From the NCBI GenBank assembly GCA_004295005.1, contig SHNG01000177.1, forward strand, positions 1-51,938: a DNA stretch of 51,938 bases, given 5' to 3'. The position numbers were made by a program, and so were the translations under genes. The stretch is from Gammaproteobacteria bacterium (GTDB taxonomy: Bacteria; Pseudomonadota; Gammaproteobacteria; Xanthomonadales; Rhodanobacteraceae). Shown here one piece after another: positions 1-51,938 of the stretch; position 1 is the stretch's first letter; every line of letters begins with the position of its first letter. The notes under the pieces are model-generated. The model saw only the letters and a list, made by a program, of their open reading frames with translations, was not told where the DNA came from and made no database searches.

Positions 1-2
1 GG

Positions 3-503
3 CCGGACCTGTTCTCCGACGTGGTCCAGAATGGTCACAGCATGGAGGTCACCACGCACCTGCTGGTGAATCAGGTGGCCCCGGATGGGCGCAGCGGCAT
101 TGGTGAACTCGTCCTCGTGCAGAACCCCTTGCTGTACGGTTATTCACTTCCGCTGTTCAGCGGATTGGCGATGGCCACCCCGATTTCGGTGCGTACGCGC
201 TTGGCTCACTTTGCCATTGCGCTGTCGGTGATCTGGATTGCGCAGGCCCTCGGCGTGGTGGCAGAAGCCTTCAAGATGATTGCGTTCAATTCCGGCGCAG
301 CCGGTGCCAACGCCATCACCAAAGCCGGTATTTCACCGGATGTGATTGCACTGGGCTACCAGTTCGGTTATCTCATCCTGCCAGCGGTGGTCCCGGTGGC
401 ACTGTGGCTGGGATTGAACCGTCGTTTCATTGATAGCCTCGTGCACCCGGCCGAGGAACCAGACTCTGCGAACCAGGGTCCAAGCACCGGAACCCAGGAG
501 TAG
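3..503 (+). CDS. Exosortase H-associated membrane protein, C-terminal part (5' truncated by window edge)
   Basis: The reading frame is open from base 3, so the gene begins before the window; 166 residues are visible. The visible part has a hydrophilic loop, a segment reading VQNPLLYGYSLPLFSGLA, a membrane helix around AHFAIALSVIWIAQALG, and a last helix YLILPAVVPVALWLGL followed by a short acidic tail. I recognise this pattern (NPLxYxYxLPLF, then ALGYQxGYLILPxVVPxxLWL) from the exosortase H-associated membrane protein family, usually encoded beside xrtH, the sortase-like transpeptidase for IPTLxxWG-CTERM proteins. This is recall of the family, not a search result. The stop lies only 3 bp before gspE, so the two genes are almost certainly co-transcribed. 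xrtH itself should lie just upstream but cannot be seen. Confidence 0.62.
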   Translation, partial: PDLFSDVVQNGHSMEVTTHLLVNQVAPDGRSGIGELVLVQNPLLYGYSLPLFSGLAMATPISVRTRLAHFAIALSVIWIAQALGVVAEAFKMIAFNSGAAGANAITKAGISPDVIALGYQFGYLILPAVVPVALWLGLNRRFIDSLVHPAEEPDSANQGPSTGTQE

Positions 504-506
504 ACA

Positions 507-2252
507 ATGCCGGTCATGGCCGAGCCAGCCACAGCAAATGCATTGACCGAGGCGCCCGGCGGGACATCGCTGGATGAGCGCATCTGCCAATTTCTGGTGG
601 CCAAGGGTCGCCTCAAGGAAACCGATCTGGTGCGCGGTCGCAGGCTGCACGAGGAAGACCCTTCGGGACGACTGATCGCGCTGCTGACGCGGCTTGGCCT
701 GGTTTCCGAGCGCGACATGGCCGATGCGGTGGCCGAGGTCATGCAGTTGCCCTTGCTGGCCTCCAAGGACCTGCCGGAATCACCGCCCGCCAACGTGCAG
801 TTGTCGGTGCGCTTCCTCAAACATCATCACGTGGTCCCGATTGGCGAGACCGAGAGCGAGGTCAAGCTGTTGATCGCCGATCCGGCCGACCACTATCCGC
901 TCGAAGCCATTGCCCTGGCGACCGGGCGCAAGGTATCGCTCAGTGTGGGTTTGCGCCCGGACATCGATGACCTGATCGAGCGTTATTACGGTCAGGGCCG
1001 CTCGGCGATGGGCTCGATCGTGGAAAGCCTGAGCGAAGACAACGCGCGCAGCGAGGATGACATCGAACATCTGCGTGACCTCGCCTCCGAAGCGCCGGTC
1101 ATCCGCCTGGTCAACCTCGTCATCCAGCGCGCGGTCGAGCAGCGTGCATCGGACATTCACATTGAACCCTTCGAGAGCCGGCTCAAGGTGCGCTACCGCA
1201 TCGACGGCGTGCTGCATGAAGTGGAATCACCGCCAGCGGCATCGACTGCCGCGGTGATCTCGCGCGTCAAGATCATGGCCAAGCTCAACATTGCCGAGCG
1301 CCGCCTGCCGCAGGATGGGCGCATCATGATCCGGGTGCAGGGCAAGGAGCTCGATCTGCGCGTATCCACGGTGCCGACCTCGCACGGTGAATCGGTGGTG
1401 ATGCGTATCCTGGATCGCGAAGCCGTGGTGTTTGATTTCCAGACCCTGGGCTTCACCGACGAATTCCTGCCCAAGTTCAACAAGGTGCTGGAACTGCCGC
1501 ACGGCATCCTGCTGGTGACCGGCCCCACCGGATCAGGCAAGACCACCACGCTGTACACGGCGTTGAGCAAGCTCAATACACCGGACGTCAAGATCATCAC
1601 CGTCGAGGATCCGGTCGAGTACCAGATCGAGGGTATCAACCAGATCCAGGCCAAGCCGGCGATCGGACTCGACTTCTCGCATGCATTGCGATCCATCGTG
1701 CGCCAGGATCCGGACATCATCATGATCGGCGAAATGCGCGATCTGGAAACCGCGAAGATCGCGATCCAGTCGGCGCTGACCGGCCACCTGGTGCTGTCGA
1801 CCCTGCACACCAACAATGCCGCCGGTGGTATCACCCGACTGCTCGACATGGGCGTCGAGGATTATCTCCTGACCTCGACGGTGAACGGCATTCTTGCCCA
1901 GCGCCTGCTGCGCCGCCTCGATCCGGCAACCGCGCAGCCTTACGATGCCTTGCCGGAAGTGATTCGCGAATTCGGTCTCGAAAAGCTGACCAGCAAGCGC
2001 CCGATCCAGTTGTACAAGCCGGTTGGAAGCCAGGCCAATCCCAGCGGTTACTTTGGACGTACCACGATCATGGAGTTCCTGGTCATGACCGACGCGGTTA
2101 GGCGCCTGGTCATGCAGCATGCGGGCATGGGTGAGATTGAAGCGCAGGCGCGCGCCGATGGCATGCGCACCATGTACGAAGACGGATTGGCTAAGGCATT
2201 GGCCGGCCAGACCACCATCGAGGAAATCCTGCGCGTCACGCAGGAGGGGTGA
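507..2252 (+). CDS. gspE: Type II secretion system ATPase GspE (XpsE)
   Basis: The 581-residue cytoplasmic ATPase powers pseudopilus assembly and binds the inner membrane through GspL. Residues 30-160 match the N-terminal T2SSE domain. The C-terminal ATPase carries Walker A GPTGSGKTT (about 338-346), the Asp box, Walker B IIMIGEMRD (about 403, GEMRD instead of the usual GEIRD) and the His box TGHLVLSTLHTNNAA. The usual zinc-binding tetracysteine (CxxC...CxxC) between AQRLLRRL and GYFGRTTIMEF is absent: the stretch reads LRRLDPATAQPYDALPE and later YKPVGSQANPSGYFGR, and the protein has one Cys in total, near the N-terminus. The gene starts 3 bp after the exosortase-associated gene and is followed by a repeat element before gspF. 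Confidence 0.96.
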   Translation: MPVMAEPATANALTEAPGGTSLDERICQFLVAKGRLKETDLVRGRRLHEEDPSGRLIALLTRLGLVSERDMADAVAEVMQLPLLASKDLPESPPANVQLSVRFLKHHHVVPIGETESEVKLLIADPADHYPLEAIALATGRKVSLSVGLRPDIDDLIERYYGQGRSAMGSIVESLSEDNARSEDDIEHLRDLASEAPVIRLVNLVIQRAVEQRASDIHIEPFESRLKVRYRIDGVLHEVESPPAASTAAVISRVKIMAKLNIAERRLPQDGRIMIRVQGKELDLRVSTVPTSHGESVVMRILDREAVVFDFQTLGFTDEFLPKFNKVLELPHGILLVTGPTGSGKTTTLYTALSKLNTPDVKIITVEDPVEYQIEGINQIQAKPAIGLDFSHALRSIVRQDPDIIMIGEMRDLETAKIAIQSALTGHLVLSTLHTNNAAGGITRLLDMGVEDYLLTSTVNGILAQRLLRRLDPATAQPYDALPEVIREFGLEKLTSKRPIQLYKPVGSQANPSGYFGRTTIMEFLVMTDAVRRLVMQHAGMGEIEAQARADGMRTMYEDGLAKALAGQTTIEEILRVTQEG

Positions 2253-2260
2253 GTCGTGAA

Positions 2261-2431
2261 GCCGGGAATAGGGACGCGGGACACGGGACTCGGAAACGCG
2301 GGTGCAACTCGTGATTCCATGCGCCCTTTCTCCTGCAATTCCCTGATCCCGGATTTCAATTGTCGAGCGGCTGGCATTCCGGAGTCCGGGCTTTTACCCG
2401 AATCCCGATTTTCGAATCCCGAATCCCGGAT
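2261..2431. repeat. Xanthomonad-type palindromic repeat between gspE and gspF
   Basis: The 185-bp gap between gspE and gspF is filled by an element whose left arm (2261-2302) is a run of imperfect GGGA(A/C)(T/A)(A/C)GGGA units and whose right arm (2379-2431) is a run of CCCGAATCCCGA units, so the arms are roughly inverted to each other. The interior contains GCAAC, GTGATTCC and GCGCCCTTTCTCC in the same order as the copy at 4096-4236. Iterated GGGATTCGGGATTCGGG arms are common in Xanthomonas and Lysobacter intergenic DNA. A short open frame through this element is not a gene. Confidence 0.7.
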
Positions 2432-2437
2432 CCAGCC

Positions 2438-3655
2438 ATGACCCTGTTCCACTACAAGGCGATCACGCCATCCGGCGAAGTGCTCGAAGGCCAGATGGAT
2501 GTGGCCTCGCACGACGAGGTCGTCAACAAGCTGCAGGATGCCGGCAACATCCCGCTGGATGTGCGGGATGCGGCCAGCGTTGAATCGAAGGGTCTGTTGG
2601 CTGCCTTGCTGAAGAAGCCCACCCTGACCGATGCGCAGGTGGTGCAATTCACCCAGCAGTTGGCAACCTTGCTCGGCGCGGGTCAGCCGCTGGATCGCGC
2701 CCTGCAAATCCTGCTCGACCTGCCGGAAAGCGAAAAGGCGCGCAATCTGCTGGAGCGCGTTCGCGACGTGGTGCGCGGCGGTGCCACCCTGTCCGATGCG
2801 CTGGAAGCGGAACGCGGCACCTTCTCGCGCCTGTATGTGAACATGGTGCGCGCCGGCGAAGCGGGCGGATCACTGGAAGACACGTTGCGCCGCCTGGCCG
2901 ATTACCTGGAGCGTTCGCGTGCGCTGAAGTCCAGCGTGATCAACGCGTTGATCTACCCGGCATTCCTCGTTGGCATGGTGCTGGTGTCGTTGTTTGTGCT
3001 GCTGGTCGTGGTGGTGCCGCAATTCGAGCAGATGTTTGCCGACATGGACGTGCAGCTCCCCTTGCTCACCCGGATCGTGGTTGGTGTCGGCTCCGCCCTG
3101 CAAACCTTCTGGCCGCTGATACTCTTCGGAATCTTCGTACTGGTGGCCTGGTTGCGTCGCCAGATGGCCGAAGCGGAATCCCGAATGGCCATCGACGAGC
3201 GCCTTTTGCGAACCCGCATTGTTGGCGAGTTGTTGCGCAAGCTGGAAACGGCGAGGCTGTCCCGCACCCTGGGCACCCTGCTCAAGAATGGGGTGCCCCT
3301 GCTGGGCGCAATGACCGTTGCGCGCAATGTCATGGGGAACGCGGCGCTGGGTTTGGCTGTCGAAAAGGCCGCGGAAGAAGTGAAAACCGGCAGTGGTCTG
3401 GGTTTTGCACTCGGTCAATCCAAACAGTTTCCGAAACTGGCCCTGCAAATGATCAGCGTGGGCGAGGAATCCGGCGAGTTGGATACCATGCTGTTGAAGG
3501 TGGCCGACACCTTCGACGTGGAGGTGCGCAACACGCTGGAGCGCCTGCTGGCTGCCCTGGTGCCGGTGACAACCGTGGTCATGACCGTGGTGGTAGCCAT
3601 CATCATGATGGCCATCATCCTGCCGATCCTGACCTTGACCAGTTCGATTCAATGA
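2438..3655 (+). CDS. gspF: Type II secretion system inner membrane protein GspF
   Basis: The 405-residue polytopic inner-membrane platform protein couples GspE to pseudopilin polymerisation. The start at ATG 2438 gives MTLFHYKAITPSGEVLEG, the normal GspF N-terminus; the longer open frame upstream is repeat DNA. Two T2SSF domains are visible (about 65-190 and 265-390), each with the E-x-G-E pattern (MVRAGEAGGSLEDTL and MISVGEESGELDTML). Hydrophobic segments lie near 170-190 (LIYPAFLVGMVLVSLFVLL), 220-245 and 375-400 (VMTVVVAIIMMAIILPILTL). The stop TGA overlaps a possible gspG ATG at 3652. Confidence 0.96.
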   Translation: MTLFHYKAITPSGEVLEGQMDVASHDEVVNKLQDAGNIPLDVRDAASVESKGLLAALLKKPTLTDAQVVQFTQQLATLLGAGQPLDRALQILLDLPESEKARNLLERVRDVVRGGATLSDALEAERGTFSRLYVNMVRAGEAGGSLEDTLRRLADYLERSRALKSSVINALIYPAFLVGMVLVSLFVLLVVVVPQFEQMFADMDVQLPLLTRIVVGVGSALQTFWPLILFGIFVLVAWLRRQMAEAESRMAIDERLLRTRIVGELLRKLETARLSRTLGTLLKNGVPLLGAMTVARNVMGNAALGLAVEKAAEEVKTGSGLGFALGQSKQFPKLALQMISVGEESGELDTMLLKVADTFDVEVRNTLERLLAALVPVTTVVMTVVVAIIMMAIILPILTLTSSIQ

Positions 3656-3666
3656 GGAGCACGAAA

Positions 3667-4089
3667 ATGAACAAGTCCAACCTGCGCACGATGCGCCCGC
3701 TGCCGCGCGCAGCCGGTTTCACCCTCATGGAGATGATCGCCGTGATCGTGCTGCTTGGCATCGTCATCACCATTGTCGGTGGCGGCATGATGAACACCTT
3801 CGGCGGCGGCAAGTGGAAAGCCGGCACGATCCAGGTCAAGAAGCTCTCCGGTTCCGTTGAGCAATACCAGATGAGCGTGGGTTCCTACCCGAATTCGCTG
3901 GAGGACCTCACCAAGCGCGAAGGCTTGGGGCCGTACGCGAAAGACACCGACCTCAAGGACCCGTTCGGCCATCCCTTCGTCTACAAGAAGCCGGGCGATG
4001 CCGGTCGTGATTTCGACATCATCTTCCTCGGCAAGGATGGCAAGCCCGGTGGCGACAGCCAGGACAAGGACTACGGAAGCTGGGAGTGA
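3667..4089 (+). CDS. gspG: Major pseudopilin GspG
   Basis: The 140-residue major pseudopilin forms the periplasmic pseudopilus. ATG 3667 was chosen because GAGGAG at 3654-3659 sits 7 bp before it; an in-frame ATG at 3652 overlaps the gspF stop and would add five residues. The prepilin cleavage site is AAG^FTLMEM with Glu at +5, followed by a hydrophobic helix. The C-terminal globular part has the GspG pattern (YPNSLEDLTKREGLGPY, then LKDPFGHPFVYKKPG, then FDIIFLGKDGKPGG), including the acidic residues of the calcium-binding loop near the end. A repeat element follows before gspH. Confidence 0.96.
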   Translation: MNKSNLRTMRPLPRAAGFTLMEMIAVIVLLGIVITIVGGGMMNTFGGGKWKAGTIQVKKLSGSVEQYQMSVGSYPNSLEDLTKREGLGPYAKDTDLKDPFGHPFVYKKPGDAGRDFDIIFLGKDGKPGGDSQDKDYGSWE

Positions 4090-4095
4090 TTGGGG

Positions 4096-4236
4096 CCGGG
4101 ATTCGAAATTCGGGATTTGGGATTCGGAAATAGCAACGTGAGGTTTCCGCGCTCCTCCGCGACAATGCTTGGCTGCGCAATTGCCGGCAGTGAGAAGTTG
4201 GCCGCGAATCCGGCTCTCCCGAATCCCCAATCCCCG
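4096..4236. repeat. Xanthomonad-type palindromic repeat between gspG and gspH
   Basis: This is a second copy of the element seen at 2261-2431. The left arm (4096-4129) reads GGGATTCGAAATTCGGGATTTGGGATTCGG in effect, the right arm (4205-4236) CGAATCC...CCCGAATCCCCAATCCCC, and the 75-bp interior has GCAACGTGA, TTTCCGCGCTCCTCC and GCAATTGCCGG. Arms are inverted with respect to each other. It occupies most of the 171-bp gap and leaves gspH with no recognisable ribosome binding site just upstream of its start. Confidence 0.7.
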
Positions 4237-4260
4237 CTTTCAACAGCCGGACGGCTGGTC

Positions 4261-4722
4261 ATGCCGAATCCAGGCCGTTCAGCCGGCTTCACCATGATCG
4301 AGATGATCGTGGTGGTGGTGATGATCGGCATCATTGCCAGCGTGGTGGCTTTTTCGTTCACCCAGAGTCTTTCAGGGGCGCGCATCCAGGCTGCAAGCCG
4401 CGATCTGGTGGCGGCGCTTCGCTACACGCGTGGGCAGGCCATCGTGAAGGGCGAGCAAAAGGTGTTGACCCTGGACCTCGAGCACAACACCTACCAGGCG
4501 CCTGGCAAGTCCAGCAAGGAGCTTCCCAAGAACATGAAGCTGCGGTTGACCACGGCGCAGCAGGAACTGGTCAGCGACACTTCGGGCGGCATCCGCTTTT
4601 TCCCCGACGGCAGTTCCACCGGAGGCAACATCGCAGTCGTGCTCGGTGAGCGCGAATGGCGGATCAATGTGGGCTGGCTGACCGGGGAAGTCACCTTGGA
4701 CGAGTCGGAGTCGAAGCGGTGA
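4261..4722 (+). CDS. gspH: Minor pseudopilin GspH
   Basis: The 153-residue minor pseudopilin is part of the pseudopilus tip/shaft. ATG 4261 gives a short positively charged leader, MPNPGRSAG^FTMIEM, with the Gly(-1), Phe(+1) and Glu(+5) needed for prepilin peptidase processing. It continues with a hydrophobic helix (IVVVVMIGIIASVVAFSF) and the GspH/FimT fold region: AASRDLVAALRYTRGQAIVKGE and IRFFPDGSSTGGNIAVVL, the latter being the conserved FxPdGsstGG motif. The stop overlaps the preferred gspI start by 4 bp (GTGA), indicating translational coupling. Confidence 0.94.
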   Translation: MPNPGRSAGFTMIEMIVVVVMIGIIASVVAFSFTQSLSGARIQAASRDLVAALRYTRGQAIVKGEQKVLTLDLEHNTYQAPGKSSKELPKNMKLRLTTAQQELVSDTSGGIRFFPDGSSTGGNIAVVLGEREWRINVGWLTGEVTLDESESKR

Positions 4723-5333
4723 CGAACTACCTCGCGGCCGCGCGGTCCGTTCGGATCATGCGCAAGCCCCTGCCCAAAGCCGAACGTGGATTCACCCTGA
4801 TCGAAATGATCGCGGCTTTCGTGATCTTCGCCATTGCGGTTGGTGCCTTGATGCAGATCCTCACCCAGTCGCTGCACAACGCCCGGCAGTCGCGTGACGA
4901 AACACGGGCGGCGTTGTGGGCACAAACCCTGCTGGACAACGTGGGCATCGGCGAGCCGGTCGAGGCAGGCAGCAGCAGTGGCGAATTCGACCGCGAGTTC
5001 CGCTGGCAAATGCAGATCGATCAGATTGACCCGCAACTCATCATGGTGAGCGCCGGTGACCATTCCCAGGATGCAGGCCAGGCCCTGGCTGCGGCTTCCG
5101 GTCAGGAGTTGCCACAGATCGATCTGTTCCATGTGGATTTGCGGGTCACCTGGGGCAATGGCAGTCATGAGCACAGCGCGCGTTTCTCCACATTGCGCAC
5201 TGCCGGTTCCGACATGGCGGAGCGCCGATCCTCCGGCGGCAGTCGTGTGGGTCGTTCGATGGGGCCGGTGGATTTGTCTGGTGGACAGCAAGGCGCAAAT
5301 CGGGCCGCGCCTGAAGAAGGGCGCCGCAAGTGA
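4719..5333 (+). CDS. gspI: Minor pseudopilin GspI, with C-terminal extension
   Basis: This is a minor pseudopilin of the T2SS tip complex. Two starts are possible. GTG 4719 overlaps the gspH stop and has GGAG 8 bp upstream, giving a 23-residue leader and 204 residues. ATG 4758 gives a conventional short leader MRKPLPKAERG^FTLIEM but lacks a ribosome binding site. The mature N-terminus has Glu+5 and a hydrophobic helix. GspI is normally around 120-130 residues; here the fold ends near FSTLRTAG and is followed by about 40 residues of low-complexity Ser/Gly/Arg sequence (SSGGSRVGRSMGPVDLSGG and on), an unusual tail. Confidence 0.9.
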   Translation: MTNYLAAARSVRIMRKPLPKAERGFTLIEMIAAFVIFAIAVGALMQILTQSLHNARQSRDETRAALWAQTLLDNVGIGEPVEAGSSSGEFDREFRWQMQIDQIDPQLIMVSAGDHSQDAGQALAAASGQELPQIDLFHVDLRVTWGNGSHEHSARFSTLRTAGSDMAERRSSGGSRVGRSMGPVDLSGGQQGANRAAPEEGRRK

Positions 5334-6067
5334 GCGCCATGGGCCGGCACAAATCCATTTCCGGATTCACCCTGATCGAGGTGTTGCTTGCGACTTTGCT
5401 GCTGGCCGTGTTGCTGGCTGCCGCATTCGGCGGCATCCGCTCTGCGGTCAAGGGCATGACCGCCGGTGAAGCATTGATCGATCGTACCAACCGCCTGCGC
5501 GTCGCCCAGGAATTCATCCGCCACCAGATCAGTCGCATCCTGCCCTTGCCCTTTGGCGAGAAAAAGGGGGGGGAAGGCAACCTCCTGTTTCAGGGCGACC
5601 GCGACTTCATGCGGTTTGTCGCCCCCATGCCCGGTTATCTCTCCAATGGTGGAGCCTACGTGCAGACCCTGGAGCTGGCCAATACAGGCAACGGCAAGCA
5701 ACTGCTGTTCACCCATGCAATGCTGAACGGATTCGACCTGGAAAAGTTGAACAAGTCGGATGTCGAACCGGTGATCCTGATGGACCAGATCGACAGCGGT
5801 GAATTCGAGTACCGCACGCTGGATGACCAGGGTGAGCTTGAAGACTGGTCCGATGACTGGGACGAGGAAGGGTCGACGCCAGTCATGGTCCGTATCACGC
5901 TCAAGATGCGCCCGCAGGCCTTGGTAGGCTGGCCGGACATGGAAATACCCCTCGTCCTGGGCGCAGGCGCGGCGCGTCAGTCGGGCGGAGTCGGGGTTCG
6001 TTTCGATGACATCCCGCCACCGCCCAATCCGGCCAACGAATCCCGTGGAACCCAGCCCGAACGATGA
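5330..6067 (+). CDS. gspJ: Minor pseudopilin GspJ
   Basis: The 245-residue minor pseudopilin joins GspI and GspK at the pseudopilus tip. GTG 5330 overlaps the gspI stop; an ATG at 5339 is an alternative. The leader MSAMGRHKSISG^FTLIEV has the Gly(-1), Phe(+1) and Glu(+5) signature, followed by LLATLLLAVLLAAAFGG. The C-terminal half (FEYRTLDDQGELEDWSDDW and MVRITLKMRPQALVGWPDM) fits the GspJ fold, with a strongly acidic stretch and a Pro-rich tail. A run of seven G residues lies at about 5567-5573, a site where sequencing or replication slippage could occur; the frame stays open across it. Confidence 0.92.
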   Translation: MSAMGRHKSISGFTLIEVLLATLLLAVLLAAAFGGIRSAVKGMTAGEALIDRTNRLRVAQEFIRHQISRILPLPFGEKKGGEGNLLFQGDRDFMRFVAPMPGYLSNGGAYVQTLELANTGNGKQLLFTHAMLNGFDLEKLNKSDVEPVILMDQIDSGEFEYRTLDDQGELEDWSDDWDEEGSTPVMVRITLKMRPQALVGWPDMEIPLVLGAGAARQSGGVGVRFDDIPPPPNPANESRGTQPER

Positions 6068-6999
6068 ACACGAACCATCAATCCGCAAGGTTCCGCAGGG
6101 GCGCGCGCAGGCAAGCGGGTGTTGCCTTCGTGTTGGTGATGTGGGTGATTGCCATGCTTTCGGTGGTGCTCGGCAGCTTCGCCCTGATTGCGCGCACCGA
6201 CGCCATGCAATCGAGGCACCTGTTTGATACCACCAGGGCTCGCTATGCCGCCGAAGCCGGGTTGAACCTTGCGGTCTATGGACTCAGCAAGTCCGACCCT
6301 GAACAGAAATGGATGGCCGATGGGCGTCCGTATTCGGTCACCTTCGATGATATCCAGGTGGAACTGAGCATCACTGATGACTCCGGCAAGATCGACATCA
6401 ACGCGGCGGATTCCGCGGGACTCAAGAATCTCTTCGTCGGTGCCGGCGTGGAGGAGCCGCAGGCCGAGGAACTGGCGGATGCCATCGTCGACTGGCGTGA
6501 TCCGGATGACCTGAGTTCGCTGCATGGCGCCGAGCGCGACGACTACCGGGCCGTCGATCTGCCTTATGGTCCGCGCAATGCTCCGTTTGAAACCCTGTCG
6601 GAGATCCAGCAGGTTCTCGGCATGAACTATGAGCTTTACAGCAAGATCGAACCGGCCATCACCATGTATTCGGGGCGCAGCACGCCGAGTGCCGCTTATG
6701 CCCCGATCGAGGCATTGATGGCCATCCCCGGCATGACCCTTGAGCAGGCACAACAATTGATTGCCCAGCGCCAGGCCCTGGCGCCCGGCCAGTTGGGCCA
6801 GGGAAATGCAGGCCTGACCATGCCCGACGGCTCGCCCTTGATGGCGGATGGTGGGGGGCTCACGTATAGTGTCAAATCCCGTGCCAGTCTCCCGAACGGA
6901 GCGAGCACCGTGCTGGATGCAACGGTTCGCATGGGCGGGATGAATTCGGCGGGGCGACCTTTTGTCGTGCTCCGCTGGCGTGATGGCGAGAACTCGTAA
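6064..6999 (+). CDS. gspK: Minor pseudopilin GspK
   Basis: The 311-residue GspK is the large minor pseudopilin capping the pseudopilus tip. Its ATG overlaps the gspJ stop (ATGA). The leader RRGARRQAG precedes VAFVLVMWVIAMLSVVLGSF; as in other GspK proteins there is no Glu at +5. The conserved GspK region with SGKIDINAADSAGLKNLF, LADAIVDWRDPDDL and FETLSEIQQVLGM is clear, containing the helix-hairpin-helix-like insertion and calcium-site acids of the family. It is translationally coupled with its neighbours. Confidence 0.94.
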   Translation: MNTNHQSARFRRGARRQAGVAFVLVMWVIAMLSVVLGSFALIARTDAMQSRHLFDTTRARYAAEAGLNLAVYGLSKSDPEQKWMADGRPYSVTFDDIQVELSITDDSGKIDINAADSAGLKNLFVGAGVEEPQAEELADAIVDWRDPDDLSSLHGAERDDYRAVDLPYGPRNAPFETLSEIQQVLGMNYELYSKIEPAITMYSGRSTPSAAYAPIEALMAIPGMTLEQAQQLIAQRQALAPGQLGQGNAGLTMPDGSPLMADGGGLTYSVKSRASLPNGASTVLDATVRMGGMNSAGRPFVVLRWRDGENS

Positions 7000-7005
7000 C
7001 CTGCC

Positions 7006-8223
7006 GTGAAAGAAGCCCTGGACAGACTGTTGGCGCGTCTGCGCATGCGCCTTGCCAAGACTCCCATACCCCGGTTCTTCAACTGGTGGGGGACGGAGTT
7101 GCTCGCCTGCCTGCCCGAGCGCTGGCGAAAGGTGATTGCCGGCAGCAGCGAGGCGCTGCTGGTGGAGCAGGACCCGGAGGAGTTTGTGGTATCGCGCGAG
7201 CGCGAGCGCCACACGGCCGAACTGGGCCGGATCGCACGCAACCTGGGCGCGGAAGCGCAGGTGGCGGAATTCCGACGATTGCAGGCGTCCATCCAGAATC
7301 CTGCGTTGCGAACCATTTTCTGCATTCCGGAAGCTTCCACGCTGACCCGCAACCTGACCCTGCCTGCCGCGGCAGAGGACAACCTGCGCCAAGTGCTCGG
7401 CTTCGAGATGGATCGGCAGACTCCATTCAAGGCGGATCAGGTGTATTTCGACAGCCGCATCGTGGCGCGTGACTCCGCGTTACGCAGCCTGCGGGTCGAG
7501 TTGATCGTCCTGCCGAAAACCCTGCTGGATCCGCAGCTCGCATCCTTCGGCGGCGGGGCCATCGATTTCGACGCGGTGGATGTGCGTAGCCGGGCAAGCG
7601 GCGATGGCGCACGTCGAGGCATCAACCTGCTGCCGGTGGAGAAGCGGGCGCGGCGTCGGGACATGCGACTTCCGCTCAACCTGGGCTTGGCTGCTGCCGC
7701 CGTCTTGCTGCTTTTGTTCAACATGTCCGAGTCGCTCGGCAATCGTCAGATTGCGGTGGAGACCATGCAGGCGGAAGTCGACAAGGCAGCCGCAGCGGCG
7801 CGCGAAGTGGTGGATTTGAAGAAGAGCCTGCAGGATTCAATCGATGGCGCCAATTTCCTCTCGGAGAAAAAGCGCAACGGCGTGCTGACCATCGCGTTGC
7901 TCAACGATCTGGCCGGCCGACTCAATGACGACACCTATCTGGAGCGCCTGAGCGTTGAGCGCAACCAGATCCAGATCCAGGGCCAGAGCAAGGAGGCCGC
8001 CAGTCTCATCAATGTGCTCGGGGATTCTCCATTCCTCGGCAATCCCAAGCTGGAAGGCCAGATCCAGCCGGACCCGCGTACCGGCAAGGACCGCTTCACC
8101 ATCAGTGCGGAGCCCCGGCGCGCCACTCCAGCACAGGCAAGCCCGGATGCGCAGGATGCAGGGCCGCAAGCCACGGTGAGCGGCGATGGCGAGCCCAAGG
8201 AGGACAGCGATGGCACGCCTTGA
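7006..8223 (+). CDS. gspL: Type II secretion system protein GspL
   Basis: The 405-residue bitopic inner-membrane protein recruits GspE and pairs with GspM. The N-terminal cytoplasmic half is PilM/actin-fold-like (LRQVLGFEMDRQTPFKADQV, then LRVELIVLPKTLL). One membrane helix is at about 225-240 (LGLAAAAVLLLLFNM), followed by a coiled coil (VETMQAEVDKAAAAAREVV) and a PilN-like ferredoxin-fold domain (LLNDLAGRLNDDTYLERLSV). The C-terminus is a 40-residue Pro/Ala/Asp tail. GTG 7006 is the first start after the gspK stop at 6999. The 3' end overlaps gspM by 14 bp. Confidence 0.93.
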   Translation: MKEALDRLLARLRMRLAKTPIPRFFNWWGTELLACLPERWRKVIAGSSEALLVEQDPEEFVVSRERERHTAELGRIARNLGAEAQVAEFRRLQASIQNPALRTIFCIPEASTLTRNLTLPAAAEDNLRQVLGFEMDRQTPFKADQVYFDSRIVARDSALRSLRVELIVLPKTLLDPQLASFGGGAIDFDAVDVRSRASGDGARRGINLLPVEKRARRRDMRLPLNLGLAAAAVLLLLFNMSESLGNRQIAVETMQAEVDKAAAAAREVVDLKKSLQDSIDGANFLSEKKRNGVLTIALLNDLAGRLNDDTYLERLSVERNQIQIQGQSKEAASLINVLGDSPFLGNPKLEGQIQPDPRTGKDRFTISAEPRRATPAQASPDAQDAGPQATVSGDGEPKEDSDGTP

Positions 8224-8818
8224 ATTGCGCCCGAAGGATGGGCGGCTGCTGGCGGTTGTGTTGCTGCTGATCGTCGCCTTGTGCATTTACCTGTTCGGCG
8301 TGCACTGGTGGTTCGTGGCTCCGCACCTGAGCTACTACGAGCAGATGCGTGATCTGCGCGAGGCGCAACAACGCTACGCACGCATCATCGCCGAGCGACC
8401 GGCCATCGAACAGAAGCTGGCCGAGGTTCGCGCATTCGAGCAGGGAAACCAGGCCTTCCTTTCCGAGGCCGATGCCAACGCGGCTTCCGCGGGATTGATT
8501 ACCCGGCTGCGCCAGTCGCAGACCGACCAGACCGATCCCAAGCGCTGCTCCGTGGTCAGCAATACGCCTTACAGCGGCGGCGATGAAGAGCTGTACCAGC
8601 GTGTCGTCGTGCAGGCGCGATTGCGCTGTGACCTCGAATCGCTGGCGTCGATCCTGTACGACCTGGAAAGCGGAAAGCCTTATCTGTTTGTCGATGAACT
8701 GATGATTTACAAGCAGCAAACCTACGTACCGCCGGGGGCAAAGCGGACGGCCAGTCCACTCGATGTGCGATTCAATCTTTCCGGCTATCTGCGCCAACCT
8801 GGAAAGAAGGCGCCCTGA
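8210..8818 (+). CDS. gspM: Type II secretion system protein GspM
   Basis: The 202-residue bitopic inner-membrane protein partners GspL. ATG 8210 lies inside the end of gspL and is preceded by AAGGAGGA about 4-5 bp upstream, a strong ribosome binding site, so an in-frame ATG at 8186 is less likely. It has a short cytoplasmic N-terminus, a membrane helix LLAVVLLLIVALCIYLFGV (about 14-32), a coiled-coil segment (MRDLREAQQRYARIIAERPAI) and a periplasmic ferredoxin-like domain. The order and topology match XpsM. The stop overlaps the next start by one base (TGATG). Confidence 0.9.
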   Translation: MARLELRPKDGRLLAVVLLLIVALCIYLFGVHWWFVAPHLSYYEQMRDLREAQQRYARIIAERPAIEQKLAEVRAFEQGNQAFLSEADANAASAGLITRLRQSQTDQTDPKRCSVVSNTPYSGGDEELYQRVVVQARLRCDLESLASILYDLESGKPYLFVDELMIYKQQTYVPPGAKRTASPLDVRFNLSGYLRQPGKKAP

Positions 8819-9540
8819 TGGAAATCCGTCACGCCCGCAACCTGACCCTTGGCCTCGCCGGCATCTGCGGGGTTTTGGTGCTGGCTGCCCTTGTCCAATT
8901 GGCGGGTTACGGTCGCGGCTACGGCTGGCTGCCGGCGGACTCAACCGGCGCGCCCGAGTTGCTCGGCGACATTGATCGCGAACCGTTCCGCATGCCTCCG
9001 CGATCAGGCTTCGGCGATGTTGAAACCCGCCCCTTGTTCAATGAGGACCGCAAGCCGAGCCCGGTGGGCGACGGCGACATGACGGCCGAGGCGCCACCGG
9101 CGGCGCCCCTGAACGCAACCCTGACCGGGGTGATTCTGGTGCGCAAGACGGAATCGACCGGTGAGCTCAGGATTGCCATGGTGCGTGACAATCTGCGGAA
9201 CGAAACCGTTGCGCTCAAGGTCGGAATGCCGTTGCAGGGCGATCAGGCGGGCTGGACCCTGGTCGATCTGCAACCGCGACTGGCAAAGTTCCGCAATGCC
9301 AGCGATGAGACGGCAGAAATCGAGTTGAACACGGCTGCAGGTCCGGCGCAGGCGCCGCCAGCTCCGCGCGCCCCGGCAGAGGCGCCCGTAGGCCGCGGAC
9401 AGGTTGCGCCACCCAAGGCCGGCGACCCGGCAGAAACGGACCTGGCAAAACGCATTGAAGAGCGCAGGCGGCAGATGCGCGAAGAGGCAGAGCGCCTGCG
9501 GGCGCAACGCGGGAATTCCCCCGCCGAGCAGAAGAATTGA
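8818..9540 (+). CDS. xpsN: Type II secretion protein XpsN (GspC-like periplasmic connector)
   Basis: This 240-residue bitopic protein occupies the slot of xpsN in Xanthomonas, where XpsN replaces GspC and links the inner-membrane L/M complex to secretin D. It shows one N-terminal membrane helix (LGLAGICGVLVLAALVQLAG), then an HR-like periplasmic domain (about 98-168: LNATLTGVILVRKTESTGEL, VALKVGMPLQGDQAGWTLVD), then a Pro/Ala-rich linker and a charged coiled-coil tail (DLAKRIEERRRQMREEAERL). No PDZ domain is present. Function is inferred from position and topology; sequence conservation in this family is low. Confidence 0.85.
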   Translation: MEIRHARNLTLGLAGICGVLVLAALVQLAGYGRGYGWLPADSTGAPELLGDIDREPFRMPPRSGFGDVETRPLFNEDRKPSPVGDGDMTAEAPPAAPLNATLTGVILVRKTESTGELRIAMVRDNLRNETVALKVGMPLQGDQAGWTLVDLQPRLAKFRNASDETAEIELNTAAGPAQAPPAPRAPAEAPVGRGQVAPPKAGDPAETDLAKRIEERRRQMREEAERLRAQRGNSPAEQKN

Positions 9541-9553
9541 CGGAGTGATTCAC

Positions 9554-11854
9554 GTGGCAACCAGAATTATCAATTTCGCGGCTGCTCTCGCCCTCACCGT
9601 GCTGGCAGGGTGCACAAGCGCGCCAATTCGGGATGACTCGGCCGGCGGGCTGCGGCAGTCGGTGCTGACCGCGGACAACATGGCAAAGCCTCCCCGCGGT
9701 CGGGGTGGGGCCAGGGCGACAGACTCCGAAGGGCTTGATGTCAGCGCTACAGGGCCGGATACCTTTGCCGCACCCAAGCCGGAAATCCAGGTGGGTACCG
9801 GCAAGTTCATCAACGAGGAAGCTGCCAAGCGCAAAGCCCCTGAACCCGCGGGTGAGGGGCAGGTCGACTTCAATTTCGAGAACAATCCAATCCAGGCGGT
9901 GGTCAAGGCAATCCTCGGCGACTTGCTGCAGGAAAACTATACGATTGCTCCGAACGTGGGCGGCAATGTGTCGTTCTCGACGGCCAAGCCGATTCGGGCG
10001 GACCAGGCCATGTCGGTTTTGGAGATGTTGCTGTCCTGGACCGGCAACACCCTCATCCACAAGGACGGTCGCTACACGGTGTTGCAGATCAAGGATGCAG
10101 TGCCAGGCAATCTGACCCCAAGGCTGGCATCGCCGAAACTGGCTGATGGGTACGAGGTACGGGTTTTCCCTCTGCGATACGTCTCTCCCTCGGAGATGGC
10201 CAAGCTGCTTACGCCGTATGCCAAGCCGACGGCGTTCATCAACATTGATACCGCGCGCAGCATGCTGGTGCTGGCCGGCACGGCTTCCGAGCTTTCCAAT
10301 TACGCCCAGACCATCGAAATCTTCGATGTCGACTGGCTCAAGGGCATGTCCATCGGTGTTTTCAACCTGCAGCGGGTGGAAGTGGCAACCCTGATGCCGG
10401 AGCTTGAAAAGATTTTCGGCGCTACCGGTGAATCGCCCTTGGCGGGCATGTTCCGCTTCGTGCCGATAGAGCGTACCAATTCAGTCATCGCCATCACCTC
10501 GCAACCGGAATACCTGAAGCAGGCCGAGGAGTGGTTGCACCGACTGGATCGTGCCGGTGATGAAAGCTCGACCCAGTTGTTCGTCTACGACGTGAAGAAC
10601 ATCAAATCGGCCGATCTGGCCGACTACCTGGGCCAGATCTTCCTCGGCAGCTCCGGCGGTGGTTCTTCCGGGCGCTCGGATACTTCGGGTTCGGTCGCGC
10701 CTGGGCTTGCTGCCGCGACCATCGGCAATGCAGGAGGCAATGCGGCAACAGGCAGTGCCGGCTCGCGGCGGTCCAGCCGCCTGGGTGGAGCCGCCAGTAC
10801 GACCAAATCGAGTTCCTCGGCGGGTTCAGTCTCAAGCAGCCCGGATTCCGACATCCGCATCACCTCGGTCGAGGAAAGCAACCAGTTGCTGGTCATGGCC
10901 ACCCCAGCCGAATGGGATGCCATGCAGGGTGCCATTCGCCGCCTGGACATTGCCCCACTCCAGGTTCACATTGAAACCAAGATTCTCGAAGTGACCCTGA
11001 GCGGCGCCTTGCAGTACGGCGTGAAATGGTGGTTTACCGGCTTGATGGGTGAAGGCTACGGTGCGACCTATGAGAATCCCCAAGGCAGGCCCTACCCGAA
11101 TCCTAGTGATCGTCAGAGAGGTTTGTTGGGGGCGGCAACCACGCCCGCAGTCGCCGGCTCCAACATTTTTGCCTCTTACCTGAACAGCAAGTTCCAGGTG
11201 GCCTTGAGTGCCCTGCAAAACAACGGACAGGCCAAGGTCCTGTCGGCGCCGTCACTGGTCGTGATGAACAATCAGGAAGCGCAGATCAACGTCGGTACGC
11301 GCATTCCCGTGCAGCAGACCAGCATTGTCGGACTCGGGGCGGTCCAAGGCAGCGTGACCAACCCGAACATCGGTCAATCAACCGGGGTTGGCCAGGTCTC
11401 CTATCTGGACACGGGCGTGATCCTGCAGGTCAGGCCACGAGTCAACCCCGGCGGGCTGGTGTATCTGGAGGTATCCCAGGAAGTCAGCAAACCGGGTGTG
11501 GCCGGTGCCGTCAATGGCAATCCGCCCATCAACACGCGCACCCTGGATACCAGCATTGCCGTGAACAGTGGTGACACCATCCTGTTGGGCGGCTTGATTT
11601 CCGAAGATGACCAGACCTCGGAGGATGGCGTGCCAGGCCTCAGCCGAATTCCCATTCTCGGCAAACTGTTTGGAAGTACGCGAAAGGAAACGCAACGTAC
11701 CGAATTGATTGTCCTGATCACCCCGCAGGTGATGAACAACTCGGAAGATGCGCGTGAAATCACCGAGGAATACAAGCGCCAGTTCCAGGGACTGGTGCCC
11801 CTGAACCACAAAGTGAACCGGACCGAGCCGGAAGTGGTCGAAGACGCCCCATGA
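9554..11854 (+). CDS. gspD: Type II secretion outer-membrane secretin GspD (lipoprotein-type)
   Basis: The 766-residue secretin forms the outer-membrane channel of the T2SS. GTG 9554 is preferred because GGAG sits 8 bp upstream and it yields a lipoprotein signal peptide ending LTVLAGC (lipobox LAG^C), as in the lipid-modified XpsD of Xanthomonas, which needs no separate pilotin. N0 (VDFNFENNPIQAVVKAILG), N1 (VFPLRYVSPSEMAKLLTPYA), N2 and N3 domains follow. N3 holds a 70-residue Gly/Ser-rich insertion (GSSGGGSSGRSDTSG and on). The secretin domain ends with VPGLSRIPILGKLFGS and TELIVLITPQVM. It is last of the xps genes. Confidence 0.96.
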   Translation: MATRIINFAAALALTVLAGCTSAPIRDDSAGGLRQSVLTADNMAKPPRGRGGARATDSEGLDVSATGPDTFAAPKPEIQVGTGKFINEEAAKRKAPEPAGEGQVDFNFENNPIQAVVKAILGDLLQENYTIAPNVGGNVSFSTAKPIRADQAMSVLEMLLSWTGNTLIHKDGRYTVLQIKDAVPGNLTPRLASPKLADGYEVRVFPLRYVSPSEMAKLLTPYAKPTAFINIDTARSMLVLAGTASELSNYAQTIEIFDVDWLKGMSIGVFNLQRVEVATLMPELEKIFGATGESPLAGMFRFVPIERTNSVIAITSQPEYLKQAEEWLHRLDRAGDESSTQLFVYDVKNIKSADLADYLGQIFLGSSGGGSSGRSDTSGSVAPGLAAATIGNAGGNAATGSAGSRRSSRLGGAASTTKSSSSAGSVSSSPDSDIRITSVEESNQLLVMATPAEWDAMQGAIRRLDIAPLQVHIETKILEVTLSGALQYGVKWWFTGLMGEGYGATYENPQGRPYPNPSDRQRGLLGAATTPAVAGSNIFASYLNSKFQVALSALQNNGQAKVLSAPSLVVMNNQEAQINVGTRIPVQQTSIVGLGAVQGSVTNPNIGQSTGVGQVSYLDTGVILQVRPRVNPGGLVYLEVSQEVSKPGVAGAVNGNPPINTRTLDTSIAVNSGDTILLGGLISEDDQTSEDGVPGLSRIPILGKLFGSTRKETQRTELIVLITPQVMNNSEDAREITEEYKRQFQGLVPLNHKVNRTEPEVVEDAP

Positions 11855-11869
11855 TTTGAGGAGAAAAAC

Positions 11870-12337
11870 GTGACCCAGCTTCGCCACATTGCATTTCTAC
11901 TGATTGCCCTGGTCGCCGCAGGTTGTGCCAGTCAGGCGCCTCGCACGGAAATTGCTGCCGATGACGACACTGCTCCATCGGCAAAGGACAAGGAAACAAT
12001 CGAACAGCGTGCCATCCAGCGCTGGGAATTTCTGATCAATCACCAGGCGGAAAAGGCCTATGATTTTCTGAGTCCCGGCTTTCGCGCCACCAAGTCGCGC
12101 GAGGCCTATGCCGCGGAAATGAACAACAGGCCCGTGCACTGGAGCAAGGTGCTGCCATACAGCCAGAAGTGCGAAAAACCGACGGTCTGCGTGGTCAACC
12201 TTCAAATTGACTCAAATGTCAATATGCCTGGTGTCAAGGGAGCAGTCCCTTCTGTGGGTTTCGTCACGGAAACCTGGATCAAGACCCGCGGCAAGTGGTA
12301 TATCCTCCCGAACATGCCCGGTACCAAAGGCGGTTAG
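11870..12337 (+). CDS. Small lipoprotein of unknown function at end of T2SS operon
   Basis: This 155-residue protein starts at GTG 11870 with GAGGAG 7 bp upstream and a signal peptide MTQLRHIAFLLIALVAAGC ending in lipobox VAAG^C. The mature part has an acidic linker then a compact alpha/beta domain (RAIQRWEFLINHQAEKAYDF...FVTETWIKTRGKWYILPN) with a two-Cys pair (KCEKPTVCVVN). The pattern of a helix, LSPGFRATKS and a final WIKTRGKWY strand resembles NTF2-like folds, but this is only a fold guess. It lies 15 bp after gspD, so it is probably co-transcribed; a role in T2SS assembly is possible but not shown. Confidence 0.82.
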   Translation: MTQLRHIAFLLIALVAAGCASQAPRTEIAADDDTAPSAKDKETIEQRAIQRWEFLINHQAEKAYDFLSPGFRATKSREAYAAEMNNRPVHWSKVLPYSQKCEKPTVCVVNLQIDSNVNMPGVKGAVPSVGFVTETWIKTRGKWYILPNMPGTKGG

Positions 12338-12365
12338 GAGGCTGGTCGCCGGGATTTGGAACGGG

Positions 12366-12371
12366 TATAGT
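12366..12371 (+). promoter_or_regulatory. Possible -10 box (TATAGT) upstream of exported protein gene
   Basis: The 266-bp gap before the 12604 gene contains TATAGT at 12366-12371, a reasonable sigma-70 -10 hexamer, but no convincing -35 box. If used, it would give a 5' untranslated region of about 230 nt. The rest of the gap shows no gene; a partial inverted repeat GGACC...GGTCC lies near 12480-12505. Confidence 0.28.
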
Positions 12372-12603
12372 GCCGACAAGTGCGAGCTTTCTGGGCTCGT
12401 TGCCCGTTTCAGGTTTATCGTCTTGTGCCAGGGGAAAGCCGGGTTGAAGTGGATTGCCCGGGAGGGATTGCACCGCATTGGACCTTGCCGTACGATTGGT
12501 CCGCTGTTGCCTAACCCTGCCCTCTGAAAAGCGGGACAAAACTGCTGTTGGACAGAAGTTAGCCGTAAGCAAAAGCCCTGTGGTCAATTTAGGAGTGTCA
12601 GTA

Positions 12604-14172
12604 ATGAAGCGAAATAGCTTGACGACCGCCGTCGTCGCCGGTATCGCCGGTACGGTGGGCATCGCGAATCTCGCGAGCGCAGTCAATCTGAACCCGGATG
12701 GTTTGGGTCAGGTTCTTATCTACCCGTATTACACCGTCAACTCGAACTCGCCAGGCAACAACCTGCAGACCCTGTTCTCCGTGGTCAACACCACCGATCA
12801 GGGCAAGGCTGTCAAGGTGCGTTTCGTTGAAGGCTACAACAGCCGCGAAGTACGCGACTTCCATGTCTACCTGTCGCCGTTTGACGTGTGGACGGCCAAC
12901 CTGTTCAAGCTGCCGGACCAGGAGCAGGCCAACCTGCTTACCGACGACAACTCGTGCACGGTGCCGGACATCAAGGGCGCAACCGGTAATGGCCTCGGCC
13001 AGTTGCCGGATGGTCGCACCTACCTGCCGTTCACCAACGCCCGTTACTCCGGCGCGTATGATGACGGCGGCCCGACCGGTCTCGCACGTACCCGTGAAGG
13101 CCATTTCGAAATCATCGAAATGGGCGTGGTTACCAATGCAACCGAAGGTTCGCTGGATGCCATCACCCACGTCGCAGGTGTGCCGGACAATTGCGCCCAG
13201 GTCATCGCTGCATGGGTCGGCACCCCGGCCGGCTACTGGATCACCGATCCGAACATCGACATCGATCCCCCGACGGGCGGGTTGTTTGGCGCCACCCTGT
13301 TGCTGGATCCAGCCACAGGCGTCAGCTCCGGCTACAGCGCGGATGCTGTTGACGGCTTCGTCACCGACGGAACCAACCTGCATGGCGTTCCCGGCGATGT
13401 GAACCCGTCGCTCTCCAGCGTTCGTGGTTTGCCGGCTGGTACCGCAACGGCCTACGTGTTCAACAATGGCGCCCTGATTTCTGCCACCTACGGTGGTGGT
13501 TTCGGTCGTCCGATCGACGCGGTCAGTGCCGTGTTCATGCAGAACAACATCTTCAACGAGTACGTGCTCGGTGGTCCGGCTGCGGCAACCACGGATTGGG
13601 TGGTCACCTTCCCGACCAAGCGCTTCTATGTTGACAATCTGATCGTTGGCGCTGCTGCGATCCAGCCGTTCGTTCAGGTGTTCGATGGCGTTTCCGACGT
13701 CGAAGTGGGCCTGTTCCCGTATGATCGTGAAGAAGGAAATCCGTCGGCCTGTACCGGTTCGGATTCCGACAACCCGAACTGCGGCGTCTGCTTCTCGCCT
13801 TGCGATGACCCGACCTTCAATGCGCCGGTACTGAGCTACGAAGCCCAGGTCATTTCGTTCCAGACTGCAGCCGACTTTGCGGCCGATTCGACCTCGCCGG
13901 TTTTGGGTTCGGCTCTGGCCAACAACGTCGACGTTCGTGCTGACTTCCTGAATGAAGGCTGGATGCGCATCGCGTTCAACCCGACCACGGAACCGCACCT
14001 GCTGTCGGCTTCGACCCAAGGTGAAGTGTTTGAAGGCCTGCCGGCTACCGGCTTCGCCATTACCAACTACATCAACGCCAATGCTGCTCCTGGCTTGCTC
14101 GCCAACTACTCGGGCCTGTGGCACCACAAGGGTTCGCGTAGCTGTGCCGCTGGTCAGCTCGCTTGCTCCTGA
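12604..14172 (+). CDS. Exported surface-type protein of unknown function
   Basis: This is a 522-residue protein. ATG 12604 follows TAGGAG (9 bp spacing) and gives a Sec signal peptide (MKRNSLTTAVVAGIAGTVG...ASA). The mature protein begins VNLNPDGLGQVLIYPYYTVN, then FSVVNTTDQGKAVKVRFVEG and FHVYLSPFDVWTANL, and later DWVVTFPTKRFYVDN. I recall this arrangement from a family of uncharacterised exported proteins in beta- and gammaproteobacteria, with no known function. It has about ten Cys, mostly in C-terminal pairs (CTGSDSDNPNCGVCFSPC; the last is CAAGQLAC). No sorting signal (PEP- or IPTL-CTERM) is present. Strong ribosome binding site and terminator suggest high expression. It may be a T2SS substrate, which is inference. 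Confidence 0.85.
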   Translation: MKRNSLTTAVVAGIAGTVGIANLASAVNLNPDGLGQVLIYPYYTVNSNSPGNNLQTLFSVVNTTDQGKAVKVRFVEGYNSREVRDFHVYLSPFDVWTANLFKLPDQEQANLLTDDNSCTVPDIKGATGNGLGQLPDGRTYLPFTNARYSGAYDDGGPTGLARTREGHFEIIEMGVVTNATEGSLDAITHVAGVPDNCAQVIAAWVGTPAGYWITDPNIDIDPPTGGLFGATLLLDPATGVSSGYSADAVDGFVTDGTNLHGVPGDVNPSLSSVRGLPAGTATAYVFNNGALISATYGGGFGRPIDAVSAVFMQNNIFNEYVLGGPAAATTDWVVTFPTKRFYVDNLIVGAAAIQPFVQVFDGVSDVEVGLFPYDREEGNPSACTGSDSDNPNCGVCFSPCDDPTFNAPVLSYEAQVISFQTAADFAADSTSPVLGSALANNVDVRADFLNEGWMRIAFNPTTEPHLLSASTQGEVFEGLPATGFAITNYINANAAPGLLANYSGLWHHKGSRSCAAGQLACS

Positions 14173-14200
14173 TCGATATTTGGTCAGGTTTGTAGTTTGG

Positions 14201-14234
14201 AAAGCCCCGCGTATGCGGGGCTTTCTTTTTTTTT
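14201..14234 (+). terminator. Intrinsic terminator of the 12604-14172 gene
   Basis: A perfect 10-bp stem AAAGCCCCGC / GCGGGGCTTT with loop GTAT (14211-14214) is followed by C and nine T residues (14226-14234). It lies 28 bp past the stop codon. Confidence 0.93.
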
Positions 14235-14299
14235 AAGGCGACTGGGTCTATGCTCTGCGCAGAATCAAGCCTCCCATATTCAAATTCGTGCCCACAATC

Positions 14300-15490
14300 A
14301 TGAAAAATGCCTTTTTTTCCTCCGTCGCCGCGCTCCTGATACCCCTGTTGGCGCTGCAACCGGCTGCGAGTCGCGCCGCCAATTTCCAGGTTGACGTGAA
14401 ACGCCTGTCCGTCACCCAGTGTTCAATGACGGGATCGCTGCTCAATATCGATCCAAGCACGGGGAATGTATCCATTGAACTGGTTGCGGATGCTTCCTGC
14501 TATCCAACACCGGTCAACCAGATGGCCAGTAGTGCCAACATGACCATCGTTGGTGCGACGACCGTTGGCGGTGGTCAGACCGGGCAGGGTTCGGTAAATT
14601 TACAACTCAACACCGGGCTTCCGGGGGTTACCAATGGCGTAACCTGCGTGCCTGACGGAGTCACAGCGTCCAACGTGACCGTGGTCTCCGGTTGGACCTC
14701 CACTCTGTGTACCAACTGTGGTGCGACCGCTGCACGTACGGTGGTTGTGCAGAACGGGAACAATCAGACCAACGGCACCATCAGTTTCAGGGCAAAGTGC
14801 ACCTATCAGGATCCAGGTAATGTGAATTTGCAGACCGTGCGCTCCAATATTCAAAGCGCCCCGTCGGTAACCGTACTTCCGGGCACCGTTCCGCAGCCGG
14901 ACTATTGCGAGAGTGTTACCGAGCTTGCGGTGCCCAATGGGCTCACCGATGCCATGCGCCAGCTGACTGGTACGGTGACAGGCGGTTTGTACCCCGGTAC
15001 CGGAAAGGATTTCACGACGTACACTGCCGTGTGGGGATTTGCCAACAATACATATTCAACCGGTGATCCGGATACCGCAGGTTATGGCTTCCCCGGCGAC
15101 AATCGCACGAATGTTCAGCTCGGAATCGAGCGGAACAAGTACATTTCGTTCCGATTCAGGGCTCCAAGCAACCCTGTCTGGAACAACAAGACCGGGCACC
15201 ACCAGGTGATTCCGGGTGCGGCCTTTACGCTCGCCTCGATTGGCAAGTGTCCAGGCCAGTTTGCCTCGGATCCGTCGTTCCCGATGAACGCTTCATGCAA
15301 CATTTCGGGCAAGGGCCAGGATCTGATCTGGACAGTGACTTCCGGAACAACTGGGGCCTGCAAGTTGGAACCGGGTGAAACCTACTATTTCAACCTTATC
15401 CAGGCCTCGGGCGCGGGCAATTTGACCACGCCGACGTGCGCATCTTCGCTTTGCACGGCGAAGGTCAATATTACGGGCACCTTCCCCTGA
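14300..15490 (+). CDS. Exported Cys-rich protein of unknown function
   Basis: This is a 396-residue protein with signal peptide MKNAFFSSVAALLIPLL...ASRAA. ATG 14300 is used; GTG 14288 would add four residues, and neither has a clear ribosome binding site. The mature protein is Ser/Thr/Asn/Gly-rich and predicted to be beta-strand-rich, with about 14 Cys (for example CTNCGATAARTVVVQNG and CASSLCTAKVNITG), consistent with a disulphide-bonded exported protein. I do not recognise a characterised family. It is separated from the 12604 gene by a terminator and ends in its own terminator, so it is a single-gene transcript downstream of the T2SS operon. Confidence 0.8.
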   Translation: MKNAFFSSVAALLIPLLALQPAASRAANFQVDVKRLSVTQCSMTGSLLNIDPSTGNVSIELVADASCYPTPVNQMASSANMTIVGATTVGGGQTGQGSVNLQLNTGLPGVTNGVTCVPDGVTASNVTVVSGWTSTLCTNCGATAARTVVVQNGNNQTNGTISFRAKCTYQDPGNVNLQTVRSNIQSAPSVTVLPGTVPQPDYCESVTELAVPNGLTDAMRQLTGTVTGGLYPGTGKDFTTYTAVWGFANNTYSTGDPDTAGYGFPGDNRTNVQLGIERNKYISFRFRAPSNPVWNNKTGHHQVIPGAAFTLASIGKCPGQFASDPSFPMNASCNISGKGQDLIWTVTSGTTGACKLEPGETYYFNLIQASGAGNLTTPTCASSLCTAKVNITGTFP

Positions 15491-15524
15491 CGGGCCTGCC
15501 AGGTGGGTTCTTGAGTTGAAGAGC

Positions 15525-15557
15525 GGCGGCGCAATCCAATTGCGCCGCCCTTTTCTT
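15525..15557 (+). terminator. Intrinsic terminator of the 14300-15490 gene
   Basis: A perfect 11-bp stem GGCGGCGCAAT / ATTGCGCCGCC with loop CCA (15536-15538) is followed by C and TTTTCTT. It lies 34 bp past the stop. Confidence 0.92.
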
Positions 15558-15886
15558 GGCCGTGTCCCGGCTTCCGATGTGCAGAAACTGAAGAACTGCT
15601 TTCGTGAGCAGGCGTCGAGCTCAACGAGCATGTGTAGAGCGGGGTTATGCGAACGTCCCGACTTTTTTTGCGAAAGGAACCGACTGCCGAAAGTCAAGAC
15701 TTGGGCTGGTTTCCCGCGCCCGGGAATCGAAGGTATCGAACCATTCAGTCCAGTTGCAGTCATAACCCACCACGAAAGCATGCTGGCGAAGCAAAGAAAT
15801 CGGTGCAAGCGTCTGCTGCATGAGGGGCACCGGAACGGCGCAGCGCCGCAATCAACAAATAACGAAATTTCCTTGGAGCAGTCAGC
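15558..15886. other. Gene-free stretch before the PpiC gene
   Basis: These 329 bp hold no convincing coding frame. Visible structure: an inverted pair GGGTTATG (about 15642) and CATAACCC (about 15764) 115 nt apart, and a T7 run in GACTTTTTTTGCG near 15661. The ribosome binding site of the next gene is at 15874-15877. No known riboswitch or RNA motif was recognised; the promoter for the next gene must be here or the gene depends on read-through. Confidence 0.5.
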
Positions 15887-16810
15887 GTGTTCAATTCACC
15901 TCGCCTCATTTTTTCCGTCACCCTGTTCCTCTCGGCAGTAGGCACGGGACATGCCGCAGAACGTTATCCAACGGATACTGTCGTGGCCAAGCGCGGAGAC
16001 GCCGTCGTAACGATGCTGGATCTGGACGCGGCACTGCTGCGCGTACCCGAGCGAATCCGTGCCAATGTCATGAACAGCCCCAAGCGTATCGAGGAGTTGA
16101 TCGATCGCCTGCTAACCAACCGACAGTTGGCCAACGAGGGTCGTGCCGAGAAGCTCAACCAGGGCGAAGCGTTCAACCGCGCCGTGCAGCAGGAGACAGA
16201 GAACCTGCTCTCGGAGCTGCGACTGATCGAAATGCGCTCCAATCTGGACGTGGGCAAGGTGGATGAATTGGCGCGGGAACGCTATGACGTCAACCCGGAG
16301 GCTTATGCGATCCAGGGCACGACCTCCGCCCGCCACATTCTCATTGACACCAAGTCACGCAGTGAAGAAGAAGCGCGCAAACTGGCCGACGAATTGTACG
16401 CAAGAATCGCTGCGGGTGAGGACTTTGATGCCTTGGTGATGAAGTATTCCGACGATCCATCCAAGACCTCGAACAAGGGCGTCATTTTTGCGGCAGATTC
16501 GGATTCCATGGATCCTGCCTTTGCGGATGCGGTGAAGAAGCTCGCAAACGCCGGAGACATTTCTCCTGTAGTCAAGTCCTCGTTTGGCTTCCACATCATC
16601 AAGCTGGAGCAGCGAACCGCCGCCAAGCCGAGGTCGTTTGACGAGGTCAAGCAGCAGATCGTCGCCGAGATCGAGAAGACCATGCGCGAGGCGAAAGTGA
16701 AGGAACACCTGGATGAGTTGAAGGCCATGCCGCTTGAAGCCACGCCAGAAGTGGTTGCGTCACTGCGCACGCGTTACCTGCCGGAAGGCGCTCAGCAAGA
16801 GACGCCATAG
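15887..16810 (+). CDS. Exported PpiC-type peptidyl-prolyl cis-trans isomerase
   Basis: This 307-residue protein has a signal peptide (MFNSPRLIFSVTLFLSAVGTGHA). GTG 15887 has GGAG 9 bp upstream. A SurA/PpiD-like N-terminal helical domain (about 35-125: RVPERIRANVMNSPKRIEEL, IDRLLTNRQLANEGRAEKL) precedes one PpiC rotamase domain (about 143-240: SARHILIDTKSRSEEEARKL, GEDFDALVMKYSDDPS, SSFGFHIIKLEQR). Such proteins fold outer-membrane or exported proteins in the periplasm. A full SurA with two rotamase domains is encoded separately at 38789-40105, so this is an additional chaperone. Its position between exported-protein genes and a polysaccharide cluster suggests a dedicated client, which is inference. 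Confidence 0.9.
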   Translation: MFNSPRLIFSVTLFLSAVGTGHAAERYPTDTVVAKRGDAVVTMLDLDAALLRVPERIRANVMNSPKRIEELIDRLLTNRQLANEGRAEKLNQGEAFNRAVQQETENLLSELRLIEMRSNLDVGKVDELARERYDVNPEAYAIQGTTSARHILIDTKSRSEEEARKLADELYARIAAGEDFDALVMKYSDDPSKTSNKGVIFAADSDSMDPAFADAVKKLANAGDISPVVKSSFGFHIIKLEQRTAAKPRSFDEVKQQIVAEIEKTMREAKVKEHLDELKAMPLEATPEVVASLRTRYLPEGAQQETP

Positions 16811-17150
16811 GATTCGACGAGAGGACTTCCGGGCGCTTGATCTGCCGACCGTACTGGGTTGATTGGTGGGGGGCAAGAATTGATGGGTGTCCAGATGGAC
16901 CCAGCGCATGCTTGTGACTTCATTGCGGTCAGGAATGACCACCTTCCGCCCGGTATGAATCAGTCAACCCGGGGGATTGGGCCCCACGAGGGAACGCAAC
17001 ACGGACGCTGTGCCTCGAAGCATTTCCAATTGTGTATGGGCGGTATCCGATCGCCGCGCGTATCATTGCACCGATGCCGGACGGCAAGAGAGCGTACCGG
17101 CACACGGCCGGTTCGCTGGTGTTCGCCGCCGGTTCTTCAGTGGGGAAGCA
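16811..17150. other. Gene-free stretch upstream of the polysaccharide export cluster
   Basis: These 340 bp lie between the PpiC gene and wzm. Open frames through it are not supported by start signals. Small hairpins are visible (TGGGTGTCC-AGAT-GGACCCA near 16885 and GGTCA-GGAA-TGACC near 16928). No Rho-independent terminator with a T-run was seen. The cluster promoter is presumably here, but no good -35/-10 pair could be identified. Confidence 0.45.
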
Positions 17151-17921
17151 ATGAACAAAATTTCACTCGCCCTGCAGTTTGTCAGGCGAGAACTCAACGA
17201 ACGCTACCGAGGCAGTTTCACGGGGTTTGGATGGGCTTTCCTGCAGCCCCTGTTGCAACTGGCCATCTATGCGTTTGTCTTTGTGGAAATCTTCAAGGCA
17301 CGAATTCCCGGGGCGGGCGCGCCAGCATACGTTCCCTTCCTGGTGGTGGGATTGTGGCCGTGGATCGCCTTTTCGGATGCAATCCTGAGGTCGACAACCG
17401 CGCTCCAGGACAATTCCGCGCTGATCGGAAAGGTTGCTGTGCCGAGGGAGATTCTCGTGTTTGCTCCGTGCGCAGCAGGATTCATGCTGCACCTGGGTGG
17501 ATTCGTCGTCATCTTGCTCGCCCTTGCGCTGACGGGGCAGGGAATCAGGATCCAGGGACTTCCATTCGCGGTTCTCATGTACGTGCCGATGTTCCTGTAT
17601 GCCTATGGTGCGGCTCTTTGCTTCGCCGCGTTGCAGGTTTTCGTAAGGGACCTGGTGCAGATCCTGGGGCAACTTTTGACCCTGATGATGTTTGCCGCGC
17701 CCATTTTCTATGACCGCAGCAACCTCCCCGATCGCTACCAGGGTTGGTTGGATCTGAATCCATTTACCGGCTATGTGGAAGCGTATCGCTTCCTGCTCCT
17801 TGGACACGGAAATTTCAGTTGGAGCGCATTGGCGCTGGTGCTTGCAATTGCACTGATCTCGTATCTGGCTGGATCCTGGTTGTTTCGCCGCCTGGATCCG
17901 CACTTTGAGGACTTTCTGTGA
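17151..17921 (+). CDS. wzm: ABC-2 type polysaccharide exporter permease (Wzm family)
   Basis: The 256-residue inner-membrane permease exports a lipid-linked polysaccharide with the Wzt ATPase encoded next. ATG 17151 is preceded by GGGGAAG. The N-terminal amphipathic part FVRRELNERYRGSFTGFGW is typical of O-antigen/teichoic-acid permeases (RDLKxRYxxSxLGxxWxxLxP). Six hydrophobic segments are visible, including LLQLAIYAFVFVEIF, LGGFVVILLALALTG and LILGQLLTLMMFAAPIFY-like, ending LAGSWLFRRLDPHFEDFL. The stop overlaps the wzt GTG start by 4 bp. Confidence 0.93.
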   Translation: MNKISLALQFVRRELNERYRGSFTGFGWAFLQPLLQLAIYAFVFVEIFKARIPGAGAPAYVPFLVVGLWPWIAFSDAILRSTTALQDNSALIGKVAVPREILVFAPCAAGFMLHLGGFVVILLALALTGQGIRIQGLPFAVLMYVPMFLYAYGAALCFAALQVFVRDLVQILGQLLTLMMFAAPIFYDRSNLPDRYQGWLDLNPFTGYVEAYRFLLLGHGNFSWSALALVLAIALISYLAGSWLFRRLDPHFEDFL

Positions 17922-19117
17922 GCGAGGTACTGGTTCGCGCTGAAGGCTTGGGGAAGCGATTCCCGAAATCCCATCGTTCGTCGGATCGCCTTCGCTCGCT
18001 TGGCCGATTGCTGCTGGGTGGTGGCGATGTCGATGGCCAGCAGGTATTGCACGACATCAACCTCGAGGTGAAACGAGGCGAGTCGGTCGCCATCATCGGC
18101 GAAAACGGGGCAGGCAAGTCGACCCTGCTCAAGTTGATTACCGGGGTGCTTACCGCGACCGAAGGCGCGGCAAAGGTTTACGGAAAGGTCGGTGCGTTGC
18201 TTGAACTAGGCGCCGGTTTCCATCCCGAGTACAGCGGACGCGACAACATCGCCATGGCAGGTGCACTGTATGGCTTGAACCGAAGCCAGATTGCAGAGTG
18301 TCTGCCAGGCATCATCGAGTTCGCGGATATTGGCACCTACATCGAGGAGCCGGTGAAACACTACTCCTCGGGCATGGTTGTCCGCCTCGGGTTTGCCATC
18401 ATTGCCGCTCTCAAGCCTGACCTCTTGATCACGGATGAAGTGTTGGCGGTGGGGGATGAATCCTTCCAGAAGAAGTGCGTACGCTGGATGGAGGACTACC
18501 TGGCGGGTGGTGGAACCCTGTTGCTGGTTTCGCACAGCATGTATCACGTGCAAAAGCTTTGCAGCCGCGCGCTCTGGTTGCAGCACGGCAAGGTTGCCAT
18601 GTATGGGGATGTGTTCGATGTCTCGCAGGCCTATCTTGCCTGGCATGAGCGCCGCCAGGCGGCGGTGGCCTCGGATCAAAGTGTGCGAGCGGGTCAGGAG
18701 TTCGAGATTGTCGAATTCATGGTCAACGGACGGCACGAAAATCCGGCCCCGGTTCTCGGCGTCGGGGATCCGCTGCGACTGCGGGTTCGCGTAGGGTCGC
18801 GCGAACGGCGTACGCCGGTTGTCATGTTCGGTATCGCACGCGCCGACGGAACGCCGGTTTATGGCGTCAGTTCGGAAATGGACGCTGTTGTGCCTGAGGG
18901 CGGGCACTCGTCCGTTTTTTGCGCAGAGATCGAGTTCGAAGGCATCAGCTTGCTGCCAGGCAGTTACATGGTCAAGGTGCATGCACTCGACTCCGAAGGT
19001 ATCCGCCTGTTCGACACTGAGGAGCGAACCTTGACCGTGCGTGGTGAGTCGAGGGAATTCGGCCTGGTGCGCCTGCCGCACCGATGGGTCCGGTTTGTGG
19101 GTGAAGTCGATGAATGA
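17918..19117 (+). CDS. wzt: Polysaccharide ABC exporter ATPase with C-terminal carbohydrate-binding domain (Wzt family)
   Basis: The 399-residue ATPase drives export of a polysaccharide by the Wzm permease. Walker A GENGAGKSTLL (about 61-71), Q-loop region GAGFHPEYSGRDNI, signature YSSGMVVRLGFA (about 148) and Walker B LLITDEVLAVGDE (about 168) are present. After residue 245 comes a beta-rich domain (FEIVEFMVNGRHENPAPVLG, LLPGSYMVKVHALDSEGIRL) of the Wzt_C type. In O8/O9a-type systems that domain binds the modified non-reducing end of the glycan, so this exporter probably recognises a capped chain. It overlaps the methyltransferase start by 8 bp. Confidence 0.93.
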   Translation: MSEVLVRAEGLGKRFPKSHRSSDRLRSLGRLLLGGGDVDGQQVLHDINLEVKRGESVAIIGENGAGKSTLLKLITGVLTATEGAAKVYGKVGALLELGAGFHPEYSGRDNIAMAGALYGLNRSQIAECLPGIIEFADIGTYIEEPVKHYSSGMVVRLGFAIIAALKPDLLITDEVLAVGDESFQKKCVRWMEDYLAGGGTLLLVSHSMYHVQKLCSRALWLQHGKVAMYGDVFDVSQAYLAWHERRQAAVASDQSVRAGQEFEIVEFMVNGRHENPAPVLGVGDPLRLRVRVGSRERRTPVVMFGIARADGTPVYGVSSEMDAVVPEGGHSSVFCAEIEFEGISLLPGSYMVKVHALDSEGIRLFDTEERTLTVRGESREFGLVRLPHRWVRFVGEVDE

Positions 19118-19997
19118 GAGCACCCCGCCCCTGCCGTTTACCGGAGAGCGCTTCACTCCCGAGTGTGTTCGTGAAATCTGGTACGAGCACTGGCATCGGT
19201 ATGCATTTGCAGTGCCGCTGGTTGCAGGCAAGCGCGTTCTGGATGCCGCATGTGGTGAAGGTTACGGGTCCAACCTGCTGGCAGGAGTGGCGTCGGAAGT
19301 CGTGGGAATGGATATTTCCGCCGAGGCCGTTGGCCATGCGCGGTCGCGATACGCGGACCGGAAGAATCTTCGCTTCGAAGTTGGCGATGTATCCAGGCTG
19401 CCATTTGATGACTCGACTTTCGACTGCGTGGTTTCATTTGAAACCCTCGAGCATCTTGCGGCCCAACAGGAGTTGGTGGCCGGATTCCAGCGTGTCTTGA
19501 AGCCCGAGGGTATGCTGCTGATCTCCTCCCCGGACAAGCGCAACTACAGCGACATCGCCGGTTTCCGCAATGAATTCCATGTGCGCGAACTGTATCGGGA
19601 GGAATTGCAGGAGCTCCTGCTTCGGTATTTCCCCCATGTGCGCCTGTATGCACAGAAGCTGCTGTTCCAGTCGGCTTTGTGGTCGCTTGATGGACAAGGC
19701 ACGGGTTGCCGTGTTTCTTCCCTCGATGCGGATGGCTCAGGCCTCGTCGATGGCATGACCAGTGCGCCGCTTTACTACGTGGCGGCCTGTTCCCGACAGC
19801 CCTTGGCGCCGGAATTGCCGGCCATTTCCTGGTTCGCAGATCGTCAGGAATCGGTGTATTCCCATTACAATGGGGAAGTTCGCAAGAACATGAGCAGCGG
19901 AACCCGCATCGCCGAACTCGAGGCCGAGGTTCAAAGGCTGCGTGATGCCTCCACACAAAAACCGCGTAGCCGATGGTTCGGCTGGTTGCGTCGATAA
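19110..19997 (+). CDS. Class I SAM-dependent methyltransferase with C-terminal coiled coil
   Basis: This is a 295-residue protein. Motif I is VLDAACGEGYGSNLLAG, followed by the acidic VVGMDIS, then FEVGDVSRLPFDDSTFDCVV and FETLEHL, all typical of Methyltransf_11/25 enzymes. The last 40 residues are a predicted coiled coil (TRIAELEAEVQRLRDAS) with a basic tail (KPRSRWFGWLRR) that could contact the membrane. In the cluster it follows Wzt, whose C-terminal domain binds capped glycans. A role in methylating the chain end or a sugar is therefore plausible, but the substrate is unknown. Its start lies within the wzt 3' end. Confidence 0.88.
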   Translation: MNESTPPLPFTGERFTPECVREIWYEHWHRYAFAVPLVAGKRVLDAACGEGYGSNLLAGVASEVVGMDISAEAVGHARSRYADRKNLRFEVGDVSRLPFDDSTFDCVVSFETLEHLAAQQELVAGFQRVLKPEGMLLISSPDKRNYSDIAGFRNEFHVRELYREELQELLLRYFPHVRLYAQKLLFQSALWSLDGQGTGCRVSSLDADGSGLVDGMTSAPLYYVAACSRQPLAPELPAISWFADRQESVYSHYNGEVRKNMSSGTRIAELEAEVQRLRDASTQKPRSRWFGWLRR

Positions 19998-20014
19998 CGA
20001 CGGTCGGCAAGAAA

Positions 20015-21874
20015 ATGACGAAAACATCCGAATTTCAGGTCAGTTATGGCCAGATGAAACCTGTGCAGGCTGTGGCGGCGCAGGCCGAGGCCCCGCTGTA
20101 TGCAGCCATCGATGCCATGGTTGCGCCGCTGTCCAGCGACGAGTACGCGTTCATCGCCAAGGATTCGGGTGAACGCCATGTGCTGAGTCATCATGTCCTG
20201 CAGACGCTGGATCAGTGCCGTGAGTTCAGGCCGATCGACGAGCATGTGGCACGGGTTGTATCGGTCGTTCCCGGTCTCACCCAGCAGGACCGCATCCGCA
20301 AGGGTCTTGAAGGTTTGGCTGCTGCGGGCTTGCTGGTGAGGGATTCGGATTTCCTGGATCGGCTGAAGCGGGCGCCGGAGGCCACTTCGAGAACCCTGCA
20401 CGCCATTTACATCCGCGCCTGTGATCGGCCACAACAGTTGAAGAAGCTGCTCGATTCGCTGGCCAACTACGAGCGGAAATTCCGGGTTGCGCGGTCCGTG
20501 GTCTTGCTGGACGACTCCACCGACGCAAGGAGTCAGGACCAGAACCGCGATCTGCTGCGTGAGTTTGCGCGCGCCGTCGGCAATCCGGTCAGCTACTTTG
20601 GGCCAAGCGAGCGCCAGCGTCTGCGCGAGCGCTTGCTCAAGGCTGTGCCAGGAAGCGGGAAGAGCCTGGAATGGTTGCTGGATCGCGGCCCGCGCACACG
20701 CCGACCTGGCGGAGGACGCTCCTGGAACATCGCACTGCTGCTTTCGGCAGGACGCATGTTCGCCATGCTCGATGAGGATTTCCGCTTTCCACTGCGGCGT
20801 CTTCAGGAAGTGCGCGCTGGCCTCGAACCCAATCCATCGGTCGCGGCGTCTGCGCGATTCTTTCGGCGCCTCGAAGATGCGCTGTCAGCCGGGGAGGAGG
20901 AGTCGTCGGACCCCTTCGAATCGCATCTGGCGGTCTGCGGTGCCCAATTGGGTTGCGTGCTCGGCCTCGAAGGATATGGGCTGGAACGCCAAAGCCTGCG
21001 CGGCATCAACCTCGGCCGGCTTGAACATCTGCGCGGTGATGCGCAGATCCTGTATTCGTTGAACGGCACCTGTGGCAGCTCCGGAACCGAGAGCGCGCTA
21101 TGGCTCTACCAGTTGGATGCGGAAAGCCGCGCCGACTTGTGGGCTGATCGCGAAGCCTATCTTCGCAATATCGAGGCACAGAGCCTCTGGTATGGCTGGT
21201 TGCGCCCAAAGCCGGCCACCCAGGCCTATTTCACGCCATTCATGTTCGACAACCGTGAGTTGCTTCCGTGCACGAATCCGGACGGCCGCGGCGAGGATGG
21301 CTTGGCCAGCGCGGCAACCAAGTACTGCCGCGAGGCTTCCCTGGTGATGCACCTGCCGAGTGTGATCGGTCATGCACAGGAGTCGGCGCGCAAGCGCTCG
21401 GAAATCACCATGGCTGCACACACGCCGCGCTTCAACCACTTTCTGCGTGAACACGTCAGTGGGCAGGTCGGATCGGCCCGCGCCAGTGATCCGGGGCGTC
21501 GCCTGCATTTGCTGGCTGAGACCACGGCTGATCTGGCCGCAAGCAGTGATTCTGCCCTGGAGAATTCCCTGCAGGAATACCTGGGCTACATCCGTGCCGA
21601 TATCGTTGAACGACTGCAGAACCAGTTTGAATTGCTCGCAGATGCTCCGGTCTACTGGCAAGCCGACGTGCGTTCCATCGTGCGCAACAATGGCAACGCC
21701 TTGTTGAAGCATGGCGCGCCACGCCTGGCCGACTGGCCCGAGACATTTGACGCCAAACAATGCGTGGATGCGGCGCGTGCCGAACTTCAGGATATTGCCC
21801 AGGCCTGGCGCGATTGGCCGGCATTGTGGAATGCCGCGCGCGAACTGGGCGACCGACTCGTCAGCGGACTCTGA
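20015..21874 (+). CDS. PqqD/RRE-like domain fused to GT-A-like glycosyltransferase domain, family unknown
   Basis: This is a 619-residue protein. ATG 20015 follows AAGAAA; the frame is open slightly upstream. Residues about 30-115 (YAFIAKDSGERHVLSHHVLQ, IRKGLEGLAAAGLLVRDSDF) read like a PqqD-type winged helix: beta strands, a helix ending in a polar turn, and a final helix with the aGLLv ending. Residues about 125-430 look like a GT-A nucleotide-sugar transferase: LHAIYIRACDRPQQLKKLLD, SVVLLDDSTD, SWNIALLLSAGRMFAMLDED (LDED as DxD-like metal site) and LPCTNPDGRGEDGL (GED as acceptor/base motif). The remainder is helical. Domain calls are by eye. Sitting between a methyltransferase and a GT2 gene, it probably acts in glycan assembly. 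Confidence 0.72.
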   Translation: MTKTSEFQVSYGQMKPVQAVAAQAEAPLYAAIDAMVAPLSSDEYAFIAKDSGERHVLSHHVLQTLDQCREFRPIDEHVARVVSVVPGLTQQDRIRKGLEGLAAAGLLVRDSDFLDRLKRAPEATSRTLHAIYIRACDRPQQLKKLLDSLANYERKFRVARSVVLLDDSTDARSQDQNRDLLREFARAVGNPVSYFGPSERQRLRERLLKAVPGSGKSLEWLLDRGPRTRRPGGGRSWNIALLLSAGRMFAMLDEDFRFPLRRLQEVRAGLEPNPSVAASARFFRRLEDALSAGEEESSDPFESHLAVCGAQLGCVLGLEGYGLERQSLRGINLGRLEHLRGDAQILYSLNGTCGSSGTESALWLYQLDAESRADLWADREAYLRNIEAQSLWYGWLRPKPATQAYFTPFMFDNRELLPCTNPDGRGEDGLASAATKYCREASLVMHLPSVIGHAQESARKRSEITMAAHTPRFNHFLREHVSGQVGSARASDPGRRLHLLAETTADLAASSDSALENSLQEYLGYIRADIVERLQNQFELLADAPVYWQADVRSIVRNNGNALLKHGAPRLADWPETFDAKQCVDAARAELQDIAQAWRDWPALWNAARELGDRLVSGL

Positions 21875-21891
21875 ACAAGGACAAGACGACC

Positions 21892-22839
21892 GTGTCGTCC
21901 GAATCGGCAACAGGGCAAACCAGCGTCGTTGTGGTCACCGCCGACAGTGGATGCGTGGCCTTGGCTGCCATCCGCAATGTCCTGAATTCCAATGCTGCCG
22001 TCGAATTGATGGTTGTCGACAACGCTTCGCAAGATGGATTGCCAACGCGTATTGAACGGGAGTTCGCCAAGGATGCGCGCCTGCGCGTGGTTCGCAACGA
22101 ACGCAATCTCGGGTTCGGCGCTGCATGCAACCAGGCATCCTGGCTTGCCGGAGGCGAAACGCTGTTGTTCCTGAATCCCGATTGCCTGATCGGGGATTCG
22201 ACCATCGCCGGCTTGCAGCAGGTGGCTGCAACCTTCCCGGATGCCGGACTGTTGGGTGTGCAAGTTGTGGATTCCGGGGGCAAGGAAGAACGTGCGAACC
22301 GACGCCAGGAACCCTTGCTGTGGCGTGCATTGGCAACGGCAACCGGCCTGTCGCGATTCCAGCGACGCTTCCCGAACCTTGCAGGAGTCGAGTTGCCCTC
22401 CGCGCTGGCAACTGCTTCGGTTGAGGTGGTCGATGCGGTTTCCGGCGCCTGCATGATGGTGTCGCGTCGAGCGTTTGATGCAGTCGGCGGTTTTGACGAA
22501 GGCTATTTCCTGCATTGCGAGGATCTGGACCTTTGTCGGCGCATTCGCGATGCGGGATTCAAGGTGCTGCACGTGCCCTCCATTCGGGTCATGCACGCAC
22601 AAGGCAGCTCAAGTCGCAGTCGTCCGACCTTTGTCGCCTACCACAAGCACCGCAGCATGTGGCGTTACTTCAGGAAATTCGATCCGGCAGCGCGCAACCC
22701 GGTCTTGCGCTTGCTGGTCTGGTTTGGCATCTGGGCGCATTTCTCGTGCATGCTGCCAGTCTACGCCTGGCGCCGCTTGCGGCACCGTCGCGAGCCTGTG
22801 GACGAAGCGCGGCAGGAACCGGCCACAAGAAAAGGCTGA
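21892..22839 (+). CDS. Family 2 glycosyltransferase (rhamnosyltransferase-like, WbbL type)
   Basis: This is a 315-residue protein. GTG 21892 has AAGGA about 10 bp upstream, 17 bp past the preceding stop. It has the GT-A fold with SVVVVTADSG at the N-terminus, MVVDNASQDG, NERNLGFGAACNQ, the metal-site LFLNPDCLI and the late motif GGFDEGYFLHCEDLDLCRR, a layout typical of WbbL-like rhamnosyl- or N-acetylglucosaminyl transferases. The C-terminal hydrophobic segment LLVWFGIWAHFSCMLPVYAW may anchor it at the inner membrane. Last gene of the polysaccharide cluster; donor and acceptor unknown. Confidence 0.9.
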   Translation: MSSESATGQTSVVVVTADSGCVALAAIRNVLNSNAAVELMVVDNASQDGLPTRIEREFAKDARLRVVRNERNLGFGAACNQASWLAGGETLLFLNPDCLIGDSTIAGLQQVAATFPDAGLLGVQVVDSGGKEERANRRQEPLLWRALATATGLSRFQRRFPNLAGVELPSALATASVEVVDAVSGACMMVSRRAFDAVGGFDEGYFLHCEDLDLCRRIRDAGFKVLHVPSIRVMHAQGSSSRSRPTFVAYHKHRSMWRYFRKFDPAARNPVLRLLVWFGIWAHFSCMLPVYAWRRLRHRREPVDEARQEPATRKG

Positions 22840-22860
22840 TCGGGTGTTGTGCCCGGTCAG
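22836..22860. terminator. Shared hairpin across two convergent stop codons
   Basis: CTGATCGGG (22836-22844) and CCCGGTCAG (22852-22860) form a 9-bp stem with one G-T pair and a 7-nt loop. The left arm contains the glycosyltransferase stop and the right arm the PilZ gene stop. There is no T-run on either side, so termination is only suggested. Confidence 0.4.
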
Positions 22861-23183
22861 GGCGTGTCCTGGTCAGCGAATCGTGATTCGTAGAGGAGAT
22901 CCTTCACTTTGGTCTCCTGGCCGTCCTCAAAGGCGAAACCGAGATCTTCGGAATTCTCGCGCACACAGGATGCATCGACGGCGATGACGGTTTCCTGGTC
23001 AAAAATGAAATAGATGCAATAGCGCTTGTCGTCGGCCCCTTGCCAGTGCTGCGGCCGTGCAAGGCGGGCGCCGCCCTGTGAGAGGTCGCGCACTTCGCTC
23101 AGCCAGCCCTGGCCGGCCTGCGTGATCAACGCCGCGGAGAATGCGGGCAAACGGGGAAAACGCCGCTTTTCACTCTCTTTCAT
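22857..23183 (-). CDS. PilZ domain protein (cyclic di-GMP receptor)
   Basis: This 108-residue single-domain protein has KRRFPRLP (RxxxR motif) near the N-terminus and DLSQGGARL (DxSxxG) about 25 residues later, both needed to bind cyclic di-GMP. It is followed by a beta-barrel ending in GFAFEDGQETKVKDLLYES. ATG 23183 gives MKESEKRRFPRL; an in-frame GTG at 23192 would add three residues, and neither start has a good ribosome binding site. It is convergent with the glycosyltransferase gene. Control of polysaccharide output by cyclic di-GMP would fit the location but is inference. Confidence 0.88.
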   Translation of the reverse strand: MKESEKRRFPRLPAFSAALITQAGQGWLSEVRDLSQGGARLARPQHWQGADDKRYCIYFIFDQETVIAVDASCVRENSEDLGFAFEDGQETKVKDLLYESRFADQDTP

Positions 23184-23238
23184 TGCCGCCACGATAGTCG
23201 CCAGACGGGCGCGGACGCAAGCCGGGGTCGAGTGTCAA

Positions 23239-25722
23239 TCAGTTCCCGCGCCGCAAAACCAGCATCGGTGGCGTGCGCGCGATGCGTCGGGTTCCCAGCA
23301 GTCCGGCAAGCATCACCATCAATGCCGAGGCCACGGCGACAACCGCAAGGCCGAACGCCGGTGGCCGGAAACCCTGCATGTTGAAAACCTCGCTGGCCAG
23401 CACCACGCTGGTTGCCGCGGTTCCAAGGCCGGAGATGGTGCCTGCCAGCAGGCCAAGGGCTCCGAACTCGCCAAGGATGGCCAGGTTGACCTGGCGGCGG
23501 TCAGCCCCGAGCGTGCGCAGCAGTGCCGTCTCAAAGCGGCGTTCCTCGGCGGTGGAGGCCAAGGCGCCAAGCAAGACCATGACACCGGCAGCGAGGCTGA
23601 ATGCCAATACCCAGGACACCGAAGTCGTCACCTTCTGGATGACGTCGCGTACCCGATCAAGGATGGAATTCACATCGACCAGGGACAGGTTCGGCATGTC
23701 CCTGGACAGCGCAGCGAGTTCGCTGGAACCGTCGGCAAGATGGAAACTGGATATGAGACTGTGTGGCAGTGGATTGCCATGCGCCGGATCCAGCATGAGG
23801 AAGAAATTGACCCGGAACGAATCCCAGTCGACCTCGCGTACGCTGCTGATGGCCGCGCGCAGATCCCGATCGCCAAAGCGCAGGGTGAGGGTGTCGCCGA
23901 GCCTGAGCTTGAGCATTTCCATCCAGTTTCTGCTCACCGACAATTGCGCAGCTGGCGGTGCGGCCTCGAACCAGGTGCCTTCAATGAGCGTGTTGGCTTC
24001 GGGAAGGGTGGAGCTCCAGGAAACGCGGACCTCTCCCTCGATCCTGCGACTGGCTTCTTCATCGCCTGCGCCCAGGTGCAGGGCCGGGTCCTTGCCGTTG
24101 ATGCCCACCAGCTTGCCCGCAGCCAGCGGCAGCAGGCTGAAGTTGTCGGCGCCGAGCGTGCGCAGCCGCTCCTCGAATCCCGCGCGTTGGTCGGACTGCA
24201 GGTTGAGAACGAAATAGTTGGGCGTGTCCGCGGGCAGTTCCGCGCGCCAGCGCTCGAGCAGGGACGGACCCACCACGGCCAACAGATCCAGTGCCGTCAG
24301 GCTCAAGGCCAGCGCAGTGACCTGGATCATCGTCAGGCGCTTGCGTCTGCCGAGATTGGCCAGCCCGAAACGCAATGCTCCCGGCCAGTTGCGGCCAACG
24401 GCACGCAGCAGGCGCAGGACCAGCAGGGTGAACAGGCTGGCCAGCAGACCCACGGCAAGCAAACCGCAGGCCAGCACGAGGGCCAGGGTCAGCGAATTGC
24501 TTTGCGTCATCAGCAGGCCGGCGCTGACCACGAGCGGCAGCAGGTAGAGCGCATCAAACCGGCGCAAGCGGGTTTGCATGTCCTGCCGGAACACGCGCAT
24601 TGGCTCAACGTCCCGCAGCCGCAGCAAAGGCGGCAGGGCAAACCCGAGCAACACAGCAAGGCCTATGGCAACAGCGGCGAACACGGGCGCGAACGGAATC
24701 GGTGCCGGCGTGGTGCCCAGCATCGGTCCGGCAAAGGCAAATGCCGCCTGATGCAGTGCCAGGCCAATGGCCCCACCCGCAGCAAAAGCCGGCAGTGCCA
24801 GCATGCCGAGCTCCAGCAGCAGCGCAAGCAGGATCTCATTGCGACTGGCGCCAAGGCAACGCAACAAGGCCACCTCTTCGGTCTTGCGACGCGCAAAGCG
24901 CTGCGCCGCGAGTGCCACCGCAACCCCGGCCAGCAGTACCGCAAGCAGCGCCGCCATGCGCAGGAAGTTTTCCCCGCGCTGAAGGGTCGTGCGCAGATTG
25001 GCCTGGGCGTCGGCAATCGTCGTCAGGCGTGCGTTGTCGGGCAGGCGTGGCTTTGCCCAGTTCGAAAAGCGCTCAATGGCATCGGCTTCACCGGCAACCA
25101 TGAGCCGATAACTTGCGCGGCTGCCGACTCCGAGCAGGCCGCTGGACTGCGCGTCCTGCAGGTTCATCATCATGGCCGGGGCAAACTGCACCACTGCGCC
25201 GCCGGCTGCGCGAATCAACTCGCCGGCAATGCGATAGTCGCGTCCACCCAGTTGCACGTCATCGCCGATGCCGGCTTGCAGCGCCGCGCCCACGGCGTGA
25301 TCAATGTAGACCTCACCTCTGGCTGGTGCCCGAATGTGTTGCTGCAATCCCTGTGCATTGGCAACCAGCAATTCTCCGCGCAATGGAAAATCCCCATCGA
25401 CGGCGCGGATTTCAGTGAACTGGCTGCGTCCGTCGGCAAACAACACGCTGGCGAACTCGATACTGTGGCTGCTCCTCAGGCCAAAGGCGGCGGCCTGCGC
25501 AGGAAATTCCTCGGGCAGCGCACTGCGCGAAGCACTGATGCCGAGATTGCCACCCATCAGGTCCGCGGCAGAGCCAAGCAGGGTATTCTCGACGCGACTG
25601 GCCAGGGTGCCTACGGCCGTGAGTGCGGCCACGGCCAGCAGCAGGGCAACGGCCAGGGTCGCCAATTCACCGTGGCGGAACTCGCGGCGCAGGCTGCGCC
25701 ATGCAAAGACTCCGGCTTTCAT
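23239..25722 (-). CDS. ybbP: ABC transporter permease, FtsX/YbbP family
   Basis: The 827-residue polytopic protein begins [20 protein letters not shown], has one helix, a large periplasmic domain, then paired FtsX-type membrane modules (LRMAALLAVLLAGVAVALAA, AFSLAAGVMVLLGALASTAE and the C-terminal AVVAVASALMVMLAGLLGTR). The layout with two FtsX domains matches YbbP, the permease partner of YbbA. Its start overlaps the ybbA stop by 4 bp. In Escherichia coli ybbA-ybbP lie divergent to tesA exactly as here; the transported or extracted substrate is not established. The complementary strand also has a long open frame, which is a codon-bias artefact. Confidence 0.92.
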   Translation of the reverse strand: MKAGVFAWRSLRREFRHGELATLAVALLLAVAALTAVGTLASRVENTLLGSAADLMGGNLGISASRSALPEEFPAQAAAFGLRSSHSIEFASVLFADGRSQFTEIRAVDGDFPLRGELLVANAQGLQQHIRAPARGEVYIDHAVGAALQAGIGDDVQLGGRDYRIAGELIRAAGGAVVQFAPAMMMNLQDAQSSGLLGVGSRASYRLMVAGEADAIERFSNWAKPRLPDNARLTTIADAQANLRTTLQRGENFLRMAALLAVLLAGVAVALAAQRFARRKTEEVALLRCLGASRNEILLALLLELGMLALPAFAAGGAIGLALHQAAFAFAGPMLGTTPAPIPFAPVFAAVAIGLAVLLGFALPPLLRLRDVEPMRVFRQDMQTRLRRFDALYLLPLVVSAGLLMTQSNSLTLALVLACGLLAVGLLASLFTLLVLRLLRAVGRNWPGALRFGLANLGRRKRLTMIQVTALALSLTALDLLAVVGPSLLERWRAELPADTPNYFVLNLQSDQRAGFEERLRTLGADNFSLLPLAAGKLVGINGKDPALHLGAGDEEASRRIEGEVRVSWSSTLPEANTLIEGTWFEAAPPAAQLSVSRNWMEMLKLRLGDTLTLRFGDRDLRAAISSVREVDWDSFRVNFFLMLDPAHGNPLPHSLISSFHLADGSSELAALSRDMPNLSLVDVNSILDRVRDVIQKVTTSVSWVLAFSLAAGVMVLLGALASTAEERRFETALLRTLGADRRQVNLAILGEFGALGLLAGTISGLGTAATSVVLASEVFNMQGFRPPAFGLAVVAVASALMVMLAGLLGTRRIARTPPMLVLRRGN

Positions 25723-26408
25723 GAGTCACCCGTGACGATGCGGCCGTCACTCAGGCGCAGGCTGCGCTGACAGCGGGAAGCCAGGCTTTGGTCGTGACTG
25801 ACCATGACCAGGGTGGTCGCATGCTCCCGATTGAGGGAGAACAACAGGTCGCTGATCGCCGCACCCGTGCGTTGATCGAGATTGCCGGTCGGTTCATCGG
25901 CAAACAGGAGCTTGGGCCGGTGTACGAAGGCGCGCGCGATTGCCACACGTTGCTGCTCACCACCGCTGAGCTGATGCGGGTAGTGATGCAGGCGCGCCGA
26001 GAGGCCAACGTCTGCCAGTGCCTGCGCAGCGCGTTGTCGCGCATCCGCCAGGCCTTCCAGTTCGAGCGGCAGCATGACGTTTTCTTCGGCATTGAGAGCT
26101 GGCAGCAAGTGGAACGATTGAAACACGAAGCCAACCATGCGACGGCGCACCCGCGCGCGTGCCTCTTCATCGAGGGGGTCGAGCTTCTGTCCACCGAGGA
26201 TGACCGATCCGCTGCTGGGTCGGTCGAGGCCGGCCAGCAGGCCGAGCAGGGTTGTCTTGCCGGAACCGGAAACGCCGACGATGGCCAGGCTCGATCCTTC
26301 CTCGACGCTCAAGCTAACCTCATCGAGAATGGTCAGCGACCCATCGGGGCCGGTGACGGTTTTGCTAAGCTTGTCTGCACTGAGTACGAGACTGGATTGC
26401 GCGTTCAT
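25719..26408 (-). CDS. ybbA: ABC transporter ATPase, YbbA/LolD family
   Basis: The 229-residue ATPase has Walker [19 protein letters not shown] (about 44-61), signature [15 protein letters not shown] and Walker [14 protein letters not shown], followed by the H-loop MVSHDQSLA. It belongs to the MacB/LolD type that pairs with FtsX-like permeases; its partner is the overlapping ybbP. The ATG start codon lies at 26406-26408 and shares two bases with the start codon of the divergent tesA gene (CATG), so its promoter and ribosome binding site must lie within tesA. Confidence 0.93.
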
Positions 26409-27024
26409 GCTGCGTTGGTTCCTTGTTGTCCTGCTGGCGGCCCTGCCTCCTTCGGCGTGGGCTGTGTCGCCGGTTCAACGGATTGTCGTGTTTGGTGATT
26501 CCCTGTCTGCCGCATACGGCTTGCAGGCAGGCACCGGATGGGTCGATCTGTTGCGGACCAGGCTTGAAACGCAGCATCCGGCGTACCAGGTGATCAACGC
26601 ATCCATCAGCGGCGAAACCACCGCAGGCGGTTTGGCACGCATGGCGGAGGCCATTTCCGGCAACAGCCCGGCTGTCGTCATCCTGGAACTCGGTGCCAAC
26701 GACGCCTTGCGCGGATTGCCACTGGAGGCGCCGCGCACCAATCTCTCGCGCATCATCGAAATGTGCCAGGAGTCCGGTGCCCGCGTGCTTTTGGTGGGAA
26801 CTGAAATTCCGGTCAACTATGGACCTCAATATCGCGACGGATTGCGCACTATGTATCGGGATCTTGCGCGCGAATTCAACGTGCCATTGGTCCCGTTCCT
26901 GCTGGAGGGTGTGGCGCTGGATGCCGCGCTGATGCAGGACGATGGCTTGCACCCCAATGCCCAGGCACAATCCCGTGTACTGGAGAACGTCTGGCCTGCG
27001 CTGGAGCGCATGCTCAAGCGCTGA
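26407..27024 (+). CDS. tesA: Arylesterase / multifunctional thioesterase TesA (SGNH hydrolase), exported
   Basis: This 205-residue protein has a signal peptide [19 protein letters not shown], then FGDSLSAAYGL (block I, catalytic Ser at about 32), GETTAGGL (Gly, block II), ELGANDALRG (Asn, block III) and DGLHPNAQAQ (Asp and His, block V). This is the TAP/TesA periplasmic esterase-thioesterase-lysophospholipase family. The ATG at 26407 overlaps the ybbA start on the other strand; the frame stays open upstream but starting earlier would bury the signal peptide. No strong ribosome binding site is visible. Confidence 0.93.
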   Translation: MLRWFLVVLLAALPPSAWAVSPVQRIVVFGDSLSAAYGLQAGTGWVDLLRTRLETQHPAYQVINASISGETTAGGLARMAEAISGNSPAVVILELGANDALRGLPLEAPRTNLSRIIEMCQESGARVLLVGTEIPVNYGPQYRDGLRTMYRDLAREFNVPLVPFLLEGVALDAALMQDDGLHPNAQAQSRVLENVWPALERMLKR

Positions 27025-27081
27025 GCGGGAAACCCGGTTGGTGGCGCTGCTTCGCGGCCTGCTGATGCGTCGCTGACCCAG

Positions 27082-27190
27082 TCCCGTTCGTCCAGAATCC
27101 TATGGCTTTGCCCAGGGCAGGCTTGTCGAAGGACGAGTGCGTGGTGTCTTGATTCCGTTCATGGTTCGACAGGCTCACCACGAACGGAAA
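27082..27190. repeat. Inverted intergenic repeat with TCGACAGGCTCACCACGAAC and GTCGAAGGACGA arms
   Basis: The 185-bp gap between the convergent tesA and regA genes carries CCCGTTCGTCC at 27082, CAGGCTTGTCGAAGGACGA at about 27118-27136, and GTTCATGGTTCGACAGGCTCACC with CGAACGGA at 27158-27188. These are the two halves of a widely scattered proteobacterial repeat (commonly CGTTCGTCCTGAGCCTGTCGAAGGACG and its relatives), here facing each other around about 20 bp. It may form a cruciform or hairpin between the two 3' ends. Confidence 0.65.
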
Positions 27191-27209
27191 ATGCTTGTTT
27201 CGCGTTGCC

Positions 27210-27770
27210 CTAACGGCGCGGGGTTTCGCGAATGGGACGCTTGGCCAGCTTGCGTTGCAGGGTGCGGCGATGCAGGCCGAGGCGCCGTGCCGCTTCGGAG
27301 ATGTTGCCTTCGCACTCGTTCAGCACGCGCTGGATGTGTTCCCATTCCAGGCGCTTGAGTGGCGGCGGTGCATCCGGCAGCTTCACGTCCACCTGCTGCT
27401 GTGCCGAATTTCCAAGCAGTGCCTGCACCACCTGGTCGGCATCCACCGGTTTGGCCAGGTAATCGTGTGCGCCGCGCTTGATGGCCTCCACCGCGGTGGC
27501 GATGGAGGCATAGCCGGTCAGCAGCAGGATGCGCGCATCCGGAGCCTCACGGTTGAAGAACGGGATCAGGCCGAGGCCGCTTTCCGTTCCAAGCTTGAGG
27601 TCAAGCACGATGTAGCGGGGTCTGAATTCCGCGCATACGGCCAATGCGTCCTTGCCGTTGTGGGCACCGCGCACCTCGAATCCGCGCGCCGAGAGAGCGC
27701 GTCCAAGAACCTGGTTGAAAACCGCGTCGTCGTCGACGAGAAGGATGCGACCGTTCGCTTCATTATTCAT
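27210..27770 (-). CDS. regA: Redox response regulator RegA (PrrA/ActR family)
   Basis: The 186-residue regulator has a receiver domain with ILLVDDDAVFNQVL, the phosphoryl Asp in YIVLDLKLGTESGLGLIP (about residue 57), LLTGYAS and AKPVDADQV. It is followed by a short linker and a Fis-type helix-turn-helix, ISEAARRLGLHRRTLQRKLA, nearly the invariant DNA-binding helix of RegA/PrrA/ActR proteins. In relatives it controls respiration, carbon and nitrogen fixation or photosynthesis genes according to redox state. ATG 27770 lies inside the 3' end of the sensor kinase gene (8-bp overlap), so the pair is translationally coupled. Confidence 0.92.
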   Translation of the reverse strand: MNNEANGRILLVDDDAVFNQVLGRALSARGFEVRGAHNGKDALAVCAEFRPRYIVLDLKLGTESGLGLIPFFNREAPDARILLLTGYASIATAVEAIKRGAHDYLAKPVDADQVVQALLGNSAQQQVDVKLPDAPPPLKRLEWEHIQRVLNECEGNISEAARRLGLHRRTLQRKLAKRPIRETPRR

Positions 27771-29061
27771 GGGTGAAATTGTCCAGCGTTTTGAGCGGTA
27801 GAAGCAAACGCAAGCGGGTGCCGCCACCCGGGGCGGGGTAGGCGACCAGGGACCCACCGTAACGATCGGCGGTGGCATTGGCCAGGGCCAGGCCAAGACC
27901 CAGGCCGTCCTGCTTGGTGGTCTGGAAGCGCATGCCTGCGCTGGTGAGATCGGCCTCGCGCATGCCCTTGCCGTGGTCCCTCACGTCGATGGCCAGCGAT
28001 TCCTGGTCTCGTCCGATCGTCAGCTCCACGCGCGTATCGCCACGCGCGCGCGAAGCGTCGGCGGCATTGTTGAGCAGATTGACCAGCGCATGCTGCAGGG
28101 CCGGGACGACCCCGATCGGCCGCTGCGCAAGCTCCGGGTCAAGGCTGAATTCCACGTCCACTTCCGGACGCAGCAGGGCGAACGAATCGCGGGTCGATTC
28201 GAACAGGCGCGCCACGGTCATGCTCTCGGCAACGCCGCTCAACTGGTTGCTGCCCACTTTCACCAGTTGGCGCAGGATGTCCCGGCAGCGGTCGGCCTGG
28301 CTGATCAGCAGTTGCACGTCTGCTGCCAGGCTTGCCTGTTGGCCACTGTCCCGTGCCAGTTCCCCAAGCAGGGTGCGCATGGTCGAAAGCGGTGTATTCA
28401 ACTCGTGCGCGGTGCTGGCGGCCTGCGTGGCAATGGCCAGAATGCCCTGGTCACGCAGGGCGCGCTCGCGCTCATGTTCTGCTTCTGCCTGTTGCGCACG
28501 CAGGGCGCGGGCAAGTCGTGCGATGAAGAACCCCAGCATGCCTGCGGTGATGGCAAAGCTGATGGCCATGCCGGTGAGATGGAGATTGAACAGGCCCGAG
28601 GCACCTTCGCCACTGACCTGTGGCAGTGCCAGCGAGTGATGCATCAGGAAGAAATACGTGCCCACCGAGAAAACCGCCACGATGGAAACGGAGCGCAGCG
28701 GCAGTGCGGTCGCCGCCAGTGTGATCGGCATCACCAGCAGGGAAACAAAGGGATTGCTGGCACCGCCAGTCAAATACAAAAGGTACCCGAGAACCAGGGT
28801 ATCCACGGCGATGTGGGCGACCGGTTCCCAGGCCGCTATGCGCGTTTTCTGGCGCAGGCGCCAGAAGGCGAGCACGCTGAAAATCGCGAGCATGGCGATT
28901 CCCGCGCACAAGGAACCGACTGGAATGGGCAGATCCAGCACCCGTACCACGAATGCAATGGTCAGACCCTGGCCTGCGATGGCGCACAGGCGCAGCCATG
29001 CCAGGCTTCGCACCAGTTGTCGTGGGCCGTGTGGCCAGCTCTTGCCGGGGTGTTGCAACAC
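27763..29061 (-). CDS. regB: Redox sensor histidine kinase RegB (PrrB/ActS family)
   Basis: This is a 432-residue membrane kinase starting at GTG 29061. Six hydrophobic segments fill about residues 25-190. Between helices is LTGGASNPFVSL, the GGxxNPF ubiquinone-binding motif of RegB. The H-box is AASTAHELNTPLSTM, and the helix behind it carries DRCRDILRQL, the conserved redox-active Cys of the family. The kinase domain shows N-box LVNLLNNAADASR, DHGKGM and GLGLGLALANATADRYGG. The quinone motif and Cys together make RegB the best match. It overlaps regA by 8 bp. Confidence 0.93.
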   Translation of the reverse strand: MLQHPGKSWPHGPRQLVRSLAWLRLCAIAGQGLTIAFVVRVLDLPIPVGSLCAGIAMLAIFSVLAFWRLRQKTRIAAWEPVAHIAVDTLVLGYLLYLTGGASNPFVSLLVMPITLAATALPLRSVSIVAVFSVGTYFFLMHHSLALPQVSGEGASGLFNLHLTGMAISFAITAGMLGFFIARLARALRAQQAEAEHERERALRDQGILAIATQAASTAHELNTPLSTMRTLLGELARDSGQQASLAADVQLLISQADRCRDILRQLVKVGSNQLSGVAESMTVARLFESTRDSFALLRPEVDVEFSLDPELAQRPIGVVPALQHALVNLLNNAADASRARGDTRVELTIGRDQESLAIDVRDHGKGMREADLTSAGMRFQTTKQDGLGLGLALANATADRYGGSLVAYPAPGGGTRLRLLLPLKTLDNFTHE

Positions 29062-29167
29062 GAAGCCATCCCCCGCGATCAGTTTGCGCGAGCATATCAG
29101 CCTGCGATTGGCAAATGCGCCTGCTTGCGAGGCCTCGACACGTCGGATGGATGTGGACGGAGCGTAT

Positions 29168-29833
29168 TCAGCGCTGGGCAGTGGCGATGGCGGGAACCGC
29201 CGTGGCCTTGAACTGTTGCAGCAGTGCGCGCAAGGAAAGTGCCACGCACGCGGCGATCAGTGCCGAAGCGCAAACATCCGAGAGGTAGTGCCGCTCCATG
29301 TTGATGCGCGCAAGGACGACGAAAACGGCGATTCCCAGCAGCAGGACGCGCAGCCAGATGCGAGATGTCGATGCCGCCAGCGGCAGCAGCAGTCCGAAAT
29401 AGAAAGCGCCGTGACCGGAGGGGAATGAGCCACCGCCCATGAACCACATTGCCGACCAGTCCGTCGATGCCAAGAGGTCGACCGGTCGCACGCGGCCAAA
29501 GGTGTTCTTGCCGAGAATCATCAGCAGGTTGGTTGAGGCCTGGACCAGGGCGACGGAGGCCAGGGTCTGCCCGAGCAGGCGATACCGCGGCCGGTTTCGA
29601 AAGATCACCAGCAAGGCGGTGCCCACGACGATGCAGATGCTGGATGCAAGCCAGTAGGAGAGCTTCACGCCGAAGATGGTGTCGAGAACGCCTATGCTTC
29701 CAACCATGAAGGGTGAGGCGGCCAATCCGCTGTCATGGACCCAACGCGCCAGTGGCAAGTCGAGCCACAGCAGGCCAATGCACATCAAGGCCAATGCGAC
29801 CAGGGCGACGGTCGCCAGCACGCGTTTGCTCAT
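29168..29833 (-). CDS. PAP2-family membrane phosphatase
   Basis: This 221-residue protein has six hydrophobic segments and the three PAP2 motifs in order: KNTFGRVRP (KxxxxxxRP), PSGH within GGGSFPSGHGAFY, and ARINMERHYLSDV (xRxxxxxHxxxD). It acts at the periplasmic face of the inner membrane on lipid phosphates such as phosphatidic acid, PgpB-type substrates or undecaprenyl pyrophosphate; the specific substrate cannot be told. It is transcribed divergently from dgkA with 111 bp between, which suggests a lipid-phosphate recycling pair. Confidence 0.9.
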   Translation of the reverse strand: MSKRVLATVALVALALMCIGLLWLDLPLARWVHDSGLAASPFMVGSIGVLDTIFGVKLSYWLASSICIVVGTALLVIFRNRPRYRLLGQTLASVALVQASTNLLMILGKNTFGRVRPVDLLASTDWSAMWFMGGGSFPSGHGAFYFGLLLPLAASTSRIWLRVLLLGIAVFVVLARINMERHYLSDVCASALIAACVALSLRALLQQFKATAVPAIATAQR

Positions 29834-29944
29834 GCACGCTCCAGGTGGTCCAGCGGTATCGATCCGTGCCAGCGTGTGCCACCGGGGAGGACTCGACTTT
29901 GTGGCATCATAGCTCGTTGACCAATCGGTTTTAAGAGCAGATGC

Positions 29945-30316
29945 ATGCCCAGTAGCGAACCGCGCGGACCCAGGCAGATTGGTCGCGCCCTGGTATGGTC
30001 ATGGAAAGGCTTGCGCGCGGCGTGGCGACATGAGGCCTCGTTCCGCCTTGAGGCCTATCTGAGCGTGATCCTGTTTCCCCTGGGCATGTGGTTGGGGCAG
30101 GATGCGATTGAAAAGGCCATGCTCTGTGGCAGTCTGGTTCTGGTGCTGTCGGCTGAGTTGCTCAACTCGGCGATTGAGGCCGTGGTCGACAAGGCCAGTC
30201 CCGAGTTCCATGAACTGGCCGGACGCGCCAAGGACATGGGGTCGGCCGCGGTTTTCCTGCTGATGCTCAATGTGCTGATGTGCTGGGGCCTTGTGCTCGG
30301 GCAACGTATTCTCTAG
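29945..30316 (+). CDS. dgkA: Diacylglycerol kinase DgkA
   Basis: This 123-residue integral membrane kinase phosphorylates diacylglycerol (formed during membrane-derived glucan or LPS modification) to phosphatidic acid. The family signature ELLNSAIEAVVD is present in full within LSAELLNSAIEAVVDKASPE, as are the N-terminal helix residues SWKGLRAAWRHEASFR and the third helix AAVFLLMLNVLMCWGLV. Length equals the usual about 120 residues. Followed after 17 bp by a TerC-family gene. Confidence 0.95.
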   Translation: MPSSEPRGPRQIGRALVWSWKGLRAAWRHEASFRLEAYLSVILFPLGMWLGQDAIEKAMLCGSLVLVLSAELLNSAIEAVVDKASPEFHELAGRAKDMGSAAVFLLMLNVLMCWGLVLGQRIL

Positions 30317-30333
30317 ACGGCGACACCACGTAA

Positions 30334-31065
30334 ATGCTTGAACTTCTGCTGGATCCGCAATTCTGGGTGGCCCTGTTCACCCTGGCGACGCTGGAAATCG
30401 TCCTCGGCGTCGACAATCTGGTGTTCGTGTCCATCGCGGTCAGTCGCCTTGCTCCCGCGCAACGACCGCTGGCGCGCAAGATCGGCCTCGGACTTGCCTG
30501 CATCACCCGCATTGCATTGTTGCTGGTGCTGTCCTATCTGGCTGGCCTGGATGACGAGAAGCTCGGCTTGTTCGAGCTGGCGGACCAGGTGATTTCGCTG
30601 CGCGACCTGATCCTGATCGGCGGCGGCCTGTTCCTGCTGGTGAAGGCGGTGATGGAAATCCACAACGAGCTGGAAGGCTTTGCGTCTGCGAACGCGGAAG
30701 GCCACGTGTTTGCCTCGTTCACCGTGGTCATCCTGCAGATCGCGATCATCGATATCGTGTTCTCGCTGGATTCGGTGATCACCGCGATCGGCATGGTCAA
30801 TCAGGTCGTGGTCATGGTGCTGGCCATTGTCCTTGCCGTTGCCGTCATGATCTTTGCCTCCAACCCGGTCGGCGATTTCATCGATCGGCATCCCACCTTG
30901 CGCATGCTGGCGCTGGCCTTCCTGATCCTGGTTGGCGTGGTGCTGATCGCCGATGGCCTCGAATTCCATGTGCCGCGCGGCTATGTGTATTTCGCCATGG
31001 GTTTCTCCATCGTGGTGGAAATGCTGAACCTGATGGCGCGCAGAAAGGCCGGTCGCGGAACGTGA
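30334..31065 (+). CDS. TerC-family integral membrane protein
   Basis: This 243-residue protein with seven or so hydrophobic segments has the family motif LATLEIVLGVDNLVFVSI at the N-terminus and IAIIDIVFSLDSVITAIGM in the middle, each with the conserved Asp in a membrane helix. TerC relatives (YgaP/YoaE/Alx type) are linked to tellurite resistance or manganese export and metalation of exported proteins; the role here is not known. It starts 17 bp after dgkA and could share its promoter. Confidence 0.92.
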   Translation: MLELLLDPQFWVALFTLATLEIVLGVDNLVFVSIAVSRLAPAQRPLARKIGLGLACITRIALLLVLSYLAGLDDEKLGLFELADQVISLRDLILIGGGLFLLVKAVMEIHNELEGFASANAEGHVFASFTVVILQIAIIDIVFSLDSVITAIGMVNQVVVMVLAIVLAVAVMIFASNPVGDFIDRHPTLRMLALAFLILVGVVLIADGLEFHVPRGYVYFAMGFSIVVEMLNLMARRKAGRGT

Positions 31066-31103
31066 TGCGAACCCCGACAAGCCGGCTGGCATACGCGCAC
31101 GGT

Positions 31104-31109
31104 TAGAAT
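31104..31109 (+). promoter_or_regulatory. Possible -10 box (TAGAAT) upstream of rlmI
   Basis: TAGAAT lies 30 bp before the rlmI start in the 73-bp gap after the TerC gene. The same hexamer occurs upstream of the EamA gene (36869) and the related CATAAT upstream of lgt (32360-32365). No clear -35 box is visible, so this is weak evidence. Confidence 0.3.
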
Positions 31110-31138
31110 GGGCGGCATCGTTGACTGGAATCACTGTC

Positions 31139-32347
31139 GTGTCCGAATCCATCGAGTATCCCGCGCTGTATCTCAAGCGCGGCGAGGATGCACGCCTGCG
31201 CGCAGGTCATCTGTGGGTGTTTTCCAACGAAGTGGATGTCGCGCGCTCGCCGCTGTCCGCATTCGAGCCTGGGCAGGCGTGTGCCATCGTCGATCATCGC
31301 GACAAGCCGCTGGGCGTCGGTTACGTCAACCCCGCCTCGCTGATCTGTGCGCGCCTGGTCAGTCGCGGCATCGAGCATGCGCTGGACCGCTCGCTGTTCG
31401 TGCATCGCTTCAAGGTGGCGCTTGCCCTGCGTGAGCGGCTGTTCGAGGAGCCCTGGTATCGATTGGCGTTCGGGGAATCCGATGGACTGCCGGGCTTGAC
31501 GGTGGATCGCTTTGGCGACGTGCTGGTGGCTCAGGCCACCACCGCCGGCATGGAGCGGCTGAAGGGTGAAATCGAGGCGGCGCTGACCAAGGTGTTCAAG
31601 CCGCGCCAATTGTGGTGGAAGAACGACGCTTCGATCCGCTCCCTGGAAAACCTGCCGGAGTATGCCGATCTTGCCGTGGGAGAGCCGCTCAATGAGCCAT
31701 TGATCGTGCGCGAGGCCGGCCTGGAGTTCGAGTGCAATCCGGTATCGGGGCAGAAAACCGGATGGTTCTATGATCAACGCGGCAATCGTGATCAGCTTGC
31801 GCGCCTGGTCAAGGGCAAGCGAGTGCTCGACATGTTCAGCTACCTGGGTGGCTGGGGGCTGCGTGCCGCCCGTGATGGCGCCAGCGAAGTGGTCTGCGTC
31901 GATTCCTCGCCTGCGGCCGTTGACGCCATCACCCGCAACGCGCAGCGCAACGGCTTGCAGGATCGCGTGCGTTCCGTTCGCGCCGATGCGTTTGATTGCC
32001 TCAAAGCGCTGCGCGAACAACGCGAACGCTTTGATGTGGTGATTCTCGACCCACCGGCGTTCGTCAAGCGCAGGAAGGATCTTGCCGAAGGCCGCATCGC
32101 CTATCGACGCCTGAACGAGCTTGGCATGCAGGTACTGGAGCGCGACGGCATCCTGATCACCTTTTCCTGTTCCCATCACCTGCCGCGCACGATGCTTCTG
32201 GAAGGCGTGCAACAGGCGGCGCGCCATCTCGATCGACAGGCGCAGATGCTGGTTTCCCTGCAACAAGGACCCGACCATCCGGTACATCCGGCAATTGCCG
32301 AGACCGAATACCTGAAGGGTTTCATCCTGCGCGTCCTGCCAGCCTGA
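31139..32347 (+). CDS. rlmI: 23S rRNA (cytosine-5) methyltransferase RlmI
   Basis: This 402-residue SAM-dependent methyltransferase has an N-terminal PUA domain (YLKRGEDARLRAGHLWVFSN) and a Rossmann catalytic domain: KRVLDMFSYLGGWGLRAA (SAM site), EVVCVDSSPAAVDAI, VVILDPPAFVKRRKD and ITFSCSHHL with the catalytic Cys. RlmI makes m5C1962 in 23S rRNA in Escherichia coli. GTG 31139 was chosen because translation then begins SESIEYPALYLKRGE; a TTG at 31121 is also in frame. Confidence 0.92.
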   Translation: MSESIEYPALYLKRGEDARLRAGHLWVFSNEVDVARSPLSAFEPGQACAIVDHRDKPLGVGYVNPASLICARLVSRGIEHALDRSLFVHRFKVALALRERLFEEPWYRLAFGESDGLPGLTVDRFGDVLVAQATTAGMERLKGEIEAALTKVFKPRQLWWKNDASIRSLENLPEYADLAVGEPLNEPLIVREAGLEFECNPVSGQKTGWFYDQRGNRDQLARLVKGKRVLDMFSYLGGWGLRAARDGASEVVCVDSSPAAVDAITRNAQRNGLQDRVRSVRADAFDCLKALREQRERFDVVILDPPAFVKRRKDLAEGRIAYRRLNELGMQVLERDGILITFSCSHHLPRTMLLEGVQQAARHLDRQAQMLVSLQQGPDHPVHPAIAETEYLKGFILRVLPA

Positions 32348-32404
32348 GCGGTCTGCTGACATAATGGGCGATCACTTCCCTCGGTCCTGGCGACAATTCA
32401 CCTG

Positions 32405-33292
32405 ATGCACTATCTGGTTGACATCGACCCCATCGCGTTTTCGATCGGACCGGTCGCCGTGCATTGGTACGGCATCATGTACCTCATCGCCTTTGCCGCG
32501 TTCTGGCTGCTCGGCGAGCGCCGGCGCCGGGCTGGGCGATTGCCGGTAGGGCCGACGGCGTTTTCCGACCTCGCCTTCTACGGCATGATTGGCGTCATCG
32601 TCGGCGGGCGGGTTGGCTACATGCTGTTCTATGCCACGCCGGAGTTGCTCGGCGATCCGCTGTCGCTGTTTCGCATCTGGGAAGGCGGCATGTCCTTCCA
32701 CGGCGGCCTGCTCGGCGTGCTGGCCGCGATGTGGTACTGGTCGCGGCGCAATGGCATGCACTTTTTCGACGTGATGGATTTCGTGGCGCCATTGGTGCCG
32801 ATCGGCCTCGGCACCGGCCGGCTCGGCAATTTCATCGGTGGTGAGTTGTGGGGACGCCATACCGACCTGCCCTGGGGCATGATTTTTCCGCGCGCCATCG
32901 ATACCGCTGGACACAGCGTCGAACAGTTGAAAGCCATGGCGGCGGCAGGCCAACTCGCCGCTGAAGCCCGACATCCCTCGCAGCTCTACCAGATGCTGCT
33001 GGAAGGCGTGTTGCTGTTCTGCATCCTGTACCTGGTGTCGATGAAGCCCAGGCCCCGCTTTCTGGTTTCCGGATTGTTTGCATTGTTCTACGGCCTGTTC
33101 CGCTTTGGCGTGGAATTCGTGCGTGAGCCGGATGCACAACTCGGCTACCTGGCCTGGGGCTGGCTGACCATGGGCCAGGTGCTGTCGCTGCCGTTGATTC
33201 TGCTCGGCGTGTGCCTGTTGCTGAAGTCACGCAAGGCGCCCACGTTGCCGCCACGCGTGGTTGCCGATCCCGTTGCGGGCGGGGAAAGCTGA
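32405..33292 (+). CDS. lgt: Prolipoprotein diacylglyceryl transferase Lgt
   Basis: This 295-residue inner-membrane enzyme transfers diacylglycerol from phosphatidylglycerol to the lipobox Cys of prolipoproteins. Conserved sequence includes [38 protein letters not shown] (catalytic His region), the signature [16 protein letters not shown], and [12 protein letters not shown]. It will act on lipoproteins including GspD and the 11870 protein. The stop and the thyA start share bases (TGATG), forming an lgt-thyA-folA operon. Confidence 0.97.
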
Positions 33293-34086
33293 TGCGCGCC
33301 TACCTGGACCTGCTGGCTCATGTACTGGAGCACGGTGCGCCGAAATCGGATCGTACCGGCACGGGCACACACAGCGTGTTCGGCTGGCAGATGCGCTTTG
33401 ACTTGTCGCAGGGCTTTCCGCTGGTCACCACCAAGAAGCTGCACCTGCGTTCCATCATCCATGAGCTGATCTGGTTCCTGCGCGGCGAAACCAACATCGC
33501 CTACCTGAAGGAAAACGGCGTCGGTATCTGGGACGAATGGGCCGATGCCGACGGCAATCTCGGGCCGGTGTATGGCAAGCAGTGGCGATCCTGGGGCGCG
33601 GCGGACGGCCGCTGCATCGACCAGATCAGCTGGCTGGTTGGCGAGATCAAGCGCAACCCGGATTCGCGGCGCCTGCTGGTCAGTGCCTGGAATGTCGGCG
33701 AGCTGGAACGGATGAAGCTGCAACCCTGCCACACCATGTTCCAGTTCCACGTGGCGCGTGGTCGCTTGTCGTGCCAGCTCTACCAGCGTTCGGCCGACAT
33801 CTTCCTTGGCCTGCCGTTCAACATCGCCAGCTACGCTCTGCTTACCCACATGGTGGCGCAGGTGTGTGATCTGCAAGTCGGCGACTTTGTGCACACGCTG
33901 GGTGATGCGCATCTGTATCTCAATCATTTCGATCAGGCCCGCGAGCAGTTGCAGCGGGAACCCCATGCCCTGCCACGCCTGCGCCTGAATCCGGATGTGC
34001 GGTCGATCTTCGATTTCCGCTTCGAAGACGTGCACATTGACGGTTATGTCGCGCACAAGGCAATCAAGGCTCCGGTGGCGGTGTGA
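33292..34086 (+). CDS. thyA: Thymidylate synthase ThyA
   Basis: This 264-residue enzyme has exactly the common bacterial length. It converts dUMP to dTMP with methylene-tetrahydrofolate. Visible motifs are [12 protein letters not shown] (phosphate-binding Arg), [28 protein letters not shown], the catalytic Cys in [32 protein letters not shown] and the final [19 protein letters not shown] end. ATG 33292 overlaps the lgt stop. The folA start overlaps its stop by 4 bp, a classic thyA-folA coupling in which the dihydrofolate made is recycled. Confidence 0.98.
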
Positions 34087-34568
34087 TTGCGCTGATCGCG
34101 GCGATGGATCGCATGCGGGCCATAGGCCGCGAGGGCGACATGCCCTGGCATTTGCCGGATGATCTGCGCCGTTTCAAGCAGTTGACCCTGGGCAAGGCCG
34201 TCCTGATGGGGCGCAAGACGGCGCTGTCGATCGGGCGCACATTGCCGGGTCGAACCAACCTGGTGTTGACCCATCAGGCAAGTGCTCCGTTTGCGCAGCA
34301 GATCGTGGTCGAATCGCTGGATGCTGCGCTGGCGCAGGCGGGGCCAAGCGAGCTGATGGTGATTGGCGGCGGCGAGGTCTACGCACAGGCGCTGGACAGG
34401 GCGGAGCGACTTCACCTGACCCTGATCGAGACCGAGGTTCCCGGCGCCGATACCTGGTTCCCGCCATTCGATGTTTCGCGCTGGCAGTTGGTTGGCGAGG
34501 AAGCCCATGCGGCCGATGCGCGCCATGCCCATGCATTCCGCTTTTGTGATTACCGCAGAGTGCCCTGA
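34083..34568 (+). CDS. folA: Dihydrofolate reductase FolA
   Basis: The 161-residue enzyme reduces dihydrofolate to tetrahydrofolate with NADPH. It begins [15 protein letters not shown] (GTG start, overlapping thyA), then [20 protein letters not shown] with the substrate-binding Asp, [30 protein letters not shown] and the tail of the family ([17 protein letters not shown]). Met20-loop and adenosine-binding Arg are conserved. It converges on apaH with 36 bp between stops. Confidence 0.96.
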
Positions 34569-34604
34569 TGGTGGGCAGCGGCAATCTGTGCACGCGCCAG
34601 TGCG

Positions 34605-35453
34605 CTACTCGATGAATTTTCCGCTCGGCGTCGGACGCTCGGATTTCAACACCACGAACTCCGGTTCCGGCACGTCGATGCGCATCGCGGTCAAGGCGCC
34701 GCCCCATACACAGCCGGTGTCGATTGCATAAATGCCGAGGCCAGCGAAGCGGCCCAGGGTCGACCAGTGTCCGCAGACGATGCGCAGTTCGCGGTGCTTC
34801 TGGCCTGGAACCTCGAACCAGGGATACAGCCCCGGGCGCTGCGTTCCCGGCATGCCCTTTTCGGAGAACGCGATGCGCCCGCGCACATCGCAGTAGCGCA
34901 TGCGGGTGAGCACGTTGATGCCGGCGCGCAGGCGTTCGATTCCGCGCAGGCGCGGCGTCCAGGTATCGGGCTTGTTGCCGAACATCTGGCGCAACAGGCG
35001 CTTGTGGTCATCGCCATGCAGACGGTTTTCGATTTCGCGAGCCACCGATTCGGCGCGCGCGATATCCCAGCTCGGCGCCAGTCCGGCATGCACGAGCATG
35101 CAGTCCAGGCTGCGGTCCACATGCAACAAGGGGCGCTGGCGCAGCCATCCCAGCAGTTCGTCGCGATCCGGTGCAAACAGGATGGTACGCAATTCCGGGT
35201 TGATCTTGGCCTGGTCCTGCTCACTGCGCACGCTCACCGCGAGCAGGGAAAGATCGTGGTTGCCCAAGGTGACCACGGTGCGTTCGTTGAGCGACTTGAC
35301 CAGGCGCAACACTTCGAGGGATTGACCGCCGCGGTTGACCAGGTCACCGCAGAACCAGAGGGTGTCGCGGGCCGGATCATATCCAAGCCGCTCGATCAGC
35401 GTCGCCAGTTCGTCGTAGCAGCCCTGGATGTCGCCGATGGCCCAGACCGCCAT
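34605..35453 (-). CDS. apaH: Symmetrical bis(5'-nucleosyl)-tetraphosphatase ApaH
   Basis: This 282-residue phosphoesterase hydrolyses Ap4A to two ADP and can remove Np4 caps from RNA. Metal-site motifs are IGDIQGCYDELATLIERL, WFCGDLVNRGGQSLEVL and VVTLGNHDLSLLAVS, followed by MLVHAGLAPSWDI and the C-terminal IDTGCVWGGALTAMRI. It is last of the rsmA-apaG-apaH run on the minus strand; 42 bp separate it from apaG. Confidence 0.96.
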   Translation of the reverse strand: MAVWAIGDIQGCYDELATLIERLGYDPARDTLWFCGDLVNRGGQSLEVLRLVKSLNERTVVTLGNHDLSLLAVSVRSEQDQAKINPELRTILFAPDRDELLGWLRQRPLLHVDRSLDCMLVHAGLAPSWDIARAESVAREIENRLHGDDHKRLLRQMFGNKPDTWTPRLRGIERLRAGINVLTRMRYCDVRGRIAFSEKGMPGTQRPGLYPWFEVPGQKHRELRIVCGHWSTLGRFAGLGIYAIDTGCVWGGALTAMRIDVPEPEFVVLKSERPTPSGKFIE

Positions 35454-35495
35454 GTCAGTGCACCGGCACGCAATCCAACGCCACGCGCGCGGCCA

Positions 35496-35879
35496 CTAGT
35501 GCAGGGTCCGCGGAATGGAAAGCACGAATTCGGGAATCTCGGCATCGAAGCGGGTGCCGTCCTCGGCCACCATCTGGTAGCTCCCGTGCATGGTGCCGAC
35601 CGCGGTTTCCAGCACGGCCCCCGAGGTGTATTCGTAGCCTTCGCCCGGTCGCATGTGCGGCTGCTCGCCCACCACGCCATCGCCGCGCACTTCGCGAATC
35701 AGGCCGTTTGCGTCGGTGATGACCCAGTGGCGGCTCAAAAGACGCGCGCCGATGCTGCCGCGGTTGTGGATGGTCACCGTGTAGCTGAAAACGTAGCGGC
35801 CGTCCTGTGGCATCGATTGCTCGTCGATGAACCGGGTCATGACCGAAACGCTGATGTCGTGGGGCTTTTTCGCGTTCAT
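35496..35879 (-). CDS. apaG: ApaG family protein (Co2+/Mg2+ efflux-associated)
   Basis: This 127-residue beta-sandwich protein is nearly always encoded between rsmA and apaH. It shows the family sequence FSYTVTIHNRGSIGARLLSR, HWVITDANG, EVRGDGVVGEQPHMRPGEGY and the GxMxGSYQMVAEDG end. Its exact function is uncertain; mutants in enterics show altered cobalt resistance and magnesium efflux. Start ATG 35879. Confidence 0.95.
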   Translation of the reverse strand: MNAKKPHDISVSVMTRFIDEQSMPQDGRYVFSYTVTIHNRGSIGARLLSRHWVITDANGLIREVRGDGVVGEQPHMRPGEGYEYTSGAVLETAVGTMHGSYQMVAEDGTRFDAEIPEFVLSIPRTLH

Positions 35880-35926
35880 GGGCGGATTGTCAGCGAGTGC
35901 GGCACGCCCGGCAAGCGTGGAGGCAT

Positions 35927-36760
35927 TCAGTCGCTGGAATCGGGCTGGTCTTGCGCTTGCGCCAGATGCCCGGCCAGGCGCACGTAGGCGGCTGGTGCGA
36001 GCTGTTCGGCACGCGCGCCGGGATCAATCTCGACGGCACGCATCTGTGCTGCGCTGGCGAAGACGCGCAGGGCATTGGAAAGGGTCTTGCGACGCTGGCC
36101 GAAGGCGGCACGCACCAGTTGCTCGATGAGTCGCGCATGGCGCAGGGGACGGGCTTCCACGGGCAATGGCGTCAGGCGCACGACGGCCGAGTCGACCTTG
36201 GGTGGTGGGCGAAAGGCCTCGGGTGGCACCCCGAGCAAGGGCTCAATGCGGCAGGCCAGTTGCAGCATCACGCTCAGGCGCCCGTAGGTCTTGCTGCCGG
36301 GAGCGGCGGCCATGCGATCGACCACTTCACGCTGGAGCATGAAATGCATGTCCTGGATCGAATCCAGGTGCTGCATGCAGTGGAACAGGATGGGCGAGGA
36401 GATGTTGTAGGGCAGGTTGCCGACCAGGCGCAGCTTTGCATGCGTCGCCAGTGCGCCGAGATCCACCTCGAGCACGTCCGCGTGGATGATCTCCACCACA
36501 CCGACACCCTTGCAGGCGGCCGCGATGCGCGGCAGCAGGTCGCGATCCAGCTCAATCACCGAAAGCCGGCCGGCCCTGCGCAACAGCGGCAAGGTGATCG
36601 CACCTTCGCCGGGACCGATCTCGACCAGGTGTTGCCCCGCTGCCGGTGCAATGGCATCGACGATGCGCTGAATGATGCCTTCATCGCGCAGGAAATGCTG
36701 GCCAAAGCGCTTGCGCGTGACGTGGGCGGACTCAAGGGGATTCGATACGCGGGAATTCAC
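35927..36760 (-). CDS. rsmA: 16S rRNA dimethyladenosine transferase RsmA (KsgA)
   Basis: This 277-residue methyltransferase makes the two adjacent N6,N6-dimethyladenosines near the 3' end of 16S rRNA. It has RKRFGQHFLRDEGIIQRIV, the SAM site LVEIGPGEGAITLPLL, VIELDRDLLPRI, LRLVGNLPYNISSPIL (catalytic NLPY) and the C-terminal helical domain. A GTG at 36760 is used; the first 15 residues are not conserved and an internal start cannot be excluded. In most relatives pdxA lies immediately upstream; here a divergent EamA gene intervenes. Confidence 0.95.
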   Translation of the reverse strand: MNSRVSNPLESAHVTRKRFGQHFLRDEGIIQRIVDAIAPAAGQHLVEIGPGEGAITLPLLRRAGRLSVIELDRDLLPRIAAACKGVGVVEIIHADVLEVDLGALATHAKLRLVGNLPYNISSPILFHCMQHLDSIQDMHFMLQREVVDRMAAAPGSKTYGRLSVMLQLACRIEPLLGVPPEAFRPPPKVDSAVVRLTPLPVEARPLRHARLIEQLVRAAFGQRRKTLSNALRVFASAAQMRAVEIDPGARAEQLAPAAYVRLAGHLAQAQDQPDSSD

Positions 36761-36868
36761 GGGTTCGATTGCGCGACTGGGAAATCATCGAATGCGCAGT
36801 GTACGCCAGTCACCAATGGCCCCGGCTCCATGGGCTGGCGATTGATGTGGGCACACCGGGCTGCCGCG

Positions 36869-36874
36869 TAGAAT
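36869..36874 (+). promoter_or_regulatory. Possible -10 box (TAGAAT) upstream of the EamA gene
   Basis: TAGAAT lies 60 bp before the EamA start in the 173-bp divergent gap with rsmA. A spaced -35 element is not evident. The gap must also contain the rsmA promoter on the other strand if rsmA is no longer transcribed from pdxA. Confidence 0.28.
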
Positions 36875-36933
36875 GCGCCGGCTGCAACGCATCCACGCCA
36901 CGCGTATTGCACTTCACCCCAGGGTATCACTCC

Positions 36934-37812
36934 ATGCCGCTTGCATCGCTGATCCGCCTCGCCCTGCTCGGCATGATCTGGGGCGCGTCGTTCCTGTTCC
37001 AACGCATCACCGTACCTGTGGTTGGCGTTTCCTTCACGGCCTCCATCCGCATCGTGTTGTCGGCGCTGATGCTGGTGCTGATCGTGCGCATGCTTGGGCT
37101 GTCCCTGCAATTGCGCACGCACTGGAAGGTGTGGCTGTTCCTTGGCACGGTCAACACGGCCATTCCGTTCCTGTGCTTTGCCGCTGCCGCGCGCAGCCTG
37201 CCCGCCGGATACATGGCGGTGATCAATGCCACCGTGCCGATGCTGACGGTGATCCTCGCATGGGTCATGTTCCGCATCCGCCCGTCATTGTCGAAGCGTG
37301 CCGGCGTGGTGGTCGGCTTGCTTGGTGTTGCCGTGCTCGCCCGTTACGGCAGCATCGCCATGAGCGCACCCGTCCTGCTCGGAATTGGCCTTCTGTTTGC
37401 TGCATCCGCGATGTATGCCTACATCGCGCTGTACGTTCGCCAATACCCGCTCGGTGTCGATCCGCTGGTGATGGCCGCAGCAAGCCAATTCGGCGCGGCG
37501 GTCGTCATGCTTCCCCTGGGCATCCATTCCCTGCCAAGCGCGATGCCTTCGCTGCAGGTGCTGGCCTGCCTGCTCGTGCTCGGCATTGTCTGCACGGGTG
37601 TTGCCTATCTGCTCTATTTTCGCCTGCTCAGCGATGTCGGTAGTGAAAAGGCAGTGACCAATACCTTTTTGGTGCCGGTGTTCGCCCAGCTTTGGGGCGC
37701 CTTGTTTCTGGACGAGCACCTGACCGTGTTCGGTGCCATCGGTTTTGCATTGGTGCTGCTGGCCGTGGCCCTGGTATTGGAAATCCGGCCGTGGCGCAAG
37801 GTGCAGGCCTGA
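36934..37812 (+). CDS. EamA/DMT-family transporter
   Basis: The 292-residue protein has ten hydrophobic segments in two EamA repeats. The first begins MPLASLIRLALLGMIWGASFL, typical of DMT permeases (the GxxWGxxF pattern), and the second repeat contains LLGIGLLFAASAMYAYIALY and ends IGFALVLLAVALVLEIRPW. These transporters export amino acids or other metabolites; the substrate is not predictable. The gene is in the opposite orientation to its neighbours and splits the otherwise conserved pdxA-rsmA pair, suggesting a local insertion. Confidence 0.9.
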   Translation: MPLASLIRLALLGMIWGASFLFQRITVPVVGVSFTASIRIVLSALMLVLIVRMLGLSLQLRTHWKVWLFLGTVNTAIPFLCFAAAARSLPAGYMAVINATVPMLTVILAWVMFRIRPSLSKRAGVVVGLLGVAVLARYGSIAMSAPVLLGIGLLFAASAMYAYIALYVRQYPLGVDPLVMAAASQFGAAVVMLPLGIHSLPSAMPSLQVLACLLVLGIVCTGVAYLLYFRLLSDVGSEKAVTNTFLVPVFAQLWGALFLDEHLTVFGAIGFALVLLAVALVLEIRPWRKVQA

Positions 37813-37827
37813 CCCGGGAGCCTTTCT

Positions 37828-38808
37828 TCAGGAGTCGCGGCGTCCCGCGAGTTGTACGGCCAGCCGGATGGCCGAGCGCAGGCTGCCGGCATCCGCCGTA
37901 CCACGACCGGCAATATCGAGCGCGGTACCGTGGTCGACCGAAGTGCGCACATAGGGCAGACCCAAGGTCACGTTGACGGCATGGCCAAAGCCCGCATGCT
38001 TGAGTACAGGCAGGCCCTGGTCGTGGTACATCGCCAGCACCGCATCGAATGTCTCAAGCTGCCGTGGCACGAACGCAGTATCCGCGGGCAGAGGACCAAT
38101 CAGGCGCAAACCTTCGCCACGCAGTTGCTCAAGGACCGGGCCGATCGTGTCGATCTCCTCGTGGACCAGGTGCCCACCTTCACCGGCATGGGGATTGAGG
38201 CCAAGCACGGCGATGCGGGGCTCGTCCAAGCCAAAGCGCATGCGCAGGTCGTGATCGAGGATGCGCAAGGTGGTGGCCAGGCGCGGGCGGGTGATGGCCG
38301 ACGGCACCGCAGACAAGGCGAGGTGGGTGGTGGCCAGCGCCACCCGCAACTCCCCCGAGGCCAACAACATGACGACATCCGAGCCGGCGCGTTCGGCCAG
38401 CCACTCGGTGTGTCCCGAGAACGCAATGCCTGCATCGTTGATGATGCCCTTGTGCACCGGCGCCGTGACGATGGCATCGAACTCGCCGGAGTGCGTGCCT
38501 TCGGCCGCGCGATCCAGGCAGGCAAGCACGTAACGCGCGTTGCGCGCATCGAGCTTGCCGGCCTGCGAAGGCGCCGACAGCGCGATGTCCAGACACTCGA
38601 ACCCGCCACCGCCATTGCCGTCGTTGCCAAGCAGGGCGCCGGCCGCGGCGGCACGTTCGATCAGCAACTGGCGACTGGCGATCACCACCAGTTCGGCACC
38701 GAAATCCTCGGTGACGACCTGCGCCACCAGCTCGGGCCCGACGCCAGCGGGCTCACCGGCGGTCAGGGCGATTCGTAGGCGGCGTGGCTCAGCCGGAAGT
38801 GCCGGCAC
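37828..38808 (-). CDS. pdxA: 4-hydroxythreonine-4-phosphate dehydrogenase PdxA
   Basis: This 326-residue NAD-dependent dehydrogenase works in pyridoxal phosphate synthesis. It begins near RIALTAGEPAGVGPELVAQV and carries the metal-binding His residues in FSGHTEWLAERAG, LNPHAGEGG and YHDQGLPVLKHAGFGHAVNV, ending in VRTSVDHGTALDIAGRG. GTG 38808 gives normal length and overlaps the surA 3' end by 20 bp; the open frame runs further upstream inside surA but is not conserved. Note E for the usual D in TAGEPAG. Confidence 0.95.
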   Translation of the reverse strand: MPALPAEPRRLRIALTAGEPAGVGPELVAQVVTEDFGAELVVIASRQLLIERAAAAGALLGNDGNGGGGFECLDIALSAPSQAGKLDARNARYVLACLDRAAEGTHSGEFDAIVTAPVHKGIINDAGIAFSGHTEWLAERAGSDVVMLLASGELRVALATTHLALSAVPSAITRPRLATTLRILDHDLRMRFGLDEPRIAVLGLNPHAGEGGHLVHEEIDTIGPVLEQLRGEGLRLIGPLPADTAFVPRQLETFDAVLAMYHDQGLPVLKHAGFGHAVNVTLGLPYVRTSVDHGTALDIAGRGTADAGSLRSAIRLAVQLAGRRDS

Positions 38809-40105
38809 GGTCCGATCCGGGCAGGCGGATCTCGATATAGGCCTCGGCACGCAACTGGCGCAGGAAGCTGGTGTATTCCTCCTCAGCCTTGCGCGTGCCA
38901 ATGGTCTGGCGCGCCTTGTTGCGCTCGGCTTCGGCAGTCTTGTCCTCGACGCGCGTGGCGAGTGGTTCGAGGATGTGCCAGCCGACATCACTGTGGAAAG
39001 GCTCGCTGATCTGGCCGACCGGCGTTTCGTCCAGTGCCCTTGCGACCTGGGCTCCATAGCCACCCTTGGTGAACCAGCCCATGTCACCACCGATGTTGGC
39101 GGTGTTGGCATCCTTGGAAAATTCCTTGGCCAGCTTGGCGAAGTCCTCGCCGGCCACGATGCGCGCGCGCAGTGCACGGATCTGTTGCTCGGCCTGGGCC
39201 GAGGAAACCACTTCGTTCTCGCGGATCAGGATATGGCGCACGTGATATTCGGTGATGATCTCCGATTGGCCACTGCGCTTTTCAATCAACTTGATGATGT
39301 GGAAACCATTCGGGCCGCGTACAGGCGGCGAGGCCTGACCCGGTTGCAGGCCTTCGGCGATCTTCGAGAACGCAGTTGGCAATTCGTCAGTACCACGCCA
39401 GCCGAGGTCGCCTCCGTCCAGTGCATTCTGCGCATCCGAATAACGAATGGCCGCCGCGGCGAAATCCATGCCCGAAGCCAGTTGTTGGCTGACTTCATTG
39501 GCCTTGGTCTCCGCGCTTGCAATCTGCTCGGCGCTGGCCCCTTCCGGCAGGGTGATCTGGATATGGCCAAGATGCAGTTGATCGCGATTGCCGCCACCGT
39601 TCTTTATCAGCGAATCGACTTCCGCGTCACTGACTGAAACGTTCGACTGCACCACGCGCTGGCGCAACGCACGAACCACGGCTTCCTCGTGCACGTTGTC
39701 GCGGAACTGTTGCCAGGACGAGCCTTGCGCCTCGATGGCCTGGCGCAACTGCGGTACCTGCATGCGGTTCTGCTGTGCAATCTGTTGCAGGGTCTGGTCA
39801 AGCTCCGCATCGGACACCTTGACACCGCTGCCATCGGCGCGGGCGACCTGCAGCTTGGTCATGATCATGCGTTCCAGCACCTGGCGCTCGAGCTCGGCCG
39901 GTGGCGGCAGGCGCTCGGGATTGCTGGCGTACTGGCGGGTTACGGCCTGCACCTGACGATCAAGTTCGCTGCGCAGGATGATGTCCTCGTCGACCACGGC
40001 GACAATGCCATCGATGGGTTGGATGTTCATCAACTGGGCTTGGGCCATGGGGCTCAGTGCAGCGGCAAGGACAAGCAAGCAGGCAAGCAGTTTGTTCATG
40101 GGCAT
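38789..40105 (-). CDS. surA: Periplasmic chaperone SurA
   Basis: This 438-residue chaperone delivers outer-membrane proteins including LptD to the Bam complex. Signal peptide MPMNKLLACLLVLAAALSPMAQA is followed by PIDGIVAVVDEDIILRSELD, the SurA N-terminal domain. Two PpiC domains follow (HLGHIQITLPEG... to FHIIKLIEKRSG, then VRHILIRENEV... to GWHILEPLATRVED), then the C-terminal helix. ATG 40105 or 40099 are equivalent. Normally surA is directly downstream of lptD; here 1146 bp of repeat DNA separate them. Confidence 0.96.
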   Translation of the reverse strand: MPMNKLLACLLVLAAALSPMAQAQLMNIQPIDGIVAVVDEDIILRSELDRQVQAVTRQYASNPERLPPPAELERQVLERMIMTKLQVARADGSGVKVSDAELDQTLQQIAQQNRMQVPQLRQAIEAQGSSWQQFRDNVHEEAVVRALRQRVVQSNVSVSDAEVDSLIKNGGGNRDQLHLGHIQITLPEGASAEQIASAETKANEVSQQLASGMDFAAAAIRYSDAQNALDGGDLGWRGTDELPTAFSKIAEGLQPGQASPPVRGPNGFHIIKLIEKRSGQSEIITEYHVRHILIRENEVVSSAQAEQQIRALRARIVAGEDFAKLAKEFSKDANTANIGGDMGWFTKGGYGAQVARALDETPVGQISEPFHSDVGWHILEPLATRVEDKTAEAERNKARQTIGTRKAEEEYTSFLRQLRAEAYIEIRLPGSDRAGTSG

Positions 40106-40203
40106 GGGGTTCGCGGAAGCCGGAAAGCCAAAGACCGGGATTGTAATCCGAAGCAGCCAGGGCAGGGTTAAGGAATGTCTGCTCATTCCAAATCTTCGTC
40201 GTT

Positions 40204-40341
40204 CCCGCGCAGGCGGGCAGGAAAATGCTCCTGCATTTCCTGCATGCTGGCCATCCATGGCCTTTGAACCCAGTGACTTTTTCACAACTCATTGAAGCAC
40301 AAAGGCCCTGGATCCCGGACATCGCTTCGCGATTCCGGGAT
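40204..40341. repeat. Repeat cluster next to surA: CCCGC hairpin, GCAGGAAA hairpin, GGCCATCCATGGCC and CCCGGA/TCCGGG hairpin
   Basis: Four inverted repeats follow each other upstream of surA. They are CCCGC-GCAG-GCGGG (40204-40217), GCAGGAAA...TTTCCTGC (40217-40243, with an inner TGC/GCA pairing), GGCCAT-CC-ATGGCC (40249-40262), and ATCCCGGA-c-ATCGC-ttc-GCGAT-TCCGGGAT (40312-40341), a 13-bp stem with one bulge. The last is the common gammaproteobacterial ATCCCGG...CCGGGATGACG repeat. The second and third recur at 40835-40879 in the same order. The following 194 bp (40342-40535) hold no gene or clear structure. Confidence 0.75.
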
Positions 40342-40535
40342 GACGAGCAAAATCAGCGTTGCCTTAGGTTTTGGTCCGAGGGTGTGGGCAGGTGGTTGGG
40401 CTGATTGGACCTGGATGTTTCGATTTTGCTTGAGATTGGGGATTTGCCGGGGGCCTTCGGGCCACCCGGCGGGACGACTCTTTGGCTTCTTTGGCGATTT
40501 CCAGCAAAAGGCTTTCACGCACCTTCGGCGCGCGA

Positions 40536-41115
40536 GTTACTTTCTCTTGAGTGGCCAAGAGAAATGTAACCAAAGAGAAGGCCACCCGGGTTTCGTGCAT
40601 CGCTCGCACAGCGAGCGATGTGCCCTTCGCTCCTTGCCGTCCACGGGCCGGCGCCAACTCGGCCATCCATGGCCTCGAACAAGGACGCCTTGCTCCCGTG
40701 TCCGACTGCGTTGCTCGGCACGAAACACGGGAATTTGCGCGCTGAAAGGAACAGTGCGACCAGTCGTCTCGTTCCGCGGCAGCGCATGATGGAAGCGCAT
40801 GGCTCGAGGCCGTGGCCAGGACGGCCACCAACCGGCAGGAAATTGCTCCTGCATTTCCTGCACTCCTGCCATCCATGGCCATCGGGTCCCCTCGCTCGTG
40901 GCGCGCCTGCGAAGGAAAGGTCCGCAGGAGGGCCCACACGATGTGGGCCCGTGAGCTGCCAGCACACGGATGTGCTGTCAGCGAGCCCCGTAGCAGACGC
41001 GCGCACCCGAAGCACAGGGAATGTGCGCAGGGCACGAGCGCGGGGTGGGCTTTCTTTGGGTTACCTTTCTTTGCCCACCAAAGAAAGGTGACTTGGGACG
41101 CCCGCAGGGCGGTCC
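40536..41115. repeat. Hairpin island bounded by two TTTCTTTG-type palindromes
   Basis: The left boundary is GTTACTTTCTCTTG...CAAGAGAAATGTAAC (40536-40570) and the right boundary GTTACCTTTCTTTG...CAAAGAAAGGTGAC (41060-41092), followed by GGACGCCC-GCA-GGGC-g-GTCC (41096-41115). Between them lie at least nine short hairpins with unrelated stems: CATCGCTCGC-ACA (40598-40620), GGCCAT-CC (40661-40674), CAAGG-ACG (40680-40692), TCCCGTGT...ACACGGGA (40694-40732), GTGGCC-AGGAC (40812-40828), GCAGGAAAT (40835-40861), GCCAT-CC (40868-40879), GGGCCCACA-CGA (40930-40950), CAGCACA-CGGA (40960-40977, extended by GCTG/CAGC) and GCACA-GGGAA (41012-41026). TTTCTTTG/CAAAGAAA palindromes are frequent in Lysobacterales. 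Open frames across it are shadows. Confidence 0.8.
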
Positions 41116-41251
41116 GAAACGCCTTGAAGGCCACCCATCACCTATTGCTTTGCAATTCGCGCGCCGGAGGCGTGTGAAAGCTTCTTGAACAACTTGTTGA
41201 ACGCGAGGGGATTGTCACCGCAGGCATTGCCTAGTCCACGGAGTGACTGCG

Positions 41252-43555
41252 TCACTGATACCCGAACACCGATCGACGCAAGAAATCCCCCGTCCGCTGG
41301 CCGAGCGATCCGACACCCTTGAACTCCAGTTCGAAGTAGAGGGCATTGGTCGATTCACGTTCGACATTGTGCACGTAGTGTCGTGCCAGCACGCGCCATG
41401 CGATGCAGCAACTGTCGTGTTCAATGCCGGCAAAGGCTTCCAGGGTTTTTTCGTCGTACAGCGAGTAGTTCCAGCGCCCGACGAGGCGCCAGCTTTCACT
41501 GACCGGAATCAGCACCGACAGATCGGCCTGTTCCAGCAGATTGCGGCGGAAGCGGTACGACACGTTGAACACGCCTTGCTTGCCGAAGCGGTTTTGCAGC
41601 CCGACCGCCGAGAGGTCGGTCTGATCGGTATTCGGGTTCCACAGGTTGGAAAAAGTCGCGCGCCAGCGGTCGTTGATGCGCAGGTCCAGCTCTCCGACGT
41701 AGCTGGAGCCGGAAAAATCCGTCGTGGCGGTGCCGGGCAATTGCACGCGCTGGTCATCGAAGTAGCGGATCTGGCCGATGCTGGCGGAGACGCGCTCTTG
41801 CCCGCTGGAATCTTCGATCAGGCGCGAGGTCAGGGCCAGGGTCAGGTTGTTGGCGTCCATCTGGCGGTCGGCACCGATGAAGCGGTTGCTGCGAAACAAC
41901 TGGCCGAAACTGAAAGGCACTTCCTGGGTATCGAACAGCGGCAGGTCATCCTGGTTCCGATACGGCACACGCAAATAATAAACGCGAGGCTCAAGCGTCT
42001 GAGTGTAGCCGAGGTCACCGAATGCAAGCGGGCGCTCGAAGCGCAAACCGGCATCGACGCTCGCGATGGGCATGCCGCGATCCGGTGCATCGTCGTCTTC
42101 GCGGTCAAGCTGGTAACCGGTGTAGCGATAGCCCAGCTTGGGTCGCACGAACCAGGCTGCACCTTCCAGTGGATAAGCCAGATAGGGAAATGCATCCAGG
42201 CGCTGCCCATCGAGTGCATCGTCCTTGCTGAATGCGACGAATTCGGATTCGATGCCGGCCTGCAGGTTGCCGACCACGGCGCGATCAATCTCGAAGGTGG
42301 CGCGTGGCAAGCGGCGGTAGGGTTCGGCGGCACCCGGCAGGGTGGGATCGGTTACTTGGAATTCGTCACCACCGAAGCTGGCGTTCCAGCCCTTGCCTTG
42401 ACCATGGAAATAGGCGCTCGATGGCAAAAGGCTGGTGGAGGCGATGTCGAGGCTGCGACCAAAATCCTCGAAGTAGCGATCATCGGAAACATGGTTGATG
42501 TCGACATCGGCGCGCCAGTGCTGGCCAAAGCGACTGGCGTGGTTCCAGCTCACCAGGCTGCGGCGATCATCGGCTTCGCGATCATGCGCCAACCACTCGA
42601 CATCGATGCTGCCGCTGCTGGAATCGGTCAGGTAACGGAACTGGCCACCGAGCATGAGTCCGCGCTGGGTCATCAGGCGCGGCGTGAGCGTGGCGTCGTA
42701 GTTGGGTGCAAGGTTGAGGTAGTAGGGCTGGGCGATGTCGATTCCGCGTTCATCGCTGTAGCCGAGCGTGGGGTAGAGGAATCCCGACTTGCGCCGGTCA
42801 TCCAGCGGAAAGCTGGCATACGGCAACCACAGGATCGGCACATTGCCGACGCGGAAACTGACATCGCGGGCGACGCCCACGCCATTGGCCTGATCCAGCT
42901 CGATGGAGTCGGCACGGAACTGCCAACCCGGGGAATCCAGTGGACAGGTCGAGAAAGTCGTGGCGCCGAGTTTGGCGTGCTCGCTATCGGTCAGTTCAAC
43001 GGTTGCTGCACGTCCATTGCCGCGCGAGGACAGCAACTGGTAGCGCACCTGGTTGAGCGAGGCGGCACCGCTGGCGGTATTGCCGCGCGCATCGTTGGCA
43101 CCGAGCAGCAGGTCGCGATCCTGGTAGCGGACGTTGCCGTTTGCACTCCAATCATTCGATGAGCGTGCATAGGTGAAGCGGTCAGCACGGATCAGTTGAT
43201 CGAGCTGCTGGATGCTGGCATCACCTTCCAACACGAAATTCTCGCCGTCGGCGGATGTCGACTGGCGCGCCTTGACCTCGGTATCCGCGGCGCTGCGATC
43301 ACCTTCGGTGGGCAATCCATCCACATGAAACTCGAACAGGTCGCCGGGCTTGCACAGTGACCAATCGATGGCGGGCTTTTCACAAACCAGGCTTCCCACC
43401 GGGCAGGCGGGTGCGCCGTCCGCGCCGAGCGCGGGACCGGCAAGGCTGGACAGGATGGCGAGGGCAATGGCGCAGCGGGGCAGGCGATGCAATAGGTTTG
43501 AAGGCACGGTTCGGAGAATAGCCAGGGCGGATGTCGGTCTAGTGTAATGCTTCAC
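41252..43555 (-). CDS. lptD: LPS-assembly outer-membrane protein LptD
   Basis: This 767-residue outer-membrane beta-barrel inserts LPS into the outer leaflet with LptE. It has a signal peptide (about LPRCAIALAILSSLAGPALG), an OstA/LptA-like beta-jellyroll (VLEGDASIQQLDQLIRADRF and DRDLLLGANDARGNTA), and a large barrel domain ending in an aromatic residue (FGYQ). Cys residues are placed as in other LptD proteins: N-terminal CPVGSLVCEKP, STCPLD, and the C-terminal pair HDSCCIAWRVLARHYV, which form the interdomain disulphides. GTG 43555 is used; GTG 43507 would put the signal peptide nearer the start. Confidence 0.96.
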   Translation of the reverse strand: MKHYTRPTSALAILRTVPSNLLHRLPRCAIALAILSSLAGPALGADGAPACPVGSLVCEKPAIDWSLCKPGDLFEFHVDGLPTEGDRSAADTEVKARQSTSADGENFVLEGDASIQQLDQLIRADRFTYARSSNDWSANGNVRYQDRDLLLGANDARGNTASGAASLNQVRYQLLSSRGNGRAATVELTDSEHAKLGATTFSTCPLDSPGWQFRADSIELDQANGVGVARDVSFRVGNVPILWLPYASFPLDDRRKSGFLYPTLGYSDERGIDIAQPYYLNLAPNYDATLTPRLMTQRGLMLGGQFRYLTDSSSGSIDVEWLAHDREADDRRSLVSWNHASRFGQHWRADVDINHVSDDRYFEDFGRSLDIASTSLLPSSAYFHGQGKGWNASFGGDEFQVTDPTLPGAAEPYRRLPRATFEIDRAVVGNLQAGIESEFVAFSKDDALDGQRLDAFPYLAYPLEGAAWFVRPKLGYRYTGYQLDREDDDAPDRGMPIASVDAGLRFERPLAFGDLGYTQTLEPRVYYLRVPYRNQDDLPLFDTQEVPFSFGQLFRSNRFIGADRQMDANNLTLALTSRLIEDSSGQERVSASIGQIRYFDDQRVQLPGTATTDFSGSSYVGELDLRINDRWRATFSNLWNPNTDQTDLSAVGLQNRFGKQGVFNVSYRFRRNLLEQADLSVLIPVSESWRLVGRWNYSLYDEKTLEAFAGIEHDSCCIAWRVLARHYVHNVERESTNALYFELEFKGVGSLGQRTGDFLRRSVFGYQ

Positions 43556-43584
43556 AGGCGCGCTTCGGCCGCTGGCAATGCGGC

Positions 43585-44511
43585 TCAGGGTTCGGCCAGG
43601 GCGTTGATATGGGCAAGCGTGGCCTCGCGCAGCGCGTTCAGGCTGTAACCGCCTTCCAGGCTGGATACCACGCGTGTATTGCCGTGGCGATTGGCCACGG
43701 CTACCAGTTGCCGGGTGACCCAGGCGAAATCCTCGGCTTCCAGGTTGAGGTTGGCCAGCGGGTCCAGCCGGTGCGCATCGAATCCTGCGGAGATGATCAT
43801 CAGTTGCGGCGCAAACCGTTCCAGCGCGGGCAGGATGTGATCATTGAAGGCGGCCCGGAATGGTGCGGAGCCGGCACCTGGAGGCAAGGGCGCATGCACC
43901 AGGTTGCCCTCACCGTGATCTGAGGCGGCACCGCTGCCCGGATACAGCGGCATCTGGTGGGTCGAGGCATACAGCACGCGCGCATCGGCGCGAAAAATGT
44001 CGGCGGTGCCATTGCCGTGATGCACGTCGAAATCGACGATGGCAACGCGTTCGAGGCCATGTGCAGCCAGCGCATGGGCGGCGGCAATGGCGACGTTGTT
44101 GAACAGGCAAAAGCCCATGGCTTGGTCGGACGTTGCATGGTGACCGGGCGGACGCACCGCGCAAAAGGCGCGCTGAAAATCACCCTGCATGACCATGTCC
44201 ACCGCCGCACAAGCCGCGCCCGCAGCGCGCAGCGCGGCTTCCAACGAACCCGCCGACATCGCGGTGTCGGGGTCCAGGTAGGCCGTGCCTTGCTTGGGCG
44301 CAGCATCATGCACGGATTGGATCATGTGCAGCCGATGGACACGGGCCAGCAGTTCCTCCGAGGCAAGCGGAGCTTCGAATCGCCGGGTAGCGGCGCATTG
44401 CTCGTCATCCAGCGCATCCAGCACGGCGCGCAGCCTCGAAGGGGATTCCGGATGCGCCGGCCCCGGCTCGTGCAACAGACAGGCCGGATGCGTGAACACC
44501 GCAACGTGCAT
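43585..44511 (-). CDS. Histone-deacetylase-like amidohydrolase (class II HDAC/AcuC-type)
   Basis: This 308-residue zinc amidohydrolase of the arginase/deacetylase fold begins MHVAVFTHPACLLHEPGPAH. Active-site motifs are RPPGHHATSDQAMGFC (HH pair), NNVAIAA, VAIVDFDVHHGNGTADIF (zinc Asp/His), LYASTHQMPLYPGSG and MIISAGFDAHRLDPLA (second zinc Asp). The substrate may be an acetylpolyamine or acetyl-lysine; this is not resolvable from sequence. It lies 29 bp upstream of lptD on the same strand and could be co-transcribed with it. Confidence 0.93.
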   Translation of the reverse strand: MHVAVFTHPACLLHEPGPAHPESPSRLRAVLDALDDEQCAATRRFEAPLASEELLARVHRLHMIQSVHDAAPKQGTAYLDPDTAMSAGSLEAALRAAGAACAAVDMVMQGDFQRAFCAVRPPGHHATSDQAMGFCLFNNVAIAAAHALAAHGLERVAIVDFDVHHGNGTADIFRADARVLYASTHQMPLYPGSGAASDHGEGNLVHAPLPPGAGSAPFRAAFNDHILPALERFAPQLMIISAGFDAHRLDPLANLNLEAEDFAWVTRQLVAVANRHGNTRVVSSLEGGYSLNALREATLAHINALAEP

Positions 44512-44570
44512 GGGATGACCTCGGTATGACGGGGACTCGGGTTTGGCTCTGGAAAGATCCCATGAAATCA

Positions 44571-44764
44571 GTCGGGTTGAAACCCGACCTACGAACGCAT
44601 GGCAGTCTGGTTGGATCGGGTTTGGTTGCAGGCCGGGCTCGTGCTCGACACGAAATCACGCCATTCACTACGCGCCGGCTTGAAACCCAACCCACAAAAG
44701 CGCGGTGTCGCGGTCTGCGTGGCGATTGGCTGCAGGGCAGTTGTGGGTCGGGCTTCAGCCCGAC
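44571..44764. repeat. REP-like GTCGGG(T/C)T hairpins between HDAC and cobalamin adenosyltransferase genes
   Basis: The 277-bp gap has two perfect 18-nt palindromes: GTCGGGTT-GA-AACCCGAC (44571-44588) and GTCGGGCT-TC-AGCCCGAC (44747-44764). Between them are two decayed relatives (CCGGCTTGAAACCCAACCC near 44676 and ATCGGGTTTGGTTGCAGG near 44614). This is the GTAGGTCGGGCTTCAGCCCGAC kind of REP sequence common in Lysobacterales and pseudomonads. No gene is supported in the gap. Confidence 0.8.
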
Positions 44765-44788
44765 AAGGAATCTGGCCGCGAGGATCCA

Positions 44789-45343
44789 TCAGCGTTTGAT
44801 GCGTTCATGCTGCCACAGCACTTCGCCGTGCTCCGAAGCCCGCGCCAGGACGCGCGAAATCACGAACAGGAGATCGGACAGGCGATTCAGGTAGCGCACC
44901 GCCTCGCCACGCACGCTTTCCGAGCGTGACAGGTGGATGACCGAGCGTTCGGCACGGCGTGCGATGGTGCGCGCGAGGTGGCCGTGCGCGGCGGCCATGC
45001 CACCGCCCGGCAGGATGAACTCCTTGAGCACCGGCAGGTCGGCGTTGAAGGCATCCAGTTCCTGTTCGAGGCGTTCGATGTCGGCATCGTGCACCATCGC
45101 CATGCCGGGAATGCACAACTCGCCACCGAGGTTGAACAGCTCGTGCTGAACCCGGGTCAGGGTGCCGCGCACCGCGTCGGGAATTTCGCAGGCCAGCACC
45201 ACGCCGAGTGCGCTGTTGAGCTCGTCCACCGTGCCGTAGGCATCGACGCGCGCGGAATCCTTGCCGACCCGTGTGCCGTCACCGAGTCCGGTGCTGCCGT
45301 CGTCGCCGGTGCGCGTGTAGATTTTCGAGAGCCGGTTACCCAC
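44789..45343 (-). CDS. Cob(I)alamin adenosyltransferase, PduO type
   Basis: This 184-residue enzyme adenosylates reduced cobalamin to make coenzyme B12. The ATP-binding N-terminal motif YTRTGDDGSTGLGDGTRV and VDAYGTVDELNSALG are clear, as is the helical bundle core HLARTIARRAERSVIHLSRS, then YLNRLSDLLFVISRVLAR. GTG 45343 gives VGNRLSKIYTRTGDDG and overlaps the stop of the upstream membrane protein gene by 8 bp, so the two are coupled. Confidence 0.95.
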   Translation of the reverse strand: MGNRLSKIYTRTGDDGSTGLGDGTRVGKDSARVDAYGTVDELNSALGVVLACEIPDAVRGTLTRVQHELFNLGGELCIPGMAMVHDADIERLEQELDAFNADLPVLKEFILPGGGMAAAHGHLARTIARRAERSVIHLSRSESVRGEAVRYLNRLSDLLFVISRVLARASEHGEVLWQHERIKR

Positions 45344-45929
45344 GTCCGGAAATCTGAGCGGCACGAGTGCTGGATCGCAGCAGTTGTGACACGACAAGGT
45401 GAATTCCGGTCGCCAGCAACACATACATCACGCTGGTGCGCAGGTATCCGAAGTACCAGTGGCCCATGTTCTCAACCCAGCCGGAGAAGCTGCGCGTGGT
45501 CACCGCACTGCTGAGCCAATAGAAGCTGCCGTTGGAAATCAGGAAACACACGCTCGAGGACACCAGCACGCAGACCGCAAGAAGGCCGAGGCCCTGGACT
45601 GCACTGCCGGCGTGGAACCTGCGCAGCAACGCACCGCCTGCCCACATGGCCCCGTAGGCAGCCAAGAGGAACCAATACGCTGGCGAAACGCAGTAGTGCG
45701 TCCAGAAGCTCAGCCCCTGGCTGGAGATCACCAGCAGGTCGACCAGCACGGCAATGGCAATGAGCAGGGCAAACGCCCAGCGCCAGGAGCCACGAAGGTA
45801 AAAGCCGGCAACGAAGAACACCGCCCAGCTCGCATCCGGAATCGCCGCAAAGTGGTTGATGCGGGTGCCGGCCATGACCAGGGCAAGGATGAGGAAAATG
45901 AAAGCGCGTTGTGTGGCGGAGAGCGTCAT
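45336..45929 (-). CDS. Membrane protein, possible cobalamin-related transporter component
   Basis: This 197-residue protein has five or six hydrophobic segments: FIFLILALVMAGTRINHFAA, WAVFFVAGFYLRG, WAFALLIAIAVLVDLLVI, AYWFLLAAYGAMWAGGALL, LGLLAVCVLVSSSVCFLI and the C-terminal YVLLATGIHLVVSQLL. The N-terminal arrangement (R-x-N-H-F, then an alanine-rich helix, then a small-residue loop) resembles DUF6580-type proteins that often sit beside cobalamin genes and are proposed S-component-like transporters. The match is by eye. Overlap with the adenosyltransferase gene and proximity to a CobC-like phosphatase support a vitamin B12 role, which is inference. Confidence 0.7.
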   Translation of the reverse strand: MTLSATQRAFIFLILALVMAGTRINHFAAIPDASWAVFFVAGFYLRGSWRWAFALLIAIAVLVDLLVISSQGLSFWTHYCVSPAYWFLLAAYGAMWAGGALLRRFHAGSAVQGLGLLAVCVLVSSSVCFLISNGSFYWLSSAVTTRSFSGWVENMGHWYFGYLRTSVMYVLLATGIHLVVSQLLRSSTRAAQISGRG

Positions 45930-46011
45930 GGTTTGGATTCCGGGGAAAGCTGCAAGCGCGTATCTTAGCCGATGCCGAAGTCCGGGGCTCGACCACGCCT
46001 GCATGCACGGC

Positions 46012-46617
46012 TCACTCCGGTTCGAAACGCGTTGTGTTCATGTGGCGCACCTCGAACTGTCCGTGCGCATGGCGCAGGCGTGAGACGCGTGCCGGCTCGA
46101 TGCCGATGCCCTGGGCGCGACCCGGCGACAAGCCCAGCGCGTGACACAGCAAGGCACGGATGGATCCGGCATGGGCGATGGCCAGAACGCAATCATCCTG
46201 CGCTGTGGAGCTCAGCAGCGCGGCAAGCCAGGCGCCGGTACGCCGGATCACGTCGGCAAAGCTTTCCCCGTCAGGCGCCTGCTGGATCACCCAGTTGTCG
46301 CGCCAATGCCGGTGCAGGTCGGCATCGTTGCGGCTGATGTCGACCCAGTTGCGGCCTTCCCAGCGGCCAAAGTCCATCTCGCGCAAGCGTGCATCGGCGA
46401 GCGGTTCAATGGCAAAGCGCGCAGCGAATACCTGCGCCGTCTGCTGGGCGCAGCGCAAATCGCTGGAAAACAGGAAGCGCGGTGCCGCCGCGCTCCATCC
46501 CGCAGCAAGACGCTGCACGCCGGTGAAGCCTTCACTGGACAAGGCCAGATCCGCCTGCCCGATGCAGACCCCGGGAGCGGAATCGGTGGCGCCGTGGCAG
46601 ACGAGGATCAGGTCCAT
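46012..46617 (-). CDS. Histidine phosphatase family protein, CobC-like, with altered catalytic motif
   Basis: This 201-residue protein of the phosphoglycerate-mutase-like fold begins MDLILVCHGATDSAPGVCIG. The usual catalytic RHG reads CHG here (codon TGC), losing the first phosphate-binding Arg while keeping the His. The other motifs are present: FSSDLRCAQQTAQVF (second Arg), LREMDFGRWEGRNW (acid) and VLAIAHAGSIRALLCHALG (second His). The FGRWEG region and location next to a membrane protein and a cobalamin adenosyltransferase resemble alpha-ribazole phosphatase CobC. Activity is uncertain because of the R-to-C change. Confidence 0.8.
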   Translation of the reverse strand: MDLILVCHGATDSAPGVCIGQADLALSSEGFTGVQRLAAGWSAAAPRFLFSSDLRCAQQTAQVFAARFAIEPLADARLREMDFGRWEGRNWVDISRNDADLHRHWRDNWVIQQAPDGESFADVIRRTGAWLAALLSSTAQDDCVLAIAHAGSIRALLCHALGLSPGRAQGIGIEPARVSRLRHAHGQFEVRHMNTTRFEPE

Positions 46618-46747
46618 GGGATGGTGTGGTCGCTGCGTTCGCCGGCAGCTTACATGCTTCCCGCAGTGCAGTGATGGCCGATGTGCCCGGGCCCATGAGC
46701 CAACGCGGAGCAAATGCCAGGCACCCGGGACTTGGTAGCATTCACCC

Positions 46748-48826
46748 ATGGATGAGGCGATCACAGCGATGCACTACCGGTTCCTTGAATGGCGCTACGC
46801 GCCGGGACCGCGCCTGCTCAGTGGACCCGGTGGCGAGCTCAGGCTCAAGCCGCTGCTTGATCGCCTGCTGCGAGAGCTGCTCGACCACCCCGACCAGGTG
46901 CTCGGGCGCGATTACCTGATCGAGCACGTGTGGACGCGTCGCCAGGTCAACGACGAAGTGCTGTCACGCGCGATCGCGGAACTGCGCGGTGTGCTCGTCG
47001 ATGATGCACGCGAACCCCGTTTCATCGAAACCCTTTCCAAGGGCGGCTATCGCTGGATTGCGCCGGTTGCAGCGCAGGCGCAAGCGAAACAGGCAACGGC
47101 AAACGGCGAGGCGGCACACGCCAAGGTTCGGCGTGGTCCTTCGCGCAGGATGCTTGCGTTCATCGCCGTGCTGGCCCTGGTGACTTTGGGTGGTGCATGG
47201 GTTGTGATGCGAGGCGCGGACACCCGAGGTGAGCGTGCGGCATTGGCGGTGGATCTGCTCGATGCACGACCGCTGGCCGCGGATCCACGCCTGGAATTCG
47301 ATGCCCGCTTCGATGTTCTGGGGCGTGTTGTCTACGTGCGCGCCGACGAGACGTCGTCGTCCAGCGAGTTGATCCTGGTGGATCCGGTCAGCCGCGCCGA
47401 GCGGGTGTTGTGGCAGGACAGTCGTCCGCTGCGCAATCCAGCCGTGGCGCCAGGCGGGGGCGAAGTTGCGGTTGTTCGCTGGAGCGATTCGGGCTGCGAG
47501 ATCTGGAGCGTGGCCCTGGTGGACCTGCAACGCAGGCGCCTGACCGATTGCGCACAAGGCGCGGAAGGCGTCGAGTGGATCGATGATGGCAACGCATTGC
47601 TGTTCACGATGGCTGCCGCCGATCCCGCGCATGCCCCGGGTCTCGCACGGCTGCAACTGCGCGACGGCAGCGTGCGTGCGCTGACCACGCCCGAGCGCAG
47701 CGAAGGTGCCCATGTGGATCCGCGTATTTCGGCGGATGCAAGTCGCCTCGCTTACGCCAGCAAGCACGGTGGCGAGGGCCAGATCTGGCTCGCCGACTGG
47801 CCGTTGCTGCGGGAGCGCCATGCCTTGCTCAAGCGCCCGGAGCCGATTTATGGCCATGCCTTCGAGACCCAGGGAAGCGGCCTGTGGGTGGCCGGCGACC
47901 TGACCCGCTACCGGGCCATCAATCGCCTGCGCGTGGGTGAGGCGCCGACCATCATTGGCGGTCGCGGTGCACTGTCGATAGACATTGCAACCAATGGCGC
48001 GTCCGTCTGGTCCGAGGCGCGCTACGACGGTGACATCCAGTTGCGCGAGGCCTCCGCCTCCAGTTGGTCTGCCATCGCGCGATCCAACCGCTACGAGTCG
48101 CAACCCGAGTTCTCCGCGGATGCAGAGCGCGTGGCCCTGGTCAGCAACCGCAGCGGCAGCGAAATGGTGTTCGTCTTCAATCGCCCGGATGGCAGCGTGC
48201 GCCCGTTGCCATTGGATCCGCGCTTCCGCTGGGTACGCCCGACCTGGTCGGCGCGCGACCCGTCACTCATCCTCACCGCGTATGAAGACGTGCAGACTCG
48301 ACTGTACCGCTATCGGCTGGACACTGGAGAGCTTGAGCCCATGACTGCGCTGGAGACCGGCGCCTTTCACGGCACCGAGTTGGACGACCGCTTGTTCTAC
48401 CTGAGTGGACATCGCACCAGCGAGAGCGCGCTGATGCAGTTGCGCACGGGCCAGACCAGCGCGGAGAAGCTGGAGCTCGGCAAGGTCACCGCCTATCGCG
48501 CCTCGCAAGGCTGGCTGGTCTGGCGCAACGAAGGCTCGCCTTTGCTGAAGGCTGCACCCTTGCCTGGTCTCGGGCCCGTGCGCGTGATCGAGCGCGTCGA
48601 CGACGGTGACGAGGAGGCCATGGCCGTGGCGGGGAACGATCTCTACTTCGTCGACCAGGGCTCGCTGTGGAAGGTGGATTTGCCCGCAGGCCAGCCTGTG
48701 CGCGTGGATTCGGAATACGTTGCGGAGGGCAGCAGCCCAGGCCTGGCCGTTTCCACGCGCGGCGACCTTGCGGTGGTAACTCTTGCGGATCGCAGCATCG
48801 ACCTGATGATCGTCACGCCGCGTTGA
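46748..48826 (+). CDS. Membrane-bound winged-helix regulator with periplasmic TolB/WD-like propeller
   Basis: This 692-residue protein has a CadC/ToxR-type layout. Residues about 10-105 are an OmpR-type winged helix (LRLKPLLDRLLRELLDHPDQ, VLGRDYLIEHVWTRRQVND, LSRAIAELRGVLVDD, FIETLSKGGYRWIAPV). Then come an Ala-rich linker, one membrane helix (MLAFIAVLALVTLGGAWVVM) and about 530 periplasmic residues with repeated TolB-like blades (PRISADASRLAYASKHGGEGQ, PEFSADAERVALVSNRSGSE). It is a one-component sensor regulator; signal and targets are unknown. It is divergent from the phosphatase gene by 130 bp. Confidence 0.9.
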   Translation: MDEAITAMHYRFLEWRYAPGPRLLSGPGGELRLKPLLDRLLRELLDHPDQVLGRDYLIEHVWTRRQVNDEVLSRAIAELRGVLVDDAREPRFIETLSKGGYRWIAPVAAQAQAKQATANGEAAHAKVRRGPSRRMLAFIAVLALVTLGGAWVVMRGADTRGERAALAVDLLDARPLAADPRLEFDARFDVLGRVVYVRADETSSSSELILVDPVSRAERVLWQDSRPLRNPAVAPGGGEVAVVRWSDSGCEIWSVALVDLQRRRLTDCAQGAEGVEWIDDGNALLFTMAAADPAHAPGLARLQLRDGSVRALTTPERSEGAHVDPRISADASRLAYASKHGGEGQIWLADWPLLRERHALLKRPEPIYGHAFETQGSGLWVAGDLTRYRAINRLRVGEAPTIIGGRGALSIDIATNGASVWSEARYDGDIQLREASASSWSAIARSNRYESQPEFSADAERVALVSNRSGSEMVFVFNRPDGSVRPLPLDPRFRWVRPTWSARDPSLILTAYEDVQTRLYRYRLDTGELEPMTALETGAFHGTELDDRLFYLSGHRTSESALMQLRTGQTSAEKLELGKVTAYRASQGWLVWRNEGSPLLKAAPLPGLGPVRVIERVDDGDEEAMAVAGNDLYFVDQGSLWKVDLPAGQPVRVDSEYVAEGSSPGLAVSTRGDLAVVTLADRSIDLMIVTPR

Positions 48827-48833
48827 CGCGCGC

Positions 48834-48857
48834 GGGCATCGGGTTGTCCCGATGTCC
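48834..48857. terminator. Candidate terminator hairpin between convergent genes
   Basis: GGGCATCGGG (48834-48843) and CCCGATGTCC (48848-48857) pair over 10 bp with one G-T and a TTGT loop, just after the propeller regulator stop and 22 bp before the end of the convergent NHL-type gene. No T-run follows, so it is a weak call. Confidence 0.35.
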
Positions 48858-48878
48858 GTACGCGGTCGATGGGTCGGG

Positions 48879-50204
48879 TCAGGGAACCTGCGTGGGACAG
48901 GAAGTGCCTTCGATCTGGGTGAGTCGCGTCATCGGCATTGTGCCGCTGCCGTAACCGGGAACCGTCGAGGTCCAGCTTGCGGTACCGTTGTTGCAATCGG
49001 AAAAGGTGAACGTCAGCGTGCCCCAGGGAACGGCATTGATGTCCGCATGCACGAAGTTGGGTGGAAAGCGTGCACCGGATGTCACGATGGCGGGCAGGGT
49101 GACCGTGCTCGACTGTGGGTCGTAGACGCCCTGCGCGTAAATCCACGCCTGGGTGCTGGCGTCCGGCGCGTAAGTGAACCAGTAGGCCAGCATGACCGGC
49201 AGGCCCGAGGCCGGGTCGATGGCTGTGGTGGCCTCGATCTGGAAGCCGATTCCGTCCATGGCCGGGTTGTACCAGTTGCCGCTGGTGAATCCACCGATGC
49301 CCGGACCGGACGATGCGCCAAGGCCAGGATTGGGAATCAGGGCAAGAAAGGTGCCTCCCACGATGCCGCCGTTGGCCCCGTCGGCAAGGATGCCGAGCGA
49401 AGCACCCGTGTTGCGGTCAAAGCGGCGCACCCGATTGCCCGCCAGCACCAGCAGCGAGCCATCGCTGTCCAAGGTCATGCCGGTCGGCTGGTTCAGCCCG
49501 CTGACCAGGGTACCGATCAGGCTGCCGTTGGTTGCGCTGTAGCGGTAGATCGTGCCGCTGCCTTCGCCGCCCACGAGGATCGTGTTGCCCTCATCGACGA
49601 TGCCGCGGGTCTTGCGCAGACCGCCACTGCCGGCGGCGACGAACTGGCCTTCGACTTGTCCATTGGCGAGATTGACGCGGGCGACGCTGTTCGAGCCATA
49701 ACCAGGAACATAGAGAAAGCCTGCGGCGCTGACCATCATGCCGTTGTCGGCGCCGCGCAGGCCGCTGTTGGCCGGCAAGGTCACGCCCACCTGCTGGCCG
49801 CTGGCCGGATCGAGTTTCACCACGCTGTTGGATCGGTAGCCGGCGACGTACACCGCGTTGTCGGAACCGAACGCGATGCCGGTGGGATCGACGTTGTCGG
49901 CCAATTGAGCGAATACGTCGACGAACTCGAAGTTGGAGGTATGTCGATAGCGCTGGATCTGGTCGTTGCCCTCGCTGACCACATAGATCATGTCGTCGGC
50001 CGGGTTGTAGCGCACCGCTTGGGCACCGCGAATGCGGCCCGCCGATTCCAGTTGGCGCAGGAACACGCCGCTGCAGGCGTCGTAGATCGCCACGTTGTCG
50101 GAAAAATAGCCGCTGACCAGCAGGAGCTGGCCGCAGGGCTGCGCAAGTGCGGATGGGCTGAGCGCACCAAGCAGGAGTGTGCTGAACAGGATTTTCGGGA
50201 ACAT
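48879..50204 (-). CDS. Exported NHL/SMP30-like beta-propeller protein with Lysobacterales-type C-terminal domain
   Basis: This is a 441-residue protein. ATG 50204 has GAGGAG 8-9 bp upstream. Signal peptide MFPKILFSTLLLGALSPSALA is followed by a YncE/NHL-type propeller of six or so blades (about 30-310: LLLVSGYFSDNVAIYDACSG, GTIYRYSATNGSLIGTLVSG, QPTGMTLDSDGSLLVLAGN). The last 120 residues form a separate domain: SGNWYNPAMDGIGFQIEATT, YWFTYAPDASTQAWIYAQGV, FTFSDCNNGTASWTSTVPGY. I recall that pattern at the C-terminus of many uncharacterised exported proteins of Lysobacterales. Function unknown. Confidence 0.85.
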   Translation of the reverse strand: MFPKILFSTLLLGALSPSALAQPCGQLLLVSGYFSDNVAIYDACSGVFLRQLESAGRIRGAQAVRYNPADDMIYVVSEGNDQIQRYRHTSNFEFVDVFAQLADNVDPTGIAFGSDNAVYVAGYRSNSVVKLDPASGQQVGVTLPANSGLRGADNGMMVSAAGFLYVPGYGSNSVARVNLANGQVEGQFVAAGSGGLRKTRGIVDEGNTILVGGEGSGTIYRYSATNGSLIGTLVSGLNQPTGMTLDSDGSLLVLAGNRVRRFDRNTGASLGILADGANGGIVGGTFLALIPNPGLGASSGPGIGGFTSGNWYNPAMDGIGFQIEATTAIDPASGLPVMLAYWFTYAPDASTQAWIYAQGVYDPQSSTVTLPAIVTSGARFPPNFVHADINAVPWGTLTFTFSDCNNGTASWTSTVPGYGSGTMPMTRLTQIEGTSCPTQVP

Positions 50205-50255
50205 GCGGGTGGACTCCTCATCTGGGGGGTGGCCAGCGTGATTGGCACGGCCGCT

Positions 50256-50302
50256 GGAGTCCTTCGCGGCTCCTCCCTTTTTTCTCTCTTTTTCCTCCCT
50301 TT
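50256..50302. other. Hairpin followed by 33-nt homopyrimidine tract in divergent intergenic region
   Basis: Between the exported propeller gene and the channel gene lies an imperfect hairpin GGAG-t-CC-ttcgc-GG-CTCC (50256-50273) followed by an unbroken 33-nt run of C and T (50270-50302). On the plus strand this resembles a weak intrinsic terminator; on the minus strand the purine tract lies about 65-100 bp before the propeller gene start. It does not look like a simple sequence repeat found elsewhere in the window. Confidence 0.5.
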
Positions 50303-50390
50303 ACTCCAGCCCGGACTCCGGCGCATGGCGTGGACACGCTCCGGCAGAGCTGTGTTCTACTTGCATACAGGCCCCTGCCGGATTCGCCAC

Positions 50391-51101
50391 ATGACCGCAT
50401 ACGCAATTCGCCGCTGGCTGGTCGTCTTCAAGCATCATCCTTCCGCTCTGCTGCTGGCCATCCAGTTGCTCGGGGTGCTGCTGTACCCGGCCATGGAAGA
50501 TACGCAGGCAGGTCGTGCCATGTTCGGGGCGTTCGGAATCCTTGTGCTGTCGGTTGCCCTGTGGGTGGTCAATCGCAGTCCATTGGTGAACTGGGTGGCC
50601 TGGCTGCTCGCCATGCCCGCGGTGGTCATTTCGATCTTCGGCGCGCTCAGCGGACGCACCGACCTTGTCGCACTGGTCCACTTGCTGGAAGGCGCGCTGT
50701 ACCTGTACACCGCGTTTGGCCTGATCGCCTACATGTTGCGCGACCACAAGGTGAGCCTCGATGAGCTGTTTGCCGCTGGCGCCACGTTCACCCTGTTGGC
50801 CTGGGCGTTCGCGTTTTCCTATTCGGTGTGCCAGCAGTGGTATCCGCAAAGCTTCATTGCGGCGGTGCATGCCGACCAGCCGCGTAGTTGGGTGGAGTTG
50901 CTGTTCCTGAGCTTCAGCACCTTGTCCGGAGTAGGCCTGAGCGACATCATTCCGATCCGCCCGCAGGCGCGTGCACTGGTCATGCTCGAACAGTTCGCCG
51001 GGGTCATGTACATCGCCCTGGTGGTCTCGCGCCTGATCGGCCTGGCCACAGTGCGTGTGAACGCGAACGGAGCGAGAGCCGATCGGGAAGACTCAAGGTG
51101 A
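50391..51101 (+). CDS. Two-transmembrane-pore ion channel protein (potassium channel-like)
   Basis: This 236-residue protein has four short hydrophobic segments in its first half (ALLLAIQLLGVLLYPAM, LVLSVALWVV, LLAMPAVVISIFGAL, LLEGALYLYTAFGLIAYML) and then a classical pore module: helix TFTLLAWAFAFSYSVCQQW, pore loop VELLFLSFSTLSGVGLSDII and helix ALVMLEQFAGVMYIALVVSRL. The filter is TLSGVGLSD, not the canonical TxGYGD, so ion selectivity may differ. ATG 50391 is preferred; the frame remains open far upstream only because it runs antisense to the propeller gene. Confidence 0.85.
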   Translation: MTAYAIRRWLVVFKHHPSALLLAIQLLGVLLYPAMEDTQAGRAMFGAFGILVLSVALWVVNRSPLVNWVAWLLAMPAVVISIFGALSGRTDLVALVHLLEGALYLYTAFGLIAYMLRDHKVSLDELFAAGATFTLLAWAFAFSYSVCQQWYPQSFIAAVHADQPRSWVELLFLSFSTLSGVGLSDIIPIRPQARALVMLEQFAGVMYIALVVSRLIGLATVRVNANGARADREDSR

Positions 51102-51108
51102 CGCCAGG

Positions 51109-51938
51109 TCAACGCATCAGCGGGTAGATGGCCAAGCCGAGCGCGGCTGCACCCAGAATGACCGCCGGCTCCGGCAGTTTCTTGAAACGGTAAAGCAGCA
51201 AGGCTGCCGCAATGGCCATCAATGCGGTCGGCAAGTCGTGAATGGCATTCTTCGCCAGCACGACCACGGCGCCGGCAATTGCCCCGATGGCCGCTGCCGT
51301 CACGCCCTTCACGAACGCGGCAATTGCGGGCGCCTTGCCATGCTTTTTCATGTAAGGCGCCGGGACGATAGTGAACAGGTAGCACGGCAGGAATGTCGCG
51401 ACTGCGGAAACGAAAGCGCCAGGAAATCCTGCTACCAGGTAGCCGATGAATGCCACGGTGATCACCACCGGTCCGGGCGTGATCATCGCCACCGCGACCG
51501 CATCGGTGAACTGCGCCTCGGTGAGCCAGCGATGTTCGAGAACGACCCCGCCATACAGAAAGGGAATGATGGCCAGGCCGCTTCCAAAAACAAATGCGCC
51601 GGCTTTGGAAAAAAACAGGGCTATTTGCCCCAGCGTCCCCAGCGACGATGCCGTCGCAAGCGCAGGAGCACCGACAAGCCCGGCCAGCGCGCCACCACCG
51701 GGTTTTGATCCTGGCGGAGCCCGTACCAGCCAAACCAGGACACCCGCGCCCAGTACCAGGGCCACGTATTCCGTACCGGTGACAATGGTGACGATGGCGA
51801 GCACCAGATAGATCAACCACAGCAGGCGATCCTTTCCGATCACTTTTTGCGTCAGTTTCCTGGCACTCAGGGCGATGATGCCGATGACGGCTGCGCCGAC
51901 GCCGTAGAACACGGACTGCATCCAGACCAGGCCGCCGA
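51109..51938 (-). CDS. chrA: Chromate transporter ChrA, 3' part (5' end beyond window)
   Basis: The frame is open to the right edge, so the N-terminus lies outside; at least 270 residues are visible (from GGLVWMQSVFYGVGAAVIGI). The second ChrA half is complete: LGQIALFFSKAGAFVFGSGL, LYGGVVLEHRWLTEAQFTDA, VAVAMITPGPVVITVAFIGY, FLPCYLFTIVPAPYMKKHG, KGVTAAAIGAIAGAVVVL. Those are the FxxxGxxxFG, W and PGP motifs of the CHR family, which expels chromate and may use proton motive force. It converges with the channel gene, with 7 bp between stops. Confidence 0.93.
   Translation of the reverse strand, partial: GGLVWMQSVFYGVGAAVIGIIALSARKLTQKVIGKDRLLWLIYLVLAIVTIVTGTEYVALVLGAGVLVWLVRAPPGSKPGGGALAGLVGAPALATASSLGTLGQIALFFSKAGAFVFGSGLAIIPFLYGGVVLEHRWLTEAQFTDAVAVAMITPGPVVITVAFIGYLVAGFPGAFVSAVATFLPCYLFTIVPAPYMKKHGKAPAIAAFVKGVTAAAIGAIAGAVVVLAKNAIHDLPTALMAIAAALLLYRFKKLPEPAVILGAAALGLAIYPLMR

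Follow-up and report, generated by a model that had tools for sequence, protein, structure and literature searches.

The analysed stretch of 51,938 nucleotides (below, the window) encodes a 619-residue protein combining a domain similar to RiPP recognition elements (RREs), such as PqqD, with a putative glycosyltransferase (GT) domain of the GT-A type; it lies among genes of type II secretion (T2SS) and Wzm/Wzt-type export, as follows.

507-9540, + strand: type II secretion genes, whole block, from Pfam matches and N-termini
507-2252, + strand: gspE (T2SSE match)
2360-3655, + strand: gspF (T2SSF match)
3652-4089, 4656-5333 and 5330-6067, + strand: prepilin-like genes, recognized by eye from their N-termini
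4090-4722, + strand: ORF without assignment within the T2SS block
6064-6999, + strand: gspK (T2SSK match)
7006-8223, + strand: gspL/PilN-like gene (PilN match)
8186-8818, + strand: gspM (T2SSM_b match)
8818-9540, + strand: ORF without assignment at the end of the T2SS block
9404-11854, + strand: ORF of the GspD secretin (TIGR02517, E 1.3e-141, over the cut-off)
11870-12337, + strand: small lipoprotein-like gene that separates gspD from the NpdA homologue; conserved in many loci
12604-14172, + strand: secreted protein of 522 aa, probable NpdA S-layer protein (ATG at 12604; ORF 12454-14172)
14288-15490, + strand: second protein with a signal-peptide-like start, ORF of 400 aa, poorly conserved
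15887-16810, + strand: SurA/EpsD-like peptidyl-prolyl isomerase (PPIase; Pfam, NCBIfam)
17151-17921, + strand: Wzm-type ABC permease (scanned as ORF 16977-17921; Pfam, NCBIfam)
17918-19117, + strand: Wzt-type ATPase (ABC_tran) with a Wzt_C glycan-binding domain (39.1 bits, cut-off 30.4)
19110-19997, + strand: SAM methyltransferase with a short C-terminal tail, coiled-coil-like by eye
20015-21874, + strand: RRE-GT fusion protein, 619 aa (ORF, family matches, AlphaFold2 model, Foldseek)
20030-20050, + strand: tail motif EFQVSYG, residues 6-12, 14 residues before the RRE (pLDDT below 50 in the model)
20096-20368, + strand: PqqD/RRE-like winged helix, residues 28-118 (AlphaFold2 model, hhalign, Foldseek)
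20387-21394, + strand: GT-A domain, approximately residues 125-460, limits set from the model (model, Foldseek, motifs)
21395-21859, + strand: C-terminal helical domain, approximately residues 461-615 (model; no family match)
21892-22839, + strand: GT2 glycosyltransferase (start GTG at 21892 inferred; scanned as ORF 21760-22839)

In the window, wzm overlaps wzt and wzt overlaps the methyltransferase gene, which ends 17 bases before the RRE-GT ORF, and GT2 follows approximately 17 bases after it. The RRE-GT ORF starts with the ATG at 20015, a further in-frame ATG being present at 19973. The preliminary description assigned this ORF to a Wzm/Wzt export cluster, which holds inasmuch as it directly follows wzm, wzt and the methyltransferase gene and precedes GT2, but the locus is larger and of the T2SS type; the wider locus is probably a T2SS locus of the NpdA S-layer type. 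The permease, the ATPase with its Wzt_C domain and the methyltransferase are all present in it, and the last may have the capping role of ABC-dependent glycan export.

The earlier observation on this ORF, a PqqD/RRE-like N-terminus joined to a GT-A domain, is confirmed. The AlphaFold2 model, based on an alignment of 41 sequences (the window protein plus 40 loci from the named-genome scan described below), has mean pLDDT of 90.3 and pTM of 0.89, while the N-terminal domain predicted alone has pLDDT of 89.9. Approximately at residues 28-118, the predicted fold is a winged helix of three strands followed by three helices, and the three-strand sheet with a three-helix bundle is common to the RREs of PqqD and NisB/LynD/TbiB1. 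The sequence AAAGLLV, described earlier as the end of the final helix, is present, but in the model it closes the third helix and continues into a short strand.

RiPP-pathway chains fill 19 of the first 21 places in the Foldseek results for the N-terminal domain alone; the chains in the list are LynD, TbiB1, ThcOx, TruD, TigE, MibB, MadB, CteB and NisB, with PqqD at rank 28, and the two non-RiPP chains among the first 21 belong to a protein methyltransferase. Place 21 is taken by NisB with the NisA leader (4wd9). The chain names are partly our own assignment, and each chain is taken to carry an RRE. The best E-value is 4.6e-3 with the top probability approximately 1.0, and as no match reached E of 0.001, a profile comparison was added. 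In hhalign, the domain matches a PqqD (PF05402) profile built from 30 sequences of the order with probability of 48.6% and score of 24.8 (65 of 67 columns aligned), compared to at most 14.5 for six other protein stretches, 12.1 for the reversed alignment and at most 18.1 for 100 column shuffles. Hence the suggestion that the first 115 or so residues are PqqD-like is borne out, the N-terminus being comparable to PqqD/RRE folds in Foldseek and, weakly, in hhalign. The window domain thus resembles RiPP RREs in its weak PqqD profile match and mostly RRE-bearing structural neighbours, and differs from them in the absence of a PF05402 match by hmmscan and in its location in a T2SS/glycan locus.

Neither hmmscan with PqqD (PF05402) nor any other Pfam family gives a match above the curated cut-off for the window protein, PqqD is absent from the families matched by any of 27 RRE-GT members, and no matches to the RRE-GT protein are found in NCBIfam, by phmmer against PDB sequences, or among 72,556 plasmid records (0 matches). 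Several candidates have been rejected: Pfam matches to CHASE3 and PRP38 and the single weak match of the RRE-GT profile to PDB sequences are regarded as due to chance, the one PHROGs match is at chance level, and two sub-cut-off PF05402 matches elsewhere in the genome have an E-value that is also reached in 13 of 14 control genomes.

A GT-A fold is identified in the middle part of the protein, in agreement with its initial assignment to sugar transferases from the LDED and RGED motifs, now placed at residues 252-255 and 425-428. The motifs are RACDRP (134-139), DDS (166-168, within LLDDS), LDED and GRGED (424-428), so that the DxD and the acidic catalytic motif are present as D253, D255, E427 and D428; the roles of these positions we take from general knowledge of GT-A enzymes. 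In Foldseek, the full model matches GlfT2 with E of 3.4e-4 and probability of 1.00, although with TM-score of only 0.26, and other GT-A neighbours, hyaluronan synthase and GpgS, also have low global TM-scores. These enzymes share with the window protein the GT-A fold and the DDS, DxD and ED motifs, but identity is approximately 7-23% in the listed matches, and the RRE and the C-terminal helical domain are extra. The match of PF00535 (GT2) to the window protein is sub-threshold (15.6 bits, cut-off 23.3).

The ORF is conserved: matches are observed in 31 of 60 related genomes, its own genome included, one of them (G040; G and L numbers are our handles for genomes and loci) over the RRE part only. 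The 60-genome table lists G040 with RRE-GT, and the 348-genome table lists it without. In the order, RRE-GT matches at E<=1e-10 are found in 119 of 348 genomes, and 40 of the order-wide matches, picked for spread, were taken as loci. Scanning of named genomes with a 15-sequence alignment yielded 46 RRE-GT loci in Dokdonella, Rudaea, Tahibacter, Pseudofulvimonas and many unplaced MAGs. In the class-wide search, 29 of 369 genomes matched, and only six of them (G000, G022, G384, G204, G064 and G070) over at least 300 of 609 positions, G064 being a partial copy and G070 having no RRE part; the other matches cover only short stretches of the GT domain and are not regarded as family members. The protein set retains 99 of 112 ORF matches; two of the 13 dropped ORFs are duplicates and the other 11 are partial or broken, hence no whole RRE-less proteins were removed by the cut. 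Loci L011, L017 and L028 were excluded from A1, and L046, L056, L071, L073, L074 and L075, from A3. One long order-wide match (G461:C54, positions 109-604), outside the protein set, begins past the RRE.

Gene order is largely retained. Of 82 loci whose upstream flank is 4.5 kb or longer, both wzm and wzt precede RRE-GT in 64, wzt only in one and neither in 17, hence the answer to the question raised earlier, whether wzm/wzt are always adjacent, is negative. Among the 64 wzm loci, wzt is present in all 64, the methyltransferase in 62, the isomerase in 62 and GT2 in 64, the latter downstream in 63 and upstream only in L077. Where the upstream flank reaches 8.2 kb or more, 57 of 60 wzm loci contain the NpdA homologue, and where it reaches 9.3 kb or more, 42 of 47 contain gspD; approximately half of these loci are close relatives of the window. 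In 348 genomes, 107 have both RRE-GT and the NpdA homologue, 12 only RRE-GT (10 of these less than 90% complete), 33 only the NpdA homologue and 196 neither; these are raw genome counts, and the p-value of 2e-45 ignores phylogeny and is not used as support. Among the 60 relatives, the NpdA homologue is present in all 31 RRE-GT genomes and in three of 29 others.

Still, 22 of 99 RRE-GT proteins are not operon-linked, and 33 of 140 NpdA-positive genomes have no match, from which RRE-GT is dispensable for the system; we conclude that it belongs with the NpdA/glycan system and is not essential to it. Three genomes (G042, G052 and G044) have the NpdA/wzt/methyltransferase/GT2 cluster without RRE-GT and an unlinked copy elsewhere, and three more (G041, G051 and G054) have the cluster, with no RRE-GT homologue found in the genome. 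In two genomes from other families of the class (G132 and G073), the NpdA homologue, the small lipoprotein gene, the isomerase, wzm and wzt are present with different neighbours, and the class search gave no RRE-GT match there.

In a 73-row tree, 15 of 51 operon-linked rows, compared to none of 22 others, lack at least one of D253, D255 and D428, requiring at least six changes by the fewest-changes count; changes of E427 alone (QD, GD, DD) were not scored as loss. The tree is a quick IQ-TREE reconstruction with motif columns removed and 26 close rows left out, and has several long branches and odd letter composition flagged in many rows. A branch with SH-aLRT of 94 separates the operon-linked proteins, and with them the unlinked paralogue L068, from the rest. 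The RRE region is complete in all 15 loss rows (89-92 letters over 91 positions). Identity of L085 and L178 is 0.68 in the RRE and 0.34 in the GT domain (ratio 2.0), that of L085 and L077, 63 and 27%, and that of L090 and L082, 43 and 23%. In G040, outside the tree, the RRE is kept in the operon slot (48.6 bits), while the first half of the GT domain is unrecognizable with both motifs gone, and the later GT part and the C-terminus are still recognizable (76.8 bits). On the other hand, in intact operon-linked groups the RRE is also somewhat more conserved than the GT domain (ratio 1.05-1.43), and in the f12 group the domains are equally conserved (0.72), so that the altered GT domain is still constrained there, and faster GT decay is clear only in L085/L178, L090 and G040. 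Judged from sequence, lost GT residues do not prove lost activity.

The secreted protein of the window is probably NpdA. NpdA is an S-layer protein with a 25-residue signal peptide and a 52 kDa mature part, encoded downstream of 12 gsp genes, with carriers including Dokdonella koreensis, D. fugitiva, Rudaea cellulosilytica and Tahibacter amnicola (PMC10765051), and the assignment is based on this species list, the neighbourhood, the size and the signal peptide. The same neighbourhood is observed in D. fugitiva (L040, L056), R. cellulosilytica DSM 22992 (L054) and Tahibacter (L041, L042, L044, L063). The gsp cluster lies directly upstream of the secreted-protein gene in the window, as in the NpdA S-layer locus, but the consulted description of the latter names gsp genes only, and not the downstream wzm-wzt-methyltransferase-RRE-GT-GT2 module seen here (PMC10765051). 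Some of these genomes carry several paralogues of the NpdA homologue. Weak kinesin matches, the only ones of the NpdA homologue to PDB sequences, are regarded as due to chance.

The signal peptide of the NpdA homologues studied here is 26 residues long and gapless, with mean pairwise identity of 0.60, compared to 0.45 for the mature part and 0.79 for its first 20 residues (25 chosen sequences, 300 pairs). This conservation, and the fact that RRE-GT tracks with the NpdA homologue even when unlinked, would fit a leader-guided protein glycosyltransferase, where the RRE would hold NpdA by its N-terminal leader in the cytoplasm and the GT-A domain would attach sugar to NpdA prior to export via Sec and T2SS, the more so as RREs paired with Sec-signal precursors have been reported (PMC12710340). 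We consider this unlikely: at least six losses of the catalytic residues have occurred, mostly in loci that contain the npdA homologue, and similar signal peptides occur in genomes without RRE-GT (L197-L199), so their conservation may serve Sec or T2SS.

A short motif precedes the RRE in many operon-linked members. They begin with (D/E)(F/Y)x(I/V/L/F)(N/D)(F/Y)G, in many members in the narrower form (D/E)Fx(I/L/F)(N/D)(F/Y)G, often immediately after the start codon, followed by 11-17 variable residues and the RRE. Within 40 residues before the RRE, the strict motif is found in 43 of 77 operon-linked proteins and none of 22 others (shuffle means 0.02 and 0.0), and a looser one, in 64 of 77 and eight of 22 (shuffle means 1.2 and 0.14), both patterns having been written after the sequences were seen. 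In loci L156-L195, for which the pattern was noted beforehand, it occurs as written in five of 26 new operon-linked proteins and none of 13 unlinked ones, and with F allowed at the fourth place, in 18 of 26; F at this place had already been seen earlier, and these loci are not independent of previously seen relatives.

Two members read MEFNLDFG and hence contain FNLD, the box of the nisin leader that is recognized by NisB and NisC and triggers NisB/NisC assembly (PMC5294574). Hypothetically, the tail could bind its own RRE in cis. As a complete explanation, the FNLD-like motif would bind the RRE of the same protein or of a dimer partner and set activity or oligomerization, with nothing ribosomal acting in trans. 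The restriction of the strict motif to operon-linked proteins agrees with it, as do the NisB/NisC precedent and 4wd9 among the Foldseek neighbours. Nevertheless, we find it rather improbable, since residues 1-19 are below pLDDT 50 in the model, the f12 group and other proteins lack the tail but retain the RRE, and alternating hydrophobic motifs are common binding strands.

A simpler possibility is that the winged helix is structural, packs on the GT-A domain without any ligand, and the protein is an ordinary chain-extending or priming glycosyltransferase. RREs resemble general winged helices, and such false positives have been described (PMC7470986); moreover, unlinked members invariably keep D253, D255 and D428 (none of 22 lost), and no precursor peptide was found in the gap between the PPIase gene and wzm in 10 loci. 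The top Foldseek matches, however, are RREs rather than general winged helices, and the RRE outlasts the GT residues in several operon-linked lineages, making this explanation quite doubtful.

A cryptic RiPP pathway with an unrecognized precursor peptide seems very improbable. The RRE fold itself would be expected there, and RRE-GT fusions have been proposed as RiPP cluster markers (PMC7470986, PMC12710340). Yet the 10 loci with listed ORFs share no conserved small ORF between the PPIase gene and wzm, there is no room for one between wzm and GT2 in the window, and, unlike the case of RiPP RREs, no RiPP-type enzyme is present among the scanned window neighbours (other loci were checked by eye only).

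We see roughly an even chance that RRE-GT is a cytoplasmic subunit of the glycan machinery at an NpdA-type S-layer locus, with the RRE serving as a docking module and the GT domain being active in the window copy. The machinery (methyltransferase, GT2, Wzm/Wzt) would make a surface glycan to which the S-layer protein exported by T2SS attaches; the RRE would dock the protein onto a short peptide segment of a partner or onto its own N-terminal FNLD-like tail; the window copy would transfer a sugar, while in lineages lacking the GT residues the protein may act as a non-catalytic adaptor. The docking and glycan-subunit part is suggested by the predicted fold, the conserved gene order, the tracking with the NpdA homologue, and the loss of GT residues with the RRE kept; against it, no peptide ligand was found, nor any small ORF conserved between the PPIase gene and wzm in 10 loci. 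The architecture proposed initially is supported by the predicted folds of both parts and by the position next to wzm/wzt; as suggested then, the domain may bind a peptide or a partner protein, or the glycan may be built on an unrecognized carrier.

The anchoring-glycan part is suggested by analogy with the A-layer/wbsalmo locus of Aeromonas salmonicida, where T2SS and an S-layer gene are likewise combined with Wzm/Wzt export and the S-layer is tethered by LPS (PMC4483657). There, the O-antigen cluster carries the S-layer gene and its T2SS between wzm and wzt, and the consulted table rows contain no RRE-GT gene (PMC4483657).

A bolder version, which we regard as possible but well short of probable, is that an RRE now serves outside RiPP biosynthesis, as the conserved core of an S-layer glycan machine, reading either the leader or N-terminus of NpdA or its own FNLD-like leader; the GT residues would have been repeatedly discarded with the reader kept, and the protein would couple synthesis of the S-layer protein to assembly of its anchoring glycan.

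The architecture was initially considered unusual; it is rare but not unheard of, as RRE-glycosyltransferase fusions were mentioned in RRE-Finder in 2020 (PMC7470986) and RREs fused to PF00535, in its 2025 update (PMC12710340). The window protein falls into the same fusion class, with its GT half sub-threshold for PF00535, but those fusions were proposed in the RiPP context (PMC7470986, PMC12710340), whereas here the neighbourhood is T2SS/NpdA/Wzm/Wzt, and the consulted parts of these papers mention for them neither this neighbourhood nor a repeated decay of the GT domain or an N-terminal tail. Among the listed matches in the open-licence literature, no title or beginning of an abstract puts the family in an S-layer or Wzm/Wzt setting. 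Hence, the fusion class is already known, and the S-layer/Wzm/Wzt setting of this family is a variant for which we found no description in these titles and abstract beginnings.

As RRE matches are used in RiPP genome mining, the occurrence of this large family in 119 of 348 genomes of the order, and not in RiPP clusters, calls for practical caution. The repeated loss of GT residues with the RRE preserved provides a natural experiment separating the roles of the two domains, and this locus opens to experiment the mode in which NpdA S-layers are anchored and the question of a glycan made specially for them. If our reading is true, RREs would serve beyond RiPP biosynthesis, coupling a secreted surface protein to the glycan that holds it.

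Two genes near that of RRE-GT, the protein joining an RRE-like winged helix to a GT-A domain, are considered here:

19110-19997, plus strand, methyltransferase
22857-23192, minus strand, PilZ-domain protein

The methyltransferase has a very conserved N-terminal start, FTGERFTPECVREIWYEHWHRY, and by eye its C-terminal end carries a short coiled-coil-like tail; we take it to be reminiscent of WbdD-type chain terminators. The PilZ-domain gene lies just downstream on the opposite strand, a place that it keeps in the six closest loci (L031-L036), and through this protein a link to c-di-GMP is possible. Dokdonella immobilis (L068/L093) has a second, unlinked RRE-GT paralogue with intact GT motifs, adjoining what appear by eye to be a methyltransferase and a GT gene.

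Among more distant relatives of the GT region, in locus L102 (G070, contig C171) a phosphopantetheine carrier domain (PF00550) is N-terminal to the GT-region relative, occupying the RRE position instead; a stretch that we presume to be FkbH-like is likewise N-terminal. A separate gammaproteobacterial family (L103, L105-L111, L113-L118), mostly of about 600 residues, shares with RRE-GT the first GT segment (PVADRP ... DDS), and the one member scanned, L106, gave a sub-threshold match to DUF6271.

The probable NpdA S-layer protein (12604-14172, plus strand) and its homologues have a signal peptide of 26 residues, followed by 20 mature residues of the VNLNPDGLGQVLIYPYYTVN type. Mean pairwise identity over 300 pairs of 25 sequences of our choosing is 0.60 in the signal peptide and 0.79 in these first 20 mature residues, compared to 0.45 elsewhere in the protein. 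Conservation above that of the remaining protein is unusual for a signal peptide.

In loci L204 (genome G132) and L205 (genome G073), both from outside the order, an NpdA homologue occurs together with an isomerase, wzm and wzt, and the genes that accompany these are different ones; this pairing suggests that the NpdA-plus-ABC-glycan system is wider than the order.
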